Positions 1-64,000 of a DNA stretch of 64,000 bases are shown one piece after another. How positions within the stretch are numbered: position 1 is the first letter of the stretch; every line of letters starts with the position of its first letter. The DNA comes from Rhizophagus irregularis (taxonomy: Eukaryota; Glomeromycota; Glomeromycetes; Glomerales; Glomeraceae), in NCBI RefSeq assembly GCF_026210795.1, contig NC_089432.1:186001-250000 (forward strand), given 5' to 3'. Under the pieces are notes generated by a model, which had not been told where the DNA came from, did no database searches, and saw nothing but the letters and a program-made list of their open reading frames with translations. The translations under genes and the position numbers were made by a program.

Positions 1-448
1 GGGGTCAAATTTTCATTTTTCCATTGTTGACCAGAGCGATAATCTTACCATTTTTTTTAATGAACTGATGTGCCGTTTACAGGGGTGTAAGGAAACTCCT
101 GTTCTTTAAATTTCCCTTGCACTTCAGATTTTTTCTCAAAGGAAGGTTAAAAGAATTTCTGGCACTATTTTGAAAAGAAAAAATGAAAAACTATTTTGTT
201 TATTATTATTATTTATAGAGTATATGTCACTGACCAATTTGGAAACAATTAATAAATTCCAAATTGGGAAATGATTGTGCTACATGACTCCAAAAAAGAA
301 GTTACGTAATTACGTTCCCATTCTTTATAGTATCATGACAAAAAAAAAAAAATACTATTTAGTATATAATAAAATAAATTTTTTACTTTATTTATATAAT
401 AATGAATAATACAAATATTTATAAACTAATATTATATTCTTGAATTAG
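1..448. other. Intergenic, 3' flank of F-box gene
   Basis: No gene is supported here. The stretch is AT-rich with A/T runs and several possible AATAAA-like signals for the minus-strand F-box gene that ends at 449. The window begins inside non-coding DNA. Confidence 0.5.
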
Positions 449-1936
449 TTAATAATGATAATAAAAATAATAATCTTCTTCTTCATCTTTTTCTTCTTCA
501 TAACTCCTTTTAGTCATAAATTTAATAGTACCAAAACTTTCATATTTATTAATTATCTTCATATTTTCTTCATAATCATCAAAATCATTATGATGACCTT
601 CATTTTTAATAATTATTAATTTAAGTAATTTTTTTGGCGTCCTATTATTCCAATTTATAAGAAATGATTCCAAATCTTCTTGAGATAAATCTGATTTTTT
701 ACCAATATTGTATATTTTTAATTCGCAAAAATTATTTTGTGAATGATTTACAATAGTTTCTAATACTTGTTTTTGACTTAAAAACCTTTTCCCACACTGA
801 ATTTTAATACCTTCCAAGTTTTGACAACTACAAAGTATAGTTTTTAATACATCTAGTTCATCATTCTTAAATATTACAAAGAGTCTTCTAAGGTTTGGAC
901 AAAATTTAGCAACAGATAATCTTAAAGCTTTATCACTTTCAGATGTATAAAAATATTTGAGAGTTTGTCCATTATGTTCTAAAAAATTCATCACATGTTC
1001 GGGGTTTGGACATAGAGAAGGAAATTTTAAAATTTGTAATTTAGAAAAATTAGCATGCTGTAAATTTGAAAAATCTTCATAATCATTTTCATCAAAAAAT
1101 GTAAATGCAATTTCTTGTAAATTTGAGAATGAATTAATAAATGATAATGGTGAATTATCATTGCCACTATAAATATGTAATTTTGTTATAGTATTAGAGT
1201 GTTTTGTTAAAGCAGGTATAATATTTGCCCAATTCAAATCAAAAGCTATTAAGTTTAAATGTCTCAAATTATTTTGCAAAGAAATTAATTCTATTAACTC
1301 ATTTGAAATATCATTACTAAATTCTATAGAAATTGATTGTAAATTATGACATACTTGAGATAATTGATGAAAGAAATTAGAAGGAAAATTTGAATTACAA
1401 CATAATTCTGAAAGATTCCTTACTCCAGGAAAATGAGTGAAAGAAAAATTGATGTTAGAGCAATAACAAGTCAATTTTTCTAAAGAATAAATTTGATTCG
1501 TAAACATTTTGATAATTTCATTTACAACTAAATAATTTCTATCTTTTATACTTAATGGACTAGTAGATGGTTTGGCTTCAAAGAAATCAACAACCAATCT
1601 AATAATTTTATGTGTTAAAAGAACTTTGCAAAATGCTGCATAATTGAAAAGTGGTGGTTTTGAAGTAGGTGTTGAAATGAAAATTTTATTTATATATAAG
1701 AGCTCTTTTGATTCGTTGGGAAGACAAGCAATTAATGTACTAAGAATAGATGATGTTACTTTCAATGGACGTTTTTGATAGTAACTCTTAAAATTCCAAA
1801 TATTCCTCCATAAAATTTTAACAGAAATTCCACACAAAAGACGATCAACTAACAAACATGAATGTAAAGTGTGCTTATCTTCTTCTAAATATTCAATAAT
1901 TTCATTATAACAGTCGGCTGGGAGTTGATAAGACAT
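449..1936 (-). CDS. F-box protein with LRR-like body
   Basis: This is an intronless 495-residue protein. Residues about 3-46 look like an F-box: LPADCYNEII, then a CLLVDR segment, then KILWRNIW, the usual tryptophan-containing end. The rest has irregular leucine-rich units with phrases such as NLRHLNLIAF, NLQEIAF, NLRRLFVIF and NLEGIKIQC, typical of the LRR-like F-box proteins of glomeromycetes. The C-terminus is an acidic, tyrosine-rich tail. By family knowledge the F-box would bind Skp1 in an SCF ubiquitin ligase and the repeat body would select a substrate; the substrate is unknown. The start is the only Met ahead of the F-box and is preceded by an A-rich leader. A second F-box gene of the same design lies at 53609-55270. 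Confidence 0.85.
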   Translation of the reverse strand: MSYQLPADCYNEIIEYLEEDKHTLHSCLLVDRLLCGISVKILWRNIWNFKSYYQKRPLKVTSSILSTLIACLPNESKELLYINKIFISTPTSKPPLFNYAAFCKVLLTHKIIRLVVDFFEAKPSTSPLSIKDRNYLVVNEIIKMFTNQIYSLEKLTCYCSNINFSFTHFPGVRNLSELCCNSNFPSNFFHQLSQVCHNLQSISIEFSNDISNELIELISLQNNLRHLNLIAFDLNWANIIPALTKHSNTITKLHIYSGNDNSPLSFINSFSNLQEIAFTFFDENDYEDFSNLQHANFSKLQILKFPSLCPNPEHVMNFLEHNGQTLKYFYTSESDKALRLSVAKFCPNLRRLFVIFKNDELDVLKTILCSCQNLEGIKIQCGKRFLSQKQVLETIVNHSQNNFCELKIYNIGKKSDLSQEDLESFLINWNNRTPKKLLKLIIIKNEGHHNDFDDYEENMKIINKYESFGTIKFMTKRSYEEEKDEEEDYYFYYHY

Positions 1937-4499
1937 TTTTAAAAAAAAAAGAAATTAAAAATAATAAATAAAAAAATTGTTTTAAGGCAGGCGTAAGAAA
2001 TGAGAAAAAACTTTGTTTTTACGCCTTTGTGTAATAAATATACGGACGTCAATTACTGTTGTGTAACAAATTTAACTAAATCAATATTGTTGTGTGGATC
2101 GACGATATGCAGAAATCGGAAAAATCGGTAAAATTTCGGCATGCATCTGAAGATCTGTGCTAGTGTGTAAGTTACCGCTTACACCTAGTATAACTTACCG
2201 AGTCATATGATTCACGTATGTTATGATCTTTAATTTTGGCAATAATTTAATTCCGGCCCGCTTTAGGCTCCGTACTGTGGTTATCTTTCTAGAGCAAAGT
2301 GATTCTGTGACAATGTCATCTGACTGAAAAACTCCCAATACTCAGTATAAAAGAGACCTTTATTAGACTTCATCGTCCCTATTTTAAGATGTAGTTCGGC
2401 TCTTACTTTATTTATTTATTTATTTTATTGAGAAAACTGGTTGATTTGACAGAATACAAACTAGAATAAGAAAAAAGTCAAAGAAAAGATTAGTCTAATA
2501 GCCCACTGAAGTACTTTATTAATATTGGACGCCTACACCAGAATATACGAACCCGTCTTTTATGAAAGAGAACTATCCTAAGGGAAACTGAGTCGAAAGA
2601 GAGGAATTAGATGTCAAAAGAGGGGAAAGAAGAAAAAATAGAAATCGAAACATCAAAATTTAAATATGATTTGACCAGTTATCTGTACCATTTGTCGTTA
2701 CGTCTGTTGGTGAGTGGTGACAAATTTTTTAGCGTTCAAAATAAACGTATCGATTAACTTAATCCTGCCAAATAACAATAAGTTACCCCGCTAATTGAGA
2801 CGAATCAAATAGTAGTAAGATCATCTTTCTAGGTATATAATTGCCGACAAAACGAGTTGATAGATGTTGGTCGAGTTATAGGGAAGTATCGAATGTCCAG
2901 TGTTCGATGTATAGCATAGGAGTTTGTCCTTCGTAGTAAGTCTTTTGAATTATTTTACCCTAAATGATATCCTTGATTCTTTCAGACCACATGTAGCGAC
3001 CCGGGAATTCTTTGGCAGGCATGGATCGTTTGTTTAATAGGAATGGATGGTCGTTTAGTGAAGGGTTTTGGATAATGTTTAAGTGGAAGTGTTATATTTA
3101 GATTTTAGAGCACCAAATATCGAAGACATTTGGCGCAGGTCATGTTTTAATGCGAATAGTTTGTTTAATTTCCCGGCCATAATAATATAATTGGTCCGGA
3201 ACATGATATGTTTCTTTTCTGACCTTTAATGAAATGAAAATTTTTTGAGTCAGTAACAAAGTATAATATGGGGAATATGCAATAATTCTAATCTATTAAA
3301 GGTGCGTAAAGAGGTTGTAAAAAATCAGATGGTGTTGAGCAAGCTATTTGATTGTCGAAACATTAATGATGTTAGGATAAATCCTATTATGGATAGCCGA
3401 GTTACATATTTTTTGGGGGAGAGACCGGGAGACGAGGATTGTTTAAAGTAGTTTCTAATAATACGATTAAATTGGTTACATTGCGAGGGCTAGATGAAGA
3501 AGTTTTATTTTTTTTATTCAAGTAAAGTATTCGATATTGGCGAGATGAAGAAGTTTTTATTTTTTTATTTTTATTTTTATTTCTCAGAGTAAATAAAGTT
3601 ACAGTAAAGATTACAAAGAAACTATATAATAGAATCAAAAGTAATACATAAATAAACTGATAACCAAATCTTCATTAAAGACCGCTTCACTGGTGGTAAA
3701 AAAAGGAAAAATCACAGGAGGGTAACACCCTTACCCGAATGGCCGCATCAAAAGAAAAAAAAAGAAACTAGCTGAGAGAGAATATATCTTTCTAAAAAAG
3801 GAAATATTTTAGCATAATTCTGGCTGGCATTATAAAATTGGTCCAAGTTATTCTTAACGGATAATATCCAGATATCCGTCGATATCCAGAAATTCTGTCC
3901 GTTCAATCGAATATCCGCAGATATCCATTTTTTAACGGATAGCGGATATAAACTCTATTATTGGAAGACCAAGAGCCCAAATGTGAAAAATTCAATGAAG
4001 TCCACCGTATATGGATCAATTCGTGAGTATCGTTTGGAGTCGGTAACGTAAATCCTATGTGTCGGCGTTCTCGCGAGACAGGTGCGCTACTAGTGGCGAG
4101 ATGAAGAAAATATTCGATTCGTGCTACCATCAACCTGATCTGAATTTTCTTTGTGTAATTTATTCCCTGTCCTACTTCTCATCTGCATGTCAGTACATAA
4201 ATTTGCTGCCTTTTTACTTTTTCTATATCTTGACTCATGGTACTTCTATTTTTTCTTATTTCGTCATTTTTCTGTGTACCTTTGTATGATTTCACCTTCC
4301 TTTTTTCTTAAATCTATTTCGCGTCATTTATTTTTTGCTGCGCCTCACAAAAGTCTTGATTTTGTTTTCAGTTGTTTCAAATCTCTCTTCTATAAAGATC
4401 AAAGATCAAGACGTTAAACCGTACGAAACGTTAGGAATATATGGAAGAAAAATGATATCTTGATTACGTGTGCTCAACATGAAAAAAAAATGAGACGTA
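1937..4499. other. Long non-coding region, decayed repetitive DNA
   Basis: No credible gene is seen over about 2.5 kb. Between roughly 2050 and 4300 the base composition is less AT-rich than the neighbouring genes and frames are full of stops, as expected of old mobile DNA. Short repeats are visible: GATGAAGAAGTTTTTATT near 3492 and again near 3543, and a cluster of ATATCC/GGATAT words at 3858-3958. Small open frames here look like chance. It may be the upstream part of the reverse-transcriptase fossil that follows, but no domain supports this. Confidence 0.4.
3858..3958. repeat. ATATCC/GGATAT word cluster (palindromic MITE-like)
   Basis: About 100 bp is built from inverted versions of one word: GGATAATATCCAGATATCCG on the left and CGGATAGCGGATATA on the right, with ATCCGCAGATATCC between. 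The same style of word is seen at the left edge of the foldback element at 46578. It is probably the remnant of a short palindromic element; no target duplication was identified. Confidence 0.4.
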
Positions 4500-6250
4500 G
4501 ATTATAATTTAAGGATAAATATGATTGAAGAAATAGTTGAAGCTGAAAGTGAGGAGATAATTAATATATTGAAAACCAATTTAATCGATAACGAAAGTTC
4601 GAAATATTTAAAGAAAAAATTGTTCGTTATAATAGATTGTCTGAAATTAAAAAGTCTGGTGAAATATAAAGGGAAAATCGAATCGTATTATTTAGTGATT
4701 TGGATACAGTAATAAGGCAAGGTATGGATTACGCCAGGAATGAAGTTAAAATTAGTGTATAGCAAGAAACGAAAGCGAAAATAGAGTGCGTGATCATGGT
4801 TTTATTATTGCTGGGTAGTGACAACGAAATATGTGTGGGAGTAAATAACAAAGTGCTAGCGTCGATACAAGAGTTTATGGAGATAGCTAGCCATCGAAGG
4901 AAAATAGATGATGAGCATTATATAGAATTAATGTTTATAAAATATTGGTTAAACCTTTAATAATCATATTGACATATGCAGTATCAGTGAGTTAAGAAGT
5001 TTAGACATTACTAGAAAAGAGGTAAGAAAATTTAATTTGGGAAGGAAAAACACAACGGCACATATTTATGAGGTATCGTTGATAGTTGAAGCGTTAGTAG
5101 TAAATGACTATAATTTGTATTGGAAAAATAATCTGATTGTAAGCTGGGCAAAAAAGCGTACAGATGCAATATGGAAAAACGAAATTCTAAATTGCGCCAA
5201 AATAGAAGACCTATCTTATTATAATTTCAGAGATGGGTTTGATTGGGTGAAATCTCTGGATTTCATCAATAACAGAAATGATTATAATAAATACCAATGC
5301 AGCGACGCAGATACAAAGGACAAATCATATAAGATTAAAAACCTACTCAAAGAATTACCCTACATACAGTGTTTTGTACAAGAGGGGAGTAAATGGTATT
5401 AATAGTGAATTATGTCTTAAATGCGCGCGAAAAAGAGATTGATAATTGGGACCACGTGTGGCTATGCGAATATAACGAGTTCACCATAAGAGAAGTTATT
5501 GAGCCAGCAATTTTCGAATTTAAAGAAATATTACAAGAAAAAGGAGATCCAAATGATATAGAGATTCTACGGGATTGTAATATTCAATTTATTCAATGTT
5601 TACAAGAACATTCCCAGGTGCTATTGGGTTTACCAGAGAATGGGAAATGTTAAGGGGAATATACAACAACGCTTTTAATGATATATCGAAAGACAGAGAA
5701 ACGAAGAAGATAATTTGATAATTTTTAACTTATGGTCGTATTGTTATGATCAACTGAAGATTAAAGTTTGGATTAAAAGGTGTGAGGAAGTAACTGAAAT
5801 AGAACAAAAAAAAGGGATTAGCAGAATGGATAAAAGAAAGCGTAAATTGCAGGTAAAAGATAGAGAAGAGGAAGGAGATTTAGGGAAGAAAAATAAAGAT
5901 AATATTATAAAAAACACAAGTAAAATAAATAAAAAACTAAAAAAAGATGAAGAAAAATTAATCAATTTGGTAACGAGTGATAAAGCATTACAAAATATTA
6001 TAGATAATAGAACAATTAAAAAATCATGATATAAGGTAAATAGGATGCTATAAGATGGAATAGTTATAGTGACGAAGTATACTTAGTTATTAGAGATTAA
6101 TATCTAGATTTTATTAATTTAGTTTTAGTTTAGTTAAGTAGTCCTGACAACTTATAAATAGTTAATATTTAGTTATAGAGAATTTATTAATTAATTTAAT
6201 AATTTTCTAGGTATTTTAATAATTATGTAATCTTTGATTCTTAATAATAA
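4500..6250 (+). mobile_element. Reverse-transcriptase element fossil (LINE-like 3' part)
   Basis: Plus-strand open pieces at about 4521-4712, 5037-5402, 5393-5653 and 5715-6029 follow the order seen after the reverse-transcriptase domain of glomeromycete non-LTR elements: a lysine-rich segment, a stretch ending LLKELPYIQCF, a WDHVWLCEYN zinc-binding-like motif, and a basic tail with RCEEVTEIEQ. A T-rich, possibly untranslated stretch follows to about 6250. The copy is broken, with several interruptions, and no catalytic reverse-transcriptase motif is left in the window. Assignment to the LINE class rests on family knowledge of the C-terminal region and is moderate; another RT element class is not excluded. 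Confidence 0.5.
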
Positions 6251-6733
6251 AAATTATGTTACTAAATTTTTTTTTTTTTAAAAAAAACTTTTTAATAAAA
6301 GTTTCTGAGTTTAACCTGGTATTTTACTCATTTTCTTGAAAATATTAGCAAAACAACAAAAAAGTCCATTTATTTTACCGCCAAATACAGAAACCGGTAA
6401 TCTTGAAAAGTTTATTAATAAAAAAACTTGTTTAGTTATAAAAAGCGTTACTAAACTCATCTTGCGTGTAAACACTCCATTTTTAAACCCTCCTAATTAT
6501 TTTTATTTCTTTATTTATTTTTTAAAACGTGAAATTTAATTTTGAAACCGAATATAGAAAATTGATGGACATTTTTTGATTGGCGTTCATTCGCGTTCAT
6601 TCATAGTAGTACAGCATGTAATAAATTTATATAAATCGTACTTTGATTTTTAAATTGATACTTTTAACATACTTTTTTTGAAAGTTCCTTTTTTACGTAA
6701 ATTTAAACTTTTTCTATATAATCATAATTTATA
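6251..6733. promoter_or_regulatory. 5' region of first SLR gene
   Basis: There is no gene. A direct repeat of GCGTTCATTC lies at about 6581-6602. Then comes a CATAGTAGTACAGCATG segment, loosely like the module upstream of other SLR genes, and a TATATAAATC TATA-like box at about 6628. The full bipartite module of the 18-46 kb cluster is not recognisable here. Confidence 0.35.
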
Positions 6734-7879
6734 ATGTCCGAAACTTTTAAAGGATATTGTGAAACAGATGATTATTCTAAATTTTTAATAAACAATAATG
6801 ATATACCAAATCCATTACATATGAAATTATTGCAAGTTACTCAAAGTTTTAATAAATTAGATATAAAGGAAATAGAACCTACAACTCAAGATATTAATAA
6901 GAACATTTATGAGGAAGATTTGAGCGTTATAATTAATAAATTGGTTGACCTTTATTTTGAAATATTAAATAAAGGAAAAGATGAAAAAGTAAGAGCTCGA
7001 TTTGTTCTTAATTATATTGATAAGTATGATATTAAACCAGAAGAAATGTATAATTGGCTTTTAAATAATCTATCTAATAGTTCTAATAGTTCAAATTATG
7101 TTTATTTATTTGGATATTTCAATCACCACGGAATTGGAACCAATGGTAGCAGAAGAAATGCACTTTTATTATATAAAATAGCAGCAAGATTAGGAAATGT
7201 TGCAGCGCAATTTGATCTTTCCTCTATGTACATATATTTTGAAAAAGATCATGATAGAGTTTTTAAAATATCTGAAAAATTATCTGAAGAAAATTATCCA
7301 AGCGGAATATTCAGATTAGGTTTTTGTTATGAAAATGGGATTGGAACTGATGTTGATGAACGAAAGGCATTTCAATTATATCAAAAAGCAGCAAAGTTAG
7401 GAAATTCACAAGGAATAAGTAAATTAGGATGGTGTTATGAATATGGAATTGGAATTAATGTTGACGAACAAAAAGCATTTAAATTATATCAAGTGGCAGC
7501 AGATTTAGAAAATCCTTTCGGAATAACTTACTTAGGAAGTTGTTATGAAAATGGAATTGGAACTGAAATCAATACATATAAAGCATTTGAATTATATAAA
7601 AAAGCAGCAGAATTAGGAAATTCATATGGAATAAATAACTTAGGATATTGCTATAATAACGGAATCGGAACTGATTTGGATGAGCAAAAAGCATTTAAAT
7701 TATATCAAAAGGCAGCAAAATTGAGCAATAAGTTGGCTCAATATAATCTTGCTTTAATGTATGAAGATGGTAGTGGAGTTGAAAAAAATATAGATCAAGC
7801 AATTTATTGGTTTAAAAAGTCTGCTGAACAAGGAGATCAAGATGCTCAAATTAAATTAAATGAATATTTAGAAGGATGA
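6734..7879 (+). CDS. Sel1-like-repeat protein (member A, 7 SLRs)
   Basis: An intronless protein of 381 residues. Residues about 45-120 form the family N-terminal domain (IEPTTQDI, YEEDLSVII, NKGKDE, WLLNNL). Seven SLRs follow from about 123 to 368, with signatures YLFGYFNHHGIG, GFCYENGIG, GWCYEYGIG, GSCYENGIG, GYCYNNGIG and ALMYEDGSG. The last, YWFKKSAEQGDQDAQ, is the usual family end. SLRs are helical hairpins of the TPR-like class and act as protein-binding scaffolds; no enzymatic residues are present. The start follows the family pattern of MS(D/E) after an A/T-rich leader. It lies apart from the main cluster and has the most repeats. Its partner is unknown; similarity of the N-domain to the linker of SLR kinases is family knowledge. 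Confidence 0.85.
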   Translation: MSETFKGYCETDDYSKFLINNNDIPNPLHMKLLQVTQSFNKLDIKEIEPTTQDINKNIYEEDLSVIINKLVDLYFEILNKGKDEKVRARFVLNYIDKYDIKPEEMYNWLLNNLSNSSNSSNYVYLFGYFNHHGIGTNGSRRNALLLYKIAARLGNVAAQFDLSSMYIYFEKDHDRVFKISEKLSEENYPSGIFRLGFCYENGIGTDVDERKAFQLYQKAAKLGNSQGISKLGWCYEYGIGINVDEQKAFKLYQVAADLENPFGITYLGSCYENGIGTEINTYKAFELYKKAAELGNSYGINNLGYCYNNGIGTDLDEQKAFKLYQKAAKLSNKLAQYNLALMYEDGSGVEKNIDQAIYWFKKSAEQGDQDAQIKLNEYLEG

Positions 7880-9853
7880 ATGCTTCACTGTGATTCGTGT
7901 TTTAGGCCATTTATCAAAATTATATATTGTTATTAGATAACTGTATGTAGATAATTAATACGAATTACGCCATTAGCATAATAGGTTTATTCATTTACAA
8001 TAAAATTCAATTCTTTTACTTTGCAAAGTTTACGCAAAATATATTCTTCGTTAAATAATCTTTTCTTAGTTTGGTATGTACTGTAAATTATATATCTATT
8101 GACCTGATCCATAAGACCGTTTATGATCGATCCAATCAAATTGGGCTGTCTTTTAGAACAATATACTTGTGCGCCATCTTTTTCTTCCATTGTTAAGTAA
8201 TATATAATTTCACCTTTCTTTTATTAACGTTTTCAATAACCGCGGTGAAAAATTTGAATTTATCATTTATATGTTTTATATGTTTTGTCAGTACACAAGC
8301 GCGGGAAGTTGAAAAAAGTTAATTAGGGCGGAACTATTTTAATGAAATTTATTGTATGTCTATTTTTTGTTACATTATTCTAATTACAACCTCTAACTAG
8401 CTGCAGTACGATCTTTTATCCAGTTGAACGGAAGTTATGTGAAAATTCTATGAAATAATTAATTGTATCTATCGTTATACAAGATTTTAAATTTTAAATT
8501 TATTTATTTCAACTAGAATTTTGAACGATTTTTAGCCAATTTTAGTGATTGTGCTGCGCCTCAGGCGCGCGTCACCTGTACAATAGAGTAAGCACTTTTT
8601 TTTACTTTTCTGTTCTATAACAGATAAGTAAACTTATATAGAAATGACAATTAAATTTACAATGTATAATTTCACATAGATTAGATAAGTTTTCCATGAA
8701 TTTGAATCTAATCAAACCAATATTTTAGGATACATATTTTTATTAAACTGAATATAATATTGCAATAATTTCAGTAGGTAATTTCGGCCCTTACAATATG
8801 CATATCCCGTATCAAAAAAAATTTTTCGATCGGTAAATACAATATTTATTGATCTGTTTGAACTTATTATCATAATAAGCTTTTTAAGCTTTTTTTTTTA
8901 TTATTAATAAAAATAATAATTTAATAAAATTTTTTTTTTAATTAATTTTTTCAATAAATAATTTAGGAACGTGTATATAATTTATTTGTACAATTTAGTA
9001 TACAATTTTCATTTTGGGAGGAATAAAAAAAAAATCTTTTTACAAATTTCTTCAAAAAATGTAATCTAGAAGAGTAAGAAGACTATTATTAAAAGATCTA
9101 ATTTAGTAAGTTTGATTTTTTGGGAAGTTTTGAAAAAAAACTTTTTTTCGGTTCTATTTTTTCTAAAATTATTTCTTTTTTTTTCAATCAGATTTATTTT
9201 GAGAGGGTGTTTTTTTAATTCTTGTGTATCCGTATTCCGTATCTGATGCCGAGAAAGAAAAATTTTCTAATGATTATAATATGTCTGGCAAACGCTTCCG
9301 CCTAGTTTAAAAAAATTGCTCTAAAAAATTTATAGATCAATGCACAGTTCAAATTTTTTTACACTAGAAAAGGAATAATTATATACAGTACATGTATGTA
9401 CTATGTTAATATTTTTTCTAAGAAAATATATAAACTTTAGGCAAACAGTATGAATTAAATTTATAATTTATGACATAGACATTATTGAACTCTGAAATTT
9501 TTATTGAATTAAATTTCCTTTCTGCACTATGGGGTTACTGCTTCCCAAAATAGGGTTGTTCTATGAATACATATTATGCATAGTGAGATAATAAACGCCA
9601 AAGTAGATGCTTAAAACATTGGTGAAATTTTTGAATTTTTACAATAGTTCCTAAAATTATATAAAATAAGATAAATAGTCATGTACTCATGTTCCTAATC
9701 AATTAAGTTTTTTATATGTTTATTCATTGTTCCTGAATTCAGTTTTTGTACATTAACTTTGATGCAGATCGTACAACGAATCATTTAATGAATTATTTAT
9801 GAAGACTACGTCATTGGCAAAAGTGTGCATTTTTGTGGCCGGTGCGCCTGCCG
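7880..9853. other. Intergenic region before the SLR kinase
   Basis: About 2 kb without a supported gene. A 67-codon minus-strand frame at 7987-8190 is open but has no recognisable domain and is left unassigned. The rest is AT-rich with homopolymer runs and nothing further recognisable. Confidence 0.4.
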
Positions 9854-9854
9854 C

Positions 9855-10192
9855 TTTAGGATTACAAGACATGCAAATGGTCTATCATACTGATTATGCC
9901 CGAAATTTATTATCTAACCAAGTTTATCTTTATAACCAACTAAAATTTATATGAAATGTATTTTTAAACATTTATTTCGGGTATGCGCTCGGTTAAAGAA
10001 TTCCTGCAGCAAAAATGTGGCACACTTTTGATTGTCATAATTTAGGATTACAAAACATGCAAATGGTCTATCATACTGATTATGCCAGAACTTTATTATC
10101 TAACCAATTTTATCTTTATAACCATTTAAAGTTTGGATATGAAATTTATTTTTAGACATTTATTTCGGATATACACTCGGTTAAAGAATTCC
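9855..10192. repeat. Two direct copies of a ~150-bp unit
   Basis: Two diverged copies lie at 9855-10004 and 10041-10192, offset 186 bp. Both start TTTAGGATTACAA and contain ACATGCAAATGGTCTATCAT, then TATTATCTAACCAA and CATTTATTTCGG, and both end GGTTAAAGAATTCC. They lie 30-370 bp upstream of the putative TATA box of the SLR kinase gene, so a duplicated regulatory block is possible. The octamer-like ATGCAAAT is kept in both. Confidence 0.8.
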
Positions 10193-10224
10193 ATCGGAAT
10201 TTACGTGGGCTAAGACTCCGGTTG

Positions 10225-10234
10225 TATATAAATA
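10225..10234 (+). promoter_or_regulatory. Putative TATA box of the SLR kinase gene
   Basis: TATATAAATA stands 220 bp upstream of the start codon at 10454, after the duplicated 150-bp block. It would give a 5' leader of about 190 bp. This is based on motif only. Confidence 0.4.
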
Positions 10235-10453
10235 AGATGGCTATCAATATTTTGACTTTAACCCACGCACCTCACCATTCAAATTTCTTGTAAAGATCGA
10301 TTTACAACAATATAAATATATCATCGAGCTTTAAAATTTGTCAAATAATATTTGTAAACTATTTAAGATTCAACTTTATTAAGATTTGCAATTTTTTTAA
10401 TTTGTAAAAAAAAAAAAAAGGAATAAGTTGTAAATTTTTTTATCTTAATAAAT

Positions 10454-13400
10454 ATGATAAGGAACAAAATTGATGAATTTGTTAACCCATATTATGCACA
10501 GCATAACCTTGCAAAATTATTTTATAATGGAGAAGTAACAGAAAAGAATTTAGATCATCGTGCAATGCATGATCTTGCAGAATTATATTATAATGGAAAA
10601 GGAGAAACCGAAAAAAATTTAGAAAAAGCCTTTTATTGGTTTCAAAAAGCGGTAGAAAATGGTAATATATGTGCAATGAATCATTTAGCTGTATGTTATA
10701 ACAATGGAGAAGGAACAGAAAAGAATTTAGAAAAGGCCTTTTATTGGTTTCAAAAAGCAGCAGAAAATGGTGATAAAGAAGCAATGTTTAATTTGGCTAT
10801 ATATTATGACAATGGTAAAGGAACAGAGAAGAATTTAGAAAAAGCCTTCTATTGGTATCAAAAGGCAGAAGAAAAAGGTCATGGAAATTCAATGTATAAT
10901 TTAGCTATATGCTATCAATATGGTAAAGGAACAGAAAAGAATTTAGAAAAGGCCTTTTATTGGTTTCAAAAAGCAGCAGAAAATGGTAATAAAGAAGCAA
11001 TGTTTAATTTGGCTATATGTTATAAAAATGAGAAAGGAACAGAAAAGAATTTAGAAAAAACCTTCTATTGGTTTAAAAAAGCAGCAGAAAAAGGTTATGA
11101 AAATTCAATGTATAATTTAGCTTTATGCTATCAATATGGTGATGGAACAGAAAAGAATTTAGAAAAAGCCTTTCATTGGTACCAAAAAGCAGCAGAAAAT
11201 GGTGATAAAGACGCAATGTTTATTTTGGCTATATGTTATTACAGTGGAGAAAGAACAGAAAAGAATTTAGAAAAAGCATTTTATTGGTTTCAAAAAGTAG
11301 CTGAAAATGGTCACACTAATGCAATAAAAATGGCCTTTTATTGGCATCAAAAATCAGCTGAAAATGGTAATGATAATGCAATGTTTAATTTGGCAATATG
11401 TTATAGAAATGGTAAAGGAACAGAAAAAAATATGGAAAAAGCTTTTTATTGGGTTCAAAAAGTAGCTGAAAATGATAATGATAGTGCTATGAATATTTTA
11501 GCTATGCATTATTATAATGGTGAAGGAACAGAAAAGAACTTAGAAAAGGCCTTTTATTGGATTAAAAAATCAGCTGAAAATGATAATAAGCAAGCACAAT
11601 ATATTCTTTCATTATTATATTATAATGGTAAAGGAACAGAGAAGAACTTAAAAAAAGCTTTTTATTGGTATCAAAAAGCAGCAGAAAATGGTCATATTAA
11701 TGCGATGTTTAATTTGGCAATGTGTTATTATAATGGAAAAGGAACAGAAAAGGATTTAGAAAAAGCCTTTTATTGGCATCAAAAGGCGGTTGAAAATGGT
11801 CATACTAATGCGACAAAAAAGTTTTTTTATTGGTGTCAGAAATCAGCTGAAAATGGGAATAAGGATGCAATGTCTGATTTAGCCATGTGTTATGAAAATG
11901 GAGAAGCAACAGGAAAGAATTTAGAAAAAGCCTTTGTTGGTATCAGAAAGAAACAGAAAATAGACACACTGATGCAATATTTAATTTGGCTATATGTTAT
12001 TACAATGGAAAAGGAACAGAAAAGAATTTAGAAAAAGCCTTTTATTGGCATCAAAAGGCAGCAGAAAATAGACACACTAATGCAATGTTTAATTTGCCTA
12101 GATGTTATGAAAATGGAGAAGGAACAGAAAAGAGTTTAGAAAAAGCTTTTTATTGGTATCAAAGTACAGCAGAAAATGGTAATAACCACTATGCTATGCA
12201 TGATTTAGCTGAATGTTATGAAAATGGAAAAGGAATTGAAAAGAACTTTGATAAAGCATTTGGCTGGTATCAAAGAGCAGCAGAAAATGGTAATAAATGT
12301 GCAATGAATCATTTAGCCAAGTGTTATGAAAATGGGAAAGGAACAGAAAAGAATTTAAAAAAAGCCTTTGATTGGTGTCAAAAAGCCGCAGAAAATGGTA
12401 ACATTAATGCAATGTTTAATTTGGCTATATGTTATGAAAATGGAGAAGGAACAGAAAAGAGTTTAGTAAAAGCTTTTTATTGGTATCAAAAAGCCGCAGA
12501 AAATGGTAACACTGGTGCAATGATTAATTTGGCTATATATTATGAAAATGGGGAAGGAACAGAAAAGATCTTTGATAAAGCATTTGGCTGGTATCAAAAA
12601 GCAGCAGAAAATGGTAATAAATGTGCAATGAATCATTTAGCCAAATGTTATAAAAATGGGAAAGGAACGGAAGTAAACCTAAAAAAAAGCTTTTTATTGG
12701 TATCAGAATGCAGCAGAAAATGGAAATGACCATTATGCTATGCATGATTTAGCTGAATGCTATGAAAATGGAGAAGGAACAGAAAAAAATTTAGAGAAAT
12801 CCTTTTATTGGTATCAAAAAGCAGCAGAAAATGGTAATAAATGTGCAATGAATCATTTGGCTGTATGCTATTACAATGGGGAAGGAACAGAAAAGAATTT
12901 AGAAAAAGCCTTTGATTGGTATCAAAAAGCCGCAGAAAATGGTATCACTAATGCAATGTTTAATTTGGCTATATATTATGAAAATGGAGAAAGAACAGAA
13001 AAGAATTTAAAAAAAGCCTTTGATTGGTATCAAAAAGCCACAGAAAATGGTAACACTAATGCAATGTTTAATTTGGCCATATGTTATGAAAATGGGGAAG
13101 GAACAGAAAAGAATTTTAAAAAAGCCTTTGATTGGTATCAAAAAGCTGCAGAAAATGGTAACACTGGTGCAATGTTTAATTTGGCTATATATTATGAAAA
13201 TGGGAAAGGAACAGAAAAGAATTTTAAAATAGCCTTTTATTGGTATCAAAAAGCCGCAGTAAATGGTAACGCTAATGCAATGTTTAATTTGGCTAGATAT
13301 TATGAAAATGGAGAAGGAACAGAAAAGAATTTAGAAAAATACTTCTATTGGAATCAAAAAGCAGCAGAAAAAGGTCATGAAAATTCAATGTATAATTTAG

Positions 13401-15160
13401 CTTTATGCTATCAATATGGTAATGGAACAGAAAAGAATTTAAAAAATACTTTTTATTGGTACCAAAAAGCAATTGAAACTGCACAAAATAATTCTAAAAC
13501 TAAAAATATAACTTATTGTTATATTCATGATTTAAATAGAAAGATAAAACTAATTAAGCCAATGAAAAGATTTATAATTGAATCAGAAGAAGAGAATTAT
13601 AATGAATGTCATGAATGCCATATGAAAAGAAGAGCTTCAAAAAAGAATCAACAAATTTGTATAATTTGTTATCAAGCAAAATTATTATATAAACAAAGTG
13701 GAAATGAAATTTTAGATGAATTCATCAAATATACACAAATTAATTTTGTTCAAGAATCTAGCAGAATGAAATTTATTTCATATGATCGATTTAAAAACAT
13801 AGAATTTATTAAAGCGGGAGGATTTAGTAAAATTTATAAAGCCACATGGATTGATGGACCACATAGTTGGAATGAAGAAAAAGAAGATTTTGAATATGAA
13901 GATCCTAATATAATAGTTGCTTTAAAACAACTTAATAACTCTGAAAATATTTCAATTGAGGAGTTAAAAGAGGTAAACAAATTATTTTATTTAATTTTAA
14001 CAATAATCTAATTTTTTTTTAGAAACTTACATTAATTTATAATTTCAGCTTTTAATGATTTATATTGCTGATTTAAATAATAATTTCATTAATTCTTCAC
14101 TTTATTTAAATGAATATTATGGAATTACTCAAAATCCCGATACTAAAAATTTTATTATCATTATGAAATATTATAAATTTGATTTGAGAAATTATATTAC
14201 AAGAAGTAAAGACTTTTATAATATTGAATGGAATAAAAAATTAAAAATACTCAGGTATATTGCCGAAGGACTTGATCATCTTCATAATCAAGATATTATT
14301 CATCGAGATTTGCATAGTGGAAATATTCTTTGTGAAAATGAAGATGATGTAGTAATAAGTGATTTAGGAATTAGTAAATCGGCATTGGGATCCACAAATG
14401 ATAGTAATGTATATGGTATTATTCCATATATGGCTCCAGAGATTTTGCAAGGTAAAGAATATACTACATCTTCAGATATTTACAGTTTTGGTATGATCAT
14501 GTGGGAACTTATGACAGGTAGATTACCATTTGAGGATCAAACTAAAGATGTTGGACTTGTGAGTAAAATATGTTACGATGGTCTTCTCCCTCCAATAATA
14601 GCCAATGCACCTAAGGATTATATTGAACTGATACAAAAATGCTGGAATTCTGATCCAATTAAAAGACCAAAAGCTGCTGATATAAATAAAAAGTTATATG
14701 ATATATTAGAAGAAGAAGTTAGTAATCCAACAGAAATTATAAAATCGTCAGATATTGCACCTATAGATAATCCAAAAAGTAAACAATTAAGCAATGAAAT
14801 ATTTACGATAATTTCAACACTAGGTAATTTAACCTGATTTATTAAATTGTTTATAATACTATTAAATTTAACACTTTTTGTTTAATTATTTAGTGCCACT
14901 TTATCCAAAAAATAATACAGGTAATTATTTACTGTATATTTTTTATGGTTTATGCTTTACATTATTAATAACTTTTTTTTAAAAAAATATGAAGGTGAAA
15001 AAAGAATGATTGAAAATAATCTGATTGAAGATACTAATTGTGGTATGTTTCGTTAAATTATCTTCGTATAACAAATTAAAGAAGTCAATATTAATGAACT
15101 TAATACTTTTTAGAATTTTGTTATAAAACGAAAGCAAATGAATTTGAAATTGATATTTAA
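10454..15160 (+). CDS. Multi-SLR protein kinase, two 1-bp frame breaks
   Basis: Exons read as 10454-13972, 14049-14823, 14894-14920, 14995-15042 and 15114-15160; all introns are GT..AG. About 29 SLR units of 36 residues (two of them half units) come first, with consensus AMFNLAICYENGEGTEKN then LEKAFYWYQKAAENG. A ribbon-like CHECH..CIICY follows near residue 1051, then a kinase domain: glycine loop AGGFSKIY (~1120), VALK, HRDLHSGN, DLG instead of DFG, and APE. By family it is a TKL-type Ser/Thr kinase with the SLR array as a docking scaffold. Two indels interrupt the frame: one base missing near 11937 (AAF then VGIR instead of a YWYQ context) and one extra A in an A8 run at 12681-12688. They cancel, so only about seven repeats are out of frame. 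Either assembly indels in a repetitive gene or a recent pseudogene would explain this. If both bases were normal the product would have about 1471 residues. Confidence 0.75.
14824..15160 (+). other. Micro-exon tail of the SLR kinase
   Basis: After the kinase domain the frame exits at 14824 through a GT. Three small exons can be read at 14894-14920 (27 nt), 14995-15042 (48 nt) and 15114-15160 (last, stop TAA). Every junction is phase 1, so each internal exon can be skipped without a frame change. The acceptor of the second one (TATGAAG) is weak. The reading is supported by the continuous frame and by the same phase pattern in the two other kinase genes. Confidence 0.6.
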
Positions 15161-15799
15161 AATGTAAAGTTTGAATTAGTAGACTTATTATTTATTAACT
15201 GTATATTGCAAATAAATTATATTTGAATTCATTATTATTTCTAAATTATGATATTACAAATTCGTAAATATTAGTATAGTACCTCCACCCTATTACGTAA
15301 TTGATTGTGAAACATAGATTAAATAAATTAGCCTTTTTTTTGACTTCATTTTTCCAAATTTTACATATTAATCATGAAATCACGTGAAGATATGCGTATC
15401 AAAAAATGTTTTTTTTTGAAATTTTTTAATCGTGTTATTCGTGTATTGTTTAATCATTATTCGTTTGTATTTGATAAATTATTTCTCAGTTCTTTAATTG
15501 TGTATTGTTTGTATTGTTTAATCATTTATTAATATCTGTATTATTAAATTTTCTTCATATTTTTATTGAATTCATTGAATTAGTACTCATATAATATAAT
15601 GTTTATTCATATAACATATTGTATATCTTAAATAAATGTAAATGTATTTATTAAATATTTATCCCACGGTCCTAGTTAAAATTTGTGATATTTTCACGGG
15701 TGGTGTTCATTTAAAAAGATGGGTAAAAAGTCTAATAAAAAGTCTTATCATTATTAGTCAAAATAAGCATATTAAAGGGCTTTATGGTACGGATACCGT

Positions 15800-15826
15800 G
15801 ATTTTCACGGCTGCGCCGTGAAAATC
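15800..15826. repeat. Perfect 12-bp inverted repeat, 3-nt loop
   Basis: GATTTTCACGGC, loop TGC, GCCGTGAAAATC. It is GC-rich at the centre in an AT-rich setting. About 110 bp upstream lies a related ATATTTTCACGGGTGG. It could be the remains of a palindromic element or a strong hairpin in a transcript; no function is assigned. Confidence 0.7.
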
Positions 15827-16949
15827 ATTCATCCAATTATGATTACGGCAGTAAAAAAATTGATGATTTCGTACCTACATATGTCAAGTGCATTTATTTT
15901 ATTTAAAATACAAGTTTTTAAAAAATAAAGATGAACAATTCGAATATTTCATCTCGAGAAATTTTAAAATAAGACAGATGTCAAAAAAGAGCAAAATATC
16001 GTATTAATTGAAGGCTTACGCACCTATTCGTAAATATAAAAAAGGTCTTTCATCTAAATAAAATTTATAATTTTTTATGAAATAGAACTGCAAATTTCAA
16101 ATAAATGTTTCGATAGATTTAGAGAATCAATATTAAAAAATTTATGTACTTTAAAAACTTATTTTTACAGCAAATTTATTACATTATTTTATGAACTGTT
16201 AAGGAAAATTTCTGGAAAAATTTTTATCTGATTTAATTAAATTTATATCTTTCTGCAAATCAATAATTTTCATGTGAAAGAAACATGGATTATTTTACAG
16301 GGTAACTGATTAAATCGACTCATTTCAGGGTACGGTCAAAATATAATTTGAATTGGACAAAAAAAAAATTTATTTAAATAAAAAAATTTATTTAACGGAA
16401 TTTTGTGCATAATTTATTAAATAAAATAAAAAATTGAGGACTGGAAAATTTTAATGTTTAATAATACCTTAATGTTGCATCTGACGCACGTCTCTATCAA
16501 CTGACGCAAATCGATACCTGAGACACATTTAAATATTATCGCGAAATCAACTTTTATCAGTCTACCACAATGATTATCCTTATGACTCTTTCTATGTTCT
16601 TGAAAATGATGTAGATTATAAAAAAAATCTTTAAAAAATTCGTTCTCCTGTGGAGCATATGAACTAATTTTTTTTATGTGATAAAAAAACGTTTAGAATA
16701 AGGAAAAGTCATATTAATGTATTAAACATATTTACAGGTTTCTCAACCTTTATCATCATTTTCTGGAGCATCGCCTAACTTTATAGTTGGTATGAATTCT
16801 GTAAATTCTGTAATCTTTATGAAATGACATACATTATCTATTTGTAATTGTTCCAAAAAAAAAAAATCTTGGATTATTAATACATCAATTCTCTGAATAA
16901 AGTGTTTCGAACCAGATTTAGCTTTTAAAACTTGATTTATTTTAACCTA

Positions 16950-17115
16950 TAATATATTCGGTTTCCTTCGATTCCTTCGGATTATTCATGAAACTAAGCA
17001 GCCGAACCTTCGGTTTCGGATTTATATATATCCAGTTCCTTCGTTTTATTCCGAATTTTAATTCGAATCGAAGGGAAATCAGATTTAAATCCGAAGGTTG
17101 AATATCGGTTCCAAA
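16950..17115. repeat. CCTTCGG-word palindromic patch
   Basis: Words such as CCTTCGATTCCTTCGG on the left and CGAATCGAAGGGAAATC and AATCCGAAGG on the right form overlapping inverted repeats over about 165 bp. This resembles the short-word palindromic elements at 3858, 46578 and 59929 in style but not in word. Confidence 0.5.
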
Positions 17116-18684
17116 CTCTACCAGGAAAGATATTGTATTGAAGAACTACGACGGTGTCTTGTAACAAATTTCCGATCTTAAAAATTTTTGGAGCTACTAG
17201 GTTATAATATTCTAAAGGGTTAGCAATGCTCATTAAGGAATATTTCGTGTGTTTATGCGACAAATTTACTAGAAATACAAAAATATTAATTCAAATACTA
17301 TTTGATTTTTTACGCACATATACTGAATTAAAAGACTTTAGTCACGTAAAATTAATTGTTAATGTTTAGAAAAATGATTAGCTTACCTGTTAGTGATGGT
17401 TGGAAATATTCTATTGATTTATTACCCGATTTTTGAGAGTGGTAAGGAACGAACCTTATATAATTTTAAATTCATTAATACGTAACCTGTATTATATTAT
17501 TGAAAATTACAAGAAAATACATTGGAGAGGGGATGTTCCAGGTAGAATTTGATTTGGATGACAGTTCAATTCTTTAAATTAGTGAGTTTTCTATATTGAG
17601 ATTTTTATTTTCTGTAATATTAATAGTTGAGTAAATTTATTCATCGTCCATAACGATGCTTTCTCTCTGGGCAAAATTACGTAATGTCAGCGTCATGTAC
17701 ATTTAAAGAGGGGAATGAAAAATAGATTTTTAAAAACAAAAAAATTTGTCCCCAGAATATCTATGAAAATGAAAAAGGGAGGGGTGAGACAAGGAGTGCG
17801 TGGCAAAATAGTAGCGATGAATCGTGTTCGATGAATAAATTATGTCTTTTAATTAAATACTGTATTTGTCTTTAAATAAATTCAGAATTATAATATAATT
17901 ACATTAACTATGAGACATTTATTATAAAATAAGGCGGTAAAAAATATTATATCGAAAATTCGTGATTGAATAACAGGGATGCGATTTATATATTAGTCAT
18001 CAATCAAGAATTTATGTACATTTTTTAGTAATAGAAAATATTGTTTTATAAGAAATGGAATTCTTTCCCCCAAAAGTAATCTTTATTTCATTTTTGCATT
18101 CATTTATAAATTGGGGCTTCGTTTAGTTTCATTTCAGGATTATTCTATCTTCTTTTTTCGAGGTTAAATGAGGTGATTGCTGGAAAAAGGGACCAAATCA
18201 ATGAAAAAAACAAATGTTTTGGCATATTCACATAGATGCAAACTTGATCATTTGATTCAGAACATTCATGATTTAAAAAGACATACGGACATAGTCTCAT
18301 AATATATGATATTCGGCATTTGGGACGAGTGTTAGAACAAGGGTCCAAATTGTAAAAAAAAAATTAGTATAAATATACTATATTTATTTATCTCTATTTT
18401 TATTTCTATTTCATGTTCATTTTGTATCTTTGTACAGTATCTATAATATACGACGATAAATTTTTATTAAGATAAAAATTAGGCAAATCGTTGAAACGGT
18501 CAAATAATAAATAAATAAATAAATTAATAATAACTAACAACACTTTACGGAACTATTTTTTTCGTCAAAAATAAATTTGACTGCGCCAAGTGATCGACAT
18601 AACATTTTTTTGACACAGGAGTGACAGGACGCAGGGAAAATTATTTTTTTGTTGTACAATTATTTCGTACTACATTACTTTGCT

Positions 18685-18703
18685 TAATAAAAATATGCAG
18701 TAT
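18685..18703 (+). promoter_or_regulatory. Core promoter motif of SLR gene B
   Basis: AATAAAAATATGCAGTATCA matches the family core AAATAAATATGCAGTG with a few changes and stands about 60 bp before the start codon. A CT-rich TTCTTCCCCCA stretch and AGAATTATTATT lie between, as in member C. Confidence 0.5.
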
Positions 18704-18754
18704 CATATTTCGTAATTTAAATTTCTTCCCCCATAGAATTATTATTATTTCACA

Positions 18755-19801
18755 ATGGCCGATAATATTACAAATAATAGCAATTATACTAAATTATCAA
18801 ATAAACAACAACTAAATTCGGATATACCAAATACTAATAATGATTCATTAGAATTATCTCAAATCATTCGAAATTTTTTTAAAGTAAATATAAAGGAAGT
18901 AGAACCCACAACTCATAAAAATATTAATGAAAATATTTTGGAAGGGGATTTAAGTTTTATAGCTGATGAATTAGTTGATCTCATTTTTACGGATTTTAAC
19001 AAAGGAAAAGAAGGAAGAGTAAGAAGGAAAAATGTTTTTAATTATATTAATAATTACAAGATAAATTCACAAGAAATCTATGATTGGTTATTACATAATC
19101 AAACTAGTTCAAATTTCACTTATTTACTTGGATATTTTAATTATTATGGAATTGGAATTGATATTAATAAGAAAAATGCATTTAAATTATGTCAAATTGC
19201 AGTAGAATTAGAAAATGATGCAGCTAAATTTGAAATAGCTAATATGTATATAGATGGTGATGGTGCTGATAAAGATCATGATAAAGCTTTTGAATTATCA
19301 AAAAATTTAGCAAAAAATGAATATCCTTGTGGAATAAATTTATTAGCATATTGTTATGAACATGGAATTGGGACTGAAGTTAATGAACAAAAAGCATTTG
19401 AATTATATAAAAAGGTGGCAGATTTAGGGAATTTACATGGAATATGTAATTTAGGAGTTTGTTATGAAAATGGAATTGGAACTGATATTGATGAAGAAAA
19501 AGCATTTAAATTATATCAAGCAGCAGCAAATTTAGGATATTCATATGGAGTAAATAATTTAGGATGTTGTTATAATTATGGAATTGGAATTGATTTTGAT
19601 GAAGAAACGGCATTTGGATTATATCAAAAAGCAGCAAATTCAGGAAACGAATATGCACAATATAATCTCGCTATAATGTATGAACATGGAAAAGTAGTTG
19701 AAGAAAATATGGAAAAGGCCATTTATTGGTTTAAAAAATGTGCTGATCAAGGGCATCAAGATGCTAAAAAGAAATTAATGAGTTTTCAGATAAACTATTA
19801 A
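18755..19801 (+). CDS. Sel1-like-repeat protein (member B, 6 SLRs)
   Basis: An intronless protein of 348 residues. A polar leader of about 40 residues (LSNKQQL is shared with D, F and H) precedes the N-domain with VEPTTHKNI, LEGDLSFIA, FNKGKE and WLLHNQ. Six SLRs follow: YLLGYFNYYGIG, ANMYIDGDG, AYCYEHGIG, GVCYENGIG, GCCYNYGIG and AIMYEHGK, with a final YWFKKCADQG. It is a predicted cytosolic scaffold without a signal peptide or membrane segment. It is the first gene of the 18.7-46.4 kb cluster and is more diverged from the E-K group than they are from each other (RRKNVFNY where others have RKKFVLDY). Confidence 0.85.
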   Translation: MADNITNNSNYTKLSNKQQLNSDIPNTNNDSLELSQIIRNFFKVNIKEVEPTTHKNINENILEGDLSFIADELVDLIFTDFNKGKEGRVRRKNVFNYINNYKINSQEIYDWLLHNQTSSNFTYLLGYFNYYGIGIDINKKNAFKLCQIAVELENDAAKFEIANMYIDGDGADKDHDKAFELSKNLAKNEYPCGINLLAYCYEHGIGTEVNEQKAFELYKKVADLGNLHGICNLGVCYENGIGTDIDEEKAFKLYQAAANLGYSYGVNNLGCCYNYGIGIDFDEETAFGLYQKAANSGNEYAQYNLAIMYEHGKVVEENMEKAIYWFKKCADQGHQDAKKKLMSFQINY

Positions 19802-20680
19802 TTATTATATGAGTCAAATATTACCGAAATTCGGTTATTCATGTTTTCGTATAGCACATTGGTTCATCACTACAGTACAATATTGAAACTCACGCAAAAA
19901 GCATTATTATAATTTATTTATTTTTCATTTTACGACAGCAAGTTGTGTTATATAATTAGTTATTATAGTGGTGTATTTTATGTTATAATTTTCTTATAAA
20001 TAAACTTTTTTAGTTTCTTGTATTAATATGTATATGAGGATTCTATTAATAGGACTTCATCTTTCAATCTCAGAATACTTTCTGAAAAGTAATGTTAAAA
20101 GAAAATAATAAACATGAACAAATATTAAATGTAATATAAAAGATTCCCATTGTCCCCCCAAGTACTGATCAATTGAAACTGAATTGATGTCAAGCTGATG
20201 AAAAGATTCGATAATCGATTCCAATCCCAAGAATTGACTAGATTTAATTGGTCATAAATTTTTGATAAAGATCGACTGAAATCTATTAACAATTACTTGT
20301 CGAGTAAACAATAATTGAACAATTAATTTAGCAATTAATCGATCCATTTTTTATATCGTAAATAATAAATTTTGTAATCAAGTGTAAAATAATATAGGGT
20401 ACATTCGTAAAATTAAAATAAATTTCGTATTGTCCGATATGCCGATATGGGGAGTAAAATCTTACATGTCGTTAATTTATTTTTGTTACATATATATTGT
20501 GATTTAATAATCTGTCAATATATTTAGAAGTTAGAACCTTGAGCAATTATATAAAGAGAATTTTACAGGTTGGATACGTGATATAGCCGAAAAAGGAAGG
20601 ATCCACACATGATTTTACAGAAAGACTTGTTAGATTGGCGTAAAAAAAATTAATTATTTCTATAACAGATTAGTGATTAA
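19802..20680. other. Intergenic between SLR genes B and C
   Basis: About 880 bp with no gene. It contains a patch at 20165-20345 of overlapping AATTGA and TCAATT words, giving short imperfect palindromes; otherwise nothing is recognised. Confidence 0.4.
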
Positions 20681-20724
20681 GTACTGCAGTACTACGATCC
20701 AAAATAAATATGCAGTGTAAAAAT
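20681..20724 (+). promoter_or_regulatory. Core promoter module of SLR gene C
   Basis: GTACTGCAGTACTACGATCC is followed by AAAATAAATATGCAGTGTAA. The CTGCAGTA half and the AAATAAATATGCAGTGTAA half of the family core are both present, 53 bp before the start codon. The upstream ACTGCGGTGACACAA block is not seen. Confidence 0.6.
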
Positions 20725-20776
20725 CAAGCATTATTTCATTTTAAAATTTCTTTCTCCAGTAGAATTATTACCTGTA

Positions 20777-21427
20777 ATGAATGATAACACTAAAGTACAA
20801 GATGCTTACAAATATTATCAACCAGATAATAATTACCTTGAATTATCAAATTTTTATAAAGTAAATGTAATGGAAATAAAACCTACAACTCAAGATATTA
20901 ACGAAAACATTTTTGAAGAAGATTTAAGTGACGTAATTGATAAATTGGTTAATCTTTACTTTGAAGAAACGAATAAAGGAAAGGAGGAAAGAGAAAGAAA
21001 AAAATTTGTTCTTGATTATTTTAATGATTGTAAAATTAATTTACAAGAAATCTATAATTAGCTTCTAAATAATCAAACTAGTTCAAATTCTATTTATTTG
21101 TTTGGATATTTTAATTATCATGGAATTGGAACTGATATAAACAAGCAAATTGCACTTGGATTATATCAAAAAGCAGCAGAATTAGAGAATTTTGTAGCTC
21201 AATTTGATCTTGCTTGTATGTATTTATATGGAGCGGGTACTGATAAGAATTATAATAAAGCTTTTAAATTACTTGAAAAATTATCAAGAAGGAAACATAC
21301 ATATGGAATGAAATGGTTAGGCCATTGTTATAAATTTGGATATGGAACTGTAAAAAATATGGATAAAGCGACTTATTGGTATAAAAAATCTTCTAGTCTA
21401 GGAAGTAAATATGTTTTAAATAATTAA
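20777..21427 (+). pseudogene. Short SLR gene C with in-frame stop
   Basis: One frame runs from ATG 20777 to TAA 21427 except for a TAG at 21059-21061, exactly where every relative has TGG in the W of WLLNNQ, so a single G to A change explains it. Upstream is the N-domain (IKPTTQDI, FEEDLSDVI, TNKGKE, FVLDYFNDCKINLQEIYN). Downstream are three SLRs (YLFGYFNYHGIG, ACMYLYGAG, GHCYKFGYG) and a terminal YWYKKSS. With the stop read through it would be about 216 residues, the same short layout as member D. The rest of the frame is intact, so the lesion is recent, or it is an assembly error or a strain allele. Confidence 0.8.
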
Positions 21428-23417
21428 AGCAGTTTTCAAAGATAATTATATTCATCTATATGATATTATATGATCTAAGCCCAGAAAAATATATTTATAA
21501 CTTTATTAGCTTGTAGTAATACCAAATTTTAGTCATTGTGCAGTTATAAACTCATATAAAATGTAAAAAAGTATATTTGACCTAAATAAATACATGACAG
21601 TTTACTATAACAAATAAATAAATTTGCAATTCAGTTATTCCATCACTAGTAATGTGAAATTGAAAATATAAAATAATGAGTGTGAATCATTTACTCTTAT
21701 CGTACAAAGAACACGAATTTCATGTTACATGAGCCGGTGTAGTAGGTAAAATATATGAAATAATTGGAATTTATCAGTAAATCTCGAAATTTACATTAAC
21801 GGGCTTAATATTGATAAAATCTCCTAAATTATTCTGCATTGTGCCCAACAGATGGAACACATTCGTGTCATATGGAATATGGATTGCAACTTCAAGCAAA
21901 TTTATGAATTATGATTTCGCCAGAAGTGGTTAATGATAAAAGTACATGATGTTAAACGATAAACCGCTTGCAGAAATTGGACAGACTTAAGTTATAGTAT
22001 CATGATCAATTAACTGCGCCTATTAATAATTTTATCTTTCATTTTCTACAAAAGTAACGTACGATAGTTTTCATTGAACATATTTTATATTTAGATATTA
22101 TGAATTATCTTACAGAATCGAAAATTCACATGCTCCTCATTTTTATTATATAAATCTTTCAATATCCTTATTTTCGCCAACATTATTTCATTTATGATAA
22201 TACTTAAATCATCCTCACAAGAGCACTTAAACGATCACTTAATTCATTTCGGCTTTGTAAAGACTCATTATATACGATATATTACGATTTACGATATATA
22301 ATCCCTTAAGTTATTTGTGATGGAGGAAAAGAACAAAATTTCTCTGTATATGCTTTTTGTCCAAATATATCTCAATTGAATTTGAACTCTTTTAAATGTA
22401 ATTCTGTTTATTTAACATTATTGATGCTGCTTATGATTTTATAGGAGTATATAAGTTAGAATCATAGGATACACTGTTATCATTATTTATTACATTGGTG
22501 ACAAAAAATGTGGACTTGCACATTCCTAGCTAAAGGAAATAATATTTTAGAGATGTTGGAACTCGTGCACTAGTAAACGGTTGTATCACTCTTAAATATA
22601 TTAATAAGTTGTTTGATTTAATCGGATAAAAGTTCGAAGTAGGTAATCGCAAGATGAAAAAGGTTAATTAGAACGGTTACATATATAATCAATAGTTGTA
22701 AGTGCCTTTATGCCCTTTATGCCTAATTTAAAAATTTTGAGTAATTCTATAAAGAAAGAAATTTTTTTAGTATGAAATAAGGTCAAGTATTTTTATATAG
22801 TACTCAGTACTATATAATGAACTAAAGAAATTATTGCGTCACCGTAATTTTTAACGGATCGACTAGACAAAAAAAATTCGAAGAAAATATTAAAAATATA
22901 ATGAAAAATTTCACAATATACTGTAAAAAAAAACATCATTTTATGTCAATTTTTTAACCGCCCTTAATTATACGTTAATAAATCAAATAAATTTTATTTT
23001 CAACTTTTCATTCCATTTCGTTGAATATAATGTTTAATATATTATTATAATAGAATTTATGAAATGCCATGTACATTTGATCTGTATTTTATAATGGAAT
23101 TAGTACATATAAAAAATATCCTGTCCAGGATTTGCATGTTAGTCATTATGTTAGGAAATGCAATTATAATCTCATAAAGAATGTATTACTGTTACTTAAA
23201 TATTAAGCCTAAATCTATGACAATTTATTACACTATAAAAGCAAATTTATAACTAAATAAATTTATAAATCTAGTTATAAGAAATGTGAAATTGAAAAAA
23301 AACTAGTTCTTATAAATATTTTGAAAATTCACCACCCGTAATTTAGCCTTATAAATACTAATTCTTAAGTACATGTAAAAAAAAACGCATAATATTAATA
23401 TTAAAAAATATAAGTTA
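21428..23417. other. 2-kb gene-free interval between C and D
   Basis: No gene is supported. The sequence just after C (to about 21660) and just after D on the opposite strand share short words such as AAATAAATAAATTTG and GTAATGTGAAATTGAAAA, suggesting that C and D are an inverted duplicate pair including the 3' flank. The middle shows an array of ATACGATATATTACGATTTACGATATA near 22272. Confidence 0.4.
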
Positions 23418-24179
23418 TTATTTGAAAAATAGCTTTAATTTATTTTGAGCATATTTACTTCCTTTATCAGCAGATTTTTTATACCAATAAACTGCTTTAT
23501 CAACATTTTTTTCAGTTCCAAATCCAAACTCATAGCAATAACCTAACCATTTCATTCCACGTGGATTATCTTTTTCCGATAATTTTTCAAATAATTTAAA
23601 AGCATTATAATAACTTCTATCAACATCTATCCCATAATAGTACATATAAGCAAGTTCAAATTGAGCCACAACATTTTCCAATTCTACTGCTTTTTGATAT
23701 AATTCAAGTGCGATTTGTTTATTAGTTTCAACAAAAATTCCATGATAATTAAAATAACCAAGTAAATAAATAGAATTTGAACTATTTTGATTATCTATAA
23801 GCCATTTATGTATTTCTTGTAAATTTATCTTATTATTATTAAGATAATCAAGAACAAATTTTTTTTTTGCTTTTTCTTCTTTTCCTTTATTTGCAGTTTT
23901 CCTAAAATAAAGTTTAACCAGTTTATCAATTAATATACTTAAATCTTCTTCAAAAATATTTTCTTTAATATCTTGAATTGTAGGTCCTATCTCCATTATA
24001 TTTATCTTAAAAAAATTTTGAATATTTTTAGATAATTCTGTACATAATGGATCATTAATAGTTGATGCATCAATATTATCCAAATTTTGAATTAATTGTT
24101 GTTTATTTAATTTAAAATTATAATTTTCGGTTTGATAATATTTATAAGTAGATTGTTTTTCAACAATAATATCGGACAT
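23418..24179 (-). CDS. Short Sel1-like-repeat protein (member D, 3 SLRs)
   Basis: An intronless protein of 253 residues. A leader of about 60 residues precedes the N-domain (IGPTIQDI, FEEDLSILI, ANKGKE, FVLDYLNNNKINLQEIHKW). Three SLRs follow: YLLGYFNYHGI, AYMYYYG and GYCYEFGFG, and the third runs straight into the terminal YWYKKSADKGSKYAQNKL. The short layout, with no middle CGINxLGYCY/FGIYNLGRCY units, is shared with member C about 2.4 kb away in the opposite orientation. Predicted role is a small protein-binding scaffold; nothing enzymatic is visible. Confidence 0.85.
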   Translation of the reverse strand: MSDIIVEKQSTYKYYQTENYNFKLNKQQLIQNLDNIDASTINDPLCTELSKNIQNFFKINIMEIGPTIQDIKENIFEEDLSILIDKLVKLYFRKTANKGKEEKAKKKFVLDYLNNNKINLQEIHKWLIDNQNSSNSIYLLGYFNYHGIFVETNKQIALELYQKAVELENVVAQFELAYMYYYGIDVDRSYYNAFKLFEKLSEKDNPRGMKWLGYCYEFGFGTEKNVDKAVYWYKKSADKGSKYAQNKLKLFFK

Positions 24180-24240
24180 TATTGAATAATAAATAATTTT
24201 ATGAGCCGTGAAGAAAGAATTATTTTTAGAATTTTAAATA

Positions 24241-24333
24241 AGCTAATTTTTTACACTGCATATTTATTTACATTTGATTACTAATTAAAGAAATGATTTC
24301 ATTTGCCGCAGATTAATTTTCTGCGCCACCGCA
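24241..24333 (-). promoter_or_regulatory. Bipartite promoter module of SLR gene D
   Basis: Read on the minus strand, GCGGTGGCGCAGAAAATTAA and TCTGCGGCAAATG (block 1) are followed by CAAATGTAAATAAATATGCA and GTGTAAAAAATTA (core), ending about 60 bp before the start codon. This is the same order and spacing as in E, F, I and J, with changes in block 1. Confidence 0.6.
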
Positions 24334-25079
24334 ATTGTCGTTGATCCGAACTTTTTTAGTTATATCACGTGCTATCCTATAGCATGTGCACCAATAATAA
24401 TCGACAACTCTTAAATAAAAAAAAGCAGGCTAAGCAGCGAGTTAAAAGTTTTTGCATATAATTATCTCATGACATAGTTTTTATTTTTACGTACTGCTTA
24501 CATATTACAAGAATATTTTTGAAAAAAAAATGTTAATAATAAATCTTCATACAATACGTATTATATATACATATATATTTTTATTATACTATGATACGTA
24601 TCAAGTGTCTTGATAGTATATCGAACGAATTAGAGTGTTTATTCTTCGAGTCAATAATATCTTACAGTACTTTAAAGCGAACGGATGAAGAGAAAATAAC
24701 AATATTTCCTAACATTAAATAGTACAAATTAAAAATATATCATTTTAGTTATTGCGAGTTTGCGACGCATTCTTATGATGTTATTCCCTTAATAGTTTAA
24801 TATCGTAAATCTTAATGTCCTAATCTAGATAATGTAAGTATAATTAGTGTTTAAATAGTCTAAATTTAGTTGTAACGAGAGACGTAATTACTTTATTTTA
24901 GGAAATGGTTAATATAACTAATACTACTAATGCTACTAACAAACATCATGGTGTATTTACACTATTCTTTCCAGGGTAAGGATTCATAAAAGGCAACTAT
25001 AAAATTCAAATAATTGGAAATTAGCAATACTGAAATTAAATCATATACATTTACACAAAAATAACGTGATCATAAACGA
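24334..25079. other. Intergenic, contains an inverted dispersed repeat
   Basis: No gene. A short inverted repeat TGCTATCCTATAGCA lies at about 24370-24384. At 24638-24702 a segment starting AGTGTTTATTCTTCGAGTCA recurs in reverse orientation at 29633-29698, on the other side of the kinase gene. Confidence 0.45.
24638..24702 (+). repeat. Dispersed repeat copy 1
   Basis: AGTGTTTATTCTTCGAGTCA..., then TTTAAAGCGAACGGATGAAG and AGAAAATAAC. It matches the reverse complement of 29633-29698 with few differences. The two copies face each other across 5 kb that contains the second kinase gene. Confidence 0.65.
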
Positions 25080-25430
25080 AAATAAAAAAATACTTACACT
25101 GTACTAATAGTAAAAATATAATCAGTTTTTAGCAATTCACTCCTTTTTTTTGCAGCTTTTTCAAACTAGATTTTAAAATAATAATAGATTGATTAATAAT
25201 TTTAATAACTTTTAGTAATTAAATATACGATAAATACAATATATACTTAACCTTCTTTCTTGTTATTCCATAATATTTTAAAGATCTCCATAAAGTGGGT
25301 ATAGAAACCTCTTTTTCAGTTTTATTAATTATCTCTCCAACAATTTCATCCAAATAATAATTAGGACATTCTTTAATAATTTCTTGTAAAATTTAAAAAA
25401 TTACACTCCGCATTCTGGTATCGTCATCTC
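25080..25430 (-). mobile_element. Tc1/mariner-type transposase fragment
   Basis: Minus-strand translation from about 25428 gives ILQEIIKECPNYYLDEIV then a segment ending IPTLWRSLKYYGITRKK, the second helix-turn-helix region of IS630/Tc1/mariner transposases. A GT..AG gap at 25166-25251 separates it from FEKAAKKRSELLKTDYIF, the expected next segment. One in-frame stop lies just before ILQEII, and no DDE catalytic region is found. It is a short, decayed remnant of a plain DNA transposon, or of a host gene derived from one. Confidence 0.5.
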
Positions 25431-26606
25431 TTAATTATTAATTATATATAAGTTTTAATTAATCCAGAAAAATGGTACTATATTTTCCTTTGTATTAATT
25501 ATATAATTCTAAAACCCAAAGTTTGAATATATTCTTACAAGCTTTAAAGTCTAATCAATCATTATTGTACCGTAAGTGATTTACTGCAAAATCAGGATTT
25601 TATGCACGTTATTACAATGATTACTATTACTCTATTAGATGATACATTAATAGAAAATTTGCTTCTCGTAATGTACTTACAAAATTTCCTTCATAGTCAA
25701 ATTGTTAAATCAAAAAAATTGCGATGAAAATTATAATGGAAATTGAGAATAAAAATTCGATGAAATATTTAATTATTAAATAATATTGTAATGAAAAGTC
25801 CATTAGAGGATTTAATAATTATTTTTAATTGTTGTCATCAGCATTCTTATTACCTACTAGCTACTAACGGTTTCTATTTATTTATAATAATTATAGAGAA
25901 CCCAATAAATTATTTTTACATTGAACAATTTTTTTTTCTTTTTTCATTCTTTATCGCTATCGATACTGTTATACTGACATATGTAGTATAAATTATTTAG
26001 AGTCTTGTCTTCGTGTATATTTGTGTATATTTTAACTTGATTAATATTTTTATTCTTTCAAAAAGACATTACCTATTTTAAGTTAATCGCTTATTTTTTA
26101 TTATAATTACCTAAATTACTATTCATTACCAGGTTAATATTTCTCTGAGGCTCTGATACCATTGCTTAAACTCCAGCTCCAATGGCCTGGTAAAGTCCAG
26201 TATTTTATTTCGTAAGTTCTACAATTATTTACGCCTGTTTTCTTTTTATTTGATCTAATGAAACTAATAAATTTTCTTAGTGATTAGATTACTTGTATGT
26301 TTTTTATTTTATTTTATGGAAAAGATTACTTGTATGTATCACTTATAGCTAAGAAATTATTTCAACATAAAGATAACGTGACAATTTCATCTCGTGATGT
26401 ACGTGACATGTCTAACATGAATGCAGATACTACAAGAACCAGGAAATCATTTTGAGTAACGGTAAGTTGCACTACATTATAAGACTGCAAATCATTGCAA
26501 ATAATTTTGGACACAAACCTTTATTTCTCTTTTTTCTCACCATAATTTTTATAGCTTTCAAATTTATAAAAATCCTTTTTTTTAAACCTCTTTTTTAAAT
26601 AATTTA
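25431..26606. other. 5' flank of second kinase gene
   Basis: No gene is supported. A 66-codon frame at 25791 is rich in Ile/Phe from AT-rich sequence and looks like chance. Around 26130-26200 there is a less AT-rich patch with CTCCAGCTCCAATGGCCTGG and an upstream CCAGG, a loose inverted pair. A CT-rich stretch precedes the start codon. Confidence 0.35.
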
Positions 26607-28968
26607 ATGTCTGTAATTCGAAAAGAACTTGCTCATGCAGCAATGTCTAGGTCACATGCATTAATAGATTATAATATCCATAATGACATACATAAACGAC
26701 ATGAATTTAAAAAACAAACACTTCTTGCTGATAATTCTCTTACAAAAGATGAAAAAAATTATGCAATAAATTGGATAACTAAAGGCTATGATCGAAATAA
26801 AATTATTGAAAATTCAGGAACAAGAAGAATTTGTGAAAATTGTAATCAAAAATGTTTAGCTACATTATATTGTGAATTTTGTGTTCGAAATTATTTAAAA
26901 GCAATTGGACATCTGGAAATGTTAATATTGATAATTTAATCCAGAAATGTCAATCGGAAACACTCTTGCCAAATAGAATAGTTGAATGGATTCCATATAA
27001 TAATTTACAGAATATCAGGTATTTAACAAAAGGTGGTTTTTCTGAAATTTATGAAGCAGTTTGGGTTGATGGAAAATATGAAGAATGGGATTCTAAAAAA
27101 CAGCAATTAAAAAGATTTGGAAGTCAAAAGGTAATACTTAAAAAATTAGAAAATGTTGAAAGTGCAAATCAAAGTTGGTTTGAAGAGGTTAGTAATTAAT
27201 ATGTGCTTAAAAAAAGTTAATAATTACTAGGTTTTGTAATAATATTTGATTTTTTTATAGGCTAAATCACATCTAACTATAAGTAATAAAATTTCAGACA
27301 TTGTTCAATGTTATGGTTTAACACAAAACATATCAAATGGAAGTTATATGCTTGTAATGGATATAATGGACGTAAATTTAAGAGAATTTTTACAACAGAA
27401 TCACAATAAACTTACATGGAAACAAAAAATCAATATAACTTTTGAAATAGTTAGGGCACTTTATTTTATTCATTTTGGGAATTCAATTCATAGAGATTTG
27501 CATTCTGGAAATATATTGTATTCACAACTCAATATTAAGTGGTATATAAGTGATCTTGGCTTTTGTGGACCTGCTGATAAATCATCAAAAAGCGTATATG
27601 GAAACCTTCCTTACATAGCACCAGAAGTTATTAATGGAAGAGAATATACTTTTAAATCTGATATCTATAGTATTGCAATGCTTATGTGGGAAATTTCATC
27701 TGGACAACCACCATTTATTAATCATGAACACGATTATAATCTTGTAATGAATATTACTAATGGTATTAGACCAAAAATTGTGTTAGGAACTCCTACAGAA
27801 TATAAAAATTTAATGGAACAATGTTGGGATGCTGATCCATCAAAAAGACCAGATACTGATACACTTATGAAAAAAATAAGAGAAATGAATTTATATTATC
27901 AAAGTATGACGGATCAAACATTTCAATCAGAAATATATAGTAATTTAGAACTAGATAAAACAAATAGTAGTACAAATAACAAATCATTCACAAGTAAAAT
28001 TCATCAATTCGAAAATCTACCTGAACCAAGGAATGCAACAGAAGGTATTATATTTGAAATATATTGCTTTTATTATTTAAATACATAAATAATAATAAAA
28101 AATTCTCATTTGTTTATATTAAAAATAAATAGAGGAGCTAGAAGGTAATGTAAATTTATCAATCTAATATTTAAATTTTTTAATTTTTCAGATTATTTAT
28201 AATCTCATTCATTTTGACTTTTTTTAACTAAATATTTCATTTTAAATAGTATTCCATAGTAAACCATATGATTTTAGTATTCCTACTAATAGTAAGTATT
28301 TTTTTCAAATTGTAAATTTGTTATATATAGTATATATTCAATTATTAATTTTACCTTTTCTTCAGTTGATGATTTTAATAACTCAAGCAATCAGAATAAT
28401 AGTAGAACGTCGAAAATAAATAGCTTTTTTAAAGGTTGGTGAATTTATCCATATACAGTATTTAATTGATTTTATCTTTTTTTTTTTATAAAAAAGAATA
28501 ATTGGATAAATAAATAATGAATCATATTTTAAATTTTAGCCAATAGTAAAAAATTATCCAAAATGTTTAAAAAGTTACAAGTAAAAGATGGTAAGTAAAT
28601 AAGCTAATATTATTTATTAATGCAAATATTCATTAAATATAATTTACAGTATTTCAATTTAATATAAACAAGAAACAGTGCAACAAACAAAAGGATCAAA
28701 TGTTAATTTTGATGGTAAGACCGATAAATATACACAATTTAATTACCATTTTTGTATTTTTTTTTTTTTTTTTAATTATTCTTCTTTTATTACTAAAGAT
28801 GATGAAGATGAAGTATACAATAACCCAAATTTTCATTCTGAAGAACAAGATGAATTTGAAATTCCTAAAGGTAAGAAATCATTATTTTAAAATGTAAAAA
28901 TTATTTACTTTAATGTACTAATTTTTATTATTATAAATATTTATTATTTTTTTTTTTTAGATATTTAG
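26607..28968 (+). CDS. TKL-type protein kinase, nine exons, one frame break
   Basis: Exons read as 26607-27187, 27261-28044, 28133-28144, 28250-28291, 28366-28434, 28540-28590, 28679-28714, 28799-28870 and 28961-28968. N-terminal helices are followed by a ribbon CENC..CEFC near residue 76, then NWTSGN and a kinase domain: glycine loop TKGGFSEIY, VILKKL, HRDLHSGN, SDLG in place of DFG, APE, and the terminal W.ADPSKRP. After the kinase come FENLPEPRNA and an acidic tail ending EFEIPKD. Intron 1 is phase 0 and all later ones are phase 1. Between CVRNYLK and NWTSGN the frame slips by one base (an A4 run at 26897-26900 where A5 would keep frame), so the ribbon and kinase lie in different frames. 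With that base the product would have about 551 residues. This is a likely Ser/Thr kinase; either a recent pseudogene or an indel error. Confidence 0.75.
28045..28968 (+). other. Micro-exon tail of second kinase
   Basis: Seven exons of 12, 42, 69, 51, 36, 72 and 8 nt follow the kinase exon. All seven introns here are phase 1 and all internal exons are multiples of three, so any subset can be joined in frame. The 42- and 69-nt exons encode FHSKPYDFSIPTN and DDFNNSSNQNNSRTSKINS; the last adds only one residue and the stop. The 12-nt exon (EELE) is the least certain. Confidence 0.65.
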
Positions 28969-29632
28969 ATACAAATGATTTTATACTGTAGATTTGCTAC
29001 CATCTCTCATTACAACTATTTTTTGTCAATCGTTATAAAATATTTTATATTTATTTATATTTTATTAAATTATTTAAACACTAAGACTAGAGTAGTAAGA
29101 TTTCTTACAAATTTCTTAGTTTGTAATTTAAATAATTCATATATGTAAAATTATTAACCCTCCATTTTAAATAAAATTTATAAATTTATATTTATATTCA
29201 TTATTTTTAAAAAAATGAGTTTCTTGATAATTTTAAATGAAGTCTATTAATTATTTCAAAAATTAAAAATGTGTTAAAGAGGTATATGTATGTACTTAAA
29301 GAATTTATAAAATTGAAGTTACGTTTTAATGTGGTCAATCCATCATTTAGATTTATTGATACATATCTTGGTTCGCTAGATTAGGACAACAATAAAATAA
29401 TTCATATTAAACTATTGAAGGGATAATACTATAAGAATACGCAAAACGAAAAAATAATTACGACTTTACCTATTAAATGTTTATTACAAATAAAAAACCA
29501 TTTTTCAGGAGGGAGTAAATTAAGTTCGAGAAAAATTTCATTAAGCGGCGCAGTAAACAGATCATGAATACTTCATGGATGATGTATTTAAATTTATATT
29601 AATTAGTGTTTAAAATACTTTATACTTCATTA

Positions 29633-29698
29633 TTTTCTCTTCATCCATTCACTTTAAAATGAGATATTTATTGACTCGAGGAATAAACACTCAAAGAC
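29633..29698 (-). repeat. Dispersed repeat copy 2
   Basis: On the minus strand it reads AGTGTTTATTCCTCGAGTCA, then ATAAATATCTCATTTTAAAG and TGAATGGATGAAGAGAAAAT. It is the partner of 24638-24702 in opposite orientation. Confidence 0.65.
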
Positions 29699-29745
29699 TT
29701 GTTCACCAAAACCTGAAAAAGCATAGTGCAGGCAAGAATTACAAT

Positions 29746-29763
29746 TAGTGTCAGCTGACACTA
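29746..29763. repeat. 18-bp perfect palindrome
   Basis: TAGTGTCAGCTGACACTA. It contains CAGCTG (an E-box word) and lies about 490 bp before the start codon of member E. It may be a dimer-binding site or chance; no support beyond symmetry. Confidence 0.5.
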
Positions 29764-30015
29764 TTAATCACGCGCTCTCATGCAGTTAAACACATGATAT
29801 GAAAGCATCATGTGTCATTTATCCAATTAATAGCGTAGTTGAACATATCGAATAGGGAATATTATTTAATTAAATAAAATTAAAATATCGATAACAAATA
29901 ATTATTGAAGTAGACAGGCACCTTTCATTTAAACAAAGTACCGATATATCGAAAATCATAATGCAAAATAAAAAATTGCAAGTTGCAAAATCGTTAAAAA
30001 GAAAGATCAATTATA

Positions 30016-30106
30016 ACGTCAAACTGCGGTAACACAAAATTAATCTGCGACAATTAACTCCGGTTACACTGCAGTAATACTCCAAATAAATATGCAGGTG
30101 TAAAAC
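30016..30106 (+). promoter_or_regulatory. Bipartite promoter module of SLR gene E
   Basis: Block 1 is CGTCAAACTGCGGTAACACA followed by AAATTAATCTGCGACAATTA. The core is GGTTACACTGCAGTAATACT, CCAAATAAATATGCAGGTGT, AAAAC. The arms TTACACTGCA and TGCAGGTGTAA flank the AAATAAATA word. It lies 130 bp before the downstream Met now used. Confidence 0.75.
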
Positions 30107-30235
30107 TTATTTTAAATTTTTAACTTAAATTTCTTTCACCGTGTGATATAATACTGAAACGAAAGCTGAATACGAAAATTATCAAACAGTTAATACTTAT
30201 CCTAAATTATCAATAAACAGCAACTAATTCTAAAT

Positions 30236-31117
30236 ATGAGTGATATTAATACACTGATTAATTCTAATTCATTACATGCAGCATTATCTCAAAATTTTTA
30301 TAAAGTAAATGCTTTGGAAATGGAACCTACAACTCAAAATATTGAAGATAATATTTTTGATGAAGACTTAATTATGGTAATTGATAATTTGGTTAATCTT
30401 TATCTTCAGGAAATAAATAAAGGAAAAGAAGAAAATGTAAGAAAGAAATTTGTTCTTGATTATTTTAATTATTATAAGATTAATTTGCAAAAAATGTATC
30501 ATTGGCTTGTAAATAACCAAACTTGCTCAAATTCTATTTATTTACTTGGATATTTTAATTATTATGGTATTGAAACTGACATTAATAAATACAATGCATT
30601 TAATATATATCAAAAAGCAGCAGAGTTAGGAAATATTGTAGTTCAATACGATCTTGCTAATATGTATATAGATGGGGAAGGTTCTGATAAAGATTATGAA
30701 AAAGCTTTTGAATTATCCAAAAAATTAACGGAAGGAAATAATACATGTGGGATAAATTTGTTAGGATATTGTTATGAATGTAATATCGGAACTGATGTTA
30801 ATGAACAAAAAGCATTCGAATTTTATCAAAATGCAGCAGATTTAGGAAATATATTTGGAATGTATAATTTAGGACGTTGTTATAAGAATGGATTTGGAAC
30901 CAGTATTAATAATGAAAAAGCATTTGAATTATTTCAAAGAGCGGCAAATTTTGAATACAATTCAGCTCAACAAAGTCTTGCCTGGATGTACGAAAAAGGA
31001 CGTGGAACTGAAAAAAATATAGAACTAGCAATTTATTGGTATAAAAAATCTGCTAAACAAGGAAGCATATATTCTAAAAATAAACTAAAGCACCTTTTAG
31101 AAGAATGTACCATGTGA
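30236..31117 (+). CDS. Sel1-like-repeat protein (member E, 5 SLRs)
   Basis: An intronless protein of 293 residues. The N-domain (MEPTTQNI, FDEDLIMVI, INKGKE, FVLDYFNYYKINLQKMYHW) is followed by five SLRs: YLLGYFNYYGIE, ANMYIDGEG, GYCYECNIG, GRCYKNGFG and AWMYEKGRG, ending YWYKKSAKQG. About 35 residues of the ancestral leader are lost. Upstream sequence still reads like GCTGAATACGAAAATTATCA (AEYENYQ) and CTAAATTATC, but the family ATG is gone and a one-base loss in the AATAAACAG segment shifts the frame, so translation most likely starts at the Met at 30236. Its C-terminal half is nearly the same as that of F, with shared 3' flank, so the two are a tandem duplicate pair. Confidence 0.85.
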   Translation: MSDINTLINSNSLHAALSQNFYKVNALEMEPTTQNIEDNIFDEDLIMVIDNLVNLYLQEINKGKEENVRKKFVLDYFNYYKINLQKMYHWLVNNQTCSNSIYLLGYFNYYGIETDINKYNAFNIYQKAAELGNIVVQYDLANMYIDGEGSDKDYEKAFELSKKLTEGNNTCGINLLGYCYECNIGTDVNEQKAFEFYQNAADLGNIFGMYNLGRCYKNGFGTSINNEKAFELFQRAANFEYNSAQQSLAWMYEKGRGTEKNIELAIYWYKKSAKQGSIYSKNKLKHLLEECTM

Positions 31118-31656
31118 TAATTTATTAAAGAAACCGGGTTAAAATATATATACGTATTTTTTCAGGTAACTTATTAACAGACTTTGTTTTCGATTAATTA
31201 TGCTTATAGAGTTATAGTTAATTGTTATTGCAATTATAATAATTATAATACTATTTTGATTTCAAAAACCAGGTATATATATCTCTCTGTCTTTTATTTC
31301 GCGATGTTTAACGTTAACTTCGACTTTTATCCAGCCAACAACTTATTAAAAAATATGAGAATTTTTTTTATTTAATTTTTGTGATATTTACTTGGAAATT
31401 CTATGAAAACTTCGTGTATTTCGGTTTGTAAATTTAATTCTAAAGGTTTATTGTATCAGTTTTCATTTATATATCTGAGTATTTAAATATTTGAAATTTA
31501 CTGATTTATGTTTATATGAGATTACATTATGTCTTCAATCTAACATTAAATAAAGTTGATTTTTATTATATTGAATATGTTGCTTTTCTATATAGTAACA
31601 ATACAAATTACGCATTAGTATGTTATGAAAATTACTTTCATTTTACACTTAATATA
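31118..31656. other. 3' flank of SLR gene E
   Basis: No gene. It starts with TATTTTTTCAGGTAACTTATT and TTTTCGATTAATTATGCTTA, which has a close counterpart downstream of F (33233-33290). A later ATTAAATAAAGTTGATTTTTATTATATTG block (31545) recurs after F and, weaker, after H and I, so the duplicated unit includes the 3' region. Confidence 0.6.
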
Positions 31657-32026
31657 CAGTCAGACCTCCATATAGTCACTCTCTACTATATAGTCACAAC
31701 TTTTTATAAGAACTCATTTTTTCAACCGGATTTTTGTTATATAAAATTACCTTCTCACAATCACAAATCAATTATAATCACTAACACATCATTGATCTAA
31801 ATGTACATATTATTGATATTCCTCTCACAATCACCTATAAATTATAATTCTGGCCGTATATCATAATTTTTAGCCAAAATCACATGATTTCGGATTAATG
31901 TAATTCCGACTAGCACTATATTCAGAAATTAATTTTAGTTAAATTTAAAAATCTTTAGTATATAATTACTCCTCTATGCAAAACCAATTTGGCGGAACCG
32001 ATTAGGTGATTATGGAGGTCTGACCG
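31657..32026. mobile_element. 370-bp pogo/Tigger-like MITE
   Basis: The left end CAGTCAGACCTCCATATAGT is matched by the reverse complement of the right end, CGGTCAGACCTCCATAATCA, giving about 17 of 20 identical. The left flank is TA; the right flank is CA, consistent with a TA target site with one change. The interior is AT-rich, has no coding capacity and includes a TATAATTCTGGCCG word. Terminal CAGT with TA target is typical of pogo/Tigger members of Tc1/mariner. It ends 25 bp before the promoter module of member F and is absent at the same place upstream of the other members. Confidence 0.75.
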
Positions 32027-32050
32027 CACCCTTTTATATAACTAAGAGTA

Positions 32051-32146
32051 CGCCAAAACTGCAGCAACACAAAATTAATCTGCGACAATTAGATCTGGTT
32101 ACACTGCAGTAATACATCCAAATAAATATGCAGTGCAAAAAATTAA
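32051..32146 (+). promoter_or_regulatory. Bipartite promoter module of SLR gene F
   Basis: Block 1 is CGCCAAAACTGCAGCAACAC, AAAATTAATCTGCGACAATT. The core is GGTTACACTGCAGTAATACA, TCCAAATAAATATGCAGTGC, AAAAAATTA. It is the best match to the E module, and is set directly next to the pogo-like MITE. Confidence 0.75.
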
Positions 32147-32291
32147 TATTATTTCAGAACTTAAATTTCTTTCACCCGTATGATTATTGTTCATAATATC
32201 AGATAATACTTAAATACAAGCTGAATACGAAAATTATCAAACAGTTAATATTTATCCTAAATTATCAAATAAACAGCAACTAATTCTAAAT

Positions 32292-33176
32292 ATGGATAAT
32301 ATTAATACACCGAATATTAATAATAATTCATCACATACAGAATTATCTCAAATTAATCAAAAATTTTTTAAAGCAAATGTATTAGAAATCGAACCTTCAA
32401 CTCGTAGTATTGAAGAAAATATTTTTGAAGAAGATTTAATTATTATAATTGATAAATTTGTTGATCTACATTTTCAGGAAACAAATAAAGGCATGGAAGA
32501 AAAAGTAAGAAAGAAATTTGTTCTTGATTATTTTAGTAATTATAGTATTAATTTACAAGAAATCTATTATTGGCTTATAAATAACCAAACTGGTTCAAAT
32601 TCTATTTATTTACTTGGATATTTTAATTATTATGGGATTGGAATGGACATTAATGAACAAAATGCATTTAAATTATATCAAAAAGCAGCAGAGTTGGAAA
32701 ACATATTAGCTCAATTTGAACTTGCTGGTATGTATTTATTGGGGAAAGGTGTTGGTAAAAATTATAGTAAAGCTTTTGAATTATCTGAAAATTTATCAGA
32801 AAGAAAATATCCATATGGAATAAATAGGTTAGGATATTGTTATGAATTTGGATTTGGAACGTATATTGATGAAAATAAAGCATTCGAATTATATCAAAAG
32901 GCAGCAGATTTAGGAAATATATTTGGAATGTATAATCTAGGACGTTGTTATAAGAATGGATTTGGAACCAGTATTAATAATAAAAAGGCATTTGAATTAT
33001 TTCAAAGAGCGGCAAATTTTGAATGCAGTAAAGCTCAACAAAGTCTTGCCTGGATGTATGAAAAAGGATATGGTACTGAAAAAAGTGCGGATCTAGCAAT
33101 TTATTGGTATAAAAAATCTGCTGAACAAGGAAGCATATATTCTAAAAGTAAATTAAAGCAACTTTTTAAAGAATGA
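32292..33176 (+). CDS. Sel1-like-repeat protein (member F, 5 SLRs)
   Basis: An intronless protein of 294 residues. The N-domain (IEPSTRSI, FEEDLIIII, TNKGME, FVLDYFSNYSINLQEIYYW) is followed by five SLRs: YLLGYFNYYGIG, AGMYLLGKG, GYCYEFGFG, GRCYKNGFG and AWMYEKGYG, ending YWYKKSAEQG. The ancestral start is degraded: where relatives have ATGTCAGATAATAC the sequence is ATATCAGATAATAC followed by TAA, so the first 35 or so codons are now leader and the Met at 32292 is used. This is a different lesion from those in E and J. Repeats 4 and 5 are almost identical to those of E. Confidence 0.85.
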   Translation: MDNINTPNINNNSSHTELSQINQKFFKANVLEIEPSTRSIEENIFEEDLIIIIDKFVDLHFQETNKGMEEKVRKKFVLDYFSNYSINLQEIYYWLINNQTGSNSIYLLGYFNYYGIGMDINEQNAFKLYQKAAELENILAQFELAGMYLLGKGVGKNYSKAFELSENLSERKYPYGINRLGYCYEFGFGTYIDENKAFELYQKAADLGNIFGMYNLGRCYKNGFGTSINNKKAFELFQRAANFECSKAQQSLAWMYEKGYGTEKSADLAIYWYKKSAEQGSIYSKSKLKQLFKE

Positions 33177-34041
33177 GCTATGTAATGATTTTTAAAGATA
33201 TTAGGCAAAATATAGTATACCGTATATGTATGTATTTTTTCAGGTGACTCATTATCATGCTGTTTTTGATTAATTATTCTTATGTATAATTGTTATTGCA
33301 ATTAATAATTTCAAAGACTGGTATATACAACTCTCCCTTCTAATTAGCCTTTTTCGTCTCACGACTGTTTAGCTTCAACTTCAACAACTTATTAATATAT
33401 ATAAGAATTTTTTTTATATAATTTCCGTGAAAAATTCGAGGATTTCGATTTATAATTTAATCGAAAGGAAAATCGTAGATTTATTGCATACTTATTTTAT
33501 TTATCTGTGAATTTTGGTATTAGAAATTTATATTTAACTATATTATAAAGTGCTTTCATTAGATCTCTATTCCGTCATCTATTTTACCATTATATGAGAT
33601 TACGCAATCTACTTTAAATAAAATTTATTTTTATTATATTGAAATATGATGTATTTCTTTAACGTTAATAATACAATTGTAAAAATATATATATATAATT
33701 TTTACGCATTGGAATGATAACAATAATTAGCGTTACAAGCATTTTTTGTATATATTCAGGAAATGAAATTCATATTTTCATCAAAAAATTTGATAATAGC
33801 ACATTATCAGTAATGTTTAAATGTACATTGGAGGATCACTTTAGCGCGGTTGACAAAGAGTTGGTAAGGACGGGAAGAATCTTTAGATTTTCGTGACATG
33901 ATATCTTAAAGTGATTTATTTATTTTTGTTTTTTAACCGAAAAATTTTATTGAACCTTTTGGCAGTCTCCTGGAAAACCAGTAGAGCTTCCGATATATTA
34001 AAAGTAATGCAACGGAATTTAATTTATTTATAGGATCTTAA
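33177..34041. other. 3' flank of SLR gene F
   Basis: The sequence is homologous to the 3' flank of E in its first 450 bp. The 60-codon frame at 33714-33896 has no recognisable feature. No gene is supported. Confidence 0.45.
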
Positions 34042-35399
34042 CCCTATGAAAAAAGTCTGTGTGATTTTTGTTGAAAAATCATTCAATTAAATTCACTATG
34101 ATTTCTGTATATTTGACCATACAATAATTGTGCTAAAAATTGCAATAAATCACACAATTATTGCATGGTAATTCATTCAATAATTATCCTATTTTTGACC
34201 TGAATTTATACAATTATTGTGTGATTTTTGAGCCAAATTTAGGCCATATTTTAGGAATTATAGGTTAAATTTTACAGTAATAACAGGCAATTTATAAAGT
34301 GAAATTATGAATTTTTATTGACTTAAAATATAAAAAATATACACAATATTTCATAAATAAAATACTAAATTTGATATAATCATAAATATAAAAATTTGTA
34401 AGAAAATAAAATAAAATAAAGTATGTTAGTCACATGAAAGTAAATTAGTAGTATCAAAGAAGAAAGTAAATTATTAGTATAAGTAAATTATTAGTATTAA
34501 ATAAAAAAGTATGAAGTTAGTGAAGAAAGCAAATTAGTAGTGTTAAAAAGTAGATTAATATTGTTAGTAATATAAAGTTTGAAGTTAGTGAAGAAAGAAA
34601 ATTAGTAGTGTTAAAAAGTAAATTATTGTAATAAAAAAAAGTATGAAGTTAGTGAAGAAAGCAAGTTAGTAACATTAAAATGTAAAAAGTTAGGAAAATA
34701 AAAAGATAAAGAACACAAGTTTTTCTTACCTGATATTTTAAAAGAAAGTTGAAGAAAAGTTAAAAGGTTAAAAAAACATAAACAAAAACATTTCGTGTCG
34801 TCATATTTATTTTGACGATCAGATCACGTGATCAACATATATAATTTTAAGAGTTGATTTTTACCGCATAATTCTGGCCGAATTATAATTCCAGTCAGAA
34901 CTAATTGTATAACCTAATAAAAAGTTTTTGACTTTTTTTTAGTTACAAGATGATACAAAAATTTCACCAATAAGTTCGGAAGATGCCCATTTATAAGCAA
35001 ATATGCAGTTGAATTTTGTGTAACCTTACTGCATAAATCACTTTACTTAGGAAAATCTATTTGTAATGGTTAATAAAAGTGGTCCATTTGACCCTAAAAG
35101 TGGTTAAATGTAACCATACAGGTAAGATGGAAAGTAGTAATAGTAGGATTACCCAAAAATTGCTTTCCGTATCCTAAATTTAAGTCTATTATCAAGTTGT
35201 ACAATAATCACAATTTTTATTGTACAAAAATTGATTGTTTTCTGTATCCTAAATTTAAGTTGTACAAAAATTGCATACTTTTAATATGCTTTGAAAAACT
35301 TCATAGCTATTTTTATCCAAAAATCTGCAATAATTGTACAATTTCCACACGGACTTGAACAAATATTGTACAAAAATTGGATGATTTTTTTTCATAGGG
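34042..35399. mobile_element. 1.36-kb non-autonomous element, TAA target duplication
   Basis: The ends are exact inverted copies over 13 bp, CCCTATGAAAAAA, continuing with AGTCTGTGTG on the left and a displaced AAGTCCGTGTGG on the right. The flanks are TAA on both sides (34039-34041 and 35400-35402). A TAA target duplication fits the PIF/Harbinger group (TWA), although the CCCTAT end is not typical. The interior has no coding frame, many ACAATAATTGT-like words, and a three-unit minisatellite at 34500-34690. It sits between SLR genes F and G. Confidence 0.7.
34500..34690. repeat. Minisatellite, three ~66-bp units
   Basis: The unit AAGTATGAAGTTAGTGAAGA, AAGCAAATTAGTAGTGTTAA, AAAGTA recurs near 34507, 34575 and 34640 with few changes, inside the 1.36-kb element. 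Shorter AAGTAAATTATTAGTA copies precede it. Confidence 0.7.
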
Positions 35400-35689
35400 T
35401 AATAATATTTACCTAGTAATATCAATTGTTTAATATAATAATAAATAATTTCTCTTCTACTTCCATGTTCAAATATACAATATATACATGTTTTTTAATT
35501 AATAAATAAATAATTAGGTATAATTTTCGGACATCCAATATACTGTAAAGTAATTTTCATAAATAATAAACACATTTTTCGTATTGCATAAAGAATTCAT
35601 AACGTAATTTTAGTACTTTGGTCATATTAAACAAGTAAAAATTGCTTATGTAAGTTATTTGTAAGGTGTGAGAATATTTGTATATAATC

Positions 35690-35836
35690 CCATCGGTATT
35701 GTGTATACACCGATGGATTTTTTTGTAAATTACTCCACCAGTATAAAAAAAGTATAAAAAAGTATGATAAGCTTCAGTTGTTATTCCATGGATATCTAAT
35801 AAATACTCATGTCCGATGCTCCCTTCCTTCGGGGGC
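35690..35836 (+). repeat. Dispersed TGTTATTCCATGG repeat, partial copy
   Basis: CCATCGGTATTGTGTATACA, CCGATGGATT and GTAAATTACTCC are followed by TGTTATTCCATGGATATC (35779) and GATGCTCCCTTCC, TTCGGGGGCC. This matches the reverse complement of 44643-44766 segment by segment. The right-hand TGTTATTCC arm present in the other copy is not seen, so this copy looks truncated or more decayed. Confidence 0.65.
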
Positions 35837-36330
35837 CATGATGAAATAATTAATTATCGTGGGTCTACCTTGAATTGAAATAAAGTCATTTTAGTTTTGT
35901 AATTTGAACAATTTGGCCATAGGAAGTAAACAAAAAGTAAGTTGTTCAGCAGATATGAAAATGATTGTACATTAGTCTTTGTGGTTTAGCTTGAATGATT
36001 ATAGATATTGAGAGGTTGAGTCACAATTTTTTTAGTGTAAAAATTGTAAAAATTTCAGTGCTAACATAATAACATTTAGCATATAATAATCATTAGTAAT
36101 TATGGCATGGATTTTAAATAAACTTAAATAATTAAAATATAATAACTTATATTTAATAAAATTACTTATTCAAAATACTTTAATAAAATATTATTATTTA
36201 TTAATAATCTAAAAAACACAGAGATGTAGAATATCTTCAAATATGAAAATTTTTTCATATGTTACACAAAAATGGTGTGGCTGATGAAGGCGCTATATTA
36301 TTATCGCAATCACGTGAAAATAGATTAGTA
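35837..36330. other. Intergenic before SLR gene G
   Basis: No gene or further repeat is recognised; AT-rich sequence. Confidence 0.4.
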
Positions 36331-36362
36331 ATCACTGCATGCAGTACTACAATGTAGTACAT
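36331..36362 (+). promoter_or_regulatory. Degenerate promoter module of SLR gene G
   Basis: ATCACTGCATGCAGTACTAC keeps the CACTGCA and TGCAGT words, now brought next to each other with the AAATAAATAT spacer lost, about 60 bp before the start codon. The upstream ACTGCGG block is not found. Confidence 0.4.
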
Positions 36363-36415
36363 TAAAATGAAAAAAAAATAGTCTAATTAAATTTTTCTTT
36401 TTTTTTGTATTCACG

Positions 36416-37438
36416 ATGTCCGATACTACTGAAATACAAGCTGCTTATAAACGTTGTCAGGAAGATAATCATCATCCTGAGTTATCAGATAAACGGAAAT
36501 TGACTCTAAATTTAGATAATGCAGAAACTCAAAATTTTTTTTGGGTAGATATAAATGAAATGAAGCCTACAACTCAAGACATTAAAGAAAATATTTTTGA
36601 AGAAGATTTATGTATTGTAGTTGATGAATTGGTTAATCTTTATTTTGAAGAAACGAATAAAGGAAAAGAAGCAAGAGTAAGAAAACAATTTGTTCTTGAT
36701 TATTTTAATGATTGCAAAATTAACTTACAAGAAATCTATCATTGGCTTCTGAATAATCAAACTTGTTCAAATTCTATTTATTTACTTGGATATTTTAATT
36801 ATCATGGAATTAATGTTGAAGTTAACCAGAAAAATGCACTTATATTATATCAAAAAGCAGCAGAATTGGAAAATATTGTAGCACAATTTGATCTTTCTTA
36901 TATGTATATTTGTATCGAAAAAGATTATAATAAAGCTTTTAATTTATCTAAAAAATTATCTGAAAAAAAATATCCATGTGGAATAAATAGATTGGGTTAT
37001 TGTTATGAAAAAGGAATTGGAACCGAAATCAATAACCAAAAGACGTTTGAATTATATAAAATGGCAGCCGACTTAGGAAATGCAAATGGAATAAATAACT
37101 TAGGATATTGCTATGAAAAAGGAATTGGGACTGAAATTAATGAACAAAAGGCGTTTGAATTATATTACAAAGTAGCAGATTTAGGGGAATCGTTTGGAAT
37201 AAATCACTTGGGTAATTGTTATTTTAGTGGGATTGGAACGTTAGTTAATTTTCAAAAAGCATTCGAATCATACCAAAAAGCAGCAAATTTGAATTATGAT
37301 GTAGCACAATATAATCTTGCTTTGATGTATGAAAATGGGTATGGAACTAAGAAAAGTATAGATTATGCAATTTATTGGTACAAAAAATCTGCCAAACAAG
37401 GATATGAAAATGCACAGAATAGATTAAATAATCTTTAA
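36416..37438 (+). CDS. Sel1-like-repeat protein (member G, 6 SLRs)
   Basis: An intronless protein of 340 residues with the full family leader (MSDTTEIQAAYKRCQ, then LSDKRKL). The N-domain has MKPTTQDI, FEEDLCIVV, TNKGKE and FVLDYFNDCKINLQEIYHW. Six SLRs follow: YLLGYFNYHGIN, SYMYICIEK (shortened), GYCYEKGIG twice, GNCYFSGIG and ALMYENGYG, ending YWYKKSAKQG. It is closest to member K: both have the GINHLGNCYF unit and the ALMYENGYGTKK end. Predicted scaffold protein; no enzymatic motif. Confidence 0.88.
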   Translation: MSDTTEIQAAYKRCQEDNHHPELSDKRKLTLNLDNAETQNFFWVDINEMKPTTQDIKENIFEEDLCIVVDELVNLYFEETNKGKEARVRKQFVLDYFNDCKINLQEIYHWLLNNQTCSNSIYLLGYFNYHGINVEVNQKNALILYQKAAELENIVAQFDLSYMYICIEKDYNKAFNLSKKLSEKKYPCGINRLGYCYEKGIGTEINNQKTFELYKMAADLGNANGINNLGYCYEKGIGTEINEQKAFELYYKVADLGESFGINHLGNCYFSGIGTLVNFQKAFESYQKAANLNYDVAQYNLALMYENGYGTKKSIDYAIYWYKKSAKQGYENAQNRLNNL

Positions 37439-37839
37439 AAATTAATTAGAATTTTATGTTATATTATATATTTATTGTATAAATCTGTATTTTTATTATA
37501 AAAAAGCTATCATGGAAAAAATCCTGGGCGGCTGATTAAGTGGTGTATTATTTTGAGATGCATGTGACAATTTGAATTTATATAATTATTACTTTTATTA
37601 ATAAATCATGACAGAATTTATAAAAATAATTTGATGTATCTACTGTATATTCCATGTTCTTCTCATATCCGTGAAATAAATAATCTATTAGTAATGATAT
37701 TTTATATATTGCAAGTTTAGATCCTGTAAAAATGGGGAAGGCAGTTTTTTGGGAGTATTTTTGGACTTATATTATTTACATTTTCTCATAAACAATGAAT
37801 GATTCACTTTATTTTTTGGGGATATGATCACGCTCTTTG
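37439..37839. other. 3' flank of SLR gene G
   Basis: No gene. AT-rich, with nothing recognised. Confidence 0.4.
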
Positions 37840-38700
37840 TCGGATCATTTTCTGAATGACCATTTTCTGAATATACATTTTCCCGAAGTATGCCAACTAC
37901 CGAATAGGATCTTTTCCTGAAATATACAATTTCTCCAATCCGTATTTCCTAAATCCTAATTTCCTGAGATATAATAATATACTACAATCTCTTTCATAAT
38001 TCATAACTTCAAAGTTTTGTCATTAAAATATATTTATTCAAGCAGGTTAGATGACAATAATTATTAAAAACTTTATAAAGCAAGTACTAACCATGAAATC
38101 AAATTTACTGGGAATAGAAAAAAACTAAGTTTATATTTATTAATATAATGCTTCATTCAGGCCAGAAAATAGTAACTATTACTAATTTCACGTTATACGT
38201 ATAAAAAAAAATATTTTCATAATTAATTTATACTTTAGAGAAAAAGTTTCGTTACAGATACAACTTTCATGATGATCACGAGAATTTTAATCGAATAATA
38301 AAATCAGTTCATTTTTGTATTTATATTGAGCATGTATTTTAATATAGGTCTATTATTGCATATTACGTTATATACACGTATAAAAAAAAGTAATAGTATA
38401 TTAAAGAAAATGCATGCAAATATTGTTATTTAGCACGAAAGTGATTATTTAGAAAAAGTTGTTACATTATTAAATTGCCCATTTGGGATAACAGGATTCA
38501 TGATCGGGATATTGGAATTCATGATAAAATAATTCGGGATAAAAGAACTTAGGATTTGGGATTTTCATGTGATTCCCATAAATTAGGAATCGAAAATTGA
38601 ATTTCGAGTTCCAGCAAATGATACAGTTCGAGAAGTGGACATTCGGAAAATTAACTTTAGGAAAAGGTATATTCAAGAAAAAAGCATTCGGGAGATAGTT
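37840..38700. mobile_element. Foldback-like element with short-word arms
   Basis: The left arm (37840-37975) has repeated CATTTTCTGAATATACATTT, TTTTCCTGAAATATAC and CCTAAATCCTAATTTCC words. The right arm (38470-38695) carries the reverse complements: CTTGAATATACCTTTTCCTA, TTCTCGAACTG, AAATCCTAAGTTC. The 490 bp between is plain AT-rich sequence. Arms made of degenerate subrepeats in opposite orientation are the hallmark of foldback elements. The ends are not exact and no target duplication was found. Confidence 0.45.
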
Positions 38701-39318
38701 AATTATTTATGGGAATTGTCTAGTAATTAGAACATATGCGTCATTTCTTTAATAAATATATGATTTTTAAAAGTTTGTCATCTTTGCTGCAATCATAATC
38801 TAAACAATATTCTATTTAAAATAAAATTAATACGTTATACAAATCAATTTTTACCCTTTTTTAATCACTGATTCTTCACATTACATATTAAAACTATTTG
38901 TCATATATCGTTTGATATTTCAACAATTCAATTCAGCAACTAAATATACTTGTGAAACGTCAAATTTTTTAATTTTTTTTTCGAAAATTTACGTAATGTT
39001 GTGATATCCATCAATATGTGCAGTAGATATTATACATTTGAGTGAAAAATTTCGTCCTCATGATAAACGCTCCAAGGGAAAGTCATTAGGTCTGAAGAAA
39101 CTTACGCAAAACATTAGACTTGTAGAAGTTTTGATCGACCTGGAATTTTTGTCAACCTAAATTTAATATATGGTCGAATGTCAAAGATTTAGCGGAAATT
39201 ATTGCAGTTTTGACCGAATTTCCGAAGTCTCCTAGAAGTTGCTGCAGATCTGGCGCAATTTATCTGATATGATTTTTTTGTTAATATTAAAAATAATGTT
39301 TACTAATAAATAATGAGT
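38701..39318. other. 5' flank of SLR gene H
   Basis: No gene; AT-rich, with a CTAGAAGTTGCTGCAGATCTGG patch near 39231. Nothing else recognised. Confidence 0.4.
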
Positions 39319-39440
39319 CGTCAAACTGCGGTGACACAAGCAGATTAATCTACTTGGCTAAATTAATTGCCACTCTCAGAACGCCAATACTGCAGTACTG
39401 CTGTACATCCAAATAAATAAATATGTTGTGTAAAAATTTA
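39319..39440 (+). promoter_or_regulatory. Bipartite promoter module of SLR gene H
   Basis: Block 1 is CGTCAAACTGCGGTGACACA, AGCAGATTAATCTACTTGGC. The core is ACTGCAGTACTGCTGTACAT, CCAAATAAATAAATATGTTG, TGTAAAAATT. Spacing between blocks is enlarged relative to E and F, and the right arm reads TTGTGTAA rather than GCAGTGTAA. An ATG inside AAATATG (39423) belongs to this core, not to the gene. Confidence 0.7.
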
Positions 39441-39482
39441 GCCATAGTATTTCACTTTCAACCCGCAGAATCATTATTCATA

Positions 39483-40388
39483 ATGACTGATAACACCGCT
39501 TACGAATGTTATCATCAATTATCAAATAAACGACAATTAATTCAAAATTTGGATATGCTATCTCATATTACTCGAAATTTTTTTAGAATAAATATATCGG
39601 AAATAGAACCTACAACTCAAGATATTGAGTATATTTTTGATGATGATTTAAATATTGTGATTGATAATTTGATTAATCTTTATTTTCAGGAAACAAATAA
39701 AGGAAAAGAAGAAAAAGTAAGAAAGAAATTTGTTCTTGATTATTTTAATTATTATAAGATTAATTTGCAAAAAATGTATTATTGGCTTCTAAATAATCAA
39801 ACTTGTTCAAATACTGTCTATTTACTTGGATATTTTAATTATCACGGAATTGAAATTGATATTGATGAACAAAATGCATTTGAATTATATCAAAAAGCAG
39901 CTGAGTTAGGAAATATTGTAGTTCAATACGATCTTGCTAATATGTATTTTTATGGGAAAGGTGTTGATAAGGATTATGATAAAGCTTTTGAATTATCTAA
40001 AAAGTTATCAGAGAAAAAATATTCATGTGGATTAAATAGGTTAGGATATTGTTACGAATATGGTATTGGAACTAATGTTAATGGACAAAAAGCATTTGAA
40101 TTATATCAAAAAGCGGCAGAATTAGGAAATGTAATTGGAATATATAACTTGGGACGTTGTTATAAGAATGGATTTGGAACCACTATTAATAAAAATAAGG
40201 CTTTTGAATCACTTCTAAAAGCAGTAAATTTAGGATATAATGTAGCTCAACAAAATATTGCCTGGATGTATGAAAAAGGATATGGAACTGAAAAAAATAT
40301 GGATTTAGCAATTTATTGGTATAAAAAATCTGCTGAACAGGGGAATAAATATTCTCAAAATAAATTGAACAAACTTTTAAATGAATGA
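39483..40388 (+). CDS. Sel1-like-repeat protein (member H, 5 SLRs)
   Basis: An intronless protein of 301 residues from the Met at 39483 (MTDNTAYECYH), which aligns with the family MSDN start. The frame stays open 20 codons further up to an ATG in the promoter core, and that upstream piece is rejected as coding. The N-domain has IEPTTQDI, FDDDLNIVI, TNKGKE and FVLDYFNYYKINLQKMYYW. Five SLRs follow: YLLGYFNYHGIE, ANMYFYGKG, GYCYEYGIG, GRCYKNGFG and AWMYEKGYG, ending YWYKKSAEQG. The leader is shorter than in G, I and K. Same predicted scaffold role. Confidence 0.87.
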   Translation: MTDNTAYECYHQLSNKRQLIQNLDMLSHITRNFFRINISEIEPTTQDIEYIFDDDLNIVIDNLINLYFQETNKGKEEKVRKKFVLDYFNYYKINLQKMYYWLLNNQTCSNTVYLLGYFNYHGIEIDIDEQNAFELYQKAAELGNIVVQYDLANMYFYGKGVDKDYDKAFELSKKLSEKKYSCGLNRLGYCYEYGIGTNVNGQKAFELYQKAAELGNVIGIYNLGRCYKNGFGTTINKNKAFESLLKAVNLGYNVAQQNIAWMYEKGYGTEKNMDLAIYWYKKSAEQGNKYSQNKLNKLLNE

Positions 40389-40861
40389 ATTATATAGATT
40401 TTATTGAAAAAGAAATTACTAGTTATTAAACCAAAAAAAAAAAAATGTAAGTATCTCGTTAACCTGTTTATTATGCCCAACTTCATGCGCTAGTAATTTC
40501 GAATTTAATTTAATTTCACGTGATTTGCGTAAATAATTCATGGGAAGTTTATTTTGTAAGTTCAATCTACACTTTTATCAAATCGCTTTATCATATAATA
40601 TTTAAATAACCTACTAGTAGTTAGAAATTAGCAATTTGTATTTAATTTTGTTATAAACTGCTTTAATTAGATTTTTAAATTGTGAATTATAACAAAATTT
40701 AAGATTTTCAATAAATTGGTTCACTATTTATGTGATTAAATAATGCTTATATTAAATAAAAGTTATTTTTGTTATATTAAATATAATCCCTTTATAAATA
40801 ATGCATATGTTGTATTTATATAATGTTCTTATATAACAATAATACTTTATACTTTATGTAA
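40389..40861. other. 3' flank of SLR gene H
   Basis: No gene. The segment TAGTTAGAAATTAGCAATTT and the later ATTAAATAAAAGTTATTTTTGTTATATT are shared in modified form with the flanks of I and J, so this is part of the duplicated unit. Confidence 0.5.
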
Positions 40862-40946
40862 TCAAAACTGCGGTGACACAAAGTTAATATGCGACAATGG
40901 TTTCACCGCAGTGTTACATTCAAATAAATATGCAGTACAAAATTAG
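40862..40946 (+). promoter_or_regulatory. Bipartite promoter module of SLR gene I
   Basis: AAACTGCGGTGACACAAAGT, then TTCACCGCAGTGTTACATTC, AAATAAATATGCAGTAC. Here ACTGCGGTGA and TCACCGCAGT are perfect 10-bp inverted arms, which shows that the two blocks of the module are themselves mirror copies; the other members have CACTGCAGT at the second place. It ends 54 bp before the start codon. Confidence 0.75.
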
Positions 40947-41000
40947 TTTCTTTCATGATAACTTAAATTTTCGTTCACTTGTAAAAAATTACTATTTACA

Positions 41001-42083
41001 ATGTCAGATAATATTGAAATGCAAGCTAAATATGAAAATTATCAAAATATTTATCCTAAATCATCAAATGAACAGCAACTGACTCTAAATATGAATAATA
41101 TTAATATACCGAATATTAATAATAATTCATTACATATAGAATTATCTCAAATTAGTCAAAATTTTTTTAAAGTAACTATATCAGAAAAAGAACCTTCAAC
41201 TCAAGATATTGAAAAAAATATTTTTGAAGAAGATTTAAAAACTATAGTTGATAATTTGGTTGATCTTTATTTTCAGGAAACAAATAAAGGGAAAGAAGGA
41301 AGAGTAAGAAAGAAGTTCGTTCTTGATTATTTAAATAATTACAAAATTAACTTACAAGAAATCTATCATTGGCTTCTAAATAATCAAACTTTTTCAAATT
41401 CCATTTATTTACTCGGTTATTTTAATTATCAAGGAATTGGAGTTAACATTAACATGCAAAATGCATTTAAATTATATAAAAATGCAGCAGAGTTGAAAAA
41501 TATTGCGGTTCAATATGATCTTGCTAATATGTATATAGATGGGGAAGGTACTGATAAAGATTATGAAAAAGCTTTTGAATTATCCAAAAAATTAGCAGAA
41601 GGAAAATATACATGCGGAATAAATTTGTTAGGATATTGTTATGAATATAATATTGGAACTGCAATTAATGAACAAAAAGCATTCGAATTTTATCAAAATG
41701 CAGCAAATTTAGAAAATATGTTTGGAGTATATAATTTAGGACGTTGTTATAAGAATGGATTTGGAACCGATGTTAATAAAAAAAAGGCATTTGAGTCATT
41801 TCAAAAGGCAACAAATTTAGGAAATGTATATGCAAGTTATAGTTTAGGACGTTGTTATAAGAAGGGATTTGGAACTAATGTTAATAAAAAAAAAGCATTT
41901 GAATTATTTCAAGAGCCAGCAAATACTGGATATAATATGGCTCAACAAAATCTTGCCCGGATGTATGAAAAAGGATATGGAACTGAAAAAAATATAAATA
42001 TGGCAATTCATTGGTATAAAAAATCTGCTGAACAGGGGAATGAATATTCTCAAAACAAATTGAACCAACTTTTAAATGAATGA
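41001..42083 (+). CDS. Sel1-like-repeat protein (member I, 6 SLRs)
   Basis: An intronless protein of 360 residues with a full leader (MSDNIEMQAKYENYQ). The N-domain has KEPSTQDI, FEEDLKTIV, TNKGKE and FVLDYLNNYKINLQEIYHW. Six SLRs follow: YLLGYFNYQGIG, ANMYIDGEG, GYCYEYNIG, GRCYKNGFG, GRCYKKGFG and ARMYEKGYG, ending HWYKKSAEQG. Units 4 and 5 are near copies of each other (both GRCYK.GFGT then VNKKKAFE.FQ), so one unit was gained here by tandem duplication relative to E, F, H and J. Predicted scaffold. Confidence 0.88.
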   Translation: MSDNIEMQAKYENYQNIYPKSSNEQQLTLNMNNINIPNINNNSLHIELSQISQNFFKVTISEKEPSTQDIEKNIFEEDLKTIVDNLVDLYFQETNKGKEGRVRKKFVLDYLNNYKINLQEIYHWLLNNQTFSNSIYLLGYFNYQGIGVNINMQNAFKLYKNAAELKNIAVQYDLANMYIDGEGTDKDYEKAFELSKKLAEGKYTCGINLLGYCYEYNIGTAINEQKAFEFYQNAANLENMFGVYNLGRCYKNGFGTDVNKKKAFESFQKATNLGNVYASYSLGRCYKKGFGTNVNKKKAFELFQEPANTGYNMAQQNLARMYEKGYGTEKNINMAIHWYKKSAEQGNEYSQNKLNQLLNE

Positions 42084-42787
42084 ATTAAATAGTAATTTTT
42101 AAGTATTATTAGAAAAAAAAATTACTATTATTATAGATGTAGGTATATTTACATTCTGTACTTGCTAATTTTTATTTATTCAAATATTTAAGAAAAATTC
42201 ATGGTAGCCAAATTTATGTAAGTTCCAAAGGAAAAACATTCTTTATCGAATCGCTTTATTATGTATTATTCATTTTTGTTTCAAGTATCTGGGTAGTTAA
42301 GGACTACAGTTTTATATTTTTATATTTTAATTTTGTTATAAAAGTTCTCATTAGATTTTTGCAGCTTTCTCAACAAATTGGACCGATCATCACTGGTAAA
42401 GAGGTAATATGGAAACCTTGGTGTACGTGATTGAAACTTGTCCAATTTACATAAAATTTCCATAACATTTCCACAACTTCATTGAAATTTGGAGTACACC
42501 ATGGAAATTGGATAGGTTTCCACCAAATTTTAATAGCATAAACTTCACGTAAACCATATCTCTTCGACCTGTACATGTCACTAACGTCCAATAACAATCT
42601 TTTACCTATTTATTTTCATTATTTATTTATTTTGGCTAGTACATTATGCTGACATTAAATAAAGAACATTATTGTCGTTTTGGTATAATATATTTTATAT
42701 AATAATAATTGTTTAAAAATTTGATTTTGTGCGATTGGAATATAGTGAGAATTGAGAATTTCTTTTTTGTACTTTATGTAATGATGA
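42084..42787. other. 3' flank of SLR gene I with a foreign patch
   Basis: No gene. Compared with the flanks of H and J there is an extra, less AT-rich patch of about 230 bp at 42375-42600 with inverted words (GGAAACCTTGGTGTAC against GTACACCATGG and GGTTTCC). It may be an inserted fragment. The minus-strand open frame across it (75 codons) has no recognisable domain. Confidence 0.4.
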
Positions 42788-42890
42788 GCGTCAAACTGCG
42801 GTGACACAAAATCATTCTGCGGACAATTAAAACTAATTGGTTACACTGCAGAAGTACATCCAAATAAATATGCAGTGTAAAAATTAAATA
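42788..42890 (+). promoter_or_regulatory. Bipartite promoter module of SLR gene J
   Basis: Block 1 is CGTCAAACTGCGGTGACACA, AAATCATTCTGCGGACAATT. The core has perfect 10-bp arms TTACACTGCA (42841-42850) and TGCAGTGTAA (42871-42880) around GAAGTACATCCAAATAAATA. This is the cleanest copy of the arm-TATA-arm layout. Confidence 0.8.
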
Positions 42891-42996
42891 ATGTTTTTCG
42901 CCCCTCATACGCCCCTCAATGACTTTCTGAATACGAAAATTATTAAACAGTTAATATTTATCCTAAATTATCAAATAAACAGTAACTATTCTGAAT

Positions 42997-43833
42997 ATGG
43001 ATACATCTCATGTTGTACAAAATTTTTTTAAAGTAAATATGTTGGAAACAGAACCTTCAACCCAAGATATTGAAGAAAATATTTTCGAAGAAGATTTAAG
43101 TATTTTAGTTGATAAATTGGTTGACCTTTATTTTCAGGAGACAAATAAAGGAAAAAAATTAAGAAAGCAATTTGTTCTTGATTATTTTATTAGTTATAAG
43201 GTTAATTTACAAGAAATTTATTGTTGGATTCAAAATAACCAAACTTGTTCAAATTCTAATTATTTACTTGGGTATTTTAATTATCATGGAATTGGAATTG
43301 ATATTAACATGCAAAATGCATTTAAATATTATCAAAAAGCTGCAGAATTGGAAAATGTATTGGCTCAATTTGAACTTGCTAGTAACATGTATTTTTATGG
43401 GAAAGGTGTTAATAATAATTATTATAAAGTTTTTGAATTATCTGAAAAGTTGTCAAATAGAAAATATTCATGTGGAATAAATTTATTAGCATATTGTTAT
43501 GAACATGCATTTGGAACTAATATGAATGGACAAAAAGCATTCGAATTATATCAAGATGCAGCAGATCTAGGAAACGTATTTGGAATATATAATTTAGGAC
43601 GTTGTTATAGGAATGGAATTGGAATCAGTGTTAATATAAAGAAAGCACTTGAATTATATCAAAAAGCAGCAAATTATGGATATCATGTAGCTCAACAAAA
43701 TATTGCCTTGATGTATGAGAAAGGATTTGGAACTGAAAAAAATATAGATCAAGCAATCCATTGGTATAAAAAATCTGCTGTACAAGGGAATAAATATTCT
43801 CAAAGTAAATTGAAACAACTTTTAAAAGAATGA
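42997..43833 (+). CDS. Sel1-like-repeat protein (member J, 5 SLRs)
   Basis: An intronless protein of 278 residues, the shortest of the long group because the leader is lost. Upstream, CTGAATACGAAAATTATTAA and CCTAAATTATCAAATAAACA still mark the old reading frame, which now holds stops; the Met at 42997 lies just before FFKVN. The N-domain has TEPSTQDI, FEEDLSILV, TNKGKK (one codon pair shorter than relatives) and FVLDYFISYKVNLQEIYCW. Five SLRs follow: YLLGYFNYHGIG, ASNMYFYGKG (one extra residue), AYCYEHAFG, GRCYRNGIG and ALMYEKGFG, ending HWYKKSAVQG. Confidence 0.85.
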   Translation: MDTSHVVQNFFKVNMLETEPSTQDIEENIFEEDLSILVDKLVDLYFQETNKGKKLRKQFVLDYFISYKVNLQEIYCWIQNNQTCSNSNYLLGYFNYHGIGIDINMQNAFKYYQKAAELENVLAQFELASNMYFYGKGVNNNYYKVFELSEKLSNRKYSCGINLLAYCYEHAFGTNMNGQKAFELYQDAADLGNVFGIYNLGRCYRNGIGISVNIKKALELYQKAANYGYHVAQQNIALMYEKGFGTEKNIDQAIHWYKKSAVQGNKYSQSKLKQLLKE

Positions 43834-44587
43834 ATGAATTAATAATTTTTAAGTATTATTGGAAAGAGATTAATATTTATTATCCAAAAAATACAGATAT
43901 CTTATTTAACCTGCTTTTTAAATTTATTACTCTTGATTTACTCTATAAAATCAACCTTTTAACTTTCCGCGCTACTAATTTACTATGAAATTTTTTCAAT
44001 TAAGTAATTTATTCAAATAAGAGTTTTTGTTTAATTATATGGAAAATACATGGATCTATAAATTAATTCTAAGTGAAAATGCTTATTATATCATTTTCAA
44101 TTATTCAATAATATTTATTTTACTTCAAATATCTGAGTAGTTAGTAGTAATTGGAGATTTATATTTTAATTTTATTATAAAATATTTTCATTAAGATTTT
44201 GAGAATGTATAACTATTACTATGCGTTTTTTCAACAATCATGTTCACTATCTATTTCTGCTCTTATTCACTTATTTTTACAATTTATTTATGTTGAGACT
44301 ACATTAATTATTAAATACGGGTATTTATTATAAATAATACATGTCGTTTTGCATAATATTTTTTATATGATATATTTTAAGTAACAATACAATTGTTAAA
44401 AATTAAGATTTTAAAAATAATTCCTATAAATTATGGTAATAAATTAATATTCATAAGAACCACAAAAAAAAATTAAAAAGATTATTCAGTATTTTACACA
44501 ATATTTAGTCGAAAATAAATTTTTTAAAAAATAAAAGTTATTTGTTATCAAATGTAAATTATGAAGAATACGAGAGAAATATATACT
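43834..44587. other. 3' flank of SLR gene J
   Basis: No gene. Degraded homology to the H and I flanks; AT-rich. Confidence 0.4.
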
Positions 44588-44702
44588 TGTTATTCCATGG
44601 GTATCAATGAATAACTGAAATATTCACTGATGCCTTGGGGGCCCGAAGGGAGGGGAGCATCGGTGTATATGGAGTATTTTATTAGGTACCCATGGAATAA
44701 CA
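44588..44702 (-). mobile_element. 115-bp TIR element, TGTTATTCCATGGGTA ends
   Basis: The left end TGTTATTCCATGGGTATC and the reverse complement of the right end, TGTTATTCCATGGGTACC, match at 17 of 18 bases. The centre is GC-rich (CTTGGGGGCCCGAAGG). No coding capacity. Flanking sequence to 44766 is also shared with the copy at 35690-35836, so the true element may be larger than the TIR-to-TIR unit. No clear target duplication. Confidence 0.65.
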
Positions 44703-45305
44703 GGCTTATATCATTGTGTATGACGTGAGTAATTTACAAATCCATCGGTGAATACATAATATCGATGTGATAAAAAAAATTATTTTAGGTATAAATTTTA
44801 TGTTTGGTTTATTTTATGAACATGCCATATTTCTGCGGTGATACTGAGATAGTTGATGTTATAATAGCAGTATCTTAAGCAACTCCTCGTTGCTATAAGT
44901 GTAAAATGTAAGTAATTTTCATGATATTTGATATCGCTCCAATAAATGGGACGTAGTATTGACTTATACATTTTAGAAATAATCAGCGCTAAATCACGTA
45001 ATCGGGATATTTTTCGAATATTTTCATGTATTGAATTGACAAGACCTAAGTAGACAAAATAATAAATACCGTGGATATGAATGAGATAAATATGGAATGT
45101 CAATCGATTTAACTTTTTTAATAAAATATTGTTACATTTTATTATACTAACAATAAATATAAATAAATTATAATTCAGTTACTCATAAATTGGCCCTTAA
45201 AATTAATATACTATATGGTCATTCACCAGATTTTTTTTATATATTAAGTAATTTTACAAAAAAGGTACAGATTTATACGAGAAACATAAATAGAAACATA
45301 AAATT
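44703..45305. other. Intergenic between J and K (convergent 3' ends)
   Basis: The first 65 bp belong to the dispersed repeat. The rest has no supported gene; a 101-codon minus-strand frame at 44798-45103 has no family features and is taken as chance. Confidence 0.4.
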
Positions 45306-46382
45306 TTAATTTAAAAGATTATTCAATTTATTTTGTGCATTTTTGTGTCCTTGTTTGGCAGATTTTTTATACCAATAAATTGCATTATCTATATTTTTTT
45401 TAGTTCCATACCCATTTTCGTACATAAAAGCAAGATTATATTGGGCTCTATCATTTTTCAATTTTGCGGCTTTTTGATATAATTCCAATGCCTTTTGCGT
45501 ATTAACTAAAGTTCCAATTCCATTAAAATAACAATTGCCCAAGTGATTTATTCCAAACGATTCTCCTAAATCTGCTACTTTGTCATATAATTCAAATGCC
45601 CTTTGTTCATTAACTTCTGTCCCAATTCCCTTTTCATAACAATATGCTACGTTATTTAACCCCTTTGCATTTCCTAAATCTGCCGCTCTTTCATATAGTT
45701 CAAACACTTTTTGTTCATTAACATCAGTTCCAATGCCATGTTCATAACAATATCCTAATAAATTTATTCCACATGAATAATTTCTTTTCGCTAAATCTAT
45801 AGTTAATTCAAAGGCTTTTTCATAATCTTCATCAGTACCCTCCCCATCCATATACATATTGGCAACTTCATATTGAGCTACAATATTTTCCAACTCTGTT
45901 GCTTTTTGATAAAATTTAAATGCATTTTGCATATTAATATCAATTCCAATTCCATGATAATTAAAATATCCAAGTAAATAAATAGAGTTTGAATAAGTTT
46001 GGTTATTTAGAAGCCAACAATAGATTTCTTGTAAATTTATTTTATAATCATTAAGATAATCAAGAACAAATTTCTTTCTCGCATTCACTTCTTTTCCTTT
46101 ATTTATTTCTTCAAAATAAAGATTAACCAATTTATCAACCACTATAATTAAATCTTCTTCAAGAATATTTTCTTTGATATCTTGAATTGTAGGTTCTATT
46201 TCTAATATATTTACTTTAAAAAAGTTTTGAATAACATGAGATAATTTTTCTGTGTATAAAGAAAGATTCAATATACTAATATTATTCATATTTAGATTTA
46301 GTTGCTGATTATTTGATAATTTAAGATAAGTTTTAACTTGATAATTTTCGTATTCAGCTTGCATTTCGGTATTATCCGACAT
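45306..46382 (-). CDS. Sel1-like-repeat protein (member K, 6 SLRs)
   Basis: An intronless protein of 358 residues with a full leader (MSDNTEMQAEYENYQ, then LSNNQQL). The N-domain has IEPTIQDI, LEEDLIIVV, INKGKE and FVLDYLNDYKINLQEIYCW. Six SLRs follow: YLLGYFNYHGIG, ANMYMDGEG, GYCYEHGIG, AYCYEKGIG, GNCYFNGIG and AFMYENGYG, ending YWYKKSAKQG. The GINHLGNCYF unit and the GTKKNI end pair it with member G 8 kb away in opposite orientation. Its promoter is directly followed upstream by a foldback-like element. Confidence 0.88.
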   Translation of the reverse strand: MSDNTEMQAEYENYQVKTYLKLSNNQQLNLNMNNISILNLSLYTEKLSHVIQNFFKVNILEIEPTIQDIKENILEEDLIIVVDKLVNLYFEEINKGKEVNARKKFVLDYLNDYKINLQEIYCWLLNNQTYSNSIYLLGYFNYHGIGIDINMQNAFKFYQKATELENIVAQYEVANMYMDGEGTDEDYEKAFELTIDLAKRNYSCGINLLGYCYEHGIGTDVNEQKVFELYERAADLGNAKGLNNVAYCYEKGIGTEVNEQRAFELYDKVADLGESFGINHLGNCYFNGIGTLVNTQKALELYQKAAKLKNDRAQYNLAFMYENGYGTKKNIDNAIYWYKKSAKQGHKNAQNKLNNLLN

Positions 46383-46430
46383 TGTGAATAATACTTTATA
46401 GGTGAAGAAGTTTAAGTTACCATAAAATGA

Positions 46431-46508
46431 TTACACTGCATATTTATTTGGACGTAATACCGTACCGCAGTACGACCAATGAATTTTGTATGCCGCAGTT
46501 TTGGCGTT
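46431..46508 (-). promoter_or_regulatory. Bipartite promoter module of SLR gene K
   Basis: Read on the minus strand: AACGCCAAAACTGCGGCATA, then TACTGCGGTACGGTATTACG, TCCAAATAAATATGCAGTGT, AA. Like member I it keeps CTGCGG at the second site, where E, F and J have CTGCAG. Confidence 0.7.
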
Positions 46509-46577
46509 ATACTAATCTTCATTACATGAGGCATATAAAGTATTAATTTCAGAATATTTGATATTCCCAGTAGTGTG

Positions 46578-48650
46578 TCAATCCGGATGAAATCCGTCAT
46601 CGTCATCCGTTTAGCTCATCCGATTATCCGTGACGGATAATCGGATTATCCGGATATCTGTCGGATTTGATCAGATATTTGCCGGATATCCGATTAAATA
46701 TATATATGTAAGAGTTTGGAATATTTAAAAGTAACTAGGTAAAGGTTTCACTAACAGTTTTTTCTTCTTTTTTTTTCAATAGGGACGGACAAATGGACTT
46801 TCTTTTTCTTTTTTCACTGGAAATTGGAGCTTTAGTTTCGTTCAGATTTTCTCGTAGGAGTTCTTTTCATGGATATTTTTTTTTCTTTTTACTTTCTTTT
46901 TACTATTTTAACCCACTATTAATCATTTCTAATTTTTTACAGTCTGACGGACGAACGGTTTTGGACTTTAGAAAACATTAAAGTTGATGGTTTATTTCGT
47001 TCATTTCGTTTGACTTTTTGTTTCTTTGGCCTGTTATTAACTATTTTTTAATAGGAACGGACCAACAGGTGAATGGTTTGAAACTTTAGGAAACATTAAG
47101 GGTAGAGTTTTGTTTTTATTTTATTTTATTTGAACGTTTTCTTTATGTCAATTACTAAAGTTTATTTTTTTCTCTCCTTTATTTTACAGGAATAGACTGA
47201 CAGATAAATTTTTCAGCCCATTTAATTTTTTCCTTCCTTTTTATCCTTGAACTTTATTATTCACGATAACAGTGGGGTGGGTAGGTTTTTCTTTTCTTCC
47301 ATATAACCTTATCTCCTAATTTTTTATATCCTCTTTTAGATTAGCCGATGGCCAGGTGTGCTAGGGACGCTAATCTTTAGAAATCCCTTTTTTCATTTGT
47401 TTGTTCGAGGGTTTCTTGTTCTTTTTGGCCATTACTAACAGTCTTTTTTACAGATATGGATTGATGAACAAATGATTCAAAACTTTAGGCTCCATTTTGA
47501 CGTTAAGGTATGTATTTTATTTCGTTCAAAGAATTTTTTTGTTCCTTCAACTATTATTAAACTTTTCTTCTTTTTATAGAGCGGTTTTATTTCCTCGAGC
47601 GATTTATTTAAAGAGAAAATAAAATAAAAATTACGTCCCTAAAATAAAGAAAGAAAACTGGTTAACTTTGATCGAAGGAGAAAAAAATTCTTTCTAATAA
47701 ATTAAATACCTACTTCAAAGTCAACCGTTCTGAAAGAAACATAATCCTGAACTGTTTCTGCAAAAAAAAAAGAAAGCAACGGTTAGTAATATAGATTAAA
47801 GGAACAGAAAAAAAAGTCTTGAAACGATGACATACTCTTTATCCTATTCAAAGTCCTATTATATTGCTATAAGAAACAAAATTGATAATAATAGCTAAAG
47901 GACAAAAAACTCGACCTAAATAAAAAATAAAAAAGACCAAACCGTTCCTAAATACAAAAAGAAGAAAAAGGTTAGCCAGTAAACAAAAATTTTTCAAACG
48001 AAATGAAATATCTACTTCAGTGAGTTCAACCCAAACGGAAATTTAAGTGTTAAAAAGATCCTGGACCTTTTCTGTAAAAAAAAAAGCAATCTTATGCGCC
48101 TTTTACTAACAAAGTTGTTAGAATTGGGAATGAATATAGAAATAATTGTGCAGCTAAGAAAAAGGCTCAATTTGTTCCGTGGTGGGATCAGATACGTTTA
48201 ATAATTTGAACAATACTCTTAATAGTAAATTGCGTGATGAATCAACTGAAGTACGCCTGAAAAGGTAATTTCTGATAACAAGAAGCGCATAAATGATACT
48301 GAAAATACGAGTAGTAGGGAAGGTTTTTTTATTGTTCTTCAAGTAGATAGGTATCGTCTTTATCAGGCATTTTATTGTATATATGTATATTTTCACACGT
48401 ATAGTAGCCAGCGAGTATGTTTTTTTACAAAGCTCCAATAAAATAAAATTGAAAAAAAACAAGAAACGGTTAGCAAAGGGGTTAATTTTTTTTTAAAAGA
48501 AAAATCCTGAACGAGACTTACTATAAGAAGTGATTTTCCATTATTTATTGGTTAAATTTAAAATAAAATTAACATTCCGATTTCCGATGTTTTACGTTAA
48601 ACTATGTCTATCCGATCCGTTTAAAAAAATTTATCCGTATAAAATCAATT
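46578..48650. mobile_element. 2-kb foldback-like element with subrepeat arms
   Basis: The left half (46782-47560) is a degenerate tandem array of about six 110-155-bp units. Each starts after a T-rich TTTTTTACAG or AATAGG with a GGACxGA..AACAG word, then ACTTTAGGAAACATTAAG and TTTATTTCGTTC. The right half (about 47600-48530) carries the same kind of unit in reverse orientation: on the minus strand CTTTTTTTTTTACAGAAAAG, ATTTCATTTCGTTTGAAAAA, GGAACGGTTTGG. The outer edges have TCCG/CGGA words on both sides (46578-46700 and 48575-48645). No transposase is visible. The layout is that of foldback elements with arms built of subrepeats. Confidence 0.55.
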
Positions 48651-49201
48651 TTTTTTTTTAATAATTTATTGTTATGTAAAAAAAAAATTATATATATATC
48701 AATAAAACGACATATGCATTATTTATAAAAAAAGACAAACCAAAATGACCTTTATTTAATGTGAGCATAATATAATCTCACATAAATGAGATAAATAGAG
48801 GTACTATAAAAGGTTTGTTTTTGGGCGCAAGTGAACATAATCGATATACGCAGTAGTTATAATTTAGTTTCTGTTATAATTTGCGTTTTCAAAATTTAAT
48901 GGAAGCATTAAATATAAATTCCAATTTCTAACTTCTAAGGTATTTAAAATTATTGAGTAAAGCAATTTGAACGAGATATATAAATATGATACTAATATAC
49001 TGTCTATACTGTTTTTGAATCGATTTATTTGATTTTAAATTCAAGTAATAAATTGAAATAGCAGATTAATGAGAGACATGTTTTATTTTTTATTAGATTA
49101 ATATACAGTAATTTCTTTTAAAAAAATATTTAAAATTTGTTACGAAATTCATTTTCTTTAAAGAAAAATTTAAAAATCGTTACAAAGTTCATTTTTTTTT
49201 T
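48651..49201. other. 3' flank of decayed SLR copy
   Basis: No gene. On the minus strand it resembles the flank of the E-J genes (GTTTGTCTTTTTTTATAAAT region and ATTAAATAAAGGTCATTTTGG), as expected if the relic at 49202 was once a full duplicated unit. Confidence 0.4.
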
Positions 49202-49770
49202 AAATGTCGTTTTAATTTATTTTGAGAATATTCCCTTGTTCAGCAGATTTTTTATACCAATAAATCGCCGAGTTCATATTTATTTCAAATCCATATAATT
49301 TTTCATACATTTGGACAAAATTTTGTTAGGCTACGTTATATCCAAAATTTGCTGCTTTTGAAATAATTTGAACGCTTTTTTAAAATTATAGCAACATGCA
49401 ACATTCTAAATTATACATTGTATATATATTTCCTAAATCCGCAGCTTTTTGATATAATTCGAATTCTTTTTGTTCATTAAAAGCAGTTCTAATATAATAA
49501 TATTATATCCTAACTAGCTTATTCCACATGGATATTTTCTTTCTGTTAATTTTTTAGATAATTCGAAAGCTGTTTCATAATCTTTATCAGTATCCTCCCT
49601 ATTTATAAAGATCATACTAATCTACAATATTTCTAAACTCTGTTGCTTTTTGATAAAATTTAAATACATTTTGCATGTTAAAGCTAATTCCAATTCCATG
49701 ATAATTATAAATATATAATTAGTTTTATAATTATGAAGATAACTAAGAAAGGTTATAATAGATTTAGGTT
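49202..49770 (-). pseudogene. Decayed Sel1-like-repeat gene (relic L)
   Basis: Minus-strand sequence still shows, in order, pieces like NYGIGISFNMQNVF, FYQKATEF, SLINREDTDKDYETAFEL, KKLTERKYPCGISLL, ELYQKAADLGNIYN, and the family end IYWYKKSAEQG, but in different frames with stops between them. The N-domain beyond the first SLR is nearly gone. It matches the E/I subgroup best. This is a dead copy of the same family, in the same orientation as K. Confidence 0.75.
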
Positions 49771-50656
49771 ATTATAATAAATCTAAAGTACTTGTATAAT
49801 TATATGTGTCATTCAAAATACTAGTCCAAATATAAAATATATTACGGTGTTTTTGAATAAAGATGAAACGCTGGAATAATTAGAGAATCAACACTTGGAA
49901 ACAATAGACATATATTGGACAACGAAATATCGGGATAATTTTCTGGATTTGATGATTAAATTAGTTTCGCTCATTTTGTATAAAATTTACATTCGACATG
50001 AACATATGAGTAGTTGTAGAAGTAAAAAAGTTTAATAAATAATATTCATTTATTGAAAAACATAAATTAAAAGAAGATATTGGATTTCGTCATAAGGATG
50101 TTTGCTTTGGGAAAATGAGATTAAAAATTTGAGAGCTGATTTATATTAATGAATAAAAAAAAAGTTGTTAGATTACAAAAAAAATATCTGGAATCATAGA
50201 TTATAATTCATACTCGCATGATTTTAAAATATGGTAAAAGTTTGTACGAAAATAAATTTATAAATTTTTAGATTTATATAGATTTTATTCAAAATTTAAA
50301 TAATTTCGAATAAATATTAATAATATTGTATACATCTGACAATGGTGCCATGCGTAATTTTCATGGGAGGAGCATAGTGCATTAATATTATCACAATGAA
50401 AATTAACAAAGCACGCAAAATATATATATTTATTAAGAGTATTAGTAATGTAATGTCCAAATCATGATTCATGTTACTGAATATGGAAATAAAATAAGAT
50501 ATAATAAACTAATATTTCATTTATAATTATCTAACTTAAAAAAAATGTTTATATTTATGGATTATACGATGAAAATCCACCATTATTTATGAGTTTAGTA
50601 AATATAAATATTTGAATTTTAAAATTTATCATATATGATGACGATCACTAACCATA
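49771..50656. other. Gene-free interval before third kinase
   Basis: AT-rich. No open frame with family features and no repeat recognised. Confidence 0.4.
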
Positions 50657-50666
50657 CTATATAAAA
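50657..50666 (+). promoter_or_regulatory. Possible TATA box of third kinase gene
   Basis: CTATATAAAA within ACCATACTATATAAAAACAC, 375 bp upstream of the start codon at 51040. Based on motif alone; the long distance makes it uncertain. Confidence 0.25.
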
Positions 50667-51039
50667 ACACATAATAATAATATTTTAATTCTTTCATTTA
50701 TCATTAACAATTTTTTGTTTCCCAAGTTAAATTTTGATGATCAAAATCATATTGGAATAAATCATTACTGAGAAAATATTATATCGCGTAAAAGTTTAGC
50801 CTAGTTTAATTTTAATTTCGCCACAATTTTAATACTTACTATATTTAGTTAAACATTTTATTTACTAATCTTACCTATTATGGAAAATTTAAATAATTTG
50901 CCAAAATTGAAATTAATTATTTGACTAATCTTTTTTTATATAATTTTGTTGCTGATCTTGAAATCATTCAAACATAAAATAACGATTTTCCCATTTTACA
51001 AATTTACAAATTTTTTTGTTTAATAAATTATTAATTAAA

Positions 51040-52677
51040 ATGGATGAAATTAAACTAAGTGACGATGTATTTGAGCAATTAAAAGAGTTCTGTCATTATG
51101 ATTTGACTGAAGAACAAAAATCGTTAATTGATAAACTAATAACAGACAAAGAATTAAATAAACGGTATAAAAAAAATAGGTTATGTAAAAATTGTAAGCA
51201 GATTAATACTCGTTATAATTGGTGCCAGCCATGTGTTTCTAAACGTTTTCAACAAAATTTAAAAAATTGGACAAGTGGAAATCATGACGTTGATGAATTT
51301 ATTCAAAAAGCACAATTGAAAACTAAAGATAAAGAACATATTGTAGAATGGATTGAATATGATAAATTTGAAGATGTTGAATATTTAGCAAAAGGGGGAT
51401 TTGGAACTACTTTTAAAGCAGTTTGGAAAGATGGTCCTATACGGAATTGTGACGATAATCAATGGAATAGAGATGGTAAAACAAAAGTTGCTTTAAAGTG
51501 TTTACATAACTCACAAGGTATTACGGCAGAATTCTTAAAAGAAGTAAGTTATTTTCATTAAATTTAAATTAGCCTTTATAAATGTTAAACTAACTATAAT
51601 TTTCTTTAAGGTTGAATCAAACATATTAGTATATAATTCTATTTTTGATCATATAGTTCGTTGTTTTGGTATTACCAAAGATCCAAAAACAAATAATTTT
51701 ATGATGGTAATGGATTTAAAAAATGGTGGTTTAAGACGACATTTAAATAACAACTTCATTTCACTGAATTGGGAGCAAAAGTTGCATAGTTTAACTGTTA
51801 TTCCATATGGTCTTAGTGATATTCATAAAAAAGGATTAATTCATCGTGATTTTCATTGTGGAAATATATTAAGCGATTTTGATAGATTTGTTTATATTAC
51901 TGATTTGGGATTATGTCAACCGGCAAATGTCAAATCCTCTCAAAATAATAATAAAAAAATATATGGAGTATTGCCTTATGTAGCACCAGAAGTTTTAAGA
52001 GGAAAAGAATATACTCAAAAGAGTGATATTTATGGATTTGGAATCATTGCATATGAAATTTGTACAGGTTTCCCTCCTTATTATGATATAGCTCATGATG
52101 AATTCTTAGCAATGAAAATTTGTAAAGGGTTGAGGCCAAAGTCTAATTATAAAATTCCTCAATTAATTTTTGACATTATTAATCAATGTTGGGATGCAGA
52201 CCCTTTAAAACGACCTAATTCACATGAATTAAAAAAGTTATTTGGAGGTTTATGGCAAGATATTTATGGCAATAAAATGGATTCTGTAATTTATGGGCAA
52301 GTTAAAGAAGCAGATGATATTAATAAAAAGTTATCTTTTTCATCACCTTTAACATCCACTGGTACTATATCATATACGACACATCCTCAAGCAGTTTATA
52401 CAAGTAGACTTTTAGATTTTAATAATCTTCCAGAACCAAAAAATGCCGATAATAATAATGATTTACTTGGAATAGAATATTCAGGTAAACATATATAGTT
52501 TTCTATAATAATTTAAATTATTTTTACAATGCTAACAAATAATATTTATAGATTCCTTAAAAATGGATTTTACTAAACTTGATATTAATTCTAAAGGTAA
52601 ATTACTCTCGTATGTGATTTTTTTGATTTATTAAATTTTAATTAAAACTATCTTTTATTATAGATGAAAGTAATTAA
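51040..52677 (+). CDS. TKL-type protein kinase, four exons, intact
   Basis: Exons read as 51040-51543, 51611-52484, 52552-52596 and 52664-52677, giving about 478 residues. Intron 1 is phase 0, the next two are phase 1. An N-terminal helical region (LTEEQKSLIDKLI) precedes a ribbon CKNC..CQPC near residues 48-70, then NWTSGNHDVDEFIQ. The kinase domain starts about residue 110: glycine loop AKGGFGTTF, VALK, HRDFHCGN (L to F in the usual HRDL), TDLG in place of DFG, APE, and W.ADPLKRP. The tail has FNNLPEPKNA, as in the second kinase, then DSLKMDFTKLDINSKDESN. The start is the first ATG in frame; upstream in-frame codons lack a Met. Likely cytosolic Ser/Thr kinase of the expanded glomeromycete group; it has no SLRs. 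It is the only one of the three kinases without a frame break. Confidence 0.88.
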
Positions 52678-53608
52678 ACTCGGATTACTTAATATTAAAG
52701 TATAAAAGATTATCATATTTTTATTTGTATTTGTATTTTGAAATTGGAGATTAAAGAATTATTTATTATATAAATTTTCCAAATCTATATAAATTTCCTA
52801 ATTTAAACGGTTCTTCAGATTGGAGTCCTGCACAAAAGTTCATATTTTTGAATCCGATCCGGTTCCAATACCTTTCGTGATTATTTATTAAAAAATTTTG
52901 TATTTACTATTAAGATAAATTTTTGTACTGTATTTATTTGTTAATAAAGTTATTTATATTATTTATTACTATTTATTAAAATATTATCAATGAATTTATT
53001 ATTAAAATTTATTTACTAAAAAACTATCAACAACGTGATTTTACTATTATCTATAATTTTATACTCTACAAAACAAATAAATTTATATTTAAATTCTTTA
53101 TATTTTATTAATAACTAGATAATTCATATGTTAAATGTTTGATACTTTTTTTATTCAATTAAATTTTTATAGCAAAGGATCTGCGGAAAATGGAAATTTG
53201 GCGTGGCATCAAATAAAAGTAAATTATTTGAAACTTTGAGACAAATATTATTTATTAAACTATAATATTGTTTACCGCCCAATTGCATTACTCTTTCGTA
53301 AATTTAAATCCTTACAAAGAATTATCAAAATTAATAACGGAACACATTTCCTAATCCGGAATCACTTACCATGAATAACAATGCATCACATCTAAAAAAA
53401 AGGTTAGAAATTTTAACATTTATTAATAAAGTATTAAACAAACATTAAAGTGTGGTTTGGAATTCAAATAACAGATAATTTCGTTATATTAATAATGATA
53501 TTTATTCAAATCTATGGATATTATATAAAATATAGAAAAAAATCTAAAAAAAAATAACACATCAAATAATAACAAATAAATAATAATATAAAACCCTATA
53601 AAAAATTA
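52678..53608. other. Intergenic between convergent kinase and F-box genes
   Basis: About 930 bp, AT-rich. A GGATTGGAG/CCGATCCGGTTCC patch lies near 52815-52870. No gene is seen. Confidence 0.4.
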
Positions 53609-55270
53609 TCAACATTTATCCAGTTCATCAGATGGGAAAATGTTAATACTTTGATCCTTTAATGAATTAATAATTTCTAATTCATCATTCGTCCAATCAA
53701 ATTCACACATATAACCTTTATTAATTCCCAATATCTTTAAAGAATTATGAACTTTTTGATAATTATTTACATATTTTAAATAATCTTTCCTTAAATCTTC
53801 TTCCCCCTCAATATAAATAATCCACTTTTTCAAATTTGCTCTACAATTTTTAGTAAAATATTCAAAAGATAATAGATCGATATGAAAATCTAAAAATAAA
53901 TATTCAACAAAATTTAAATAATCACCCAAAGTTTTAACCAATTGGCTGGCATAATATTCATGATCTATCTCAATTTTTAAAAATTTTAATGATGATATTT
54001 CACAAATAAGTGTAATCATTGAATCTAAATCTTGTTCTGAAAAGATTTTAATATGTAAAAAGCTAAGATTTGGGCAAGATTCTTTTACTGCTTTGATTGT
54101 TTCAGGTGCAATAATATTTAATGATAATTTATACAATGATTCATTACATAAAGAATTAATTATTTCTTCCATTATCTTTAATGTTGAACCAAATCCATTA
54201 AAAACTCTTGTATTGTAAAAAAATTCTTCTTCATGCCATAATTTTAATTCTTTAAGGTGAAATCCTTTCTTAGATAAAGTATCATAATTTTTTGAAACAA
54301 AACCTCTACATTCAAGAAATTCAAGTCGTTCTAACTTTTCCAATTTTGATAAGAATGATAATCCAATAATTTGAAAATCCATATTCCTGAATGATAGTTC
54401 ATTTAAAGTTTTTGATCGAAATTCCAAAGCATACAAAATTTTTTCTATATTTTCCATCTCACTATGATTTTCATTATCATTTAATATTCTTTCTAAAGGT
54501 CGGAAATTGACACTATAATTTTCAGTATCAATTAATATCCTTTCTAAAGGTTGTAGTTTGATAATATCCAAAAATGTGTTGGTCAATGCATTGTCTAATC
54601 TTGAAAAACATAGTTCACAGTTAATAATACTATTACAAAGTCTAGACACTTTGCTTAAAAATTCGATAGTATTCTTATATATGGTACTATCATTTATTAA
54701 GTCCAAATAAGCCTCTATATCCAAAGATTTTAGATTCATAATTCCGGGTTTAAAAGAACTAAAAGTAGAAAAATTTGGCAGGTCAATAAAATTATTCCAA
54801 TTTACAATCACAACAAATTCTTGTATGTTTGAGCCTTCTCGCATAATCATATGATATATAACATTAACCAACTTTCGAATTCTACAATCTTGATATCTAG
54901 AAACATCAGTAGGTACTCTTCCATATGATCGTCTTGATGATGAATTAAGCCAAGATATGATATGTCTTACACAATAATCGTGATCAATTTTCCTTATAAA
55001 TTTCCCATATTTAAATAAAGGTGTTCTATTATTAAAATTTATTGCGCAAGGAATTAATGAAGAAATTTCATCATCATTAAGACAGGAAATTAAAGTATTT
55101 ATTAATGAAAATTGTCTAGGAGTCGGTAAAATAAAAGGATCTCTCCAAATTAAAGGAATAGATAATTTACAATAATATCTATTTACAAATAAACATTTGT
55201 ATAATGATTTGTTATCAAGAAAAAAAAGTACCCCGGTAAAACACTCATCAGGTAATGAAGTTAAAGACAT
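53609..55270 (-). CDS. F-box protein with LRR-like body
   Basis: An intronless protein of 553 residues. Residues about 4-50 are an F-box (LPDECFTGVLFFL, then LYKCLFVNRYYCKL, IPLIWRDPF). The body has irregular leucine-rich units: NLKSLDIEAYL, FLSKLEKLERLEFLECRGF, HLKELKLW, NLSFLHIKIF, SLKFLKIEI. The pair RPLERILNDNENHS/QPLERILIDTENYS is a recent-looking internal duplication of about 20 residues. By family it would be an SCF substrate receptor; the substrate is unknown. Its convergent neighbour is the third kinase. Confidence 0.87.
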   Translation of the reverse strand: MSLTSLPDECFTGVLFFLDNKSLYKCLFVNRYYCKLSIPLIWRDPFILPTPRQFSLINTLISCLNDDEISSLIPCAINFNNRTPLFKYGKFIRKIDHDYCVRHIISWLNSSSRRSYGRVPTDVSRYQDCRIRKLVNVIYHMIMREGSNIQEFVVIVNWNNFIDLPNFSTFSSFKPGIMNLKSLDIEAYLDLINDSTIYKNTIEFLSKVSRLCNSIINCELCFSRLDNALTNTFLDIIKLQPLERILIDTENYSVNFRPLERILNDNENHSEMENIEKILYALEFRSKTLNELSFRNMDFQIIGLSFLSKLEKLERLEFLECRGFVSKNYDTLSKKGFHLKELKLWHEEEFFYNTRVFNGFGSTLKIMEEIINSLCNESLYKLSLNIIAPETIKAVKESCPNLSFLHIKIFSEQDLDSMITLICEISSLKFLKIEIDHEYYASQLVKTLGDYLNFVEYLFLDFHIDLLSFEYFTKNCRANLKKWIIYIEGEEDLRKDYLKYVNNYQKVHNSLKILGINKGYMCEFDWTNDELEIINSLKDQSINIFPSDELDKC

Positions 55271-56031
55271 GTTATTGGTAAAGAAGAAAATGTCCGAAAT
55301 GCGTTCTATTGTTCTATTTATTAATAATTTTATGGTGGTACAAATTTAGCCGATTTCCGATTACGTGATCAATTAGATCATTGCTGTGCTACAATTGTGT
55401 TACTCATACAAAAATAAAACGCACCAATAATAAGAATTAAAATTAATTGCGGTAAAATTAATTAATAACCTAAAAAAGTTAAACTTTATTGTGCAAAATA
55501 AATTAATAATAATTATAAGAACTTAAAAACATTAACGTATTAGATATATATTTATAATTTGACCAAATATGAAATAAAAAAAATGTTTCACTTCTTGTCA
55601 ATAGCCACGTTTAATAATTAGAAGGGTAAAATTTTATAAAAAGACCACTTCATTTTTTATTTAGAACTAAATTAATCGATTAAGTAGTCAAAATTTAATT
55701 CCGGCCAGGATTAGTCATTTTTTTGATTTAATTTCTGGCCTGAATTAACTTACTCGGATGGGCGGATTTTGGTTATTGAAAATGATCGACACAAATTATC
55801 AAATTAAGTAATGATCCATATTTTTTAACTTACAATAATATCATTTTTCCCATTTATTATGTTTTTTTGTTTTTTTTCGCAAAATACAAGTACAGGATTC
55901 ATTAATTTGAAATTGTAAAACCAGGATTCCCAATTTCCCATATTTAAATTCAATTATAACATTAGCCAATGTAATTTCTACAATTTAAATAAATAATACT
56001 AGTATAATTCTATAATTCAAAAAAAAAAATC
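55271..56031. other. Intergenic with TAATTCCGGCC inverted pair
   Basis: No gene. At 55694-55752, TTTAATTCCGGCCAGGATTA and TTAATTTCTGGCCTGAATTA form an inverted pair with a loop of about 20 bp; the same word recurs elsewhere in the window. Confidence 0.45.
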
Positions 56032-57057
56032 TTAAAAAAAGGGTGCTTGTGATAATTTATTTTGAGCGTGTTTGTTTCCTTGTTCAGCAGATTCTTTATA
56101 CCAATAAATTGCTTTATCCATGTCATTTTTAATTCCATTTCCAATTTCATACATTAAAGCAAGGTTATATTGAGCGACATCATTTCCCAAATTTGCTGCC
56201 TTTTGATATAATTCAAATGCTTTTTTTATATCGGCACTAACTCCAATTCCAAGCTCATAACAACGACCTAACATAGTAATACCACCAGAAAATTCTCCCT
56301 CAGCTGATTTTTTAAATAATTCAAACGCTTTATCATAATCTTTTGTAACAACCTTTCCATTTTTATAAAATAATCCAAGATTACATAAAGCTCTAATATT
56401 ACCTAAATCTGCTGCTTTTTGATACAATTCAAATGCTTTTTTCACATCAATATTAGTTCCAATTCCATTTCCATAACAATAACCCAACTTATTTATTCCA
56501 CTTGAGGTTCCTCCTTTTTCCAAAACTTTTGATAATTCAAAAGCTTTTTTATGATCTATTTCAACACCTTCTCCATCCATATACATATTAACAAGTTCTA
56601 ATTGAGCCAAATTATTTCCTAACTCTGATGCTTTTAAATATAATTCAAAAGAATTTTGCCTGTTAATTTTAGTTTCAATTCCATAATAATGAAAATATCC
56701 AATCAAATAAATAGAATTTGGATTAATTTGATTATTTAAAAGCCAAATGAAAATTTCTTTTGGATTTATATTATGATTATTAATATAAGTTAAAACATGT
56801 TGCTTTATAACGTTTTCTTCTTTTCCTTGATTTAATTCTTTAAAAATAAGATTAACCGTTTCATCAATTACAATACTTAAATCTTCTTCAAATATACTTT
56901 TATGAATATTTTGAATTGTAGGTTCTATTTCTTTTAAATTCATTTTATCAAAATAATTTATAATTTGAGTTTCTGAATTTAAATCTTGTTTATTTAATAA
57001 TTGAGAATAAATATTATCAAACTGATAATATTTGTTATTGGAAACTTTCTCGGACAT
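56032..57057 (-). CDS. Sel1-like-repeat protein (member M, 6 SLRs)
   Basis: An intronless protein of 341 residues starting at the Met at 57057 (MSEKVSNNKYYQ), which aligns with the family MS(D/E) start. The frame is open for 23 more codons up to an ATG in the promoter core; that part (a run of K and F) is not taken as coding. The N-domain is diverged: IEPTIQNI, FEEDLSIVI, LNQGKE, HVLTYINNHNINPKEIFIW. Six SLRs follow: YLIGYFHYYGIE, VNMYMDGEG, GYCYGNGIG, GLFYKNGK, GRCYELGIG and ALMYEIGNG, then YWYKESAEQG and an unusual SQAPFF end. It is an outlier of the family together with A. Confidence 0.85.
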   Translation of the reverse strand: MSEKVSNNKYYQFDNIYSQLLNKQDLNSETQIINYFDKMNLKEIEPTIQNIHKSIFEEDLSIVIDETVNLIFKELNQGKEENVIKQHVLTYINNHNINPKEIFIWLLNNQINPNSIYLIGYFHYYGIETKINRQNSFELYLKASELGNNLAQLELVNMYMDGEGVEIDHKKAFELSKVLEKGGTSSGINKLGYCYGNGIGTNIDVKKAFELYQKAADLGNIRALCNLGLFYKNGKVVTKDYDKAFELFKKSAEGEFSGGITMLGRCYELGIGVSADIKKAFELYQKAANLGNDVAQYNLALMYEIGNGIKNDMDKAIYWYKESAEQGNKHAQNKLSQAPFF

Positions 57058-57120
57058 TATAAATAAAAAGAAAATTATCGGAAAAGTTAAGCTTTTTTTT
57101 TTCCTTATTTTTTTAAGCCA

Positions 57121-57145
57121 CAACATATTTATTTGAATGTACGAA
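57121..57145 (-). promoter_or_regulatory. Core promoter motif of SLR gene M
   Basis: On the minus strand: TCGTACATTCAAATAAATAT then GTTGTGG, 64 bp before the start codon. It matches the TACATCCAAATAAATATG core; the right arm reads GTTGTG as in member H. Confidence 0.6.
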
Positions 57146-57708
57146 AGTTACACTATCGTAAATGATCACTAATTAAAGTTACATAATTTTGATTATACAA
57201 TAATGGCTCGGCGTTTGAGTATTATTTTGCCAAGAAATAATGTAGATCTTTTCCTTTTTGATAACTCCAACCGGAATTATATGACACGTTAACGCCGGTC
57301 CTTTAATATATAGTAATATATATGAATTATTTAAAAATTTTATTATTAATTTACCTATATAAATTTTTACATATAACATGACCACGATTACCACGTGATT
57401 TATTATTTATTGATTACATAATATAATAATCGTGTGATTCAACTGATTCATTAGTTCACATGGTTATAAAAATAAAAAATAAAATGATTCAACTGATTCA
57501 TCACTTTTTTAATAACAAATAAACACGGAAAATTTTTTCCATTTTTTTTTCTCGCGGAAGAAAGTTTTTACAAAAAAAAAAAAAAAAAATTCAAGTGTAA
57601 GTCCTTCGTATCAAGAAAGCCTTTATACCTTTTTCTCTTTATAATTAACATATATTGTTTACGTAGTTTTCAAAATTTACATGTACTATCTTTTTATATA
57701 CTTAATAA
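57146..57708. other. Intergenic between SLR gene M and MULE
   Basis: No gene. GTGATTCAACTGATTCA near 57433 and ATGATTCAACTGATTCA near 57483 are direct repeats about 50 bp apart, and a run of 17 A follows near 57573. The left terminal repeat of the MULE may lie here but was not recognised. Confidence 0.4.
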
Positions 57709-58355
57709 ATGAAGTCTTTACAAAATAATAATGACCACAATGCGACACTCTCCTTTGCCGATTTTAACTCTAATATTCAAGTGGATTCTTCAGAAGAAGA
57801 GTCTAGTTATGAGAAAAATACTACTGGTTTGACTTTATTAATATTTAATGTTTATTTTTCAGTTTTCTAGTTTACGAAAAAAACTCAATGCCAATGGCAT
57901 ATCAATTTATCCAATCCTATTTTATCTTCATATGTTCAAGTTAACACATTTTTGGATGAACATAATCATACACTTTTACCCGATACAGCAATATTTTCAA
58001 CTGAATTTCGTGCTTTACCTGCCAAAATGAAAAATAATATTGAATATTTTGTATCATGAGGAATTTCAGATATCCATACCATTCACTCTCTAGTTGTCAC
58101 CTAAATATGATACTCAATATATTCATTCTCAGGATATGCTAAATTTTATTCAAAAAGTTAAGCGGCAAATTGTTGATACTTCAAATGCTCAGTTAATCTA
58201 CTGGAAAGCCTATTAGCTAAACAACATGATGACCCTTTATTTATTGTAATTTCAGAAATTGATATGAACTCTCCAAGATTAACAGGTATTTTTTGGATGA
58301 GTGGTGAACAACAGCTATTACATGCCAAATATCATGATGTATTATTTCATGATAA

Positions 58356-58613
58356 GGCCGCTCCAATTTGATTGTTTGTTTAATGTCCAGAATTTATAGA
58401 GTTTGAGAGGGGAGGGGGTCTACAATAAACAAACAAACATAATATGACTTTAGGGAAAATTTGGGAAATTCTGGAAAATTGTAATTTAAATTTAGAGGAT
58501 TATTTAAATATATTTACAGTATTACTATATATTTAATAGAATCCAGATTTTTAAAAAAATAGAGGTGGGAGTGGTACGTTAAACAAATAAACAAATAATT
58601 AATTGAAGCAGCC
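58356..58613. mobile_element. 258-bp PIF/Harbinger-like MITE in the MULE
   Basis: The left end GGCCGCTCCAATTTGATTGT pairs with the reverse complement of the right end, GGCTGCTTCAATTAATTATT (GGCYGCTYCAATT core). Target duplication TAA at 58353-58355 and 58614-58616. Removing element plus one TAA rejoins the host codons for HD and NTTLTNKYK in frame. TAA target and GG ends fit PIF/Harbinger. Interior non-coding, with AAACAAACAAACAT and GAGGGGAGGGGG words. Confidence 0.85.
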
Positions 58614-59928
58614 TAATACAACATTAACAAATAAATACAAGTGGCCATTATCTCTTTTTTTGATTGTTGACTGTAACAATAAATCATGCTTATTAGCTCA
58701 AGCTTTTATTCAAGATGAAACTGAAGAAAGTTATCTATGGTTATTGAAATGTCTTAAGCATACCAATATTGAGCCCAAAACCATTATTACTGATTCTGAA
58801 ACAGCAATGATTGGCGCTTTACAAGAAGAATTACCAAATACATTTCATGTTATATGTATTTATCACTTAAGTCAGAATCTTTCAAAACAGTTAAAATCAA
58901 TTCTTGGAAAAGATTACATAAAGTTTTTGAATGATTTTTATACTGCGTGTAATTCTATTTCTGAAGATATATTTGAATACCAGTGGAAAAGATTACAAGC
59001 AAAGTATTTACAAGCTGAAAACTATTTGACTAATACTTTATATATAAGACAAAAGTATCCTGGGCATATTGTTATATTTACTAGTGATATGCAATCTACT
59101 CAAAGAGTAAGAAGGATTAAACGCAATAATTCATAAAGAAATTGAATCTAGTATGAGTTTGACTATAGCATGTGAGAAAATATTAAAAAGATTAGGAGCT
59201 GAGAACATGACACAAAAGTAATACATCATAATAATTGGATAAATTTATTGCATTGTTTTAAAACTAATGTGATTTATATTTTTATTTTTAGATTTTCAAC
59301 GGTCAAATACATTATTCTCAACCACATATTGTAGCTACTGTATTCAGTGAAGTTAGTAAAGACCTTAACCAATGGTTATCGCCAGCACTTTATTAAAAGC
59401 ATAAGAAGCAAATTTGTGAAGTTATAGCCTATAGAGCACAAATTATTACTGATTTAACTGATATTTTAGCAACTGAAATTAATGAAAATGATTTATCTTG
59501 TCAAGTCAACAATGATAATGAAAACCCTAACAATACTGATAATGAAATTCTAGCAACAATGATAATGAAAACCCTAACAATACTGATAATGAAAATTCTA
59601 ACAACATTGATGACTTTGAACAAATTTAAACACCAATTTTGTAGAAGATAATTATGAAGATCAAAAAATTCACACTTTTTTTTTGTTTCTTTTAATGAAA
59701 AACGTCGGGTTTGATGTTTTTTCATTAAAAAAAGTTCTTTTAGAGGGTACTTTCTTTTATTAACTAAAAGCAGTAGTGCAAATTATTATGTAATCCTTTT
59801 AAAAAGTGGCTGGTATATTTGTATGTGTTTACAGCTTGTTAATAATGGGTGATATGTAGGCATTATTTTAAAGTGATGATGGATAGCAATAATGCTAAAT
59901 TTCATATCTTGTTAATCCCTAGAAGATG

Positions 59929-60192
59929 CCCTGTAAAAAAAAAATGTCCGGAAATTGTAGCTAAAAACATCCGGAAAATGTCTGTGTGTCCGGAAAACGT
60001 CCAGAAAATTGCAATATTCTGGACACTTTCTGGACACTGAATCTGAACCCTACTAGACATTTTCTGGACATTTTCTGGAAAATGGAAATTTTCCAACATC
60101 CGGAATATTGCAATATTCCGGACATATTCCAGACAAATAAACATTTCCGGACATTTTCAGCTACAATTTCTGGACATTCTTTTTTTATAGGG
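59929..60192. mobile_element. 264-bp near-palindromic MITE in the MULE
   Basis: The left end CCCTGTAAAAAAAAAATGTC and the right end (reverse complement CCCTATAAAAAAAGAATGTC) continue with CCGGAAATTGTAGCT on one side and CCAGAAATTGTAGCT on the other. The whole element is built of TGTCCGGAAA and TTTCTGGACA words, almost a perfect foldback. Target duplication ATG at 59926-59928 and 60193-60195. Without the element the MULE reads IPRRWYKENLQDD across the site. The superfamily is not certain; the CCCTRT ends and 3-bp target resemble the element at 34042-35399. Confidence 0.85.
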
Positions 60193-60360
60193 ATGGTATA
60201 AGGAAAATCTTCAAGATGATAACAAAGTTTTATCAACTCTTACAACATAATGCTTGGAAATGGTTTAGTAGAAGCAGATGGACCTGAAGAATTTGTAATC
60301 AGATTTAATCAAGATAAACTTTCATTTTCTCAACAACATCATGATAATTACACTCAAAAG

Positions 60361-61131
60361 CAATGTTCAGAAATGACCTGGTCATTTGAGCATTTAAATG
60401 ATTTATGAAATCATTTGTCATTATTCATAATCATTTGTCATTTGGTCATTTCAATCATTTGATTTTGATTGACTAATATTTATCACATAAATAATCATGT
60501 GACTATAATTAAAAAATAATGAATGTAGTGTAGGCAAAAATCATAATGCTGGCCAATATCAGATTATAACAATAGATCATTTTTTTTAGTCCATTCGATT
60601 ATTTAGCGTAGTCCTAGGTTTTTGAATAGTTTGCCCAAAGGGTGAGGTCAGGACCCCGAAAAATACATAAAAAGGTCACATTTGAGTTTGCTTAAAAAGA
60701 ACCTAAATTTTCATGAAAATCTTGCCTTTTTTAGATAGTGCCGGCCTAAATTTTATTGTCCGTTTTGATACTGGCCAGCATTATCATAATTCCGGCCCTG
60801 AAAAATTGCTTATTTTAGGCCAAAATCTTGCCGATCATTTATGACCTCCATATGTATTTTTCGGGGTCCTGTGAGGTCCCATAGGGGATGAAGTTCTGAA
60901 TTCTATACACGCATTTTAGTTGTAGACATGTAAATGTACTTTTCACTTCTATTTGTAATAGTTTTAGAACTACCACTCTTGTAGTAATAAAATAAAATAA
61001 AAAAACATAATGCTGGCCAAAATTACATTCAAATGACCAAGATCATTTGTCATTTGAGCATCGAAATGACATGTCATTTGTCATTTATCATTTGAATCAT
61101 TTGGTCATTTCAAGTCATTTGCTGAACACTG
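60361..61131. mobile_element. 771-bp hAT-like non-autonomous element in the MULE
   Basis: Perfect 8-bp target duplication CTCAAAAG at 60353-60360 and 61132-61139. The left end CAATGTTCAGAAATGACCTG pairs with the reverse complement of the right end, CAGTGTTCAGCAAATGACTT. Both sides continue with many CATTTGTCATTTG words. 8-bp target and CAGTGTTC end are typical of hAT. No transposase. The interior carries three ATAATGCTGGCCA words in both orientations and an AATAAAATAAAATAAAAAAA run near 60988. Confidence 0.85.
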
Positions 61132-61660
61132 CTCAAAAGTGATATAAAAAATGAATGAGTATGCAATTATTGATCTAGCAAAAGCATCAGCCACAATGTC
61201 TATTGAAATTGGAGATCTTAAAAAAATTTTATCAGATTATCATGATGAGTTATTATAAATTAAAGAACAACAACAAGCTCATATTAGAACATATTGCAAA
61301 GGAAGACCTTCTGCTATTAAAATCAGCCACTGAAATAAATAAGAGATTTAATAAGAAAATAGTGAAAATACTACATATGTGGAAAATGTAATAAAATGGG
61401 TCATAATGCCAGAACATGTAAAATTAGTGTAATCATTATAATACAACAAATATATATATTTTGATTCTTTAATTGCTAAATAAAATGACTTTTTATTTTT
61501 TTAAAGCATTAAAATAAAACATTTTAAGTATTTGTAAATTGATCGGTAATACATTAAAAATAAAAGTTTTACTGTATTTTTGTCCAATCAAAATGTGTAT
61601 TAGATTCTATATAATGTAATGGGGTTATGGATAAAATTTTCAATTTAATTATAAAAATAT

Positions 61661-63754
61661 TTAAATTTTTTCATATGAATAATTAGATGTTATTTCTTCA
61701 ACAGATTTCCATAAAATACGTCGAAAACCAATTACTAATATAACAAATCCTTTTAATTTATTAGGATTTGATTTAGTTATTTTAATTCTTTTATCATATA
61801 TTCCTGAACTATAATAATCATTTGATTTTCCTTTTGAAATAATATTCATATATGATTTCAATTGTTTAATTCCATTATTTAATACTTCTTCTATAGTTAC
61901 TTTTTTAGTTTCATTATGTTCTTTTGACCAATATTCATATGATCTTTTTAAGAGAATTTTTTCATCTTCTTTTTCAATAATTTTATCTAAATTTTCTAAA
62001 TCATTTGTATTAAACTTCTTTTTTTTAATTAATCCAACTAATGAAATATATTTTAATTCTAAACTAATATTATTATTTCCTATTCCTTTTAAGATAAAAA
62101 TATCTGAATATCCAAATCGGCCAAATCCTTTTAATTTTGTACCATCCATTACTAATGATAATTCAGGAATACGATATTTTAATGGTAAAAGATTTTCAAC
62201 AATTGCCTGAAGAACAGGTTCATTTGCAGAAGATAATGATATTTGTGATCTTGTTAATAAAAATGTTTTTAAAAGTTCAATAAAAGGTAAAATATTATTT
62301 GCAATAAGATTTTCATATGCTGAAGTGATAAGAAGAGCATCATTCACAACCTGTCTATATACTAATTTATCTTTATTTTGTTCTAAAATTCGAATTTGTT
62401 TTGTTATAAGTTCTAATAAATAATTATAAAAGTTAATAAATAATATAAATATAAAAAAAAAATAATAAAAATATTATAATTTACCAGAAGATGAATCAGT
62501 ATCATTATTTCGTGTTCTTTTTAAATTTCCTTTTTGTTTAACTTGAAAATCAATTTTTTCAGTCCAAATCTTATTAAAAGTTGATTCCAATTCTTCTCCT
62601 AAAATATGCATTTCACTTCCTATATCATTATATATATAACAATTGCGAAATATAAGACGAATATCTTTTTCAAATCCTTCAATACTTGTATATTGATTAT
62701 TTTCTAATTTTGAAATTATTGTAAATAAATCCATTGAATTTTTTATATTCTCATTTGAAATTTCATAAAATGGATGAATATTAGATTTAATATCAAGTTC
62801 TTGAAAAATATCATAACAAAAGTCAATAAGTTGAGAATTTTCAGAATTATTTTCAGTAGAAATAGAATGATTTTTAATAGGAATTTTGATTTTTTTTGAA
62901 TGAGATGAATTAGAAATGGATTGATTTTTAATAGGAATAAAATAATCATCATCAGTATTTTCAATAATTTGTTGTGAATAAGAAGAATTAGCAGATACTA
63001 TGTTTTCTTTTTTATTATATTTTTCAACATTCTTTTTTGAATGGGATGAATTAGAAATGTGTGAACAAGATGAATCAGCAAGCACTATGTTTTCTTTTTC
63101 ATTATTTTCTTCAATAAATACTTGATTTTCTTTATATTCTTTAATAATTTCTTGCCAAAATATTTTTAATGTTTTTGCATACCGAAATCGTTCTGCAATT
63201 ACCTATTATTAGAAACAGTTTATTAGTAGTGTGTTAAAATTTTATTTAGTAATATAAGAAGGTACATAGCCAATTCCTTCTCCAGAATTAGCAGACTTAT
63301 ATCAACTACAAAGTTAGGACACCTGAACCGAGAAGCTTGGAGTGGTTACCACGACTTGTCAAATCCAGTAAATTCCCTAAGTTAAGTTCTGATTAACTCT
63401 AGGGGTTACCCTAACTTTGCAAAATAAAAAAAAACACACCTTATCTTTTAAATCAGGAAAATCTTTTTTAAGGAAATCTTTTTTTTCTCTCAAAAAACGA
63501 ACAGCCCAAAGATTATCAAGATTTTTCCAATTATCTAAATTTGAAGTAGTATCAATTGAAGCAATAATAATATCACGGTGATTTGTTAAGAACCTCCAAT
63601 ATGATTTTGTTGTCCTATTGTTATCTGATAAATAAGAGATAAGAGCTAAAAAGATTGAAAGAATTGGGTTAATTATTAATACTACAATCTACAAGTTAAA
63701 ATGCAGTTCACAAGATTTACCATTTTGACCAATGAAATCTTCAGATGTGTTCAT
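61661..63754 (-). CDS. Bromodomain plus PD-(D/E)XK nuclease-like protein
   Basis: Four exons on the minus strand: 63721-63754, 63440-63624, 62485-63202 and 61661-62412, giving about 562 residues with all GT..AG junctions in frame (phases 1, 0, 1). Residues 1-112 are a helical region with TTKSYWRFLTNHRD and ERFRYAKTLKIFWQEII. A serine/lysine linker follows with SNSSHSKK twice and a repeated IPIKN.SIS. A bromodomain-like segment lies at about 200-286: PFYEI, MDLFTIISKLENNQYTSIEGF, then IFRNCYIYND with the Asn of the acetyl-lysine pocket. Residues 335-562 fit a PD-(D/E)XK core: GYSDIF (D about 416), SLELKY (E 431, K 433), then GIKQLKSYM and GFVILVIGFRRILW. Expected to be nuclear, reading acetylated chromatin; nuclease activity is inference. 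The start is the first ATG giving an open spliced frame. Confidence 0.75.
63309..63419. mobile_element. 111-bp short TIR element inside intron 2
   Basis: The left end CAAAGTTAGGACACCTGAAC and the reverse complement of the right end, CAAAGTTAGGGTAACCCCTA, share CAAAGTTAGG and part of what follows. It fills nearly half of the 237-bp intron 63203-63439, while the other introns of this gene are 72-96 bp. It is less AT-rich than its surroundings. No clear target duplication. Confidence 0.45.
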
Positions 63755-63768
63755 GTTTGAAATTGATA

Positions 63769-63836
63769 AAGATAATTGAGAGTTTAATAATTAAATAAAA
63801 AAAGATAATTGAGAGTTTAATAATTAAATAAAAAAA
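63769..63836. repeat. Two tandem 34-bp units upstream of the nuclease gene
   Basis: AAAGATAATTGAGAGTTTAA followed by TAATTAAATAAAAA occurs twice in a row, and a third, changed copy (ATTGATGAGAGTTTAATGTC) follows to about 63870. It lies just upstream of the start codon at 63754 on the minus strand, in the putative promoter or leader. Confidence 0.7.
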
Positions 63837-64000
63837 GAGAAATTGATGAGAGTTTAATGTCTTAAATAAAAAAAAATCCTTGTAGATAGTGTGACTCAGA
63901 CTGACATACTGATTTATCAAAGTGAAAAAAATTAACACTACAATTATAATGATTAAATCTATTATTTATCATATTAACAAGAACTTAATCATTTTGCTAA

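Follow-up and report, generated by a model that had tools for sequence, protein, structure and literature searches.

Ten of the 12 stand-alone Sel1 genes in the 64-kb window of Rhizophagus irregularis DNA (the whole stretch that was analyzed) are preceded by the same sequence module, and no significant copy of it occurs elsewhere in the window. This module is probably the promoter from which RNA polymerase II transcribes an expanded family of Sel1-repeat genes, and would consist of an AT-rich, TATA-like core and repeated sites for a regulator. The words of the module, the order and position in which they occur, their sense orientation, and their persistence despite changes in the spacers between them can all be read directly from the DNA, as can the lack of any significant gene-free copy in the window.

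The upstream module and its words

The core of the module, AAATAAATATGCAG, occurs exactly seven times in 64 kb, each time in the sense orientation and 5′ of a Sel1-repeat gene (C, D, E, F, I, J and K), and versions with two mismatches occupy the equivalent position at H, B and M (Table 1). A and G are without the module. The shorter word AAATAAATA, which is not a strict TATAWAW box, is exact in nine of the 10 modules, with B as the exception; alone it is frequent in this AT-rich window (52 matches vs. 18.6 expected), and it is the longer AAATAAATATGCAG that is specific. When the window was scanned for the distal box ACTGCGGTGACACAA with up to three mismatches, seven matches were returned against 0.38 expected. 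H, I and J match exactly, E has one mismatch and F has three, and the remaining two matches fall on the inverted proximal site of I and at 22834-22848. K has a distal-box version with a deletion (ACTGCGGC-ATACAA). A middle box, TTAATCTGCGACAAT or similar, lies between the distal and proximal boxes and is common to D, E, F, I and J; its words also came up in the word count described below. The site ACTGCRGTG was observed six times in the window scan (0.08 expected), and 17 of the 19 ACTGCRG words, with the strands counted apart, fall inside 2.2% of the window.

Table 1. Modules upstream of Sel1 genes, with positions in the window and leave-one-out profile E-values
Module	Position	Strand	Elements	Leave-one-out E
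E	30016..30110	+	distal 30023-30037; middle ~30041-30055; proximal CACTGCAGT 30067-30075; core AAATAAATATGCAG 30084-30097	2.3e-16
F	32051..32145	+	distal 32058-32072 (3 mismatches); proximal 32102-32110; core 32120-32133	7.3e-19
H	39318..39440	+	distal 39325-39339, exact; CTGCAG at 39390; core AAATAAATAAATATGTTG 39411-39428	4.7e-11
I	40860..40945	+	distal 40867-40881, exact; inverted proximal 40904-40912; core 40922-40935; perfect arms 40867-40876 and 40903-40912	1.4e-14
J	42788..42885	+	distal 42795-42809, exact; core 42862-42875; perfect arms, left 42841-42850 and right 42871-42880	4.1e-18
K	46430..46510	-	distal near 46499-46485; CTGCGG near 46470; core 46449-46436	6e-9
D	24241..24340	-	distal TTGCGGTGGCGCA; middle box; left arm absent; core 24269-24256, then TGTAA	4.5e-7
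C	20680..20737	+	proximal palindrome AGTACTGCAGTACT; core 20702-20715; distal box not found	5.4e-8
B (weak)	18628..18712	+	ATAAAAATATGCAG at 18687	0.33 (equal to the best non-module match)
M (weak)	57106..57142	-	TACATTCAAATAAATATGTTG; core 57134-57121; 77 bp 5′ of the MSEK start	0.047

An earlier note on this DNA had described one shared order of words upstream of these genes. That description is partly borne out; the middle box had been missed, and the gap between distal and proximal sites, given as about 40 bp, varies from 28 bp (K) to 64 bp (H). The module does reach the inverted genes D and K, where minus-strand copies carry the exact AAATAAATATGCAG in sense to the gene. Downstream of the C module the Sel1 frame is interrupted by an in-frame stop, and the module core is nevertheless kept.

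The module words also rank first in a word count upstream of the 12 Sel1 starts that was run without the prior finding. In this ranking of 8- and 10-mers, the p value of a 10-mer was as low as 3.6e-22, compared with a null best of 4.6e-5, the sequences being paralogues and not independent; the 400 commonest words were tested (60 per draw for the null), and the starts of E, F and J are estimates. The maximum information over 14 columns was 16.9, while the maximum in 60 random alignments was 9.9. A leave-one-out profile recovered eight of the 10 copies (C, D, E, F, H, I, J and K) with E-values from 4.5e-7 to 7.3e-19, whereas the best non-module match across the ten runs had E-values of 0.0029-0.68. 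B and M alone were not significant by this profile in the window, and M ranked under one non-module match in its run. The B copy was anchored 4 bp off 18687 in the profile, alignment and start-distance runs, and 18687 was used in the other spacing, box and frame runs. A module found equally often off genes would have spoken against the earlier note, and neither the profile nor the AAATAAATATGCAG scan returned a significant gene-free copy within the 64 kb.

Position relative to the start codon and conservation

The distance from the distal box to the core ranges from 49 to 89 bp across modules. The distance from core to start is nearly constant in the seven module genes where the usual start is kept, with AAATAAATA 67-79 bp from the ATG in six of them and 90 bp in D (B counted from 18687). 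In E, F and J the ancestral ATG has been altered or deleted and AAATAAATA lies 135-172 bp from the start; these distances correct the earlier placement of the module at 50-130 bp before the start codon. A pyrimidine tract (at least 10 of 12 pyrimidines) follows the core at +33 to +60, between core and ATG, in all 10 modules, compared with 10 of 42 other AAATAAATA sites, a control set that may include coding sites.

The same position could suggest an element of the mRNA leader, in which AAATAAATATG would be a start-codon context and a conserved upstream AUG would lower translation or lengthen the N-termini of H and M. We consider this improbable. All 10 modules contain an ATG in an A-rich context, which in H and M is in frame with the Sel1 frame, but the frames relative to the Sel1 start are mixed (0,1,1,0,2,0,2,1,2,0 from B to M) and the other eight small frames span 3 to 50 residues. 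Conserved sequence furthermore continues 5′ as far as TACATCC and the distal box, neither of which is needed by a start context. On the alignment, CAGTGTAAAA was weighed by eye as the 5′ site of an intron, a reading that was rejected since splice-like words are not conserved between copies.

Among E, F, H, I, J and K, pairwise identity (gaps excluded) reaches 0.94 in the core and 0.90 in the distal box; four-fold synonymous sites give 0.80, and the sequence immediately 3′ of the core gives 0.50. Identity in the middle (0.71) and proximal (0.65) boxes is lower than at the four-fold sites. In the larger set that includes D, B and M, the core (0.83) remains above the four-fold sites (0.75) and the distal box (0.68) does not. 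This comparison comes from a single alignment with uncertain gaps, and C was left out because its reading frame is broken. When boxes were compared with spacers in three separate pairs, identity was 128/155 vs. 151/286 (pooled, p 1.6e-10), and in E-F alone the p value was 0.05; seven of the 10 modules entered this test (B, C and M left out), which is partly circular in that some boxes were picked by eye from the same sequences.

Since the carriers are all paralogues, common descent accounts for part of the likeness. Taken further, the upstream sequence would have been duplicated in tandem with the genes and eroded little, with nothing beyond ordinary promoter function. The E/F upstream sequences align over 236 bp at 81% and those of E/J over 226 bp at 75%, four-fold sites are 80% identical, patches of the 3′ flank are common to the copies as well, the core persists at the broken gene C, and the distal box drops below the four-fold sites once D, B and M are included. 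Such passive inheritance is nevertheless unlikely to be the whole explanation, given that the core is more alike than both the spacers and the four-fold sites in every group compared, that the distal box is so in the closer groups, and that the words persist in D, C, K and H despite change in spacer sequence and length.

Inverted arms and folding

The module had been described earlier as having mirror arms around the core, and perfect arms are indeed present in I and J. The accompanying claim of up to three sites in alternating orientation is weakly defined due to the self-complementarity of the proximal CTGCAG/ACTGCAGT; an unambiguous inverted ACTGCRGTG pair is found in I only. Folding favors a hairpin in J (z -3.8) and I (z -3.2), each of which was matched or exceeded by one of 200 shuffles. 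E and F fold less (z ~ -2), as does C, and D does not fold (z 0.57). The pairing itself differs, with the distal arm pairing with the proximal one in I and the proximal with the downstream arm in J. Arm complementarity averaged 6.29 of 9 within copies and 6.79 between copies (permutation p 0.96; seven copies), in an ungapped test that penalizes E by one inserted base. The core is kept and the left arm absent in D, B and M. No one pair of arms both covaries and folds across the full set of copies. One mirror structure across copies was rejected because the arms show no covariation and different arms pair in different copies. The arms look more like repeated, putative binding sites than like one conserved structure.

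These arms bear on whether the module could be a MITE-like mobile element, another repeat, or a hairpin or cruciform element that is defined by its inverted arms and located before the genes. Related genomes are repeat-rich (PMC8647823), and the folding of I, J and, to a lesser degree, E and F is what such an element would show; yet the arm pairs of I and J differ and do not covary, D stays unfolded, and three copies are without the left arm. The copies are, moreover, always in sense and at a near-constant distance to the start. We regard this origin as highly improbable, and a MITE or repeat element was rejected within the window, where no significant copy lies beyond the gene-linked ones.

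A putative promoter and its relation to known systems

If the module is a promoter, the AAATAAATATG block, present in nine of the 10 modules and with no TATAWAW inside it (read from the alignment), would be its AT-rich, TATA-like core. Transcription would begin ~30-60 bp 3′ of this core, at or near the pyrimidine tract (e.g., TTTCTTTCACC), and a short leader would precede the ATG. One or two sequence-specific factors may bind the words ACTGCGGTGACACAA (distal), TGCGACAA (middle) and ACTGCAGT (proximal) and the downstream TGCAGTG, and would control the Sel1 family jointly. We infer promoter activity, start sites, the factor or factors and coordinated control from sequence features. The earlier reading of a "family-specific" regulator site with a putative core promoter is in keeping with the fixed sense placement, box words that outlast their spacers, a tract in 10 of 10 modules and the lack of a significant gene-free copy in the window; "family-specific" applies to the 64-kb window only.

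In fungal TATA-type RNA polymerase II core promoters, a CT-rich stretch precedes the start site. The Sel1 module resembles these promoters in its AT word followed by a pyrimidine tract, its short putative leader and its near-fixed position relative to the start codon; it differs in having AAATAAATATG instead of TATAWAW and in the G+C-containing TGCAGTG that directly adjoins. The var genes of Plasmodium are an expanded family with shared upstream promoter classes. Here too there are numerous tandem paralogues, one conserved upstream module and repeated short sites; we do not claim silencing, exclusive expression or a sequence relation for the Sel1 module.

In R. irregularis, Sel1 and tyrosine-kinase-like genes form expanded families (PMC8647823; PMC6123716), and the window likewise holds PF08238 and PF07714 genes. 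In the available parts of these two papers the Sel1-like family is treated for its methylation and relation to transposons and not for promoters, and the words "promoter" and "motif" are absent from the main text of PMC8647823 as available. In a search with partial literature coverage (title and start of abstract), no paper among the matches listed concerns promoter elements in the arbuscular mycorrhizal fungi themselves, and among those listed for the literal module words none is on mycorrhizal fungi by title.

In a logic comparable to the shared promoters of variant gene families in parasites, a dedicated DNA-binding regulator that recognizes ACTGCRGTG might switch the expanded Sel1 family, jointly or singly, in a mycorrhizal fungus. 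We judge this quite unlikely, but if true, host- or stage-dependent gene sets would be readable from a single DNA word. A word derived from 10 of 12 paralogues also offers a defined query for scanning the genome and for identifying the binding factor, and would tell whether the expanded Sel1 family forms one regulatory unit.

Pattern scans of IMG/VR returned 2 and 14 stretches, which we take as chance matches because the two share one context and the 14 are variants of apparently one coding region. Two stretches fit the pattern in the Sel1 protein scan of IMG/VR, and neither encodes a relative. The Sel1 scan of genome contigs matched 60 stretches, 18 of which encode relatives, all under bacterial titles and with 23-43% identity.

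Layout of the module

The window has a G+C content of 25.8%, and we assigned letters to its Sel1-repeat genes by position (table below). A Pfam scan of ten window proteins found PF08238 (Sel1 repeats) in five and PF07714 (tyrosine-kinase-like) in two, with no match in three; 11 stand-alone Sel1 proteins could be aligned, C being excluded for its broken frame. The Sel1-plus-kinase stretch at 10454-14837 stands outside the count of 12 Sel1 genes. Expansion of both the Sel1 and the kinase families in Rhizophagus irregularis is described in passages of PMC8647823 and PMC6123716. An arbuscular mycorrhizal fungus is the probable source of the window.

Sel1-repeat genes and a Sel1 fragment in the window
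Gene	Position	Strand	Remark
A	6734	+	
B	18755	+	
C	20777	+	frame broken
D	24179	-	
E	30236	+	
F	32292	+	
G	36416	+	
H	39483	+	
I	41001	+	
J	42997	+	
K	46382	-	
M	57057	-	
L (broken Sel1 fragment)	about 49240-49720	-	no recognisable 5' part, no module

Read in the sense direction, the shared upstream module opens with a distal box, which CGTCAA or CGCCAA often extends on the 5' side. A middle box and then a proximal CTGCAG site come next, followed by TACATCC, AAATAAATATG and TGCAGTG, and last by a pyrimidine tract. The bipartite layout proposed in an earlier note holds for the boxes and their order; what had been taken for a spacer contains the middle box, TTAATCTGCGACAAT, common to D, E, F, I and J. 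Spacing to the AT-rich, TATA-like core is variable for the distal TGCRG word, from 49 bp (K) to 89 bp (H) in the seven copies having one, and the proximal site (CTGCAG, CCGCAG or CTGCGG) begins 15 to 25 bp 5' of the core. Each of the ten copies has its best 12 bases of pyrimidine tract beginning between +33 and +60 relative to the core, and at least 10 of 12 pyrimidines are found in 10/10 modules vs 10/42 other AAATAAATA sites.

Occurrence in the window

When both strands were searched, AAATAAATATGCAG had seven exact matches, all in sense and upstream of Sel1 genes (C, D, E, F, I, J and K); two mismatches gave 13 further matches, three at the module position (H, B, M) and ten elsewhere. The distal word, with up to three mismatches, was matched seven times vs 0.38 expected in the window: five matches are the sense copies of E, F, H, I and J, one is I's proximal site, which is inverted, and one lies at 22834-22848. 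ACTGCRGTG occurred six times (0.08 expected). A word count independent of the finding, run upstream of the 12 Sel1 starts and treating paralogues as independent although they are not, ranked AAACTGCG, AACTGCGG, ACTGCGGT and ATGCAGTG as tied top 8-mers and ATAAATATGC and TAAATATGCA as top 10-mers.

A leave-one-out profile, in which nine copies train and the tenth is sought in the window with no prior choice of words, retrieved C, D, E, F, H, I, J and K with E-values of 4.5e-7 to 7.3e-19. B tied with the best non-module match of its run (0.33) and M (0.047) ranked under a non-module match at 0.0029, so that neither was significant alone. In four of the ten runs the best non-module match fell on I's own module, read on the reverse strand; in three it was 7103-7158 within gene A, and in three a site near 22790-22855. 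The earlier note named as a refutation a module equally common away from genes; the profile search of the window gave no significant copies away from them. Among the matches listed, none lay directly upstream of the Sel1-plus-kinase stretch, and with the full profile A and G had partial matches at chance level only (E-values 8.0 and 7.5). Although G is without the module, CACTGCATGCAGTAC and TACATTAAAATG are present upstream of it at 36339-36375, possibly an eroded copy.

Conservation, common descent and mirror arms

In the group E, F, H, I, J and K, gap-free identity was 0.94 in the core, 0.90 in the distal, 0.71 in the middle and 0.65 in the proximal box; immediately past the core it was 0.50, and the pyrimidine block had 0.84. 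Four-fold degenerate sites of these genes reached 0.80 (639/798; chance 0.39). Adding D, B and M lowered core and distal box to 0.83 and 0.68 vs 0.75 (1223/1621) at four-fold sites, and within E, F, I and J the core and all three boxes (0.88 to 0.98) exceeded four-fold sites (0.84). The core is thus above four-fold sites in every group; for the distal box this is so only in the closer groups. Pooled over the pairs E-F, I-J and H-K, box identity was 128/155 vs 151/286 for spacer (p 1.6e-10; E-F by itself, p 0.05), a test that is supportive and not independent since the boxes were chosen from the very sequences compared. The best 14 columns carried an information content of 16.9, vs a maximum of 9.9 in 60 random alignments from the window.

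Flank comparison found longer common stretches in E-F, E-J and F-J and scattered patches also 3' of genes, therefore descent adds to the likeness. A 25-base word, GAAAATTACTTWCATTTTACACTTA, lies in the 3' flank of both E (31627, +) and K (44920, -). Far upstream, beyond the module, D (about -520) and E (about -606) share a patch of 71 bp that is 83% alike. A separate segment, 31657-32025, stops 33 bp 5' of F's distal box; with CAGTCAGACCTCC and GGAGGTCTGACC at its opposite ends, resembling terminal inverted repeats, it looks like a transposon-like element.

The perfect mirror arms reported in J and I are present in both. Single-strand folding of J (z -3.8) and I (z -3.2) was in each case beaten by 1 of 200 shuffles, E (-2.1), F (-2.0) and C (-1.7) folded somewhat better than shuffles, and D was no better than them (0.6). 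A single mirror-arm structure was nevertheless rejected: I pairs its distal and proximal sites and J its proximal and downstream sites, the arms do not covary in the seven copies with a proximal site (own-arm 6.29 vs other-copy 6.79 of 9, ungapped; permutation p 0.96), and D, B and M retain only the right side, the left arm being absent. For these reasons the arms are best read as repeated candidate binding words. The alternating orientation ascribed to one site is unambiguous for I only, since CTGCAG is its own complement.

A predicted promoter and its start codons

From its sequence, the module is best read as a predicted polymerase II promoter, in which the AT-rich block would serve as the core, the pyrimidine-rich region would be the transcription start region, and the upstream words would be candidate sites for one or two factors. 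ACAAT or CGTCA in the module presumably resemble known fungal factor sites. Literature searches by topic and by literal motif returned, among the matches listed, no title on promoter elements of this Sel1 family; the best-supported reading is a conserved family promoter, a kind already known, with a family-specific regulator as a candidate.

The frame of an ATG within the core varies with respect to the Sel1 start (0, 1, 1, 0, 2, 0, 2, 1, 2, 0, in order B to M); this ATG opens small frames of 3 to 50 codons, except in H and M, where it is fused in frame with the gene. Such variation makes more sense with an untranscribed core, and gene finders may therefore start H and M too early. Between core and ATG, B, C, H, I, K and M have 67-79 bp and D has 90 bp; the distance is 152 (E), 172 (F) and 135 bp (J) where the ancestral start codon is gone (ATA at the homologous site in F, deletions in E and J) and the next ATG lies further in. 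E, F and J may thus begin at this later ATG, in a similar AAATATG or GAATATG context, and have shorter N-termini. In C (20777-21430), an in-frame stop replaces the tryptophan of its relatives; its core is still exact, and a palindrome of 14 bp, AGTACTGCAGTACT, is kept as well.
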